Assembly (NCBI RefSeq): GCF_029255125.1
Contig: NZ_JAPUVR010000145.1
Location: 1-42,708 of the forward strand
Direction: 5' to 3'
Origin: Accumulibacter sp.
GTDB taxonomy: Bacteria > Pseudomonadota > Gammaproteobacteria > Burkholderiales > Rhodocyclaceae
DNA length: 42,708 bases
Shown here: positions 1-42,708 of the stretch, piece after piece
How positions within the stretch are numbered: the first letter of the stretch is position 1
How the letters are laid out: each line of letters opens with the position of its first letter
Program-made: the position numbers and the translations under genes
The notes under the pieces: model-generated
Seen by the model: the letters and a program-made list of their open reading frames with translations, nothing else
The model's database searches: none
What the model was told of the DNA's origin: nothing

Positions 1-120
1 GTACAGGCTGCCGAGCAGGAAGGCTACTGCGATCAGCGCGAGGACACCCATGATGGCGAACTTGCGTGTATAGCCCACGCGGTTGAGAAGCGCTATCGCC
101 GGCGCGAAAAGGCTCTGCAT
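1..120 (-). CDS. methyl-accepting chemotaxis protein, N-terminal fragment (runs off the window)
   Basis: Only the first 40 codons are inside the window; the gene continues past base 1. The fragment has a basic segment (LNRVGYTRKFAIMG) followed by a hydrophobic stretch (VLALIAVAFLLGSLY), as in the first membrane helix of chemoreceptors. Rhodocyclales receptors often begin with a similar FAPAIALLNR-type lead. The ATG at 120 is preferred to the in-frame ATG at 141 because GAGG lies about 9 bases upstream of it. A sigma-28-like promoter at 157-183 would also start transcription near 150, leaving almost no leader for the upstream ATG. That promoter supports a motility or chemotaxis role. A sensor kinase with the same kind of N-terminus cannot be excluded, because no HAMP or signalling domain is visible. 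Confidence 0.6.
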   Translation of the reverse strand, partial: MQSLFAPAIALLNRVGYTRKFAIMGVLALIAVAFLLGSLY

Positions 121-156
121 CTCGATGTTCCTCGCAGTCATCAGGAGCTTTACCCG

Positions 157-183
157 CTAACGGCAATGGCCGGCAAATCTTTA
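157..183 (-). promoter_or_regulatory. sigma-28 (FliA)-type promoter for the chemoreceptor
   Basis: Read on the minus strand the site is TAAAGATT, 11 bases, then GCCGTTAG. The sigma-28 consensus is TAAAGTTT-N11-GCCGATAA, so 13 of 16 positions match and the spacer is exact. The expected start of transcription is near 150, about 30 bases before the chemoreceptor ATG at 120. Confidence 0.6.
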
Positions 184-198
184 GCCGAATTAGCCGAA
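181..198. repeat. tandem 9-bp repeat
   Basis: TTAGCCGAA occurs twice back to back, just upstream of the -35 part of the sigma-28-like promoter. It could be a regulator site or a chance duplication; nothing else supports a function. Confidence 0.35.
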
Positions 199-241
199 GT
201 CGCGCCGGCTGACCCACCATTCGGTGCGCCGCTCGCGCTGC

Positions 242-925
242 TCAGGCGGCGTCGCTCAGGCAGCCATCGCGCAGCGTCAGGATGCGCCCGGCGCGCGCCG
301 CCAGGGCGGGATCGTGCGTGACGACGATGAAACTCGTGCGGCGCGAGCGGTTGAGTTCGAGCATCAAGGCGAAGACGCTTTCTGCCGTCTGCCGGTCGAG
401 GTTGCCCGTCGGTTCGTCGGCGAGCACGCAGGCGGGTTCGCTGACCAGCGCGCGCGCGATCGCCGCGCGTTGGCGCTCGCCGCCCGAGAGTTCGCCCGGG
501 GTGTGGCGCAGGCGGTGCGCCAGCCCGACTTCGTCGAGCACTTGCGCCGCGCGCGCTTCGGCTTCCTTCCTCGCCAGGCGGCGGATGAGCAACGGCATGG
601 CGACGTTTTCGAGCGCGGTGAACTCGCCGAGCAGGTGGTGAAACTGGTAGACGAAGCCCAGGTGGCGGTTGCGCAGCGCGCCGCGCTGCGCGTCGTCGAT
701 CGTCGCCAGGTCGTGCCCCATCAGGTGCACGCTGCCGGCGCTTGGCGAGTCGAGTCCGCCGAGCAGGTGGAGCAGGGTGCTCTTGCCCGAACCCGAAGCG
801 CCAACGACGGCGATGCGCTCGCCGGCGTGTACGGCGAGGTCGACACCGAGCAGGACCGGCACCTCGTCGCCGCCCTGGCGGAAGATCTTGCGCAGCCCCT
901 GGCAGGCGAGGACGATTTCACTCAT
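242..925 (-). CDS. lolD: lipoprotein-releasing ABC transporter ATPase LolD
   Basis: This is the ATPase subunit of the LolCDE complex, which extracts mature lipoproteins from the inner membrane and passes them to LolA. At 227 residues it has the usual LolD length. Walker [10 protein letters not shown] is at 42-50, the Q-loop at 91-99 (FVYQFHHLL), the ABC signature LSGGERQR at 146-153 and Walker [11 protein letters not shown] at about 168-177. The start ATG at 925 overlaps the end of lolC by 8 bases, which indicates translational coupling. The MacB and FtsE ATPases are related, but the partner permease and the length favour LolD. Confidence 0.93.
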
Positions 926-2165
926 AGCGCAGCGCCGCTGCCGGATTGACCCGTGCCGCGCGCCAGCTCGGGTAGATCGTCGCGAACAGGGCGAGCACGA
1001 AAGCGACGCCGGTGATCGTCGTCACGTCGCGCCACTGCAGCTCGGACGGCAGGTTGGAGATGTAGTAGACCTCCTTGGCCAGGAACTGCGTGCCGAGCAG
1101 GCGCTCGATGAAGGGCACGACGACATCGACGTTGAGCGCCAGCGCGACGCCGCCGGCAATGCCCAGACCCAGGCCGATGAAGCCGATCAGCGCGCCCTGC
1201 ACGATGAAGACGAGCATGATGCTGCTCGGCCGGGCGCCCAGGGTGCGCAGGATGGCGATGTCGGCCTGTTTGTCGGTGACCGCCATGACCAGGGTCGACA
1301 CGATGTTGAACGCGGCGACGGCGACGATCAGCGAGAGGATGATGAACATCATGTTTTTCTCGATCTGCACGGCGCGGAAGAAGTTCGCGTGGCTGCGCGT
1401 CCAGTCGCTGATGAAGGCTTCGGTGTCCAGGCTGGCGGCGAGCGAACGGGCGACGCGCGGTGCCAGAAACAGGTCGTCCAGTTTCAGGCGTACGCCCGAA
1501 ACCCGGTCGTCAAGGCGGTAGAGGCGTTGCGCGTCGGCCAAGTGGATCAGCGCCAGCCCGCTGTCGTACTCGTACATGCCGACTTCGAACAATGCGCTTA
1601 CCGTGAACGTCTTCAGCCGCGGGACGACGCCGGCCGGTGTGACGACGCCTTGCGGCGCGATCAGCGTCACCCGGTCGCCGACCATGACGCCGAGCGCGCG
1701 CGCCAGTTCGCTGCCGAGGACGATGTTGAAACTGTCCGCGGTCAAGGTTTCCAGCCGGCCGTCCTTCATGTGCGGACGAAAGTCGGCGACGCGATCCTCC
1801 TGCTCGGGCAGCACGCCGCGCACCAGCGCGCCGCGCACTGCCTGGCTGAATGCCAGCATCCCCTGCGCCTGGACGTAGGGTGCGGCGGCGAGCACGTGTG
1901 CGTGGCGGGTCGACTGCTCGGCGACGCTCTGCCAGTTGGCCATTTCGCCGCTCGCGCCGCTGATCTGTATGTGCGAGACGACGGCCAGAATGCGCGCGCG
2001 CAACTCGGTCTGGAAGCCGTTCATCACCGAGAGGACGACGATCAGCGCGGCGACGCCGAGCGCGATGCCCAGCATCGAGATCAGCGAGATGAACGAAATG
2101 AAATGGTTGTGCTTCTTCGCCCGCGTGTAGCGCAGGCCGACGAGCAGTTCGTAGGGCAGATCCAT
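918..2165 (-). CDS. lolC: lipoprotein-releasing ABC transporter permease LolC/LolE family
   Basis: This is the 415-residue membrane subunit that forms the LolCDE lipoprotein exporter with LolD. The N-terminus ([29 protein letters not shown] by its key residues YELLVGLRY and ISFISLIS) is characteristic of LolC/E. It has one N-terminal membrane helix, a large periplasmic domain at about 50-270, and three C-terminal helices ending in [18 protein letters not shown], the usual FtsX/LolC C-terminal motif. Only one LolC/E-type gene is present here; whether a separate LolE exists elsewhere cannot be judged. The gene is the first of a two-gene minus-strand operon with lolD. Confidence 0.9.
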
Positions 2166-2222
2166 CGGGCGAGGAATCGCGCGGGCGGGGCGGCGCGCAG
2201 CGTCGTTCGGGCAAAGGCGCTA

Positions 2223-2231
2223 TGCTACACT
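2223..2231 (+). promoter_or_regulatory. possible extended -10 promoter for the RpfE-like gene and recJ
   Basis: TGC followed by TACACT fits an extended -10 element (TGnTATAAT-like) in the 157-bp gap between the divergent lolC gene and the plus-strand pair. No good -35 is visible. Transcription would start about 80 bases before the ATG at 2323. Confidence 0.35.
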
Positions 2232-2322
2232 CTTTCAGTCGCCGGCCAGTGCGTCATCGCCAGGCTGGTCGGAGCGACCGGCCGCGCCGGCCGTCAAGGA
2301 TCGTCCGAGCCGCCGAATCCGC

Positions 2323-3378
2323 ATGCACCTCACTCTTGTCGTTCCCGAACTCATCTGGCCCGAACCCGACGAGCAAGACACCTTTGCCGAACTCGCGTGC
2401 CCTGGGCTGTGCACGCTGCTCGCGCGCAGTCGGCGGCAGCAGTTGCCGCCGCAGTCGGTCGAAGCGACGCTCGCCGAGTTCTTCGGCTTGCCCGTGCAGC
2501 CGCCCTACGCCGCCTTGCGCCTGGCCGGCGAAAACGCCGCGCCGGCGCCTGCAGCGCGCGCCTGGCTGTGCGCCGATCCGGTCCACCTGCGTCTGCACCA
2601 GGAGCGGCTATTGCTCGCCGAGGGCGACGGTCTGGAACTCGCGCTCGACGAAGCCCAGGCGCTGCTTGACGAACTCAACCGCCATTTTGCCGAAGTCGGC
2701 CGCTTTCACCTGGCCTGTGCCGAGCGCTGGTACTTGCAGCTTACCGCCGACCATCAACCGGGCGGCGGCGATGCGCTGCCGCTGTCGGCGGTCGCCGGCC
2801 GGCGTGTTGCCCGGCAGCTTCCGGAAACCCCCGAACTGCGTTGGCTGCGCCGTCTGCTCAACGAAGCGCAGATGGTTCTGCATCGGCATCCGGTCAACGA
2901 GGCGCGCGAGGCCGCTGGTCGCTCGACGATCAACAGTCTCTGGCTGTGGGGTGCCGGTATGCTGCCGCCAAGGCTGGGCAGTGAGTTCACCGGGGTCTGG
3001 AGCGACGACGCTCTGGCGCGCGGTCTTGCCCTTTGCGCACAGGCGGCAGTGCACGCGCCACCCGGTGACGCCGCGAGCTTGCTGCGCGCGCTCGAGCAAC
3101 GCGGCCGCCACCTGCTGGTGCTCGACGCGCTGCAGCGGCCGGTGCACTATCAGGATGCGGAAGCGTATCGAAGTCGTCTGCACGAACTCGACCGCGACTG
3201 GTTTGCCCCGTTGCAGCAGGCGCTGGCGGGCGGCCGGCTGGCGACCATCGAGCTCTGCGCGCCGACCGCCTACGGCCTGCTCACCTGGCGCAGCGGGCGC
3301 GCCGAGCAGTGGCGCCTGTGGCGGCGGCCGTGTGCGCTGCAGGCGACGGCGCTGGCTCTGGCGAAAGGCGCAGAATGA
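2323..3378 (+). CDS. RpfE-type / phosphoglycerate-mutase-like conserved protein
   Basis: This 351-residue soluble protein begins MHLTLVVPELIWPEP. It resembles the betaproteobacterial family often annotated as a regulatory protein of RpfE type or as cofactor-independent phosphoglycerate mutase-like. The family is typically found beside recJ, as here: its stop codon overlaps the recJ ATG in an ATGA arrangement, so the two are probably translationally coupled. No signal peptide or membrane segment is visible, and I cannot identify a catalytic motif with confidence. The biochemical function is not established by the sequence. Confidence 0.7.
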   Translation: MHLTLVVPELIWPEPDEQDTFAELACPGLCTLLARSRRQQLPPQSVEATLAEFFGLPVQPPYAALRLAGENAAPAPAARAWLCADPVHLRLHQERLLLAEGDGLELALDEAQALLDELNRHFAEVGRFHLACAERWYLQLTADHQPGGGDALPLSAVAGRRVARQLPETPELRWLRRLLNEAQMVLHRHPVNEAREAAGRSTINSLWLWGAGMLPPRLGSEFTGVWSDDALARGLALCAQAAVHAPPGDAASLLRALEQRGRHLLVLDALQRPVHYQDAEAYRSRLHELDRDWFAPLQQALAGGRLATIELCAPTAYGLLTWRSGRAEQWRLWRRPCALQATALALAKGAE

Positions 3379-5087
3379 CTCATCTGGTCGGGCGAACGGT
3401 TTCGCCGCGCGTGCAATGGGCGCTCGAGCAGCAAGGCGTGCACCCGCTGCTCGCCCGCATCTACGCCGGGCGCGGAATCACGACGCGCAGCGAGCTCGAC
3501 TACCAGTTCACTTCGCTGCTGCCGCCGACGCGGCTGCGCGGCGCGGGCGAAGCCGCCGTGCTGCTCGCCGAAGCGATCGAGCGGCGTGCACGCATCCTGA
3601 TCGTCGCCGATTACGATTGCGACGGCGCGACGGCTTGTGCGCTTGCCCTGCGCGCCCTGCGCGCTTTTGGTGCGCAGGTCGATTATCTGGTGCCGAATCG
3701 CTTTGCCTACGGTTACGGGTTGTCGCCCGAAGTCGTCGATCTGGCGGCGCAACGGCGGCCCGATCTGCTGCTTACCGTCGACAACGGAATTTCTGCCGTC
3801 GCCGGCGTCGAGCGCGCACGTGCGCTTGGCATCAGGACGCTGATTACCGACCATCACCTGCCGGGGGACGAACTGCCGGCGGCCGACTGCATCGTCAACC
3901 CGAATCTCGCAGACTGCGATTTTCCGAGCAAGAGCCTGGCCGGCGTCGGCGTCGTCTTCTACGTGATGCTTGCCCTGCGCGCCGAACTGCGCGCGCGCGG
4001 CTGCTTCTCGCCGGCGACTGGCCGCGCCGAGCCGCGCCTGGCCGATCTGCTCGATCTCGTCGCGCTGGGCACAGTGGCCGACGTCGTCCGCCTCGATCAT
4101 AACAACCGGGTGCTGGTCAGCCAGGGTCTGCAGCGTATCCGGCAGGGGCGGGCAAGCGCCGGACTGCGTGCCATTCTGCACGTCGCCGGGCGTGCGCCGG
4201 AGCAGGTGTCGAGCGTAGACCTCGGCTTTCTCGTCGGTCCACGGCTCAACGCGGCCGGGCGCCTGGCCGACATGTCGCTCGGCATCGAATGCCTGATCAC
4301 CGACGACGATGCGCGCGCGCTGAACATCGCGCAGCAGCTCGACGCGCTGAATCGCGAGCGGCGGGCGATCGAAGCGGGCATGCAGGAGCAGGCTTTGTCG
4401 CTGCTCGACGCGGCGGCGCTGGCGGATGCCGCAGCGCCGTCGGCCGCCGGCGTCGCGCTGTTCGACGCCGACTGGCATCAGGGCGTCATCGGCATCGTCG
4501 CGGCGCGCGTCAAGGAGAGAATTCATCGTCCGGTCTTTGCCTTCGCGCGCGGCGAGAACGGCGAGATCAAGGGTTCCGGCCGCTCGATTGGCGGCGTCCA
4601 CCTGCGCGATGCGCTCGACCTGCTCGGCAAGCGCGCGCCCGGTTTGTTGCTGCGCTTTGGCGGGCACGCGATGGCCGCCGGTGTGACGCTGCGTGAAGCC
4701 GACTTTGCGCGTTTTCGCGATCTTTTCGCCGAGGTCGCCGACGAACTGCTGGCGCCGGCCGACCGGACACGAACGCTGCACACCGACGGTTGCCTGGAGC
4801 CGGCCTACTGGTCTTTGGCAACCGCCCGTCTGCTGGCAGCCGAAGTGTGGGGCCAGGGTTTCCCGCAACCGCTCTTCGCCGATGACTTCGCCGTGGACAG
4901 CCAGCGCATCCTGAAGGACAAGCATCTGAAGCTGCGCCTGCGGCGCGACGGGCAGACGATCGACGCCATCCAGTTCAACTTCACGCAGGCGCCGGGAGCC
5001 ACCGTGCGCGCCGCCTATCGCTTGGCGATCAACGACTTCAACGGCGTGCAATCGACGCAGTTGATGATCGAGCATCTGGCCACCTGA
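3375..5087 (+). CDS. recJ: single-stranded-DNA-specific exonuclease RecJ
   Basis: RecJ is a 5'-3' exonuclease on single-stranded DNA that acts in RecF-pathway recombination, mismatch repair and base-excision repair. The 570-residue length is typical. DHH-family motifs are clear: DYDCDGA at 79-85, VDNGIS at 135-140 and TDHH at 158-161 supply metal ligands, and the DHHA1 motif GGHAMAAG lies near 429-436. An OB-type C-terminal domain follows. The frame is open further upstream, but ATG 3375 is chosen because it forms an ATGA overlap with the preceding gene and gives the usual MTHLVGRTV-type N-terminus. Confidence 0.96.
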   Translation: MTHLVGRTVSPRVQWALEQQGVHPLLARIYAGRGITTRSELDYQFTSLLPPTRLRGAGEAAVLLAEAIERRARILIVADYDCDGATACALALRALRAFGAQVDYLVPNRFAYGYGLSPEVVDLAAQRRPDLLLTVDNGISAVAGVERARALGIRTLITDHHLPGDELPAADCIVNPNLADCDFPSKSLAGVGVVFYVMLALRAELRARGCFSPATGRAEPRLADLLDLVALGTVADVVRLDHNNRVLVSQGLQRIRQGRASAGLRAILHVAGRAPEQVSSVDLGFLVGPRLNAAGRLADMSLGIECLITDDDARALNIAQQLDALNRERRAIEAGMQEQALSLLDAAALADAAAPSAAGVALFDADWHQGVIGIVAARVKERIHRPVFAFARGENGEIKGSGRSIGGVHLRDALDLLGKRAPGLLLRFGGHAMAAGVTLREADFARFRDLFAEVADELLAPADRTRTLHTDGCLEPAYWSLATARLLAAEVWGQGFPQPLFADDFAVDSQRILKDKHLKLRLRRDGQTIDAIQFNFTQAPGATVRAAYRLAINDFNGVQSTQLMIEHLAT

Positions 5088-5129
5088 GCCGCCGCGACGA
5101 GCACGCACGCGCCGAACACGATCCTGCCG

Positions 5130-6074
5130 ATGAGCACCTTCCTGCACCACTTTTCGCTCGCCGCGCCGCTCTTCATCCTCGTTTTCGTCGGCTACACGCT
5201 GGTGCGCTGGGCGGGCTGGCCGAAGAGCGTCGCCGACGCGCTGTCGCGTTTCGTCTTTTCGATCGCGCTGCCGGCGATGCTGTTTCGCCTGATGAGCGAC
5301 CTCTCGCGTCTGCCGCCGGTCGATACGCGTTTGCTGCTCGCCTTCTTTGGCGCCTGCCTGATCGTCTTCGCGCTCGGCCGCCTGATCGCCTGGCGCGTCT
5401 TCCGGCTGGACGGCGTGGGTCAATCGGTGTTTGCGCTCGGCGGCGTATTCTCGAACAACGTTCTGCTTGGCTTGCCGCTGGCGCGCACGGCGCTGGGCGA
5501 TGCGGCAGTTCCCTCGGTTGCGCTGGTGCTCGTCTTCAACGCGCTGATTCTGTGGACGCTGGTTACCGTGTCGGTCGAGTGGTCGCGGCACGGCAGCCTC
5601 TCGCTCGAGGGCTTCGGCGCGACGACGAAGAGCGTGCTGAGCAATCCGATCGTCGCCGCCATCGTCTCCGGTTCGCTCTTCGGCCTGCTCGGCTTCGAGC
5701 TTCCCTTGCTCGTCGCTGCGCCGCTCGACATGAGCGGCCAGGCGGCAGCACCGCTGGCGCTGATCGCGCTCGGCATGAGTCTGGCCGAGTACGGACTGCG
5801 CGCAGGCTGGCGGGAGAGCTGTGCGATCGTCGCGTTGAAGCTGATCGTGCAGCCGCTGGTTGTCTGGGGTCTCGCCCTGGCGCTTGGCCTGCCGCCGCTG
5901 GAAACCCGCGTCGTCGTGCTGCTCGCCTCGCTGGCGGTCGGCGTCAACGTCTACCTGATGTCGAAACAGTTCGCGACGCAGGAAGCCGCAGTGGCGAGCA
6001 GTATGGTCCTGTCGACCGGTCTGGCGGCGATCACGACGCCGCTCTTCCTGGCGCTCACCGGTGCTCTATCGTAG
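5130..6074 (+). CDS. AEC-family (auxin efflux carrier) permease
   Basis: This is a polytopic inner-membrane protein of 314 residues, the usual size for bacterial AEC transporters (YfdV/MdcF type). About ten hydrophobic segments are visible. The central FSNNVLLGLPLA segment and the second-half YGLRAGWRE region are typical of the family, whose bacterial members carry organic acids such as malonate or malate. The substrate cannot be read from the sequence and no metabolic partner lies beside it. It starts 42 bases after recJ, with only a weak ribosome binding site, so it may be cotranscribed with recJ. Confidence 0.85.
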   Translation: MSTFLHHFSLAAPLFILVFVGYTLVRWAGWPKSVADALSRFVFSIALPAMLFRLMSDLSRLPPVDTRLLLAFFGACLIVFALGRLIAWRVFRLDGVGQSVFALGGVFSNNVLLGLPLARTALGDAAVPSVALVLVFNALILWTLVTVSVEWSRHGSLSLEGFGATTKSVLSNPIVAAIVSGSLFGLLGFELPLLVAAPLDMSGQAAAPLALIALGMSLAEYGLRAGWRESCAIVALKLIVQPLVVWGLALALGLPPLETRVVVLLASLAVGVNVYLMSKQFATQEAAVASSMVLSTGLAAITTPLFLALTGALS

Positions 6075-6139
6075 CCTGCGTGGCGCGCTCAGAGGGGGGT
6101 GCGTGAATTTGGATGGTGTGATGAGAGACTGGAGGAAAA

Positions 6140-6856
6140 ATGATTGAACGACGCCCATTGGCGAGTCTTGGTTACGCCGATCACGGTTGGCTTGAAGCCA
6201 GGCACCACTTCTCGTTTGCCGATTACCATGAGCCCGGTCGTGTGAATTGGGGCGCGCTGCGCGTCTGGAACGACGATACGATTCAAGCTGGAACCGGCTT
6301 TCCGCTGCACGCGCACGCGAATATGGAGATCATCACCTATGTGCGAGAAGGCGCCATAACCCATCAGGATAGTTTGGGCAATAGCGGCAGGACGGTTGCC
6401 GGAGATGTCCAGGTGATGAGTGCGGGTATGGGAATTCGGCATTCCGAATATAACCGCGAAGCCGGCGTGACCCGGATCTTCCAGATCTGGATCATGCCCA
6501 ATCAGCGCGGGGCGCCTCCCGCGTGGGGATCGAAGCCCTTTCCAAAGGATGATCGCGCCGGGCGTTTCGTTCCCTTGGCCAGCGGTCTCGCCGGTGACCA
6601 GGGCGCTCTGCCGATACGCGCCGAGGCGCGCGTCTCGGGGGCGACGCTGCGCTGCGGCGATACGATCGAATACCAGTTTTCGGACGCCGGCCGCCTGGGC
6701 TACCTGGTTGCCGCAAGCGGTCGGGTGACCGTCAATGGCATCAGCCTGGAGGCCGGCGACGGGGCAGCGATTCGTCACGAGGCGGTGCTCAGGCTTACGG
6801 CCAGCGAAGCCGCGGAGCTTGTCCTGGTCGATGTCGCCGAACAAATGCCGATCTGA
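6140..6856 (+). CDS. pirin family protein (YhhW-like)
   Basis: This is a 238-residue bicupin. The metal-ligand set of the pirin family is intact in the N-terminal cupin: His57, His59, His101 and Glu103 (PLHAHANME and GIRHSEYN). Bacterial homologues such as YhhW show quercetin 2,3-dioxygenase activity in vitro, but the cellular role is generally unknown. An excellent ribosome binding site (GGAGG, 6131-6135) supports the ATG at 6140. The C-terminal cupin lacks a complete ligand set, as is usual in the family. Confidence 0.9.
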   Translation: MIERRPLASLGYADHGWLEARHHFSFADYHEPGRVNWGALRVWNDDTIQAGTGFPLHAHANMEIITYVREGAITHQDSLGNSGRTVAGDVQVMSAGMGIRHSEYNREAGVTRIFQIWIMPNQRGAPPAWGSKPFPKDDRAGRFVPLASGLAGDQGALPIRAEARVSGATLRCGDTIEYQFSDAGRLGYLVAASGRVTVNGISLEAGDGAAIRHEAVLRLTASEAAELVLVDVAEQMPI

Positions 6857-7158
6857 GTGCCGCTGGCGTTGCACCGCCTCGCTCGCCGGGTGACGAAGCA
6901 TTCAAGCTGAACCCCCGAAACGACGGTCTTTACCTTCACCGACGCGCTGAGTCTGCGTGCGCCAGGAAATCCGCCATGCGCTGATCCAGAGGGCGCGGGC
7001 GCGCGCTGGCGGCATGCGCTGCAGCGTGCCTCGCTGGAACTGGACGCGCCTGCCTGCCTTGTCCTGCCGTCGCCAAGTGGGAAGGCGGCGCGCGGCATCG
7101 AGCACCGTTCTTTTCCCGCTGTACCAGCGTTTGGCAGGAAGCGCGGTCGGCTGGCGAG

Positions 7159-7175
7159 TGTCGACATTTCTTACA
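7159..7175 (+). promoter_or_regulatory. candidate enhancer-binding-protein site, copy 1
   Basis: TGTCGACATTTCTTACA. A near copy, TGTCGGCAAACTTTACA, occurs at 16314-16330. The shared pattern is TGTCGRCA, four variable bases, TTACA. In both places it lies exactly 64 bases before a sigma-54 promoter. The position suits an activator of the NtrC type; PrsR, known from PEP-CTERM systems, is a reasonable guess. Confidence 0.6.
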
Positions 7176-7239
7176 AGCCCTGGCTTGGCGCCGCGGCATG
7201 CCGGGTAGATTCGCCGTTAGGTCAGCGCCTCATCTTTTC

Positions 7240-7255
7240 AGGCACGAAATGTGCT
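7240..7255 (+). promoter_or_regulatory. sigma-54 (RpoN) promoter of the PEP-CTERM gene
   Basis: AGGCACGAAATGTGCT fits the consensus TGGCACG-N4-TTGCT with the essential GG and GC dinucleotides 10 bases apart; two positions differ. The predicted transcription start is near 7266. Confidence 0.6.
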
Positions 7256-7434
7256 GGGCCTGTCGCCGCAAGTGGACCAAGCTCGCGACTCCCGGTTGGG
7301 ACGGCCAGCGCAAGAGCGGCGCCACGCGAAGAATGACTCGAGCACACGTCTCCTCTGACCACGGGCGCGGCTGTTCGCCGAACGCGGACAGTGCGCCTTG
7401 GCAAGCAGGAGCGACCATTTTCAAGGAACGCGTA

Positions 7435-8133
7435 ATGACCAAAAAGCTTGTCAGCTCCCTGATCCTCGCCAGCGGTGCTTTGTTTGCCGGTGCCGCAAGT
7501 GCTTCCCTCGTGTTGAATACCGGCGTTGCGGCCGATGGAAGCGTCCTTTCTGCTGGAAGCATCGATCCCTTGTGGACGATTTCGACCGATGGCGTACAGT
7601 TCTCGGCGGCCCGGGTCGCCTATCCCGGCTCGTATCCCAACATGGCAGGTGGGCAGACGTGCTGCGGCATGGAGACGGTAGCCGGCGTGGCCGCCTGGAT
7701 TACCACGCCATCGGTGGTTGCCACCAGCCCGACGACCGGCTGGGGGGTTAACAACATGGTCTACGCCAGGCGCTCATTCGACCTCTCGGGCTACGATCTG
7801 AGCACAGTGACGCTGAACGGTCGCTTGCGCGTTGCCGATTCGTCGCACGGGATCTACATCAATGGTTCGTTGGTTCCTGGCACCGGCTATGCGGGCTACA
7901 CCTTCACGACCGACCACTTCTTCTCGCTGGCGGCGGGAAGCGGTCTTTTCCAGTCTGGCGCGAACCTGATCGAAATGCGCGGAGATTCGGTCAATGACGT
8001 GTGGGACGCCTTCTGGCTCGACGCGCAGGTCACTGGCCGCGCGAGTTCGGTTCCAGAACCGACGACGCTGGTGCTGCTGCTCGCCGGCTTGGCGCTGTGC
8101 GGCGTGCGCTCGGCAGGGCGCTGCGGGGAGTAG
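7435..8133 (+). CDS. PEP-CTERM sorting-domain protein
   Basis: This is an exported 232-residue protein. It has a signal peptide (about 1-23, cleavage near AASA) and a jelly-roll-like beta-sandwich body (YARRSFDLSGYDLSTV and YINGSLVPGT are typical). The C-terminal sorting signal, about residues 205-229, has VPEP, a hydrophobic helix (TTLVLLLAGLALCGV) and basic residues. Such signals are cut by an exosortase, and the proteins are linked to exopolysaccharide and floc formation; no exosortase gene is in this window. Although the frame is open upstream, ATG 7435 is chosen for its ribosome binding site (AAGGAA, 7423-7428) and the signal peptide. Two adjacent cysteines (QTCCGME) lie in the body. The gene has its own sigma-54-type promoter. 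Confidence 0.9.
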   Translation: MTKKLVSSLILASGALFAGAASASLVLNTGVAADGSVLSAGSIDPLWTISTDGVQFSAARVAYPGSYPNMAGGQTCCGMETVAGVAAWITTPSVVATSPTTGWGVNNMVYARRSFDLSGYDLSTVTLNGRLRVADSSHGIYINGSLVPGTGYAGYTFTTDHFFSLAAGSGLFQSGANLIEMRGDSVNDVWDAFWLDAQVTGRASSVPEPTTLVLLLAGLALCGVRSAGRCGE

Positions 8134-8259
8134 GATCGCGTTCCTGCAGCGGTCAGTGCATGTGGCCATCGATCGTAGCTGCCGATCGGAGCTCGTCGGT
8201 GCCGCCGGAGACGCTGACGCAGGGTCTGCGCAAGGCAAGCGCGCAGACCCGCTGTCAGG

Positions 8260-10623
8260 CTAGTAGAGGCAGGGAAGCAGTTTGCGCACGCGTTGCCGAT
8301 ACGCGTGGTATTCGGGGAATTTTTCTGCGAGCCAGATTTCCTCGCGGCGCGATTTGATGTCGAGAAAGATCAGGAGCAACAGAGCGTAGCCCAGCGTCAG
8401 CCAGCCGTTCAGCCATAGCGCCCAGCCAAAGGCGGCAAGGATCAGGCCGCTGTAGATCGGATGCCGGACGAGGCGGTAGATGCCGCTGACGACCAGTACG
8501 GCGTCTTTCCTCGGCTGCGGCAAGGGCGTCAGGTTCTTGCCGAGCTGGACGCAGGCGAGCAGCGCGATGGTGATGCCGATCGCCAGCAGGGCGCCGCCAA
8601 AGAGTTTCCCGAGCCAGGTGCAGGGCGCTGTCCAGGCGGCGCCGGGCCAGGAACTTGGCGCGAACACGACGAGCGCGAGCAGAATCATCTGCACGAAGAC
8701 GTAGCCTTCGCCGCGGCGGCCAAACGCCGCCTCGCATGCCGTGCTCGCATTCTTCTTTCGCCGCCGGCAGCACCCGACGACGATGCCGATCAGCAGGCAG
8801 ATGAGCAGGAAGACGATGAACCCGAAGAGCAGCCAGGGAAACCTCTCGGCGCCGACCTTCCTGATCAGGTCGTTGACCAGGTCGGCTTCGACGGCGCCAA
8901 TTGCGCAGCTTGCCCCGCTACGCGGATTGCCGTAGAGGTCGCGTCCATCGACCAGATCGTGCGCGGCACAGATCGCCAGGCTGCCCGCATTGCGTGCGGG
9001 GCTGGACATCGTCGGGGCAAAACGGGCGTCGAGTGATGGATCGGCGACCGGGATCGTCGCGCCGCAGCCCGCATCCGGGTATTGCAGGTTGGCGCCTGCG
9101 AGCTTCAGCGTGGCCAGCGCATTCGCGCAGTTGCCCTGGTTGCCGGCGACGATCACGTTCGCCATGCTTGCTCCGACCGTGCCGCCCGGCGCCAGGTGCA
9201 AGCCCTCGCTTTGGTTGCCGATCAGCGTGCTGTTGGCAACTTCGACGTTCTGCGCGAAGAGCGCCGCACCGCCGGCGGTGCTCACGTTGCGCGCGAGCAG
9301 CGCGTTGCCCAGGCGCACGATTCCCGCGCCAGCATCGATCACGTGTTGCGTGGCGGTATTGTCGAGCACGAAGACGCGCGTCAGTTCGAGGCGCGTGGGC
9401 TGGCTGCCGGGCGCCGGCAAGTCCTTGCCGACATCTGCCGGCACTGCTTCCATGGGCGACGCGCTGGCGCTGACCAGGGCGATCGCGCCGCCCGATTCAC
9501 CCGCCTTGTTGCGGCTCATCTGTACGGCGTCGCCCGCCACGTCGCCGAGCAGCAACAGCGCGCCGCCGTCCTTGGCCGCCTGGTTGTCGCGCAGCTTGAC
9601 GTGCCCGAGGCGCAGGCGCAGGCGGGCGTTCAGCGGATTGCTGCCGGCCGGCGAGAGGTAGGCGAGGGCGCCGCCGGACAGCGCGTGATTGGCCTCGAAG
9701 TCCGACGACTGCAGCGTCAGCGTCGAGCGCGCGGCGAGTATTGCGCCGCCGAGCATGCCGCGGTTGTTCGTGAAGCTGCTGCGCGAAATGGTCGCGTTGG
9801 CAAAGGCGACTTCGACCGCGCCGGCGGCGCTGCGGGCGAGTTCGAGGTAGATGCGGTTGGCGTACAGCCAGCCACGCCCACCGGCGGCGAAGGGCAGCGC
9901 GTCGCCGTTGTCGGTGAAGCTCGATTGATCGATGACGAGTTCGCCGGCAGCCCAGAAAGCGGGTCGCTTGTTGCGCTCGAAGCTGCACTTGCGCACCTGC
10001 GCCGAGATCTGCCGCCCGCTGGTCACAGGATCGCTGCGCCAGAGCGCGTGGAACGGACGCGACAGGTTGTCGCGGAAAGCGACTTGCTCAAGTTCGAGTT
10101 CGCCGGCCATGACGACGCCGAAATCCGGCTGCCTGGCGTCGCCATTGCGAGCGAAGGTGCTGGCGCGCGCGACGAGCTTGCGCACGGCAAATGGCAGGCG
10201 GGTGTCGGTCACTGTCACCTTGTTCAGCTCGACGACCGCCAGGTCGTTGCGGTCATAAACGATACCGGTGAACATGTTGGGGTCGGCCGGGTTGGCCGGC
10301 GGATTGCTCAGCGTCAGGTTGCGCAGGGTCAGCCGGGCTGGCCCGGCAGGGACGAACATGACGCCGTTGCCGGTACCGCTCAGCGTCGCCCCTCCGCCGT
10401 CGATCGTCGTCGCGCCGCTCAGCACGCGCTCGCCGGTGAGCTTGATTTCGTTTGGCCCGCCGGCGCAGGCGATGCGGATGTCGCCGCCGGTAGCCAGCGC
10501 GCTGACCAGGTTGACTCCACCGGCGGCGTTGTCGGTGCCGCAGGCGGTGACGACGGTTTCCGCCTGTGCGGCGAGCGCTGCGCCGAGCAGCAGGAGGCCC
10601 TTCAGGAAGTCAAGGCAGCGCAC
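8260..10623 (-). CDS. periplasmic beta-helix protein fused to an ICMT-like membrane methyltransferase domain
   Basis: This 787-residue protein has an unusual layout. Residues 1-21 are a signal peptide. About 50-500 form a right-handed parallel beta-helix with recurring NN.A...GGA turns. About 490-580 resemble the choice-of-anchor Q region. Residues 595-619 are a membrane helix followed by CCRRRKK. About 640-787 form a polytopic domain of the isoprenylcysteine carboxyl methyltransferase/PEMT superfamily, with YRLVRHPIYSG at 716-726 and EEIWL at 761-765. The positive-inside rule puts the helix outside and the methyltransferase-like site towards the cytoplasm, where SAM is available. The frame is uninterrupted through the junction. 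The start overlaps the upstream 920-residue gene by 14 bases, so they form an operon. The substrate is unknown. Confidence 0.8.
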   Translation of the reverse strand: MRCLDFLKGLLLLGAALAAQAETVVTACGTDNAAGGVNLVSALATGGDIRIACAGGPNEIKLTGERVLSGATTIDGGGATLSGTGNGVMFVPAGPARLTLRNLTLSNPPANPADPNMFTGIVYDRNDLAVVELNKVTVTDTRLPFAVRKLVARASTFARNGDARQPDFGVVMAGELELEQVAFRDNLSRPFHALWRSDPVTSGRQISAQVRKCSFERNKRPAFWAAGELVIDQSSFTDNGDALPFAAGGRGWLYANRIYLELARSAAGAVEVAFANATISRSSFTNNRGMLGGAILAARSTLTLQSSDFEANHALSGGALAYLSPAGSNPLNARLRLRLGHVKLRDNQAAKDGGALLLLGDVAGDAVQMSRNKAGESGGAIALVSASASPMEAVPADVGKDLPAPGSQPTRLELTRVFVLDNTATQHVIDAGAGIVRLGNALLARNVSTAGGAALFAQNVEVANSTLIGNQSEGLHLAPGGTVGASMANVIVAGNQGNCANALATLKLAGANLQYPDAGCGATIPVADPSLDARFAPTMSSPARNAGSLAICAAHDLVDGRDLYGNPRSGASCAIGAVEADLVNDLIRKVGAERFPWLLFGFIVFLLICLLIGIVVGCCRRRKKNASTACEAAFGRRGEGYVFVQMILLALVVFAPSSWPGAAWTAPCTWLGKLFGGALLAIGITIALLACVQLGKNLTPLPQPRKDAVLVVSGIYRLVRHPIYSGLILAAFGWALWLNGWLTLGYALLLLIFLDIKSRREEIWLAEKFPEYHAYRQRVRKLLPCLY

Positions 10624-13372
10624 GTTTTGGCTTCTCCTGGTCGCTGAAGTCGACGCTCATCGTTTCGCCGGTACGCGGGTTGCGGATCGTGTAGCTCGCT
10701 GTCCCGGTGCGGTTGATCACGTCGCCCTGCGCACGTGGCCAGGCGGGTAGCGCGCCGTGCGCCTGCGCGACGCCGCCCGCTTCGCTGACCCACGCGCCAT
10801 GCGGTGCAAACTTGATGATGCCGTTGGTGCGCGAAGCATAGGTGAAAGTGCCCAGTCCGGACTTGCTCGCCATTTCGTCGAAGTTCGCGGCGTTGGCGGC
10901 GAGCACCTGATCATGCAGATCCTTGCTGGTCGCCGCCGGCGTGCGCGGCACTACTTCGATGAAGCCCCACTGGCTACCTGCCGCGCAGTCACTGCTGCCG
11001 GCGCACGCCTGCTCGTAGACGACGACGAAGAAGTCGTCGCCTGCGTCGCCGTTATCCCACGCCTTGCAGTTTGCTGAGTCGATCAGCGAAAACCGCCGAC
11101 CGGCGGGAAGCGCGGCGGAGTCGTGGGTGACCATGCAGGCGCGCAGGAAGTCGGGAATCTGCAGGTTGATTCCGCAGGCGAACGAGCCGTGGACGCAGAA
11201 GTTGTCGTTGAACGACATCGGCTCGTCCTCCTGGTCGATCTTCCAGCGCACGACCTTGCCCTCGAAGCGGATGAAGTGGGCGAAACGATCCTGCCGGAGC
11301 GGCTGCTCGACGCGCGCCGGCGGCAGCTCGCGGCAGCTTCCGGTGGCTTCGCAGGCGGGCAGGCGCTTGCCCGAGCTGACCATCAGCGTGGTCGGCACGC
11401 CGGCGCCACGGTCGGTCCACTTGATGAAGGCGCTCGGGTAGATCGTCCCGGTCGGTGTGCGCAAGCCCTGCGCGTAGCCGCTCTCGCTGCCGCCAGCGGT
11501 GATCAGCCACGCCTTGCCGCTGCTGTAGCGCTCCCAGCCGGCGTGGCGCAGCGTCTGCGTCCACGCGCCCTTGACCAGTGCCAGGTCGAGCAGCAGGCGG
11601 TGCGGTGTGTAGGCCGAGGTCGCCTCCCAGATCATCTCGGCCAGGCTGTCCTCGCTGGCGTGGCCGTCAGGACCGTGCAAAGTCTGCCCGGCCCAGAGCT
11701 GCATTGCGGCGATCTGGTGATCGGCAAGGCCGGAAAGCTCGAACAGCGAGCGGACGGCCGCGCGCTTGCTGTGATCCTTTTCCAGCTTGCCGAGCGTGTA
11801 GTCGGTATTGGCGTGCGCCAGGCGGCGGAAGGGCACGATGCGCCTGCCCTGGTTGCTGCCCAGCGCCATCTTGGCGGCGGTGAGGTCGCCGACGACGGCA
11901 ACGCCGGTGATGAGCTGCGCGTCGTCGGCAGAACACGCTGGCACGCCGGCCTGGCAGGAAAAGTCGTGCAGGTTGAGCAGTGCGGTGAAGCTGAGGCGGC
12001 CATAGGGTTTGGCGTTGAATTCCGCGAAGTCCTCGTCGGTGACGCGCTGCAGTCTTTGCATCAGCCAGGCGTGGATTTCCCGGTTGTACGCCTGATAGTC
12101 GGCGACCGCGTCGCTGTCGCCGATCGCTGCCGAGTCTTCGATGAGCATCTGGTTCTTCAGATATTTCGAGGAATTTTGCATGAACAGGTGGTTTTCCGTC
12201 TCCTCGACGCCGCCGAACAGCGCGCCCAGGGCGATCTGGGGAATTTCCGCGGCGACTGCCAGCGCGCTGAGCAGCGTGATGATGATCGCCGCGACGAGCG
12301 GGCCGACGATTGCGCCGAGCAGCGCGGCAAGCAGCGCGAGAGCGACGCCGGCGATGATCAGCGCCAGGAAGAGGAGCAGCAAGGCCAGGAAGTCGAGGAA
12401 GTCGTCGCCCGTATCCGAACCCTCGGCGTCGCCGTCCACGTCGCGGCCGAGGTCCGGGTCGTAGAAGCTGTTGTCGTCCAGGCGGTCGCGCGCGCTGCCG
12501 TACTGATTGTCCGGATTGCCGCAATGCCAGAGCGGATGCACCTCCTGCGCTTTGCCGCCGCTCAGGGTGAGCAGGCGGGTCTGCAGCTTGTCGATCGCGT
12601 CAGCGCTTTCCGCACTCGGCGGCGTCAGCGTTGCCGCCTGGCGCAGCAGGAAGGTGAGTCGGGTGAGCAGCGCAACCGCCATGTCCCAGTCGGCTTCCGG
12701 CGGCGAACCGAACAGGTGACACGGCAAGCCGCTCGAACCCGGGTTGCCCTGGCGCACGAAGCGCCGGTCGAGGATGACCGAGTTGATCTGGCGCGCGAGA
12801 CAGGCGGGGCTGAGCGAGTAGCTCACCCGGTATTCGACGACTCGCTCGCCGCTGCCCCCGCGCGCGACGATGCGCGGCTCGACGCGCGTGACGACCGCCT
12901 CGCAAACGCCACCGAAGACTTGCGCGGCAAAAGCGTTCACTGTGCGTCGGATGGTCTCCGCGACTTCGCCCAGGCGCGCCGGGTCGGGCGGCAGCGGTTT
13001 GTTGAGGTCCTGGTCGAGCGCCTCGATCGCTGCCTTGAGCGCCGGCCCCTCGGGCAGCAGCTTTTCCCACTCGCTGATGGCGAAGACCTGCGTCGTCGCG
13101 CAGGGCTGCAGGTGCCGGTCGATCAGCCCGGCAAGGACCGCCGCCTTGGCGATCATGATCTCGTTTGGGCGTTCAGCGAGGCTCAGCTTGTGGCGGATGA
13201 AAGTCGCTTCGACGCCGCAGGCGAGTTCGCGGATGACGCGCTTCTGGCGATCCGGCAAGCTTGCCTGCGCCGTCGTACCGTCAATCGGGATCGGGCCGAG
13301 ATCGCGCGAGCGGGCGTGCGCCAACGGTACGCAGGCCAGCAAGATCAGGAGAACGGCGACGATCCTCGGCAT
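10610..13372 (-). CDS. large exported protein of unknown function with central membrane segments and a toroid-like region
   Basis: I do not recognise a named family. The 920-residue protein has a signal peptide (1-20), a helical N-terminal part to about 290, and an acidic linker (about 301-327). Residues about 325-388 are very hydrophobic, enough for two or three membrane helices. Then come ENHLFMQNSSKYLKNQ (393-408) and EFNAKPYGRLSFTALLNLHDF (451-471 by position; key residues E451, N453, Y457). The ENH...YL..Q and EFN..Y....ALLNL.DF patterns resemble alpha/alpha-toroid carbohydrate-active proteins; this is from memory and tentative. The C-terminal 300 residues are rich in cysteine pairs and beta strands. 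GGGAG precedes the ATG at 13372. It overlaps the beta-helix/ICMT gene and lies 61 bases after the ATPase gene. Confidence 0.7.
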   Translation of the reverse strand: MPRIVAVLLILLACVPLAHARSRDLGPIPIDGTTAQASLPDRQKRVIRELACGVEATFIRHKLSLAERPNEIMIAKAAVLAGLIDRHLQPCATTQVFAISEWEKLLPEGPALKAAIEALDQDLNKPLPPDPARLGEVAETIRRTVNAFAAQVFGGVCEAVVTRVEPRIVARGGSGERVVEYRVSYSLSPACLARQINSVILDRRFVRQGNPGSSGLPCHLFGSPPEADWDMAVALLTRLTFLLRQAATLTPPSAESADAIDKLQTRLLTLSGGKAQEVHPLWHCGNPDNQYGSARDRLDDNSFYDPDLGRDVDGDAEGSDTGDDFLDFLALLLLFLALIIAGVALALLAALLGAIVGPLVAAIIITLLSALAVAAEIPQIALGALFGGVEETENHLFMQNSSKYLKNQMLIEDSAAIGDSDAVADYQAYNREIHAWLMQRLQRVTDEDFAEFNAKPYGRLSFTALLNLHDFSCQAGVPACSADDAQLITGVAVVGDLTAAKMALGSNQGRRIVPFRRLAHANTDYTLGKLEKDHSKRAAVRSLFELSGLADHQIAAMQLWAGQTLHGPDGHASEDSLAEMIWEATSAYTPHRLLLDLALVKGAWTQTLRHAGWERYSSGKAWLITAGGSESGYAQGLRTPTGTIYPSAFIKWTDRGAGVPTTLMVSSGKRLPACEATGSCRELPPARVEQPLRQDRFAHFIRFEGKVVRWKIDQEDEPMSFNDNFCVHGSFACGINLQIPDFLRACMVTHDSAALPAGRRFSLIDSANCKAWDNGDAGDDFFVVVYEQACAGSSDCAAGSQWGFIEVVPRTPAATSKDLHDQVLAANAANFDEMASKSGLGTFTYASRTNGIIKFAPHGAWVSEAGGVAQAHGALPAWPRAQGDVINRTGTASYTIRNPRTGETMSVDFSDQEKPKRALP

Positions 13373-13433
13373 TTCATTCTCCCGGGCAGACGGTCAAGGC
13401 GCGGTCAGGGCGGACTGTAACAGGATCGGCCGC

Positions 13434-16151
13434 TCAGGCGCCAACTCGACGGCGCGTGCGCCAGCGCTTTTCGAGTCCGACGACGACGAAGGCGACGATG
13501 CCGACGGCGGCGATCTCGAGCCATTCGTTGACGCCAATCGGGGCGGTAGCGAAGAGCCGGTTCATCAGCGGAAGGTAGGTCAGGAGTCCTTGCAGGAGTG
13601 CCATGACGAGAACGCCGTACCAGATCGCCGGGTTGGAGAAGACGCCGATCCGCCAGGCCGAACGCGTCAGCGATCGGCAATTGAACAGATACATGGCTTC
13701 GACGACGACGAAGACGTTGACGGCGACCGTGCGGGCTTCGGCGAGCGAGTTTCCCTGCTCGAGTTCACGCAGGAAAAGTCCGAACGATCCGGCGAGGAGC
13801 AGCACGCTGACCAGAACGATGCGCCAGACCAGAGCCGGGTCGAGGATGGGCTGGCCGGGTGGGCGCGGCGGGCGGTGCATGACGCTGTGCTCGATCGGCT
13901 CGAACGCCAGCATCAGGCCGAGGAAGACTGCCGTCGTCATGTTGATCCAGAGGATTTGCAGCGGCGTGATCGGCAGCGTCGCGCCGGCGAGGACCGCGGC
14001 AACGATCACCAGACCCTCGCCGAAGTTGGTCGGCAAGGTCCAGGTGATGAACTTGACCAGATTGTCGAAAACGCCGCGTCCCTCCTCGATCGCCGCCTCG
14101 ATGCTGGCAAAGTCATCGTCGGTGAGGACCATGTCGGCGGCGTCCTTGGCCACTTCGGTCCCCGCCTGGCCCATGGCGATGCCGATGTCGGCCTGTTTCA
14201 GGGCCGGGGCGTCGTTGACGCCGTCGCCGGTCATCGCGACGATCTCGCCGTTTGCCTGCAGCGCACGGACCAGACGCAGCTTCTGCTCGGGTTCGACGCG
14301 CGCGAAGACCGCGGTGCTCCTGACCACGGTGCGCAGAGCGTCGTCGTCGAGCGCCGCCAGTTCGCGCCCGGTCAGCGCGCTGTCGCCGGCCTGCGCGATG
14401 CCCAGATGGCGGGCAATCGACAACGCAGTGACCGCGTGGTCGCCGGTGATCATCTTGACTGCGATTCCCGCTGCATGACAAGCGCGAACCGCGCTGATCG
14501 CCTTCGCACGAGGCGGATCGATCATGCCGAACAGACCGACGAACTGCAGGCCGCCAGCCGCGCTGGCAGCGTCCAGTGTCGTCGCCTCGGCGCCAAACAG
14601 ACGCGCGACGGCGAGCACACGCAAGCCTTGCGCCGCCATATTGCGCGCCGCGCCGTCGATTTCGGCACGGCGCAGCGCGACGACCGTGCCGTCCGCGTCG
14701 AGCATGCTCACTGAACGCGGCAACAACTGTTCGAGCGCGCCCTTGAAGTAGGCGATGCGCGTTCCTTCAATCTCGTGCAGCGTCGCCATATATTGGCGCG
14801 CCGAATCGAAAGGAATCTCGTCGAGGCGGGGAAACATCGTGGCCAAGGTCCGCTCGTCGAGCCCGGCCTTGCGCGCGGTGACCAGCAGGGCTCCTTCGGT
14901 CGGATCGCCGACGATCTCCCAGTGGCGGTTGCTGCGCCGCAGCGCCGCATCGTTGCAGAGGACGCCGGCGAGCAGGCATTCGCGCAAGGCACCGCTGATT
15001 TCCTGTCCGTCGCCCAGCTTGCCGTTCGGCGCGTAGCCGTTGCCGCTGACCATCGTCTGCACGCCGCCGGCATGAATCTCGCGTACCGTCATCTGATTCT
15101 CGGTCAGCGTGCCGGTCTTGTCCGAGCAGATCACCGTCGTGCTGCCCAGCGTTTCGACTGCCGGCAGCTTGCGGATGATTGCCCGCCGGCGAGCCATGCG
15201 CGAGACGCCGATCGCCAGGGTGATGGTCATCGCCGCCGGCAGACCTTCCGGAATGGCGCCAACCGCCAGCGCGACGGCAGCCATGAACATTTCGAACGCC
15301 GCTTCGCCGCGCAGCAGGCCGACGGCAAAGGTGAGCAGGGCGAGCAGGCTGATCGCGATCAACAGCCAGTTGCTGAAACCGGCCATCTTGCGCGTCAGCG
15401 GCGTCGTCAAGTCGGGCGCTTCGGCGATCAGGCGCGAGATGCGTCCGGTTTCGGTGCGGTCGCCGGTGGCCACGACGAGTCCTGCACCCTGGCCGCTGAT
15501 CATGACGGTTCCCGCGTAAGCCATGTTGCAGCGATCGGCGAGCAGCGTGTCTTCGGGCAAAGCAGCGCCATGCTTGCTGACCGCGGCCGATTCGCCGGTC
15601 AGCGCCGACTCGATCGCCTGCAGGTCCTTGCTGCGGAACAGGCGCAGGTCGGCGGGAACCTTGTCGCCGGCGGCCAGAAGAACGATGTCACCGGGAACGA
15701 GCTCGGTCGACGGCAGGCGTTGCTTGCCGCCCGCGCGCAGCACGGTGACCTCGCTGGTCACCGCCAGGCTGAGCGCGGCCAGCGCATTCTCCGCCCGACC
15801 TTCCTGAATGAAACCGATGATGGCATTGATCAGGGTGACGCCGAAGATCACGCCGGCGTCGACCCATTCGCCGAGCAGTGCGGTGACCACGGCGGCGAGG
15901 AGCAGAACGACGACCAGTGGCTGGACGAACTGCAGGGAAAAACGGCGCAGCGGCCCCTTTCGAGCACGTGGGGAGATCCGGTTTTCGCCGTGGACCGCGC
16001 GTCGCCCGATGACTTCGGCTTCGCCCAAGCCGTCGGCGCAACTCGCCTCCAGGCGCAGGGCCACTTCCTCGGCAGCAAGAAAGTGCCAGGCAACCCGGGG
16101 CGGTTCGTCGCGCATCGCACGACCCGGACGAGCGGCGCGCCGTGCGTTCAA
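13434..16151 (-). CDS. type II (PacL/Pma1-like) cation-transporting P-type ATPase
   Basis: This is a 905-residue inner-membrane ion pump. TGES is at 185-188 (actuator), PEGLP at 301-305 (membrane helix 4), the phosphorylated Asp344 in DKTGT, KGA at 470-472 in the nucleotide domain and TGDGVND at 641-647. Helix 6 reads NMTTA (737-741), whereas SERCA-type calcium pumps have an N..TD pattern; the acidic ligand is therefore missing, as in a subgroup of bacterial and archaeal type II pumps. Calcium specificity should not be assumed. The start is probably TTG at 16151, because GGGAGGTGA lies about 6 bases upstream; the first in-frame ATG, at 16115, has no ribosome binding site. It is followed closely by the 920-residue exported-protein gene. 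Confidence 0.9.
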   Translation of the reverse strand: MNARRAARPGRAMRDEPPRVAWHFLAAEEVALRLEASCADGLGEAEVIGRRAVHGENRISPRARKGPLRRFSLQFVQPLVVVLLLAAVVTALLGEWVDAGVIFGVTLINAIIGFIQEGRAENALAALSLAVTSEVTVLRAGGKQRLPSTELVPGDIVLLAAGDKVPADLRLFRSKDLQAIESALTGESAAVSKHGAALPEDTLLADRCNMAYAGTVMISGQGAGLVVATGDRTETGRISRLIAEAPDLTTPLTRKMAGFSNWLLIAISLLALLTFAVGLLRGEAAFEMFMAAVALAVGAIPEGLPAAMTITLAIGVSRMARRRAIIRKLPAVETLGSTTVICSDKTGTLTENQMTVREIHAGGVQTMVSGNGYAPNGKLGDGQEISGALRECLLAGVLCNDAALRRSNRHWEIVGDPTEGALLVTARKAGLDERTLATMFPRLDEIPFDSARQYMATLHEIEGTRIAYFKGALEQLLPRSVSMLDADGTVVALRRAEIDGAARNMAAQGLRVLAVARLFGAEATTLDAASAAGGLQFVGLFGMIDPPRAKAISAVRACHAAGIAVKMITGDHAVTALSIARHLGIAQAGDSALTGRELAALDDDALRTVVRSTAVFARVEPEQKLRLVRALQANGEIVAMTGDGVNDAPALKQADIGIAMGQAGTEVAKDAADMVLTDDDFASIEAAIEEGRGVFDNLVKFITWTLPTNFGEGLVIVAAVLAGATLPITPLQILWINMTTAVFLGLMLAFEPIEHSVMHRPPRPPGQPILDPALVWRIVLVSVLLLAGSFGLFLRELEQGNSLAEARTVAVNVFVVVEAMYLFNCRSLTRSAWRIGVFSNPAIWYGVLVMALLQGLLTYLPLMNRLFATAPIGVNEWLEIAAVGIVAFVVVGLEKRWRTRRRVGA

Positions 16152-16313
16152 CGCCGGTCACCTCCCTGCGCCTGCGTGGGCAAGGCGCGGATTGCGCGAG
16201 GGGTTGCGCGAGCATGCGTCATTTCGATCATCGTGGGGCACGCTGTCCGACAACAGATTCGGCTATCGTAGTCCAGCCCGGGCTGAGCCGCAAACCGCTT
16301 GGCGTGGAAAACC

Positions 16314-16330
16314 TGTCGGCAAACTTTACA
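16314..16330 (+). promoter_or_regulatory. candidate enhancer-binding-protein site, copy 2
   Basis: TGTCGGCAAACTTTACA, matching the element at 7159-7175 at 12 of 17 positions, with TGTCG, CA and TTACA shared. It stands 64 bases before the -24/-12 promoter at 16395, the same distance as in copy 1. Confidence 0.6.
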
Positions 16331-16394
16331 GCGGGTGTGCTGCAGGTTCGCTTTTCTTGGCGCAGGGGCTTGCTTTAATGATATGGTGTGCCTA

Positions 16395-16410
16395 TGGTGC
16401 GAGACTTGCT
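16395..16410 (+). promoter_or_regulatory. sigma-54 (RpoN) promoter of the exported unknown gene
   Basis: TGGTGCGAGACTTGCT fits TGGCACG-N4-TTGCT with the GG and GC exactly 10 bases apart and only two mismatches. The predicted start of transcription is near 16421, giving a leader of about 22 bases to the ATG at 16443. Confidence 0.7.
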
Positions 16411-16442
16411 TTAGCTAGTGGCGATAACTTGGAATGATCTGC

Positions 16443-17390
16443 ATGATGACGACGCGACGGGCACGTCTGTTATGGCTGGTGTTCATCCAGACGCTGGTCG
16501 TCGCGGGTAGTTCACTGGCGACACCGATTACCGGCGACGGTTGGAATGTCACGGACCACGTCGTGTTTGATCTTGGCGACGACGACGAGCCGGTTCTCGT
16601 CGGTAGCGAGGTGGATGCCACCGGGTTCGCTGCCGAGCTTCCCGAGCTTGGCTTGGCTTTTGGCGGGCGGGCGCTGGCCTTGCCCAATCCCTTCCCCGCG
16701 GGTGGAGGTGCGCCGGCGGATCGCTGGTCTGGGTCGCCGACCGACGCCGTGTCCGCACGCTCAGGCAAATTCGAGACGGAGCGGCGGTCGTTTCCCTCGG
16801 CGGCGATGGCCGGGCGCGAACGCGTGCTTCCATCCGGCGACGCGCCGGGCCAGGTGTTGGCGGTCGAGGCCGAGGAGCCAGTCGTGCAGACGGCGCGCGA
16901 GGTCGAGCGCTGGATGGTCGAAGCGGTCGCCGATGCGCTCGACATGCGACGAACCGAGCGCGCTGGCCAGGTCAGCTTTTCGTTGGCCGGCATCGAAGAG
17001 CTGCACTTGACCAGGAACGACGACGGGGTGGCCCTTGGTCACGATGGCAATACGCTGCTCGCGACTGAGCGGAGCAATGACTTGGCCCGGCAGAGATCAT
17101 CGATGGCGGCGAGCACGGCCTCGTCGGCTTCGGTCCAGGCGAGCGGCGGAATTGGCCTGATCGGCCAGTTGATCGGCATGGTACGGGACGCGATCGAGTA
17201 TCCCTTGTTCTGGGTCGTCTTCGCTTTGCTGCTGGCCGGCAAGATTGCCTGGCTGGTTGCTCGCCGCTTCAGCGCAAGCGAGCGGCGCCAGCAGCGGCGG
17301 TCGGCTTCCAGCCGGCGTCATGAGCGCCGTCATACGCCTGGGCGCAGCGTCCGCCTACCGGCCGAAGCAGGGCGGCCGATCGCCCAGTAA
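16443..17390 (+). CDS. exported membrane-anchored protein of unknown function, RpoN-regulon candidate
   Basis: No family is recognised. The 315-residue product has an N-terminal signal sequence (basic TTRRARLL, then a hydrophobic stretch to about 27). A low-complexity, Gly/Ala/Ser-rich body follows with an acidic patch (DLGDDDEP). Near the C-terminus is a hydrophobic helix (YPLFWVVFALLLAGKIAWLV), then a long Arg-rich tail. Helix plus basic tail recalls PEP-CTERM architecture, but there is no PEP motif and the tail is too long. ATG 16443 is preferred to 16434 because GGA at 16431-16433 is then 9 bases away. Its promoter shares both elements, with the same spacing, with the PEP-CTERM gene. It converges on the porin gene. 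Confidence 0.65.
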   Translation: MMTTRRARLLWLVFIQTLVVAGSSLATPITGDGWNVTDHVVFDLGDDDEPVLVGSEVDATGFAAELPELGLAFGGRALALPNPFPAGGGAPADRWSGSPTDAVSARSGKFETERRSFPSAAMAGRERVLPSGDAPGQVLAVEAEEPVVQTAREVERWMVEAVADALDMRRTERAGQVSFSLAGIEELHLTRNDDGVALGHDGNTLLATERSNDLARQRSSMAASTASSASVQASGGIGLIGQLIGMVRDAIEYPLFWVVFALLLAGKIAWLVARRFSASERRQQRRSASSRRHERRHTPGRSVRLPAEAGRPIAQ

Positions 17391-17433
17391 CTGGCCGCCC
17401 GTCGCGCAACCGCCCGGCCACGTCCGCGCTGAC

Positions 17434-18897
17434 TCAGAAAGCGAGCTGTAGACGGACGCCCGCGATGCTGGCGTGCGGCAGGTTCAGACCCGGGTTCAGA
17501 ATACGCTGGAACAATGGCTGCAGGACGACGCCCGGGGCGGCCTGCGCCCGGTAGGCAATCTCCAGCACGCTTTCCGATTCTGCCGAGAGCGACGCGCCAA
17601 GGGCGCTGGCCAGGGCGCTTCTGCCTTGCGCTCCGACGTGTGCGCGGGTAAGGGCGATGCCAAAAGTGTCGTTGTCCCGGCCGGCGAAAGGTCCCCGCAG
17701 GCTGAGGCCGAAGCTGAGCGAGTAGTCGAGGTTGTTCGTCCGGCCGTCGGCAATGCCGTAGCGGAAAAACACGGCGACATCGCGGTTTTCTCCGGGTACA
17801 CGATAAAGCGTCTGCTCGGCAAGGAGGTAGGCGCCCCAATGGCGCGCGGTAAGCGCTTCGCCCGCTTCGCTGACGGCAGCGATCTGCGCGAAGCGTGGGT
17901 TGAATCGCCACGCGCCGACAGCCAGCTTGCTGATCGGCGCAAAGTCGTCGTTCTTTTCGGCCGGGACGGCCGGCTGATCAGCGAGCAGGCCGGCCTTGGT
18001 CGGGCTGAAGCCCAGTTCGGCGATGAGCAGGCTGCCCGAGCCTTGCTGCCAGGTGATGTGCGGCCCGACCTGCCCGATACGCTCGCTCGGTACTGCTTGC
18101 GCCAACGCCACCATCGCGTACCAGGTGGGGTCGGGCTCGAAGCGAAGACGCGCACCATAGGAACTCGTCGGGTAGATTGGCGGTCCAGAGCGCGTGCCGA
18201 AATCGCCCGCTTCGGCCGCTATGCCGAACGACGGATGGAGAAAGATTCCCGAAGCGTCAGTGACGTAGAACTCGGTGTCTACCGGGTATAGGCCAAGCCG
18301 CAAGGAAGCACGATCGTCAAGGAAGGATTGTTGCCACCAGGCGCGGAAGACGCCAGTCCGGTTCAGCGGGGCTTCGATGTTGTCGCTGCCCATCAGGCTG
18401 CCGGCGTAACGTCCATTGAACGGGCCACCGCTGTTGTCGATCACCTGCAAATAAGCCGCGCCACCCGGCCAGCCGACGAGTTTCTCGGCGTCGAGTCGCA
18501 GCACCAGGTCGACGTGGCCGAGATAGGCGCTGCCCCGCCGCAGACCGCCGCTGGTGTTGCGCAGCCAGTCGCCGGTGTAGGACAGGTCGATCTTGATGCC
18601 GGCTTCCGCCAGGCGTTGCCGGCGACCCTGCCAGTCGCCGGTCAAGGTAGTCTCGCGCCATTCGGTCGGCGTGTCGGCCATCTCCAGATGGCGCAGGCGA
18701 TCGGTGGGCTCGTCGCCGGCTCCCGCCGGTTCGTCGCTCGGCGCGGTGCTTGCTTCGTCGCTCGCGGTGCCCGCCGATGCCGTCCGACCGTCCGCCGCCG
18801 CGGCAAGCCCGGATAGAGGTAGCGACAGCAGCGTGTAGACCAGGCAGGCGATTGACCCGAGCTTGCCGATGGTCTGGTTGATCCTGATTGCGTTCAT
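17434..18897 (-). CDS. OprB-family carbohydrate-selective porin
   Basis: This is an outer-membrane beta-barrel porin of 487 residues. Residues 1-35 form a signal peptide ending near GLAAA, followed by an Ala/Ser/Pro/Glu-rich linker to about 70. The barrel then starts with TLTGDWQGRRQRLAEAGI, a hallmark of OprB porins (LTGDWGG.R..L...GI). It ends in a terminal phenylalanine (RLQLAF), the BAM recognition signal. OprB homologues admit glucose and other sugars; the substrate here is unknown. The ATG at 18897 is chosen over longer upstream frames because GAGGAA precedes it and a signal peptide follows. Confidence 0.88.
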   Translation of the reverse strand: MNAIRINQTIGKLGSIACLVYTLLSLPLSGLAAAADGRTASAGTASDEASTAPSDEPAGAGDEPTDRLRHLEMADTPTEWRETTLTGDWQGRRQRLAEAGIKIDLSYTGDWLRNTSGGLRRGSAYLGHVDLVLRLDAEKLVGWPGGAAYLQVIDNSGGPFNGRYAGSLMGSDNIEAPLNRTGVFRAWWQQSFLDDRASLRLGLYPVDTEFYVTDASGIFLHPSFGIAAEAGDFGTRSGPPIYPTSSYGARLRFEPDPTWYAMVALAQAVPSERIGQVGPHITWQQGSGSLLIAELGFSPTKAGLLADQPAVPAEKNDDFAPISKLAVGAWRFNPRFAQIAAVSEAGEALTARHWGAYLLAEQTLYRVPGENRDVAVFFRYGIADGRTNNLDYSLSFGLSLRGPFAGRDNDTFGIALTRAHVGAQGRSALASALGASLSAESESVLEIAYRAQAAPGVVLQPLFQRILNPGLNLPHASIAGVRLQLAF

Positions 18898-19150
18898 TGA
18901 TTTCCTCGTCTCGACTGGTCGTCCCTTTTTATCCGATTCCCCTCTGGCGCACAAGCACTCGGCGTTGCCGCAGGGCCGTGCCTGGCGTGAGCGCCGGCGC
19001 GGCCGCCTGCCAGCCAGCACGGGCGGGTCGAGTCGACCGAAGGGCTGGGCAGCCTTGTCTGCCGCTTCCGGGTATACTGCGCCCAAGCCTAGTGGTTTCC
19101 GCACTCAGCGGCCTTTGTTCTCTCCTCCTCACTTCGCCGGGAAGCCTATC

Positions 19151-20791
19151 ATGCTGCAGAAGTTCGCCTCTTTCCCTGGGATTCAGGGCCCCCTCGTGAC
19201 GATCGTCATGGACGGTTACGGGATCGCCAAGTCCGATGTCGGCAGCGCCATCGCTGCCGCCCGCAAGCCGACGCTCGATCGCCTTTTCGCCACCTATTCA
19301 AACATTACGCTGCGCGCGCATGGTACTGCCGTGGGCATGCCGTCCGACGAGGACATGGGCAACTCGGAGGTGGGTCATAACGCGATCGGGGCCGGGCAGG
19401 TGTATAGCCAGGGCGCCGCGCTGGTCGCCGACGCGATTGCCACCGGTTCGATCTGGCAGGGGGCCGCCTGGCGCGAGGTTGTCGCCGGCGCCAAGGCGGC
19501 GCGCAGCACGATCCATTTCATAGGTCTGTTCTCCGACGGCAACGTCCATAGCCATCTCGACCATCTGCGCGCGCTCGTCGAGCGCGCCCGGGAAGAGGGG
19601 GTGCGGACGGTGCGGGTGCACATTCTGCTCGACGGGCGCGATGTTCCGGAGACCAGTGCGCTCGACTACGTCCTGCCTTTCGAAGCTTTTCTGGCGCAGA
19701 TCAGCAGCGCCGATTTCTCGGCCCGCATCGCTTCCGGTGGCGGCCGCATGAACATCACGATGGATCGCTACGAGGCCAACTGGACGATGGTCGACAGAGG
19801 CTGGCAGACGCACGTCCTCGGCCGCGGTGAACAGTACGCCAGCGCCTCGGCGGCAATCGAGGCGCTGCGCGCCAGGTTTCCCGGGACGATCGATCAGGAT
19901 CTGCCACCCTTCGTGATTGGCGAGAACGGCCAGCCGGTCGGTACGATCGAAGACGGCGACTCGGTGGTTTTCTTCAACTTCCGCGGCGACCGCTCGATCG
20001 AAATCACGCGCGCTTTCGAAGAAGCGGGTTTCGACAAGTTCGACCGCGTTCGCGTGCCGCAGGTGACCTACGCCGGCATGCTGCAGTACGACGGCGATCT
20101 CAAATTGCCGAAGCGTTTCCTGGTCGATCCGCCGGCGATCATGGATACGATGGGCGAATGGTTTGCGAAAGCCGGCATCACGCAGTTCGCCTGCTCGGAA
20201 ACGCAGAAGTTTGGTCACGTGACTTACTTCTGGAACGGCAATCGGTCGAACAAGTTTGCCGGCGAGACCTACCACGAAGTGCCGAGCGACGTCGTTCCGT
20301 TCGAACAGCGGCCGTGGATGAAGGCGGCCGAAATCGCCGACGCGATGATCGACGCGCTACGCAGCGGCGAATACCGGACGCTGCGGTGCAATTTTGCCAA
20401 TGGCGACATGGTTGGCCATACGGGCAGCTTTCGTGCGGCAACGATGGCGATCGAAGCGGTCGACCTGCAACTGGCGCGCATCCTGCCGGTGATCGATGCG
20501 CTCGGTGGCGTGGCGCTGATCACCGCCGACCATGGCAACGCCGACGAGATGTACGAGATCGACAAGAAGACCAGGCAGCCAGCGAAGAACCCCGACGGCT
20601 CGTTCAAGGCGAAGACCTCGCATACGCTCAATCCGGTGCCGCTGATCCTCTACGATAACGTCAGCGGCGGCAAGCTGGCCCTGCAGCAGACGGCGACCGC
20701 CGGTCTGTCGAACCTTGCGGCGACGATGGCCAATCTGCTGGGTTTCGAGAAACACGCCAAGTGGGACGACAGCCTGCTGCTCGTCCGCTAG
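19151..20791 (+). CDS. gpmI: 2,3-bisphosphoglycerate-independent phosphoglycerate mutase
   Basis: GpmI interconverts 3- and 2-phosphoglycerate in glycolysis and gluconeogenesis with two manganese ions. The first metal-binding motif VMDGYG contains Asp21. The phosphorylated serine is Ser72 in MGNSEVGHN, and ADHGNADEM near the C-terminal third supplies further ligands. At 546 residues it is somewhat longer than the roughly 510-residue E. coli enzyme, partly through a loop around KKTRQPAKNPDGSFK. The frame is open upstream into the porin leader, but ATG 19151 fits the normal N-terminus. A -10-like TATACT occurs at 19073-19078 without a clear -35. Confidence 0.95.
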   Translation: MLQKFASFPGIQGPLVTIVMDGYGIAKSDVGSAIAAARKPTLDRLFATYSNITLRAHGTAVGMPSDEDMGNSEVGHNAIGAGQVYSQGAALVADAIATGSIWQGAAWREVVAGAKAARSTIHFIGLFSDGNVHSHLDHLRALVERAREEGVRTVRVHILLDGRDVPETSALDYVLPFEAFLAQISSADFSARIASGGGRMNITMDRYEANWTMVDRGWQTHVLGRGEQYASASAAIEALRARFPGTIDQDLPPFVIGENGQPVGTIEDGDSVVFFNFRGDRSIEITRAFEEAGFDKFDRVRVPQVTYAGMLQYDGDLKLPKRFLVDPPAIMDTMGEWFAKAGITQFACSETQKFGHVTYFWNGNRSNKFAGETYHEVPSDVVPFEQRPWMKAAEIADAMIDALRSGEYRTLRCNFANGDMVGHTGSFRAATMAIEAVDLQLARILPVIDALGGVALITADHGNADEMYEIDKKTRQPAKNPDGSFKAKTSHTLNPVPLILYDNVSGGKLALQQTATAGLSNLAATMANLLGFEKHAKWDDSLLLVR

Positions 20792-20851
20792 CGTCCAAGA
20801 ACCGCCCCTCGTCCGCCAGACCGGGGGCGCGCCGCGTCGAAGCCGGTTGCC

Positions 20852-22096
20852 TCAGGGTAGGCGTTGTTCGCCCGCGTAGAGTTCGCTGATCGTCTCGCGG
20901 CGGCGAACGAGGTGCGCCTGCGCTCCGTCGAGCATGACCTCGGCCGCGCGTGGGCGGCTGTTGTAGTTGGAACTCATCGCCATGCCGTAGGCGCCGGCCG
21001 ACATGACCGCCAGCAGGTCGCCGGGGGCGAGGGCAAGCGCCCGTTGACGACCGAGGAAATCGCCGGATTCGCACACCGGTCCGACGATTTCCCAAGTCGT
21101 CGTTGCGCCGGCGCGCGGCGTCACCGGAATGATGTCGTGCCAGGAGCCGTAGAGCGCCGGCCGGGCGAGATCGTTCATCGCCGCGTCGACGATGGCGAAG
21201 TTCTTCGCTGGACCCGGCTTCAGGTACTCGACGCGGGTCAGCAGCAGGCCGGCGTTGCCCACCAGGCGGCGCCCGGGTTCGAGCAGAATGCGCAGTTTTC
21301 GTCCGGCCAGGCGGGCGAGCAGCGGTTGCAGGTAGTCGGCAATCGCGGGTTCGCTTTCGTCGCGATAGCGAATGCCGAGCCCGCCGCCCAGATCGACATG
21401 TTGCAGCGCAATGCCGTCGGTTGCCAGTTGGTCGACGAGCAGCAGGATTTTGTCGAGCGCTTCGGCAAACGGTGCGGGATCGAGCAACTGCGAGCCGATA
21501 TGGCAGTCGATGCCGTGCACGGAAACGTTCGCCAGGCGGTCGGCCTGACGATAAAGCTGGCGCGCCTCGGCGTAGGCAACGCCAAACTTGTTCTCCTTCA
21601 AGCCGGTCGAGATATACGGATGGGTGCGTGCGTCGACGTCCGGGTTGACGCGCAGGCTGACCGGCGCCGTCTTGCCCAGGCGCCCGGCGACGGCGTCGAG
21701 GCGCTCGAGTTCAGCGGCCGATTCGACGTTGAAACAGAGGATGCCGGCGGTCAGCGCCGCGGCCATTTCGGCTGAAGTCTTGCCGACGCCGGAGAAGACG
21801 ATCCGGTCAGGTCGGGCACCGACGGCCAGGACGCGCTGCAACTCGCCGCCCGAGACGATGTCGAAACCGGCGGCGCGGCGCGCCAGCACATCGAGCACGG
21901 CGAGATTGGAGTTGGCCTTGACCGCGTAGCAGACGAGCGCGTCGACGCCCTGCAGTGCGGCATGGAATTCGGCCAGGGCGGACTCCAGCGCGGCACGCGA
22001 GTAGACCCAGCACGGCGTGCCGAACTCGGCCGCCACGTCGGCCAGCGACACCGCTTCGCCGTGCAAGCCGCCGTCACGGTAGGCGAAGGCGCTCAT
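20852..22096 (-). CDS. lysA: diaminopimelate decarboxylase
   Basis: LysA decarboxylates meso-diaminopimelate to L-lysine, the last step of lysine synthesis, using pyridoxal phosphate. The 414-residue fold type III enzyme has the PLP lysine Lys60 in CYAVKANSN. HIGSQLLD and a glycine-rich phosphate loop (DLGGGLGI) follow, and Cys342 of the CESGDF motif, from the second subunit, completes the active site. It overlaps lptM by four bases (ATGA), an arrangement that is standard in proteobacteria. It converges on gpmI with a 60-bp gap. Confidence 0.96.
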   Translation of the reverse strand: MSAFAYRDGGLHGEAVSLADVAAEFGTPCWVYSRAALESALAEFHAALQGVDALVCYAVKANSNLAVLDVLARRAAGFDIVSGGELQRVLAVGARPDRIVFSGVGKTSAEMAAALTAGILCFNVESAAELERLDAVAGRLGKTAPVSLRVNPDVDARTHPYISTGLKENKFGVAYAEARQLYRQADRLANVSVHGIDCHIGSQLLDPAPFAEALDKILLLVDQLATDGIALQHVDLGGGLGIRYRDESEPAIADYLQPLLARLAGRKLRILLEPGRRLVGNAGLLLTRVEYLKPGPAKNFAIVDAAMNDLARPALYGSWHDIIPVTPRAGATTTWEIVGPVCESGDFLGRQRALALAPGDLLAVMSAGAYGMAMSSNYNSRPRAAEVMLDGAQAHLVRRRETISELYAGEQRLP

Positions 22097-22293
22097 CGGG
22101 CCGAACCGGGTAGCGTGTTAGTATCCGGCGTGCTGGCTGCCGCACCGGTGCGCGGCGCTTCGCCACTGGCCGCTGGCCTGGTCGTTGGCGGCATTTTCAG
22201 CGGGCCCTTGTTGCCGCAGCCGGCGACGGCCAGGATGGCGAGCAAGGTCGCTGCGAGAAGTCTGGCGGAGGGTGGGTACACGGTTCTGTACAT
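22093..22293 (-). CDS. lptM: LptM-family small outer-membrane lipoprotein (formerly YifL/LppL)
   Basis: This 66-residue lipoprotein has a short signal peptide, the lipobox LAVAGC with Cys26, and then GNKGPLKMPP. The CG.KGPL.LP signature is diagnostic for LptM, which helps the LptDE lipopolysaccharide translocon mature. A Pro/Ala/Thr-rich tail follows. The stop overlaps the lysA start, and the cyaY gene diverges 36 bp upstream, the conserved cyaY/lptM/lysA neighbourhood of proteobacteria. Confidence 0.88.
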   Translation of the reverse strand: MYRTVYPPSARLLAATLLAILAVAGCGNKGPLKMPPTTRPAASGEAPRTGAAASTPDTNTLPGSAR

Positions 22294-22329
22294 GGTCGGG
22301 ATAGGGTGAGCGAGGGATGGTAGCACAGG

Positions 22330-22620
22330 ATGGATGACAGGGAATTCGCCGCACGCGCCGATGCCGCGTTGCAACAGATCGAGGATGATCTCGCCGCCAG
22401 CCAACCGGATGTCGATTTCGCACGGGTGGGCGACGGGGTGCTCGAAATCGTGCTCGACGACGGTGGCAAGCTTATCGTCAATCGCCACGCCGCAGCGCAG
22501 GAGATTTGGGTGGCAGCGCGCAGTGGTGGTTTTCACTTTCGCTGGGACGGCAGCGCGTGGCTGGATACGCGTAGCGCGCGCGAACTGCTGAGCACCGTAT
22601 CGGCGCTGCTCGCCGGGTAG
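22330..22620 (+). CDS. cyaY: iron-sulfur cluster regulator/iron donor CyaY (bacterial frataxin)
   Basis: This 96-residue frataxin homologue binds iron and modulates IscS-dependent iron-sulfur cluster assembly. The acidic first helix and edge (EFAARADAALQQIEDDLA, then DVDFARVGDGVLEIVLDDG) carries the expected iron-binding surface. The core motif IWVAARSGGFHFRWDG and the C-terminal helix match CyaY. It is divergent from lptM-lysA, as in many proteobacteria. Confidence 0.93.
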   Translation: MDDREFAARADAALQQIEDDLAASQPDVDFARVGDGVLEIVLDDGGKLIVNRHAAAQEIWVAARSGGFHFRWDGSAWLDTRSARELLSTVSALLAG

Positions 22621-22767
22621 TGTGAAGCCCGCAGTGCGCGTCTGAGCACGAGCGGGCGGGCGCCAGGTATGCGACCGATCGCCGCAGGCGCGGCCAAGGG
22701 AGCACGTGCGGCGTAGAATCACGCTTCTTTTTAGCCGCCGAATGGGCGGTTCAGGAGCACGCGTCGA

Positions 22768-24195
22768 GTGAGCCGGGAGCAGCTTTTTGCCTTAATGCCG
22801 GGCAGCGTCAACCCGCTGGCGAGACTGCTCGCGCTGCGCCGCGTCGAAATCGTCGCGCAGTGCGCGGTGCTCATGATTGCCGTCGGCTGGCTCAGGATAC
22901 CCTTGGCCGTCGTCCCGATGACCGCGAGCATTGCCTTGCTCGCGTTGGCGAATCTGCTTACCCGTTGGCGGCTGGAGAAAGGCGGCGCGGTACGCCATGG
23001 CGAGGTGCTGGCGCAGCTCGTGCTTGATGTCGCGGTTCTCGCGCTGCTCCTCTACTTTGCCGGCGGTTCGGCGAATCCCTTTGTTTCGCTCTTCCTGCTC
23101 CCGCCGATGCTGGCGGCGGTGATGCTGCCGGCCGCCTACGCCTGGGCGATGGCCGGTCTGACCCTGTTTGCCTACACCTTCCTGATGTTCTGGAAGCTGC
23201 CTTTGCCCGCGCCGCAGGGCGACCTGGCGCAACTCGACGCGCTGTTTGCGCGGGCTGCCGGCGGCGTCGGCGAGCACCTCGGACACAGCAGCGGTTTCGC
23301 CCTGCACGTTCTCGGCATGTGGCTGAATTTCGTCATCAGCCTTGCCGTCGTGGCTTTCTTTCTAACCCGCATGGCGGCAGCGCTTGAAGCGCGCGAGCGC
23401 GAGCTGGCGGCGGCGCGTGAGGATGCGCTGCGCAACGAGCAGGTGCTGGCGCTCGGCACGCTCGCCGCTGGTGCGGCGCATCAGCTCGGGACGCCGCTGG
23501 CGACGATGGCGGTGATCATTCGCGAACTCGAACTGGCGCATGCCGATGGCGAACTGCGCGCCGATCTGTTGCTCCTGCGCGAGCAGGTGTACCGCTGCAA
23601 GCAGACGATTTCGCAGATCCTCGCCTCGACCGGGCACGAGCGTGCAGAAAGTCGACAGCCGCTGCGTCTGGATGCGTTCGTCCGCCGCCTGCTCGACGAA
23701 TGGCAGGTGATCCGGCCACAGGTACGCTGGCGACTCGATCTGTTGGGAGAACAGCCAGCGCCGTGGGTCGCTGGCGAGCGAACGCTCGAACAGGCGATTC
23801 TCAATCTGCTCGACAATGCGGCGGATGCGAGCAGCGCATCGGTCACCGGCGCCGCTGGCAGCCGTGCCGATGGCGAGCGGCCGAGCGAACCGGCGGTCGT
23901 CGTCGCCGTCACCTGGGATGCAGCGTGCTGCCGCATCGACATCCTCGATCGCGGCCCGGGGCTGCCGGAAGACATGGCCAAGCGCTTTGGCCGGGCTTTT
24001 GCCAGCAGCAAGACGCTCGCCGAGGACAGACCGGGCGGTCTTGGTCTGGGGCTTTTCCTGGCCAATGCGACGATCGAGCGCTTCGGCGGCAAGGTCGAGT
24101 TGTTCAACCGCGGCGATTCGCTGGGTGGCGCGTGTACCCGGATCAGCCTGCCGCTGCAGCGCCTGACGGCCGGTGCACATGTCGGACATGCCTGA
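22768..24195 (+). CDS. regB: redox sensor histidine kinase, RegB/PrrB/ActS family
   Basis: This is a 475-residue membrane kinase. About six membrane helices occupy residues 25-215, with the RegB quinone-sensing motif GGSANPF at 99-105. The phosphorylated His238 lies in AAGAAHQLGTPLATM, the characteristic RegB H-box. N-box (NLLDNAAD), DRGPGLP and GLGLGLFLAN ATP-binding boxes follow. RegB kinases respond to ubiquinone redox state and control respiration, energy and carbon metabolism. I did not locate a redox-active cysteine equivalent to the one described in Rhodobacter. The start is GTG 22768, with AGGAG about 11 bases upstream. Its end overlaps regA. Confidence 0.9.
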   Translation: MSREQLFALMPGSVNPLARLLALRRVEIVAQCAVLMIAVGWLRIPLAVVPMTASIALLALANLLTRWRLEKGGAVRHGEVLAQLVLDVAVLALLLYFAGGSANPFVSLFLLPPMLAAVMLPAAYAWAMAGLTLFAYTFLMFWKLPLPAPQGDLAQLDALFARAAGGVGEHLGHSSGFALHVLGMWLNFVISLAVVAFFLTRMAAALEARERELAAAREDALRNEQVLALGTLAAGAAHQLGTPLATMAVIIRELELAHADGELRADLLLLREQVYRCKQTISQILASTGHERAESRQPLRLDAFVRRLLDEWQVIRPQVRWRLDLLGEQPAPWVAGERTLEQAILNLLDNAADASSASVTGAAGSRADGERPSEPAVVVAVTWDAACCRIDILDRGPGLPEDMAKRFGRAFASSKTLAEDRPGGLGLGLFLANATIERFGGKVELFNRGDSLGGACTRISLPLQRLTAGAHVGHA

Positions 24196-24754
24196 GCGAG
24201 CGGGCAGGATGGTCGACGACGAGCGGCCGACGCTGCTCCTGGTCGACGACGACGAAGTCTTCCGGCGCGTCCTGGCGCGTGCGCTGGAAAGACGCGGCTA
24301 TGCCGTCTCACCCGCGGCGGATGTCGCTTCGGCGCTTTCTCTGGCGCAGGCGCAGGCGCCCGAGTACGCCGTGGTCGATCTGAAAATGCCGGGAGATTCG
24401 GGGCTCTGCCTGATCGAGAAGCTGATCGAGCTCGATCCCAGCACGCGCATTGTGATGCTGACCGGCTACGCCAGCATCGCGACCGCGATCGAGGCGATCA
24501 AGCTGGGCGCGGTGCATTATCTCGCCAAGCCGTGCGACGCCGACGAGCTTGTCGCCGCGCTCAACAAGGGCAGCGAAGGCGATTCGACGATCCCGGTTGC
24601 CGGCTCGCCGCTATCTGTCGATCGTCTCGAGTGGGAACACATCCAGCGCGTCCTGAAGGAGCACCAGGGGAATGTGTCGGCGACTGCCCGGGCGCTGAAA
24701 ATGCATCGCCGCACCTTGCAGCGCAAGCTGGGCAAACGCCCGGTGAGGGAATAG
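24179..24754 (+). CDS. regA: response regulator, RegA/PrrA/ActR family
   Basis: This is the partner of RegB, 191 residues from ATG 24179. The receiver domain has the acidic pair in LLVDDDE, the phosphorylated Asp67 in VVDLKMPG, and Lys in LAKPCD. A short linker and a C-terminal Fis-type helix-turn-helix follow (HQGNVSATARALKMHRRTLQRKL by its ends HQGNVS and RRTLQRKL). The layout and length are those of RegA regulators. It overlaps the end of regB by 17 bases. GTG 24173 and ATGs at 24188 and 24209 are alternative starts; none has a strong ribosome binding site, so coupled translation is likely. Confidence 0.88.
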   Translation: MSDMPERAGRMVDDERPTLLLVDDDEVFRRVLARALERRGYAVSPAADVASALSLAQAQAPEYAVVDLKMPGDSGLCLIEKLIELDPSTRIVMLTGYASIATAIEAIKLGAVHYLAKPCDADELVAALNKGSEGDSTIPVAGSPLSVDRLEWEHIQRVLKEHQGNVSATARALKMHRRTLQRKLGKRPVRE

Positions 24755-24799
24755 GCAGGCGGCCGCGCTCGCGCTGGGCATGGCCAGCGCCCGCCCGGC

Positions 24800-24967
24800 T
24801 CACTCGTTGGCTTCGTCTTCCTCGCTGGCGAGCGTCTGCTGCAGGCTTTCGTAATCCTTGCGGTTCTGCCGCAGGAAAAAGACGAATCCCCAGAGCAGAG
24901 CGAGGCCGATGAGCATGAAAAGCGCCGCCGCACCCCAGTCGATACCGCTGGCAACTGCGGATTCCAT
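24800..24967 (-). CDS. 55-residue single-pass membrane protein of unknown function
   Basis: This short frame begins MESAVASGIDWG. It has one membrane helix (AALFMLIGLALLWGFVFFL), then RQNRKDY and an acidic tail ending EEDEANE. AGGAGA lies 6 bases before the ATG at 24967, which makes it convincing as a gene. The helix with a charged cytoplasmic tail gives it the look of a small regulatory or accessory membrane protein such as CcoQ, but no family is recognised. It lies 37 bases after the end of recD on the same strand, so it may be the last gene of the recCBD transcript. Confidence 0.6.
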   Translation of the reverse strand: MESAVASGIDWGAAALFMLIGLALLWGFVFFLRQNRKDYESLQQTLASEEDEANE

Positions 24968-25004
24968 CGTCTTCTCCTGATCGATTCCGATCCTTGATTG
25001 AGGT

Positions 25005-26885
25005 CTAGCGCTGGTTGGGTGCCGGCCGTTCGTCGCTCAGCTCATGCAAGCGGGCGACGAGGCCGGAGTGGCGCTCGCTACGGTTGGCGCAGGCTGCGCT
25101 CAGCACTTCACGACTGCCGACGATGGTGAGCTGTTGCGCCGCTCGCGTAATCCCAGTGTAGACCAGTTCGCGCGTCAGTACACGGCTCGATTGCTCGGGC
25201 AGGAGCAGGAGCACCGAGGCGAATTCGGAACCCTGCGACTTGTGGATCGTCAGCGCAAAGGCGTCCTCGTGCGCGGGCAGGCGGAGCGGTGGCAGCGGTC
25301 GCCAGCCGCCGGATGGCTCGGGGAACCAGGCCATCAGTTCGCCGCCAGCGTCGGGCAGACAGATGCCGATGTCGCCATTGAACAACTTGAGCAGGTGGTC
25401 ATTGCGCTGGATCATCACCGCCCGCCCCGGGTACCAGGGTGCGTGCGCGGCGCGGTGCGCGACCGCATCCGGCAAGCGGGCGCGCAGATGGCGACTGACG
25501 AATTGATTGATCGCCGCGACGCCGCGCGCTGTTTCGCGTAGCGCACAGAGGACGCGGAAGCGCTCGAAGGCAGCAAAGACCTCGGCTAGCTCCTGGGCGC
25601 CGCTCAGGTAGGTGCTGAGCGCGGCAAAGTAGGGCTGGTAGGCGGTCAGAATGACTTCGCCGAGCGGCCGCCGGGCGTCGTCGCCGGACAGCCAATCGAT
25701 CGTACGCTCCTCGCCCGCCGCGAGCCACGCGCAGAGCGCAGCACCGGCGCCCTGTCTGACCAGTGCAGCAAGCTGGCCGATGCCCGAGCTGGCGGCGAAG
25801 CGATGGCTCTCAGTCAGCCAGACGACGCAGTCACGCAAGCCGCTGCGCTCGGCCGCTGGCGCGGGTTGGATCTGCTCGCGTGGCGTTGCGCTGAGCCTTG
25901 CGAGGTCGTCGATACACTCGGCGCTGAGCGTCGGGTCGGCCGAGATCTCGGCGAAGACCGAGCCGGCTTCGACCGCCGCCAGTTGATCCTTGTCGCCGAG
26001 CAGGATCAGGCGCGCCGGCACAGGCAGCGCGGCGCACAGTCGATAGGCCAGCGCAAGGTCGAGCATCGATGCCTCGTCGACGACCAGCAGGTCGATCGGC
26101 AGCGGGTTGTCGGCGTGGTAGCGGAAGACGCCTGCCTGGCGGCTGGCGCCGAGCAGGCGGTGCAGCGTATGCGCCTCGTCGGGGAGCAGCGCCTGGATCT
26201 GGGCGGGCAGATCGACGGCGCGCCGGCGCAAAGCGTCGAGCAGGCGGGCCGCCGCCTTGCCGGTGGGCGCGGCGAGGGCGACGCGTAGACGCGGGTTCTC
26301 GGCGAGCAGGCAGGCGAGCAGCGCGACGGCAGTCGTCGTCTTGCCGGTTCCCGGCCCACCGCTGATGATCGTCAGGCGCGCGCGCGCGGCGAGCGCGACG
26401 GCGAGCTTCTGCCAGTTCGCCGGGTCGCCGGCCAGCGCGCTGCGGCGGGCGAAACAGTGCTCCAACTGGGTGCGGAAAGCGCTGCCGGGGCGCTCCATGG
26501 CGTGTCGGGCACGTCGGTCGAGGGCGGCTGCCAGTTCCCGTTCATAGTGGAAATAGCGCTGCAGGTAGATGCGCCCGCCATCGTCGATGACCAGCGGCAA
26601 GCATTGCGCCGTGCCGGCGACCGCGACCATCCGGCTCGCCTGCAGCAACGCGCGCAACTCTTCCGCCGTCCTGTCCGGGAAGGCGGTGAGGAGGTCGGCG
26701 ACCTGCGCGCAGACGTGCCCGGCCTGCGTTGCCAGACTCACCAGGCGGCCGGCCGCAGCGAGCGGCGCGAGCGACGAGTCCGGCGCGCAGGCGCTGCGGG
26801 CCCAGGCAACGAGGTGGCGGGCGAAGCCCTCGGCCAGTTCGCTGCCACTCGCGCTGTCCGGGTTGCGCGCGGTGCTTGCGTTCAT
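25005..26885 (-). CDS. recD: exodeoxyribonuclease V alpha subunit RecD
   Basis: RecD is the 5'-3' superfamily 1B helicase motor of RecBCD. The 626-residue product has Walker A GGPGTGKTT at 176-184, Walker B VVDEASMLD near 285, and the C-terminal motif TIHKSQGSEF typical of RecD helicases, about 60 residues from the end. The ATG at 26885 overlaps the recB stop by four bases (ATGA). The frame continues upstream, but that part lies inside recB and is not needed. Length is close to the 608 residues of E. coli RecD. Confidence 0.95.
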   Translation of the reverse strand: MNASTARNPDSASGSELAEGFARHLVAWARSACAPDSSLAPLAAAGRLVSLATQAGHVCAQVADLLTAFPDRTAEELRALLQASRMVAVAGTAQCLPLVIDDGGRIYLQRYFHYERELAAALDRRARHAMERPGSAFRTQLEHCFARRSALAGDPANWQKLAVALAARARLTIISGGPGTGKTTTAVALLACLLAENPRLRVALAAPTGKAAARLLDALRRRAVDLPAQIQALLPDEAHTLHRLLGASRQAGVFRYHADNPLPIDLLVVDEASMLDLALAYRLCAALPVPARLILLGDKDQLAAVEAGSVFAEISADPTLSAECIDDLARLSATPREQIQPAPAAERSGLRDCVVWLTESHRFAASSGIGQLAALVRQGAGAALCAWLAAGEERTIDWLSGDDARRPLGEVILTAYQPYFAALSTYLSGAQELAEVFAAFERFRVLCALRETARGVAAINQFVSRHLRARLPDAVAHRAAHAPWYPGRAVMIQRNDHLLKLFNGDIGICLPDAGGELMAWFPEPSGGWRPLPPLRLPAHEDAFALTIHKSQGSEFASVLLLLPEQSSRVLTRELVYTGITRAAQQLTIVGSREVLSAACANRSERHSGLVARLHELSDERPAPNQR

Positions 26886-29800
26886 CGTGCCCTTCCCGAT
26901 CCGTCGCCGAGCAGTAGCGCATCGAGCGATTCGATGCACGCCAGCGTTGGGCGATGACTGTAAACTCCACAGGTGCCGGCGCTGTCCCCGGTGTTGTCGG
27001 CGGTTTGCCATTGCGGGCGAACGCCGCGGACGAAAAGGTAATGCACGCTGCCGAAGTGACGCTGGTAGTCGTAGTCAGCGATTCGTTGACGCAGGTAGCG
27101 CTGCACGGCGACGGTGTAGAGGAGGTATTGCAAGTGGTAGCCGTGTTCGGCCATGGCCAGCGCCAGCCTGTCCTGTGCGTAGTCCGAAGCTTCGTAGCCC
27201 AGGTGGTTCGACTTCCAGTCTACGATGTGAAAGCGGCCGTCGTACTGAAAAATCAGATCGATGTAGCCCCTCAGGTAGCCGGCGAGCGGAATGAAGTCCA
27301 GCCGCGGCACTGGGTAGGCGCGTGTTTGCAGCCAGTGGTTGAGCGTTTGTGCGGCGAGCGGAGCGGCGGGCAGGGTGAAGCCCATCTCGGCGAGACGGTG
27401 CGCACGTCCGATTCGGGAGAGGATGATTCCGTTGGCGAGCGGCGTCGTCAGCACGTCGGCCAGCAGGCGCTGCAGCATGCGCGGCAGATGGTCGGGCGAC
27501 TGCTCGGCGGGCAGGTCGGCGAGCACTTGCGGGTGGGCAGCGAGCGTCTGCGCAATGGCGTCCGGCCACTGCCGCGCATCGGCAAAATCGACCCGCTCGA
27601 AGAGTTGATGCAGGCAGTCGCCGGCAGCCGCGCCGCGCGGAAAGCGAAGAATGTCGTCGCTCGCCAGCTCGCGCGGGATGCTGGGCGGTGCGCCTCGCCA
27701 TTCGGCGGCGGTGGGCTCGCCGGTCGTGCGGCCATCGTGGTCGATCGCGGCAGCTTCATGGTCGCGCGCGTGTTGCAGGCTGGTAAAGCTGTCGATCCGC
27801 CAGCCGCCGGTGATCGGGCCGGGTGCGGCAGCGACGCCGAGCGCCTCGGCGCCGCTGGTCGATGGCGCCAGCGCAACGGCGTCGAGGGGCAGCGGGGCGA
27901 GGGCAAGCGGCGCTCCATCAGCGGCCAGTGCGCGCCAGGCCTGGTTGATCTGTTCGGCGGTCAGTCGATGCTCGAGCCACTGCGCGTATTCCATGCCTGC
28001 ACCGGCGACCAGCCAGTTGAGCACGCTGCGGTTGCCTGCGGTGAGCGACGGGCGACCGAAGGCGAGCGTCGAATAGCAGCCGGCGACGAGATAACAGCGA
28101 TGGACCGCACGCGTCAGAGCGACGTAGATCTGGCGCATCGACTCCGCGTCGCGCGCCGCCCGGCGGCGCTGCCGGATGCTCTCGGCTTCGGCAGGCGCGA
28201 GCTCCGGCCGGAAATCGATCACTGGCCGGTCTTCGTCGTCGTGGTACTCGCAGCCTTCCAGCCGGTCCGCTGCGTTGCTCTGTCCGGACCACAGGAAAGG
28301 GCAGAAAACAACGCTGTATTCAAGCCCTTTCGCCTTGTGCACGGTGACGATCTGGACCAGATCCTGGTCCGATTCAAGACGCAACTGAGCGACCTCGTCC
28401 GCGCCGTCGCTGCGTCGCCGGCCGGCGAACCAGCGCAATAGGGCATCCGGGGCACCCTGCTCGAGCTCGGCCTGGTGCAGCAGTTCGCTCAAGTGCAGAA
28501 CGTTGGTCAGACGCCTTTCGCCGTCGCTGAGTGCGAGGACGCGGCGGGCGACGCCTTCGTCTTCCAGCCAGCGGCGCAGCAAGACGCCGACGCCGCGGCG
28601 CAACCAGAGTTCGCGGTAGTCGGTGAAGCGGACCATGCGCTGCAGCAAGCCGGCCTGGTCGCTGCCGAGCGCGGCAATCGCGGCTGCGTCATGGCCGAGC
28701 AGACAGGTGGCGAGCGCCGCCATCAGCAGCGACGGTCGACTGGGCTCGAGGACGGCGTGCAGGACGCGTTCGAGATCTTCGGCGTCGCTGGTGTGGAAAA
28801 TATTCTGCTGCGACAATTCGACGCTACCGATTCCCAGGCGGCGGAGGGCTTCGCGCAACTGGCGGCCTTGCGCATGGCTGCGCACGATGAGCGCGATGTC
28901 ACCGGCGCTGAGCGGTCGTTGATCGAGCGTGATGCGCCCGGCGCGCGCCTCGTTGAGCAGACGGGCGACTTCGTAGGCGGTCGCCGCCAGGACACGGTGG
29001 ACGGCGTCGGCGCGCATCGGTGGCTGACCGCCCTCGTCGGCGAGCAGCCAGATGCGCAATGGCGCCGGCGTCGGATCACTCAGGTCGAGCAGCAGCGGGC
29101 GCGGCTTTTCCCCCGCGCTGACCGGCGGGTAGCTCAGTCCGGGCAGGATGAAACAGCGCGGGTTGGCGGCAAACAGGGCGTTGTACGCGGCGAGCAGCGC
29201 AGGGGTCGAACGCTGGTTACTGCGCAGCGTGAATGGCGTTCCGGCGTGTCGCCGGGCGGCCAGGTAGGTCGGCAGGTCGGCGTTGCGAAAGCTGTAGATC
29301 GCCTGCTTCGGGTCGCCGACAAGAAAGAGCGAGCCGGACGGCTGTGTTTCGCCAGCGCCGTATATGCTGCGGAAGATCGAGTACTGCTGCGGGTCGGTGT
29401 CCTGAAACTCGTCGATCAGGGCAACTGGATAGCGCGTGCGCAGCGACTCGCGCAGCCACGCATTCTCGCCCGCGCCCAATGCGCCATCGACATGCTGCAG
29501 CAGGTCGTCGAAGGAGAGCAAACGTTGGCGCAGCTTCTCCTGGCGCAGCGAGCTGCCGGCTTCATCGAACATGCGCCGCAGCAGGCCGAGGCGGGCAAGT
29601 TCCAGCGTCTGCGTCAGCGCGCCGTACGCGGCCAGCAATTCGCGTGCGGCAACGAAAAAGGGATGTGCGGGCGGCGACTGGTTCTTCTTGGTGCGCGTGC
29701 CGATGACATCGGCGTCGAACAGCGACAACCTGGCAGCCTCGTCGGCTGGGGCAGCGAGCGCGTCGCCGTTCGCTAGCCACGCCTGCCAGGCGCGCGCCGC

Positions 29801-30616
29801 ACTGGCCACTGTCTCGGCCTTGTACGAGTTGGCATTGAGCGCGCCGATTCCCTCGAGCAAGGCAGCTTCTGCGCTGACGCCGCCGCTCGTCCAGCTTCGT
29901 CGCGCCTGCGCGAAGGCGGCCTGCAGTGCGCCATCGTCCGGCCTCGCGGCGCCAGGTCCAACCGGCCAGATGACGCGCGAGCGGGGCTTGGCCGTCTGCC
30001 GCGCGAGCAGGCTGGCCCAGACCTCGGGCGAATCCTGGCGACGGGCGAGGAAGCGAGCGAGGATGGGCGAGGTTTGCTGGCCGGCGACATGCCGGCGCCA
30101 GAAATCCTGCACTGCCTGCAGATGGAGCGCCCGGTCGTCGTGCAGCAGTTCGAGGCTGAACGGCAGGCGGGCGGCAAACGGCGTCTCGGCGAGCACGCGC
30201 TGGCAAAAGCCGTGAATGGTGAACACCGCTGCTTCGTCGAAGCTGTGCAGCGCGTTGCTCAGGCATAACGCCAGGCTTGCCCGATCAGCACCGGTGGTCG
30301 TTGCGGCTCTGGCAAGCAGGCGTTCGGCAAAGGGATCGGCGGTCGTCGCGCCCGGGCGGACGAGATGAATCATTTCTGCCAGACGGTTGCGTATCCGCTC
30401 GCGCAATTCGGCGGCCGCCGCGTTGGTGAAGGTCACCACCAGAATTCGGCTGAGCGCGAGCTGACGCTCGAGCAGCAGGCGCAGGTAAAGGCTGCAGATG
30501 GCCCAGGTCTTGCCCGTACCGGCCGAGGCCTCGATCAGGCGGATGCCGTCGAGCGGGCAGCTCAGGACATCGAGTTCGACAGCCGCTGGGCTGTCCGGTG
30601 GGTGTGGAGCGATCAC
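26882..30616 (-). CDS. recB: exodeoxyribonuclease V beta subunit RecB
   Basis: RecB is the 3'-5' helicase and nuclease subunit of RecBCD. The 1244-residue protein begins with UvrD-type motifs: Walker A EASAGTGKT at 29-37, ALIDEFQDTDPQQY (Walker B) and KGLEYSVVF further on. The C-terminal nuclease domain has GYIDLIF (Asp1120) and VDWKSN (1132-1137), then a QYLLY motif, the full catalytic set. The start is GTG 30616, overlapping the recC stop (GTGA). E. coli RecB is 1180 residues. Confidence 0.95.
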   Translation of the reverse strand: MIAPHPPDSPAAVELDVLSCPLDGIRLIEASAGTGKTWAICSLYLRLLLERQLALSRILVVTFTNAAAAELRERIRNRLAEMIHLVRPGATTADPFAERLLARAATTTGADRASLALCLSNALHSFDEAAVFTIHGFCQRVLAETPFAARLPFSLELLHDDRALHLQAVQDFWRRHVAGQQTSPILARFLARRQDSPEVWASLLARQTAKPRSRVIWPVGPGAARPDDGALQAAFAQARRSWTSGGVSAEAALLEGIGALNANSYKAETVASAARAWQAWLANGDALAAPADEAARLSLFDADVIGTRTKKNQSPPAHPFFVAARELLAAYGALTQTLELARLGLLRRMFDEAGSSLRQEKLRQRLLSFDDLLQHVDGALGAGENAWLRESLRTRYPVALIDEFQDTDPQQYSIFRSIYGAGETQPSGSLFLVGDPKQAIYSFRNADLPTYLAARRHAGTPFTLRSNQRSTPALLAAYNALFAANPRCFILPGLSYPPVSAGEKPRPLLLDLSDPTPAPLRIWLLADEGGQPPMRADAVHRVLAATAYEVARLLNEARAGRITLDQRPLSAGDIALIVRSHAQGRQLREALRRLGIGSVELSQQNIFHTSDAEDLERVLHAVLEPSRPSLLMAALATCLLGHDAAAIAALGSDQAGLLQRMVRFTDYRELWLRRGVGVLLRRWLEDEGVARRVLALSDGERRLTNVLHLSELLHQAELEQGAPDALLRWFAGRRRSDGADEVAQLRLESDQDLVQIVTVHKAKGLEYSVVFCPFLWSGQSNAADRLEGCEYHDDEDRPVIDFRPELAPAEAESIRQRRRAARDAESMRQIYVALTRAVHRCYLVAGCYSTLAFGRPSLTAGNRSVLNWLVAGAGMEYAQWLEHRLTAEQINQAWRALAADGAPLALAPLPLDAVALAPSTSGAEALGVAAAPGPITGGWRIDSFTSLQHARDHEAAAIDHDGRTTGEPTAAEWRGAPPSIPRELASDDILRFPRGAAAGDCLHQLFERVDFADARQWPDAIAQTLAAHPQVLADLPAEQSPDHLPRMLQRLLADVLTTPLANGIILSRIGRAHRLAEMGFTLPAAPLAAQTLNHWLQTRAYPVPRLDFIPLAGYLRGYIDLIFQYDGRFHIVDWKSNHLGYEASDYAQDRLALAMAEHGYHLQYLLYTVAVQRYLRQRIADYDYQRHFGSVHYLFVRGVRPQWQTADNTGDSAGTCGVYSHRPTLACIESLDALLLGDGSGRAR

Positions 30617-33600
30617 TGCGCTTCCTCTTCGAGGTGCTCGCGCAGCACACCAAAGATGCGGCTGGCGTGCTCGATGAAATCAGCGTCGAGCGGGTCGGCC
30701 AGGCCCCTGAGCGCCAGGCGGTAGGCCGCATCGTCCTGCTCGCCCCAGGGCGCAGCGGCGGTGGTGAACCAGCGCTGGCGTGCCGCCGCGTCGCCGTTCT
30801 TCGCGCTGACGTAGGCCCAGGCGCTTTTCGGGAAGAAATGCAGGGGTTCGACCAGCCCGCGCCGGTAGAGCGCCAGCAAATCGCGCAGGTGCGCACGAGC
30901 GCGGTCGGGCAGGCAGGGGCGCAGGTGAAACGAGCCGTCGCGTGCGTGCCAGTAGGTGCTCGCGCTGACCGCGTCGGGTGCTGCCGCGCAGAGGAAGAGA
31001 TGATTGATCCAGGCGGCGAGATAATCGCTCGCGCGTCGATCGTCGTAGCGGTAACGCACCAGCCCGGCTGGCCGCAGGTCGCCGAACGCGCCGGAAAGCT
31101 GCCAGTCTTCGTCGCTGATGCGGAAGTTGAGAAGTGTCTGCATTGGCGGGAGCGGTGCCGCTGTCAGGCGCGCGCGCAGTTGCTCAGCGAAGCTGCTCAG
31201 CCGGGCGACCTCCTCATCCAGCATCCGTTCGCCGAGTGGTCCGGCCGGGAACTCGTTGCCGGCCAGCGCCAGGCGCAGCAGTTCGTCGGCCGGGCTGCCG
31301 GCGAGCGCCGCCGGCAGAATGCGTCCGGCCAGCGCCTGGCGCGCGGCGTAGTCGGACAAAAAGGGTTCCTCGTCGGGCAGTTCATCCTCGGCCGCAGCCA
31401 GCGCGATGTTCAGCCGCTGTACGAGCAGCGTTCGGCAGGGGTTGTGGAAGAAACGGAGCAACTGGTCGAGGCTGACCTGACGCCATTCCGCTGGCGGCGG
31501 ATCGAGCGCGCGAGTGAAGAAAGGTGCGCCGGCTTGGTCGGCGCTGGCTTCCGGCGACTCGTCGTCGCTGGCGGGTGGCACGCCGCTGGTGGTAGCGCGC
31601 GCAGTGCGTGTCTGGGCGAGGGCTTGGCAGTAGTCGGCGTTGAAGCTGCGTCGGCGCGGGTCGGCGTCGATCCGGAAGTAAGCCGGCGAGAAGGCCTGCA
31701 GTGGGTGCTCGACGGTCAGCCGCCGTCTGGCCGCGTGCCGACTGTCGGCATCGTCCGGGTTGTCGGCGCAGGCAAGGGCGACGTAATCGCGCAGCTCGGC
31801 AAGCAGTACCGACGGTGGCAGCACGCTGTTGTCGCGCACGCTACGGCCGCTGTAGCTCAGGTAGAGACGCTCGCCGGCGGCGAGAACGAGGTCGAGGAAC
31901 AGATTGCGCTCGTCGATGCGCGCCTGTCGGTCGCCGCGCGCCGGTCGCAGGGCGATCAGGTCGAACTCGAGCGGCCGAGTGTTGCTCGGGAAAACACCGT
32001 CGTCCAGACCGAGCAGGCAGACGATGCGGTAGGGCAGCGCACGCAAGCTGGCAAGGGAGCTGAAGCTGAGCACGCCGCTGGGTACGCCGCCTCGGCCGTG
32101 ATCGTCAAAGAGCTGTTGCAGGGCCTGGTGAATGACTCGCAGCGGCACTGGCGTGTGCGTGTCACCGCGCGACATGTTGCCGTGCAAAGTGGCGATCGCC
32201 GCCTGCACTGCGCGCAGATCCTCGATCTGTTCGTCGTCAGGCAGCGCGAAGCGCATCAGCGCCCGGCTGAGCGATTGCTGCCAGCCGTCGGCATCCATGG
32301 CGCGTGCCCATTCGTCGCGCTGGGCGGCGAGCGCGTCGAGAAAACGCCACCAGCGGCCGAGCGTGAGCGCGTCGCTACCTTCCGGATTGCCCGCAGCGAT
32401 ACGTCCGCCGACGACGATGCGGCTGGCTTGCGGTTGATCACCCAGAGCATAGGCGAGAAACAGGCGGTGCATACCGTCGGCAAAGCTGTGCTGGTCGCCA
32501 TCCGGCAACTGAAGCTGGCAGCGTTCACGGCCGTCCAGACCCCAGCGCATGCGCGTCTCGCGCATCCAGCCGCGGATCAGCTCGAGGTCGTCGCTGGTCA
32601 GCGCGAAGCGCGCAGCGACTGCTGGCTGAAGGAGCAGCGCGAAGACCGAACTGGCGGTGAAGCGGCTGGCACAGAGGGCAAGCAGGTCGTCGAGCACGCG
32701 CGCCAGCGGATTGCTGCGCCTTGCCGGCAGGCCGGTGATGGCATACGGGATCCGGCGATTGATCGGCACCGTTCCGAAGACCGCGTCGATCAGCGGCGCT
32801 GCTGCCGACAGATCGGGAACGGCGACCAGGATCTGATCGAGCGCTGGTGGGTCAGGCGCAGCGAAAAGCGCCAGCAACTGGTCGTGCAGCACCTCCAGTT
32901 GGCGCGTCAGCGAGTGGCAGACGTGTATCTCCAGGCTGCGATCGTCGGCGGCCAGGGCGATGCTGCCGGGTTCCAACTCGCGCAGCTCGAGGATCGCGTT
33001 CTGCAACTGCGCCAGCAGGCAATTGCTCGCCGCGGGCAGAAAAACGCTATCTTCCTCGACGATCGCCGCCGCGTCGCCGAGCAGCAGATCGACATGCGCC
33101 TGCGTCTGCCCGCCCCAGGCGGCGAGCAAGGCGTTGCCGCTTTCGTGATAGGCCAGCCGGCCCTGCTGCGCGAGGTAGCCCAGACGTTTGCGGTCGACAA
33201 TCTCGAACCAGTATTCGCGGCAAGGATTGAGCACGAAGAGCTTGAGGTCGACCCAGCGCGCGAGCCGCTGCAGGATGTCGAGATAGAGTGGCGGCAGCGT
33301 ATGCAGGCAGAAAAGGCTGGCGCTCGTCGGCAGGCCGGCGAGGCCAGTGGCAGCCGCTCCGCGCCGCTCGATCTCGCGAAAGAATGTGGCCGCCGGGTGT
33401 TCAGGCGACGTTCCCAGTTCGCCCGCCAAGCGGCGCCAGAGCGCCGCCTGCCACGCTTCGTCGTCGGCCGAGGCGTGCGCTGTTGCCGGCAAGCCGGCGC
33501 GCTGCCCGGCCGACCAGGCAGCCAGCCATGCTGGGCGATAGGTGACGTAGGCCTCGATCAGTTGCGCCACGCGCTGGGCAAGCTCGAAGCGCATCAGCGG

Positions 33601-33951
33601 GTCGGCATCGTGCAGGTAGGCCGCCAGGCGCGCGTGCCGGGCGACGAATGCCGTATCGCCGAACACCTCGTAGATTCGCCAGGCAAGCGCTGGCGGCGTG
33701 AAAGGGGATTCGCCGTCGATTTCGATCAGCCGCGAGATCTGCAGCCACACCCACTCGCCGAGGTAGGAGAATTTGAGGTTCGCACCGATTCCCAGGTGGT
33801 CGGCGCAAGCCAGTTCAACTCGGCGCCGCAGCGCGCTGCTCGGAATGATGACCTGCTGTGCCTCGAGCGGCGCGCAGCGTTCGCTCGCCAGGCGATCGAG
33901 CAGGCTGGCGAGGAGAATCTCGAAGCGGTTGGAAAGCATCAGGCGCAGCAT
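30613..33951 (-). CDS. recC: exodeoxyribonuclease V gamma subunit RecC
   Basis: RecC scans for Chi and splits the duplex ahead of the RecB and RecD motors. The 1112-residue product matches E. coli RecC (1122) in length. It starts MLRLMLSNRFEILLASLLD, the usual N-terminus, and contains the RecC signature region CLLGLDDGVFPSN and LYLSYSGRSVRDN. ATG 33951 is chosen for this reason; the frame is open to 34077 (GTG), with no better ribosome binding site. A Chi sequence cannot be deduced. It is the first gene of recC-recB-recD. Confidence 0.93.
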   Translation of the reverse strand: MLRLMLSNRFEILLASLLDRLASERCAPLEAQQVIIPSSALRRRVELACADHLGIGANLKFSYLGEWVWLQISRLIEIDGESPFTPPALAWRIYEVFGDTAFVARHARLAAYLHDADPLMRFELAQRVAQLIEAYVTYRPAWLAAWSAGQRAGLPATAHASADDEAWQAALWRRLAGELGTSPEHPAATFFREIERRGAAATGLAGLPTSASLFCLHTLPPLYLDILQRLARWVDLKLFVLNPCREYWFEIVDRKRLGYLAQQGRLAYHESGNALLAAWGGQTQAHVDLLLGDAAAIVEEDSVFLPAASNCLLAQLQNAILELRELEPGSIALAADDRSLEIHVCHSLTRQLEVLHDQLLALFAAPDPPALDQILVAVPDLSAAAPLIDAVFGTVPINRRIPYAITGLPARRSNPLARVLDDLLALCASRFTASSVFALLLQPAVAARFALTSDDLELIRGWMRETRMRWGLDGRERCQLQLPDGDQHSFADGMHRLFLAYALGDQPQASRIVVGGRIAAGNPEGSDALTLGRWWRFLDALAAQRDEWARAMDADGWQQSLSRALMRFALPDDEQIEDLRAVQAAIATLHGNMSRGDTHTPVPLRVIHQALQQLFDDHGRGGVPSGVLSFSSLASLRALPYRIVCLLGLDDGVFPSNTRPLEFDLIALRPARGDRQARIDERNLFLDLVLAAGERLYLSYSGRSVRDNSVLPPSVLLAELRDYVALACADNPDDADSRHAARRRLTVEHPLQAFSPAYFRIDADPRRRSFNADYCQALAQTRTARATTSGVPPASDDESPEASADQAGAPFFTRALDPPPAEWRQVSLDQLLRFFHNPCRTLLVQRLNIALAAAEDELPDEEPFLSDYAARQALAGRILPAALAGSPADELLRLALAGNEFPAGPLGERMLDEEVARLSSFAEQLRARLTAAPLPPMQTLLNFRISDEDWQLSGAFGDLRPAGLVRYRYDDRRASDYLAAWINHLFLCAAAPDAVSASTYWHARDGSFHLRPCLPDRARAHLRDLLALYRRGLVEPLHFFPKSAWAYVSAKNGDAAARQRWFTTAAAPWGEQDDAAYRLALRGLADPLDADFIEHASRIFGVLREHLEEEAQ

Positions 33952-34117
33952 CGGGGGTGGGTCTGGATGGTCGGCGAGGATTATCACATTCGGGCCAAGC
34001 CGTCGCTCGGCCGCCGGCAGCGCGAGGGCAAGTGGGAAAAGCGACCGGTCGACGCCGGGCAGGGTGTAGCATGCCACGTTTCGCTGTGGTCAAAGGAGGC
34101 GAAATCAATTATGCTGG

Positions 34118-34146
34118 CTGGCCTGGATCCCAGGAAAACCTATAAT
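34118..34146 (+). promoter_or_regulatory. probable hfq promoter
   Basis: A perfect -10 box TATAAT lies at 34141-34146; the region 17 bp upstream (34118-34123) is only a poor -35. Transcription would begin near 34153, some 46 bases before hfq. Because hfq often also depends on promoters inside upstream genes, and the upstream gene here (recC) is divergent, this is the only visible candidate. Confidence 0.45.
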
Positions 34147-34198
34147 CTGAAATCTGCAACCAACAACCTATAACATAACCGTGGATGGAGTTTGACGG

Positions 34199-34438
34199 AT
34201 GACCAACAAAGGGCAACTCTTACAAGACCCGTTTCTCAACACACTGCGGCGGGAGCGCGTTCCGGTGTCGATCTACCTGGTGAATGGGATCAAGCTCCAG
34301 GGCCAGGTCGAATCCTTCGATCAGTATGTGGTCCTGCTCAAGAATACTGTCACCCAGATGGTGTACAAGCACGCCATCTCGACTGTTGTACCCGCGCGCC
34401 CGATCACGATTGCGCAGGATTCCGACAACGACGCGTGA
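34199..34438 (+). CDS. hfq: RNA chaperone Hfq
   Basis: Hfq is the hexameric Sm-like protein that matches small RNAs to mRNAs. The 79-residue protein is complete through the Sm1 motif ([27 protein letters not shown]) as seen by QDPFLN, RRE and NGIKLQG, and Sm2 (YKHAIST). The C-terminal tail is short ([11 protein letters not shown]), as in many betaproteobacteria. GGAG lies 8 bases before the ATG. hflX follows about 120 bases later, the classical hfq-hflX-hflKC order. Confidence 0.97.
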
Positions 34439-34511
34439 GGGGTTTCGGCGTTTCCTGTCTCCTGTTGCGACCATGCCGCTGAGCGACGTGAAGGTCGCTG
34501 TCCGTCCGAAG

Positions 34512-34544
34512 TGCGCACCGCGCTGCGCCAATGCGCGGTGCGCA
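34512..34544 (+). other. perfect 12-bp hairpin between hfq and hflX
   Basis: TGCGCACCGCGC and GCGCGGTGCGCA are exact reverse complements separated by a 9-base loop (TGCGCCAAT). The stem is very GC-rich and ends 13 bases before the hflX ATG at 34558. There is no T-run after it, so it is not a standard terminator; it could be an RNA processing site, an mRNA stabiliser for hfq, or a translation modulator of hflX. Confidence 0.6.
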
Positions 34545-34557
34545 GGCGCGCGCCAGG

Positions 34558-35733
34558 ATGTCTGAACGCATGCCCAGCGGGGAGCGGGCGGTCATTGTTC
34601 AACTTGACTTCACCGGCGAGGAACAGAGCGAGCAGCTTGCGGAAGTGCGTCTGCTGGCGCGCTCCGCGGGCGCTGCGGTTTGTACGGTCGTTCTCGGGCG
34701 GCGCGACAGCCCGGATGCGGCAACCTTTGCCGGCAAGGGCAAAGTGCAGGAAATCGCTGCCGAGATTGCCGCGCACGAAGCCGATCTGGTCATCTTCAAC
34801 CACGAGCTGAGCGCTGGCCAGGAGCGTAATCTGGAGCGTGCTCTGGGGTGTCGGGTGGTCGATCGGACCAGTCTCATTCTTGACATCTTCGCGCAGCGTG
34901 CGCAGAGCGCGGAAGGCAAGCTGCAGGTTGAACTGGCCCAGCTTGAACATCTGGCAACCCGGCTGGTGCGTGGGTGGACTCACCTGGAGCGGCAGAAAGG
35001 CGGTATCGGTTTGCGCGGTCCGGGTGAGACACAGCTCGAGACCGATCGCCGTCTGCTCGGTATTCGGGTCGGCGTTCTGAAGGAGCGGCTGGCCCGGCTC
35101 GAAAGGCAGCGCGGTGTGCAACGCAAGGCGCGCGGTCGCGGCAAGCTGCTCAACGTCTCGCTGGTCGGCTATACCAATGCGGGTAAGTCGACCTTGTTCA
35201 ACGCCCTGACGCACGCCAAAGTGTTTGCCGCCGATCAGTTGTTCGCCACGCTCGATACAACGACGCGCAAGCTCTGGCTGCAGGAGGCCGGGCACATCGT
35301 GTTGTCGGATACCGTCGGCTTCATTCGCGACCTGCCGCACTCGCTCGTCGCAGCCTTTCACGCCACATTGGAAGCGACCGCGGAAGCCGATCTGCTGCTG
35401 CACGTCGTCGATTCCGCAAGCTCGGCGCGCGACGAGCAGATGGCCGACGTCAACCAGGTGCTGGCCGAGATCGGCGCCGACCGTGTTCCCCAAATGATCG
35501 TCTTCAACAAGCTGGATCTGACCGGGCTGCCGCCGGCGGTCGAACGCGACGAGTATGGTAAAATCCGCCGGATTCGCGTCAGCGCACGTTGCGGCGAGGG
35601 TCTGCCTTTGCTGCGCGCGGCTTTGGCCGAAGTGGCCTTGGCCAAGAAAGGATGTAGCCCCGGCGACGCGCTGCAAGGCAGCCCGGCGCCGCCGGGTATC
35701 GATGTGCTTTCCGATCGGGATTGGTCCGCATGA
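34558..35733 (+). CDS. hflX: ribosome-associated GTPase HflX
   Basis: HflX splits stalled or heat-damaged 70S ribosomes. The 391-residue protein has the N-terminal HflX domain with TFAGKGKVQE, the glycine-rich linker GGIGLRGPGETQLE, and then a GTPase domain: G1 GYTNAGKST, G3 DTVGF, G4 NKLD. ATG 34558 (MSERMPSGERAV) is chosen; ATG 34570 is possible, and the ATG at 34531 lies inside the hairpin and is unlikely. A C-terminal extension after SARCGEGLPLL ends in DRDWSA. hflK begins 20 bases later. Confidence 0.94.
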   Translation: MSERMPSGERAVIVQLDFTGEEQSEQLAEVRLLARSAGAAVCTVVLGRRDSPDAATFAGKGKVQEIAAEIAAHEADLVIFNHELSAGQERNLERALGCRVVDRTSLILDIFAQRAQSAEGKLQVELAQLEHLATRLVRGWTHLERQKGGIGLRGPGETQLETDRRLLGIRVGVLKERLARLERQRGVQRKARGRGKLLNVSLVGYTNAGKSTLFNALTHAKVFAADQLFATLDTTTRKLWLQEAGHIVLSDTVGFIRDLPHSLVAAFHATLEATAEADLLLHVVDSASSARDEQMADVNQVLAEIGADRVPQMIVFNKLDLTGLPPAVERDEYGKIRRIRVSARCGEGLPLLRAALAEVALAKKGCSPGDALQGSPAPPGIDVLSDRDWSA

Positions 35734-35753
35734 TTTCAAGCCTTGGAGTGTTG

Positions 35754-37034
35754 ATGTCGCTTAACGATCCGCAGTGGGGCAATCGGGGTGGCGATGGCGG
35801 GGGCGGCAGACGGCCGAATCAAGGGCCACCCGACCTGGAGCAGCTTTGGCGGGATCTCAATCGTCGCCTGTCCGGCATCTTCGACCGGAAGAAGCCAGGC
35901 GGTCCACGTGGCGACGAGCCCGGCGATGGCGGCGGCGGACCGCCGCCGGTACCATTCAATTTCAGGTTTCTCGGCGGGGGGATCGGTGTCTTGCTGGCGC
36001 TCGTCCTGGTCGTCTGGCTGGCCAGCGGTTTCTACATCGTCGATGAGTCGCAGCGGGGTCTGGTGCTCCAGTTCGGTCGTTACAAGGCGAGCGTCGAATC
36101 CGGCTTGCGTTGGCGCCTGCCGTATCCAATACAGTCACACGAGCTGGTCAATGTTTCCGGTGTGCGGACGATCGAGATCGGCTACCGTGGCAGCGAGAAG
36201 AACAAAGTCCTGAAAGAGGCGCTGATGCTGACGGATGATGAAAACATCATCAACATCCAGTTCGCCGTGCAGTACATCCTGAAGGACCCGGTCGATTACA
36301 TCTTCAACAACCGCAATCCAGACGAAGCGGTGATGCAGGTGGCGGAAACCGCGATCCGCGAGATCGTGGGCAAGAACCGGATGGATTTCGTTCTCTACGA
36401 AGGGCGCGAGCAGATTGCCGTCAGCGCGGCGAAGCTGATGCAGGACGTGCTCGACCGCTACAAGACCGGCATCCTGATCTCGAAGGTGACGATGCAGAAC
36501 GCGCAGCCGCCGGAACAGGTGCAGGCGGCGTTCGATGATGCGGTGAAGGCATCGCAGGACCGCGAGAGGCAGAAGAACGAAGGTCAGGCTTACGCCAACG
36601 ACGTGATTCCGAAGGCGCGGGGCACGGCCGCCCGGCTGATGGAAGAAGCAGAAGGCTATCGGCAACGGGTGATTGCTACCGCCGAGGGCGACGCCAGCCG
36701 CTTCCGTCAGGTGAACACCGAGTACGTCAAGGCGCCCGAGGTGACGCGCAGCCGCATGTATCTCGAAACCATGCAACAGGTGTATTCGAATACGACCAAG
36801 GTGATGGTCGATAGCAAAGGGCAGGGCAATCTGCTCTACTTGCCGCTCGACAAGTTGCTGCAAGCAGCCGGTGCCGGAGCTGCTGCGGCAGCGGCACCGG
36901 CCAGTGCCAGCGAGGCGCCGCCACCTCCGCGGGCGGCGCCTGCGGTGGCGAACGAAGTACCGCCGCAGGTCGCGGAAAAGTCCGAGACCCGCTCGCGGGA
37001 AAACCTCAGGCAGCGTGATCGGGAGGCGCGTTGA
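35754..37034 (+). CDS. hflK: FtsH protease modulator HflK
   Basis: HflK and HflC form a large SPFH-family cage around FtsH that controls its access to membrane proteins. The 426-residue product has a Gly/Pro-rich cytoplasmic N-terminus (about 1-75), one membrane helix (GVLLALVLVVWLASGFYIV) and then the SPFH domain with ESQRGLVLQFGRY. A coiled-coil region (about 260-310) and an Ala/Pro-rich tail follow. ATG 35754 has GGAG upstream and gives MSLNDPQWG, the usual start; the frame opens further up into hflX. The stop codon shares one base with the hflC start. Confidence 0.95.
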   Translation: MSLNDPQWGNRGGDGGGGRRPNQGPPDLEQLWRDLNRRLSGIFDRKKPGGPRGDEPGDGGGGPPPVPFNFRFLGGGIGVLLALVLVVWLASGFYIVDESQRGLVLQFGRYKASVESGLRWRLPYPIQSHELVNVSGVRTIEIGYRGSEKNKVLKEALMLTDDENIINIQFAVQYILKDPVDYIFNNRNPDEAVMQVAETAIREIVGKNRMDFVLYEGREQIAVSAAKLMQDVLDRYKTGILISKVTMQNAQPPEQVQAAFDDAVKASQDRERQKNEGQAYANDVIPKARGTAARLMEEAEGYRQRVIATAEGDASRFRQVNTEYVKAPEVTRSRMYLETMQQVYSNTTKVMVDSKGQGNLLYLPLDKLLQAAGAGAAAAAAPASASEAPPPPRAAPAVANEVPPQVAEKSETRSRENLRQRDREAR

Positions 37035-37924
37035 TGAGATCGGGAATCAATCTGCTGGCTGCGTTGCTGGTCGCCTTCGTCGTCGTCCTCGGGGCGACAA
37101 TCTTCACGGTCGACCAACGGCAGTATGCCATCGTCTTTCAACTCGGTGAGGTGCGCAACGTCATCGACGAGCCTGGGCTGTATTTCAAGTGGCCGCTGAT
37201 TCAGAACGTGCGCTATTTCGACAAGCGCATCCTGACGCTCGACAGCGCCGAGCCCGAGCGCTTCATCACATCCGAGAAGAAGAACGTGTTGGTCGATTCG
37301 TTTACCAAGTGGCGGATCGTCGACCCGAAGCTCTATTACATCTCCGTGGCCGGCGACGAATCGCGCGCCAAGACGCGCCTTTCGCAGACGGTGAACGCGG
37401 GTTTGCGCGAGGAATTCGGCAAGCGGACGGTGCATGACGTCGTCTCGGGCGAGCGCGACAAGATCATGGAGCAGATGCGCGAGAAGGCTGATCTGGATGC
37501 GCGCAAGATCGGCGTGCAGATCGTTGATGTGCGCGTCAAGCGGGTTGAACTTCCGGTCGACGTCAGCGAATCTGTCTATCGTCGGATGGACGCTGAACGC
37601 AAGCGAGTGGCCAACGAGTTGCGATCGCAAGGTTCGGCCGAGGCGGAAAAGATACGTGCAGACGCCGACAAGCAGCGCGAGGTGATCGTCGCCGAGGCTT
37701 ATCGCGAAGCCCAGAAAATGAAAGGCGATGGCGACGCCAAGGCGGCTGCCATTTACGCAAGCGCCTTCCAGAGCAATCCGGAGTTTTATGCCTTCTATCG
37801 TAGCCTGGAGGCCTATCGGGGCAGCTTCAAGGGCAAGAGCGATGTGATCGTCGTCGAACCCAACTCGGAGTTCTTCAAGTACATGAAGAGTATCGGTCGG
37901 GGTGGCGATAAAGCCGCCAAATGA
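37034..37924 (+). CDS. hflC: FtsH protease modulator HflC
   Basis: This is the partner of HflK, 296 residues. It has an N-terminal membrane helix ([20 protein letters not shown]), an SPFH domain beginning [15 protein letters not shown], and a long charged coiled-coil (about 180-235). The C-terminal motif [15 protein letters not shown] is typical of HflC. GGGAGG at 37021-37026 precedes the ATG. It overlaps the next small gene by four bases (ATGA). Confidence 0.95.
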
Positions 37925-38106
37925 GCGAAACGCTGCTCCTTGCGTTTGCCCTGATGCTCGTTCTCGAAGGTGTTGTGCCATTCGTCGCCCCGAGTACTTG
38001 GCGCGAGACTTTCCGCCGCCTGATCCGCTTTTCGGATGGACAGATCAGGTTTTTTGGTCTGACTTCGATGTTGATCGGGCTGGTCTTGCTGGTCGTTCTG
38101 AAATGA
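37921..38106 (+). CDS. DUF2065 (YjeT-like) small membrane protein
   Basis: This 61-residue protein has two membrane helices ([18 protein letters not shown] and [17 protein letters not shown]) joined by a basic loop ([11 protein letters not shown]). The LVLEG..PF..P..WR pattern is that of DUF2065, found next to hflC in many proteobacteria. ATGA overlaps at both ends link it to hflC and hisZ. Its function is unknown; the conserved position suggests a link to HflKC-FtsH. Confidence 0.88.
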
Positions 38107-39260
38107 ACTGGCTGTTGCCCGAGCACATTGCCGATGTTCTACCCGCTGAAGCGGCGCAAATCGAGCGTCTCCGGCGCATGCTGCTTGACCAGTTCCAGGT
38201 CCATGGTTACGAACTGGTCATGCCGCCCTTGCTCGAGCACCTTGATTCGCTGCTGACCGGTTCCGGACAGGATCTGAAGCTGCGCACGTTCAAGCTCGTC
38301 GACCAGCTTTCGGGACGGACGCTCGGCGTGCGCGCCGACATCACACCACAGGTCGCGCGGATCGATGCGCACCTGCTCAATCGCTCAGGGGTCACCCGTT
38401 TGTGTTATTGCGGCAGCGTGCTGCACACGCTGCCGGCGGCGCTCACCGCCAGCCGCGAGCCGATCCAGATCGGTGCGGAACTCTATGGTTATGCCGGTCT
38501 GGCGGCCGACCGCGAGGTCATCCGCCTGATGGCCGATGCCCTGGGCGGTACGGGAATCGCCGCAGCGCGCATCGACCTCGGGCATGTCGGCGTCTTTCGC
38601 TCGCTGGTCGTGGCGGCAGGCCTGGACAGCGAGATGGAGACGAACCTGTTGCAGTTGCTGCAGGGAAAGGATGCCGCCGGCTTGCGCGAATGTTGCCGCG
38701 AACTTGTCGAGCCTTACCGGTCGGCGCTGATCGCGCTGCCCGATCTCTACGGTGGTGCGGAGACGCTGGACGCTGCAGCGCGCTGGTTGCCGGCGCTGCC
38801 GGCCGTCGTCGCGGCTCTGCACGACCTGCGAGCGCTCGACGAATCGCTACCCGAGGTGCCGCTGTCGTTCGATCTGGCGGATTTGCGCGGCTATCGCTAC
38901 CACAATGGCGTCGTCTTTGCGGCGTATCATGCGGGGATCTCGAGTGCGCTCGCGCTGGGTGGCCGCTACGATGGGGTGGGCAGGATTTTCGGTCGGGAGC
39001 GACCGGCCACCGGGTTCTCGCTTGATCTGCGCGAGATCGCCAGGCTGGTAGAACGTAGTCCCGCAGGATCAGCCATCATGGCGCCGTGTGCAACCGGCGA
39101 CCAGGGGCTGACGGAGACGATCGCGGTGCTGCGCAAACAGGGCGAGACGGTCATCGAACTTCTCCCCGGCGAGACGCTCAGCGCAGCGACGCCGAGCGAT
39201 CGCCATCTGGTAAAGTACGACGGGAAGTGGCGCATCGAGCATGTCAACAGGAACGGATGA
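38103..39260 (+). CDS. hisZ: ATP phosphoribosyltransferase regulatory subunit HisZ
   Basis: HisZ is the catalytically inactive histidyl-tRNA-synthetase-like subunit that activates and confers histidine feedback on short-form HisG, the first enzyme of histidine synthesis. The 385-residue product starts [14 protein letters not shown] and carries the class II synthetase-like fold (motif 2 region [10 protein letters not shown]). It lacks an anticodon-binding domain. Its presence implies a short-form HisG elsewhere; none is in this window. Placement between the hfl genes and purA is common in betaproteobacteria. Confidence 0.93.
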
Positions 39261-39265
39261 GGCGC

Positions 39266-40573
39266 ATGGCTAAGAACGTTGTGGTCGTCGGTACCCAGTG
39301 GGGCGATGAAGGCAAAGGAAAGATCGTTGATTGGCTGACCGATCACGCGAAAGGCGTGGTCCGCTTTCAGGGCGGGCACAATGCGGGCCACACGCTGGTC
39401 GTCGGCTCGACGACCTACAAGCTCAACCTGGTTCCTTCAGGAATCGTCCGCGCGGGGGTCGATTGCTTCATCGGCAACGGCGTCGTTCTCGACATTCACC
39501 ACCTGATCAGCGAAATACGGGCACTCGAAGCAGGTGGCATCGATGTGCGAGGGCGGCTGAAGATCAGTCCCGGGTGTCCAATCATTCTCGGCTGCCATTC
39601 GGCGATCGATCATGCGCGCGAAGCCGCCAAGTGCGCCGACGTGCGCATTGGTACGACTGGCAAAGGCATCGGTCCGGCCTACGAAGACAAGGTCGCCCGC
39701 CGCGCGCTGCGGGTTTATGACCTGTTCTATCCCGGCCGTTTTGCCGAGAAGCTGAAGGAAAATCTCGCTTACCACAACTTCGTCCTGACCCATTACCTGA
39801 ACGCGCAAGCGGTCGACTACGAGGCCATCCTGGCCGAGGCGATGGCCGACGCCGAGCAGATCAAACCGCTTGTCGGCGACGTTTCGGCAGCCTTGCACGC
39901 GCTCAACAAGGCGGGTCACAACCTGCTGTTCGAAGGCGCCCAGGGAGCGTTGCTCGACATCGACCACGGTACGTATCCGTTCGTCACATCGTCCAACTGC
40001 GTTGCCGGACAGGCGGCTGCCGGATCCGGAGTCGGCCCGGGAATGCTGCATTACGTGCTGGGAATTACCAAGGCGTACTCGACACGGGTCGGCGGTGGAC
40101 CCTTTCCAAGCGAACTGGATATCGAAAGGGAAGGCACGCCCGGCTATCAGATGTCGCAGAAGGGCCGCGAGTTCGGTACGGTTACCGGACGGAAGCGTCG
40201 TTGCGGCTGGTTGGACACGGCTGCCTTGAAGCGATCGATCCAGATCAACGGCGTCACCGGACTTTGTGTCACGAAGCTGGACGTGCTCGACGGCTTGTCT
40301 GAAATTCGCATCTGTACCGGCTATCGGCTGGACGGGAACAACATCGACCTGTTGCCGATGGGGGCGGATGAGGTCGCTGGCTGTGAGCCGATCGTCGAGA
40401 GCATGCCTGGGTGGTTGGTCTCGACGGCGGGAGCGAACACGCTGGAAGCGCTGCCGGCGGCAGCGCGGGCTTACCTCACACGCGTCGAAGAGCTGTGTGA
40501 GGTGCCGATCGACGTCGTATCGACCGGACCCGAAAGGCGCGAGACGATCGTTCGTCGTCATCCACTCGAATAG
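39266..40573 (+). CDS. purA: adenylosuccinate synthetase
   Basis: PurA joins IMP and aspartate with GTP to make adenylosuccinate, the first committed step to AMP. The 435-residue enzyme has the P-loop-like GDEGKGK with catalytic Asp14, and GGHNAGH with catalytic His42. [31 protein letters not shown] and the late [12 protein letters not shown]-type switch ([12 protein letters not shown]) follow, all conserved. ATG 39266 gives the common [13 protein letters not shown] start; ATG 39257, overlapping the hisZ stop, would add three residues. Confidence 0.96.
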
Positions 40574-40584
40574 GACTGGCCGGC

Positions 40585-41613
40585 ATGGGGATCCTGGATT
40601 GGTTCAAGAATCGAGCTGCCCAGTTCGATGCGGACGGTGTCTCGGAAGACACCGTGCAGCGGGCGGCGGAAAAGGCGATTGCCCTGACCAATCCCCGCTT
40701 GCGGGTGCTGCCGGACTGCCACAGCCGACTGATCCCGGCGGTGCGGCGTACGGTGATCTTCTTGACCGAGGTGTTGCGCGGACTGCCCCCGGCGCGACCC
40801 ATTTCCGCCGCTGCATGGTCGAGCGATGCCGCCTTGCGTGCGTTCTTTGTCGCGCCTTCCGATATTCCAGCAATGCTTGGCCGCTCGCAAAACCTGCGTA
40901 CCGTCTTCGCCAAGTTTCCCGAGCTCGACGCAGCGTACCTGGTCCTTGGAATGGCCTTGAACGAGCAACGCAGCCTGGGGATCGCACTGCAGGGCACAAT
41001 TGTGCAGCGTGATGTCGTGCAGACCAGCATCAGTTTTTCTGATCATAGGGCGCATCTATGTAGTCGCGACGAGTCTCGACTGCACCGACTGGTCGGTGCA
41101 CAAGCCTACGAATTTCTTCTCGCCGAAGCCTTGTCGGAGATCGGCGAGGACCGCGTCGAGCGGCAGGAACTCCAGGCCAATCGGGCGCTGATCGGGGCAC
41201 GGCTGCGTTTGCTGCGACAGCAGGGACCCGGTCTCGGGTCGATGTTTGACGCGGGCCTACCCGGCAACAGCGAGCAGGCGACGCTGGAAGCGAAGTTGGT
41301 TGAGAACGAGCAGCAGTTGGCTGCTATCGGTGGGGGCGAGTCTGCCTTGGAAGCAGAACTCGATTGCCTGATCCAAGTGCTCGACAATCCGCAGCGCTAC
41401 CTGCGTGTCGAGCAGCGCGAGCTGCGACTCAACACGATGAACGTCGTCGTCGGTGCTGACGACAGCGGTCCAGTGGCGGATGTCAGGTTTTCGCTTGCCG
41501 AATTGGCAGGCTCGAGTCCACGGAGAAGGGCGTTTGTCCTGTTTCATGTGGCGCGTTCCGAACTGCCTACGGTGCAGGGTATCGACTTTGATCTTGCAGC
41601 GCGCTGTTTGTGA
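40585..41613 (+). CDS. conserved protein of unknown function downstream of purA
   Basis: The 342-residue product begins MGILDWFKNRAAQF and is not recognised. It has no signal peptide or membrane helix and appears mostly helical. Residues about 185-260 (LSEIGEDRVERQELQANRAL, then EQATLEAKLVENEQQLAA by its parts) may form a coiled coil. The gene starts 11 bases after purA, so the two are probably cotranscribed. Codon usage looks like that of its neighbours, so recent transfer is not suggested. Confidence 0.7.
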   Translation: MGILDWFKNRAAQFDADGVSEDTVQRAAEKAIALTNPRLRVLPDCHSRLIPAVRRTVIFLTEVLRGLPPARPISAAAWSSDAALRAFFVAPSDIPAMLGRSQNLRTVFAKFPELDAAYLVLGMALNEQRSLGIALQGTIVQRDVVQTSISFSDHRAHLCSRDESRLHRLVGAQAYEFLLAEALSEIGEDRVERQELQANRALIGARLRLLRQQGPGLGSMFDAGLPGNSEQATLEAKLVENEQQLAAIGGGESALEAELDCLIQVLDNPQRYLRVEQRELRLNTMNVVVGADDSGPVADVRFSLAELAGSSPRRRAFVLFHVARSELPTVQGIDFDLAARCL

Positions 41614-41707
41614 TCACCAGGCGGCGGCGGAACGCGACGCCGCGACATAAACCGTGGCTGCCGATGCGGATGGCGTGCAGCAGCCCGTTTCCTACGGAGA
41701 AAGCAGA

Positions 41708-42196
41708 TTGAATCGAGAACAGTTGCGTGACCGGCTGCTGGCACCGGTCTATCAGTGGACGCGTCTCGGGCGGCAGAGCAGCAAGCTGATGGTAGCGGCG
41801 AGCGATGTCGTCAGCTTGCGCTATCGCCGGCTGCTGCGGAGCAACCCAGTGGCCGCAGCCTACTGGGCCGAGGTGGCCCAGATGAACTTGGAAAAAGTGT
41901 CCGTACCCATCGAGTGCGCCGCTGCGATGGCCAGCACGCTACCCGTTCAGACGGCCAGGTTCGCCGCGCAAACCGGGGAAGCACTGCTGGGGTGCATGCG
42001 CGCCGCATCGGCACTTGTCGGAAGCCGTAGTCACGAGGAAATAATCGAGCAGACGCAAGGCCTTGCCGACGCCGTGGGCGACTTGGTCACCAGCTTCTGG
42101 CAGTTTGCCGCGTATCCAGCCGAAGTCGCCAGCGCTGGCGTCGCGCCTTTGCTTCGTCAGGTGGACGAGAACCTAGATCGTCTGAACAAGCGATAA
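41708..42196 (+). CDS. phasin-like polyhydroxyalkanoate granule protein
   Basis: This 162-residue helical protein has the pattern of PHA-granule phasins: a basic R-rich helix after a Val/Ala-rich one (LMVAASDVVSLRYRRLL), then MNLEKVSVPIECAAAMAS, which recalls the phasin GxEKVEA...AM segment. Phasins coat PHA granules and limit coalescence. TTG 41708 is preferred because CGGAGAA lies about 7 bases upstream; GTG 41654 would add 18 residues but has no ribosome binding site. The assignment rests on pattern, not on a unique motif. Confidence 0.6.
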   Translation: MNREQLRDRLLAPVYQWTRLGRQSSKLMVAASDVVSLRYRRLLRSNPVAAAYWAEVAQMNLEKVSVPIECAAAMASTLPVQTARFAAQTGEALLGCMRAASALVGSRSHEEIIEQTQGLADAVGDLVTSFWQFAAYPAEVASAGVAPLLRQVDENLDRLNKR

Positions 42197-42245
42197 GGCA
42201 AGGACGGCTTCAGGCTACCGCGATCGGCGAAGGTCAGCGAACTTG

Positions 42246-42274
42246 TTGACCGGGGCCTTCAGGCTTGCTAAAAT
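42246..42274 (+). promoter_or_regulatory. strong sigma-70 promoter of the tRNA-fMet/rRNA transcript
   Basis: TTGACC and TAAAAT are separated by exactly 17 bases, the best sigma-70 match in the window. No comparable promoter is visible between the tRNA and 16S, so this probably drives both. Confidence 0.75.
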
Positions 42275-42281
42275 TCTTCTC

Positions 42282-42331
42282 CTTCGCTGCACGAGAACTT
42301 CCAAGCGGTTAAGAAGGTGGTGGTAGCGAAG
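42282..42331 (+). other. leader stem-loop ahead of tRNA-fMet
   Basis: CTTCGCT (42282-42288) and AGCGAAG (42325-42331) are exact complements and would close a hairpin in the first bases of the transcript. It may guide processing upstream of the tRNA or be part of the rRNA leader. Confidence 0.35.
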
Positions 42332-42363
42332 CTGATGAAGCCTTAGCACGCGCTCATCAATAA

Positions 42364-42440
42364 CGCGGGGTGGAGCAGTCTGGCAGCTCGTCGGGCTCAT
42401 AACCCGAAGGTCACAGGTTCAAATCCTGTCCCCGCAACCA
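42364..42440 (+). tRNA. initiator tRNA-fMet (CAT)
   Basis: This 77-base gene with an encoded CCA closely matches E. coli tRNA-fMet. The anticodon is CAT in GGGCTCATAACCC, with the three G:C pairs of the initiator anticodon stem. The first base C faces A at position 72, the mismatch specific to initiators. The T-arm GGTTCAAATCC is standard. It lies upstream of 16S rRNA rather than within the spacer or after 5S. Confidence 0.95.
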
Positions 42441-42456
42441 GTTCTTTAAAAATTGG
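42441..42456 (+). promoter_or_regulatory. boxA antitermination element of the rRNA leader
   Basis: GTTCTTTAAAAATTGG directly follows the tRNA CCA end and resembles the rrn boxA (TGCTCTTTAACA), where NusB/NusE bind to make the polymerase termination-resistant. Confidence 0.55.
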
Positions 42457-42471
42457 ACAACCGATAGGTGT

Positions 42472-42525
42472 GAGTTCTTGATCTGGTGCGGTCTTCGCGA
42501 GGGGGCCGCAAAGAGATGAGAACTC
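42472..42525 (+). other. nested leader hairpin after boxA
   Basis: GAGTTCT (42472-42478) pairs with AGAACTC (42519-42525). Inside it TGCGGTC (42487-42493) pairs with GGCCGCA (42504-42510) with one wobble. This is typical of structured 16S leaders that guide pre-rRNA folding and RNase III processing. Confidence 0.45.
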
Positions 42526-42645
42526 GCAAGATGAAAGCTGTTGGATTCGTGTAGGGTGAAAAGTTTCTGCGCTGTTTTTTGCGTTGGGGCGATTGATCTG
42601 AAGCGGAGCTGACAGGACGTCAAGCGAGAGTTTTAACAGGAATTG

Positions 42646-42708
42646 AACTGAAGAGTTTGATCCTGGCTCAGATTAAACGCTGGCGGCATGCCTTACACAT
42701 GCAAGTCG
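42646..42708 (+). rRNA. rrs: 16S ribosomal RNA, 5' end (runs off the window)
   Basis: From AACTGAAGAGTTTGATCCTG the sequence matches the universal start of bacterial 16S rRNA. The following GGCATGCCTTACACATGCAA is the form common in betaproteobacteria. Only 63 bases are present; the exact mature 5' end is estimated by analogy with E. coli. Confidence 0.95.

Follow-up and report, generated by a model that had tools for sequence, protein, structure and literature searches.

Two distant genes in a 42,708-nucleotide stretch of a Candidatus Accumulibacter genome (3.83 Mb, 150 contigs), hereafter the window, are each preceded by a 17-bp box and a −24/−12 sigma-54 core, and we assign both sites, with a probability of roughly 0.87, to the known proteobacterial class of PEP-CTERM box promoters driven by PrsR and RpoN (Table 1). 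Comparison with relatives suggests a further reading, which we consider likely: PrsR promoters would be modular and helix-quantised, running from the box through whole turns to an IHF site and through whole turns again to the core, with extra turns admitted in either arm; the step of about 11.3 bp would reflect the helical repeat that DNA loops have in vivo, in bacteria that are uncultured; and the same switch would also have been recruited by a lineage-specific, fast-evolving membrane protein of Accumulibacter.

Accumulibacter is described as a key phosphorus-removing organism (PMC6446978), and PEP-CTERM proteins have been connected with the formation of flocs and granules by bacteria in wastewater (PMC9850573; PMC12019908). 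Within the genus, the box allows the surface-protein regulon to be listed once spacing and the presence of the regulator are taken into account, and such a list would include non-PEP-CTERM members that a protein motif search misses. The ladder of spacings between box and core offers a stringent test of the way in which sigma-54 is contacted by an enhancer-binding protein when the loop is short, as well as an estimate of the in-vivo helical repeat from sequence alone.

Earlier work

The element, its spacing and the proposal of PrsR were in essence published in 2006, and the window promoters are further members; this part of our finding is a rediscovery, because Haft et al. (BMC Biol 4:29, PMC1569441) described the same promoter. 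In the text of that study, a 17-nucleotide motif 1 ending in TTTACA precedes proteobacterial PEP-CTERM genes and is followed, after a spacer of 62.8 ± 10.6 nucleotides (32–92), by a 17-nucleotide sigma-54 motif 2; the promoter occurred at 99 of 167 proteobacterial PEP-CTERM genes, a few sites preceded other genes, and a phylogenetic profile brought out PrsR, PrsK and PrsT, with PrsR as the predicted activator (PMC1569441). Box, spacer, core and PrsK/PrsR are shared with the promoters described here; the gene at 7435 encodes a PEP-CTERM protein as there, whereas the gene at 16434 does not, and its family is an added non-PEP-CTERM target.

The text of the 2006 report gives the spacer as mean, standard deviation and range, and in it we found no helical phasing, IHF, bend or loop for this promoter (PMC1569441); nor did we find phasing or IHF for PEP-CTERM box promoters in the open-access literature searched, as text without figures. 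Beyond these sources are the quantised architecture, that is, the spacing ladder and the enrichment of IHF-like sites, and the lineage-specific non-PEP-CTERM target. In Aquincola, transcription of pepA is reported to depend on RpoN1, with a predicted enhancer noted upstream, and complementation of a mutant with prsK or with prsK–prsR failed (PMC9850573).

Results and discussion

The first-pass annotation had reported the pattern TGTCGRCA-N4-TTACA upstream of both genes, with a core starting 81 bp after the start of the element in each case. Both sites and the offset are confirmed, the spacer being 64 bp each time, and GG-N10-GC is present in both cores. Judged against motif 1 of Haft et al., compared as a text description, the box at 16314 is exact and the one at 7159, ending in CTTACA, is one letter off; both spacers lie inside the published range of 32–92 nucleotides and near its mean of 62.8. 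That the window holds no other copy was borne out for exact copies; allowing up to two mismatches, six copies are present against 0.43 expected, a number reached by none of 100 shuffles. Sigma-54-like matches taken alone show no excess (6 against 9.4 expected); the signal is the pairing of a core with a box, not the core by itself.

Table 1 Features of the two promoters and the genes behind them in the window
Feature	Position	Strand	Details
PEP-CTERM box (motif 1; predicted PrsR site)	7159..7175	+	TGTCGACATTTCTTACA; one mismatch (C for T) to TGTCGRNANNNTTTACA
Sigma-54 −24/−12 core	7240..7255	+	AGGCACGAAATGTGCT; 10/12 consensus positions; spacer to box 64 bp
PEP-CTERM protein gene	7435..8133	+	232 aa; by eye, a signal peptide and VPEPTTLVLLLAGLALCGVRSAGR at the C-terminus; PF07589
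PEP-CTERM box	16314..16330	+	TGTCGGCAAACTTTACA; zero mismatches to TGTCGRNANNNTTTACA
Weak IHF-like site	16363..16375	+ (reverse orientation)	7/9 consensus positions; start 32 bp before core
Sigma-54 −24/−12 core	16395..16410	+	TGGTGCGAGACTTGCT; 10/12 consensus positions; spacer to box 64 bp
Exported membrane protein gene	16434..17390	+	318 aa; signal by eye; C-terminal hydrophobic helix, long basic tail

The gene behind the 7159 box had been called a PEP-CTERM gene, and its product indeed matches PF07589 over the cut-off (26.1 against 20.7 bits); the mechanical open reading frame start at 7198 falls inside the promoter. On the minus strand beside it, a single frame (8260–10623) joins a beta-helix region to a C-terminal phospholipid/isoprenylcysteine methyltransferase-like domain, a possible fusion. 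The sole one-mismatch copy of the element in the window, at 42681–42697, was rejected: it has the same letters as a match at another contig end (L040), whose surroundings look by eye like 16S rRNA, and on this basis the window's contig end is taken as 16S rRNA-like, holding a chance near-copy of the box. The match at C123:13685 was likewise rejected as 16S rRNA-like by eye.

Across the whole genome, the strict pattern occurs in four exact copies (reversed control pattern, none), all followed by a GG-N10-GC core, so that the outcome named beforehand as refuting the proposal, a chance frequency or a lack of nearby −24/−12 cores, did not occur. The spacers of these four copies are 64, 64, 66 and 75 bp. 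The copy with spacer 75 precedes a GDSL-lipase gene whose end looks PEP-CTERM-like by eye; behind the copy with spacer 66 lies a gene whose F5/8-type and PEP-CTERM matches are weak and fall short of the cut-off. Because the spacers differ, the 81-bp offset is a modal value; the identical geometry asserted for the two window promoters holds for that pair and fails as a fixed rule.

With up to two mismatches to the strict pattern, 105 copies are found against 47 in the reversed control. The recurring form of the box is better written TGTCGRNANNNTTTACA, which has 10 exact sites in the same genome against four, and we dropped the strict pattern as a regulon definition: it misses several PEP-CTERM genes that TGTCGRNANNNTTTACA catches, while TGTCGRNANNNTTTACA misses 7159 by one letter. 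The expectation that an element search would list the regulon stands, within the genus, for the box taken with its distance rule and co-occurring regulator, and not for the strict pattern with its four sites. A profile search gave 18 PF07589 loci in this genome (16 over the cut-off), and boxes do lie upstream of PEP-CTERM genes: 11 of the 18 have a box with at most two mismatches to TGTCGRNANNNTTTACA and a core, and no convincing box was seen at the other 7 within the stretch examined, which contig ends shorten in some cases.

Three further matches (C100:279895, C102:3694 and C122:83420) were rejected because the core is too distant, the nearest GG-N10-GC lying 112, 150 and 107 bp downstream, respectively, and because open frames run across or beside them; a fourth (C132:89710), where by eye the only core has a single −24 G, was left out of the count. 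Two other sites of this genome precede different kinds of gene. One (L042, contig C140, box at 37493, minus strand, spacer 74) is a second non-PEP-CTERM target, a 138-residue protein with no Pfam match; a cluster of five downstream proteins, with spacers of 71–74, recurs in the genus. The other (contig C79, box at 29290, minus strand, spacer 76) has box and core before a lipoprotein-like gene, which we take to resemble ApbE (FMN transferase).

Within the genus, TGTCGRNANNNTTTACA is found at 299 sites (sum of rows) in 28 genomes, all of which have boxes, and the reversed control is found at none. Of 107 genus sites, 96 are followed by a core matching at least 9 of 12 positions; a comparable stretch on the upstream side of the box has such a core in 15 of the 107. 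The box is noisier outside the genus than within it: 229 genomes of the class, our own included, hold 184 exact boxes against 35 reversed-control matches, and 49 of 101 exact boxes from PrsR-positive class genomes lack a core of at least 9/12. Where box and such a core are both present, a frame whose C-terminus is hydrophobic and has a literal PEP close by lies behind 7 of 10 sites in our genome, 54 of 96 in the genus, 18 of 52 in PrsR-positive and 2 of 3 in PrsR-negative class genomes. By this simple rule 42 of the 96 genus sites have no literal PEP-ending frame behind them, but the rule is crude, since variants such as VPLP are missed and some stretches stop before the gene end.

A common enhancer-binding protein, with PrsK/PrsR as the natural candidate, had been proposed for the two promoters, and this fits most of our tests. 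The genome encodes adjoining prsK (TIGR02916, 854 bits, C105:31484–33511) and prsR (TIGR02915, 735 bits, C105:33589–34920), both over their curated cut-offs; it also has a single rpoN, and ihfA is present. The box tracks PrsR, with exceptions both ways: exact boxes occur in 50 of 63 PrsR-positive genomes (none was found in the other 13) and in 27 of 166 PrsR-negative ones (Fisher p 5e-19). Another protein of the NtrC family might nevertheless read the box, PrsR merely co-occurring with it; in our genome the NtrC-like response-regulator profile has nine long matches, only one of them over the PrsR cut-off, and six PrsR-negative genomes carry 2–6 exact boxes each, with no PrsR over the cut-off in a second profile search of the six. 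We regard this account as decidedly unlikely, given that the box count in the 166 PrsR-negative genomes is near that of the reversed control (41 against 27), whereas the 63 PrsR-positive genomes hold 143 box sites against 8, and that the phylogenetic profile described in 2006 indicated the same protein (PMC1569441). PrsR as the activator shared by both promoters is the reading we keep; identical spacing, taken earlier as the sign of a common activator, is not required, since the distances step in a ladder of roughly 11.3 bp per rung.

Three class genomes (G186, G257 and G266) have 4–6 exact boxes each, yet none of their proteins passes the family cut-off for PrsR; their boxes may be read by a diverged PrsR or by some other activator. 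In the window itself, positions 22768–24754 hold a RegB/PrrB-like histidine kinase (below the model cut-off) beside a short response regulator that carries a Fis-type helix; this pair is neither PrsK nor PrsR, whose genes lie on another contig.

The ladder was measured by scoring the best sigma-54-like 16-mer in the stretch 20–159 bp past the box, for 230 unique exact boxes. Duplicates had been set aside, as had boxes followed by fewer than 176 bp; next to go were the 69 of 230 with a core below 9/12; the remaining 161 were reduced to 143 promoters by deduplication on gapped spacer similarity. The set is a sample, made of 80 genus regions from 8 of the 28 genomes with other-genome sites from further loci, and, for the class, of 80 regions from PrsR-positive genomes only, with loci that include 12 of the 41 boxes of PrsR-negative genomes. 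The 143 spacers cluster at 42, 50–53, 61–66, 71–76, 85–88, 96–99, 108, 119 and 130 bp, with single values outside the clusters at 69, 79, 81, 83, 89, 90, 94 and 154; those of some relatives (96–130) go beyond the published 32–92.

A period of 11.28 bp fits best (bootstrap 95% CI 11.16–11.44); 132 of the 143 spacers are no more than 2.5 bp from phase, where 44% would be expected, and 11 are out of phase. With the main peak removed (n = 75), R is 0.74, the 99.9th percentile of the null being 0.385, and a stricter core threshold gives periods of 11.26 and 11.20. Own and genus promoters (n = 95) yield 11.26 and class promoters (n = 48) 11.32. The period exceeds 10.5 and falls inside the 10.95–11.60 bp per turn that fits lac repressor loops in E. 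coli in vivo (PMC1762422). A periodic A+T pattern, of the kind reported inside the spacers of qrr enhancers (PMC4740811), was not seen by autocorrelation in the 62–66 register (n = 70).

Sites resembling the IHF consensus are enriched between box and core. Among the 143 spacers, 17 hold a perfect match and 75 a match of at least 8/9, against 1.1 and 22.2 in dinucleotide shuffles; in the 161 undeduplicated promoters, 21 perfect matches lie in the spacers and one in an equal length just upstream of the box. A reverse-oriented site starting 31–33 bp before the core is present in 32 of 143 promoters against 0.6 by mononucleotide shuffle, with 20 of 95 in own and genus promoters and 12 of 48 in the class outside the genus (shuffles about 0.3 each). 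Over 45 reverse-oriented sites, most arms differ by approximately whole turns, with box-to-IHF/IHF-to-core pairs of 20/31, 31/32, 32/42, 42/32, 42/43, 53/43 and 54/44, and 9 of the 45 depart from the usual arm lengths in our own reading. Fits to the IHF distances alone were best at 10.1, 10.3, 11.3 or 12.2 and so do not settle on one period. The best match is 6/9 in the 7159 promoter, which lacks a convincing site, and 7/9 in the 16314 promoter, a match too weak to stand alone that sits at the modal position of other promoters, 32 bp before the core; because both are weak, the box–IHF–core form fits the class and not securely the two window promoters.

In the mechanism we propose, PrsK would phosphorylate PrsR, which would bind the 17-bp imperfect palindrome as a dimer and contact sigma-54 polymerase at a core that here lies 64 bp further on, via DNA looping, a loop that the helical phasing suggests. 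The box-to-core distance is limited to whole turns of a helix of about 11.3 bp per turn, as the spacer statistics show, so that the 81-bp offset is the commonest rung. In many, though not all, relatives, a statistically supported IHF-like site between box and core, often at favoured distances from each, presumably bends the loop. The switch would turn on PEP-CTERM surface proteins and, in Accumulibacter, the non-PEP-CTERM membrane protein of 16434.

Sigma-54 promoters of the NtrC/NifA type combine an enhancer, an IHF-type bend and a −24/−12 core; in the promoters studied here, by contrast, the enhancer is in most cases a lone 17-bp box, the loop is short, and a ladder can be seen across many natural promoters. 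Another likeness is to the qrr genes of Vibrio, activated by LuxO and sigma-54, where the loop lengths of 61 natural enhancers are reported to cluster about 11 bp apart, a similar observation on a smaller scale (PMC4740811). That system has another activator and regulon, tandem LuxO sites and loops of about 80–120 bp, and its account, as far as consulted, describes no quantisation of IHF arms such as the PrsR set displays (PMC4740811).

The gene behind the 16314 box had been described as exported and membrane-anchored, and so it appears, its product matching no Pfam or NCBIfam family and not PF07589. The product runs from a signal (by eye) through a variable middle and a conserved GRVTFSLAGVEGFH-like stretch to a C-terminal helix (YPLxWVLxFxLLIGKIAL) and a basic tail. 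A PEP-CTERM protein should have a PEP, a transmembrane helix and, at its extreme C-terminus, a basic cluster; in an alignment of 17 family proteins no PEP precedes the helix and a long basic tail follows it, and by these features the product is not a PEP-CTERM protein. Beyond our own genome, homologues were recovered from 26 of 27 genomes of the genus and from none of 33 others, and one peptide pattern matched 16 named relatives, 15 labelled Accumulibacter and one Pseudomonadota.

Box and core also stand before 15 of 27 other loci of this family, two of which (L063 and L084) look like near-identical copies; in nine listed cases, our own included, the core ends 11–32 bp before the start codon, and among four related loci with a near-identical core the spacer is 61–62 in two and 75 in two. 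The 16434 promoter might be a chance or relic copy, with the gene outside the regulon, as could be argued from a product without PEP motif or known domain and from the 12 other loci without a box (one of them without upstream sequence); its retention at 15 loci, although the proteins are only 20–27% identical, makes this very unlikely in our judgement, and the regulation of the gene would group its product with the surface proteins. Common descent has also to be weighed for the ladder, which could reflect a few promoters copied with indels in place of selection on helical phase: many sites come from one genus, and 68 of the 161 fall into 24 clusters with related downstream genes. Yet 143 promoters remain after gapped-alignment deduplication and genus and class sets agree separately on the period, and insertions or deletions preserving whole turns among related promoters would in themselves point to selection; we consider such an artefact very unlikely and retain helical-phase selection as the probable origin of the steps.

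The 16434-type gene lies between genes for a calcium-type P-ATPase and a phosphoglycerate mutase at 11 of the 16 loci of these named relatives; at the other five one neighbour was not found, mostly where the stretch ends, although one of them (L308) has room and lacks the ATPase. Full-length family proteins are 20–27% identical to the window's, against approximately 77–89% for the products of these neighbouring genes; the family is fast-evolving, mostly syntenic and, in the genomes searched here, confined to Accumulibacter. In the window, an OprB-type porin gene (17434–19104, minus strand) separates the 16434 gene from the mutase gene; it looks relocated here, because several other Accumulibacter loci have the mutase within about 1 kb and no porin match between.
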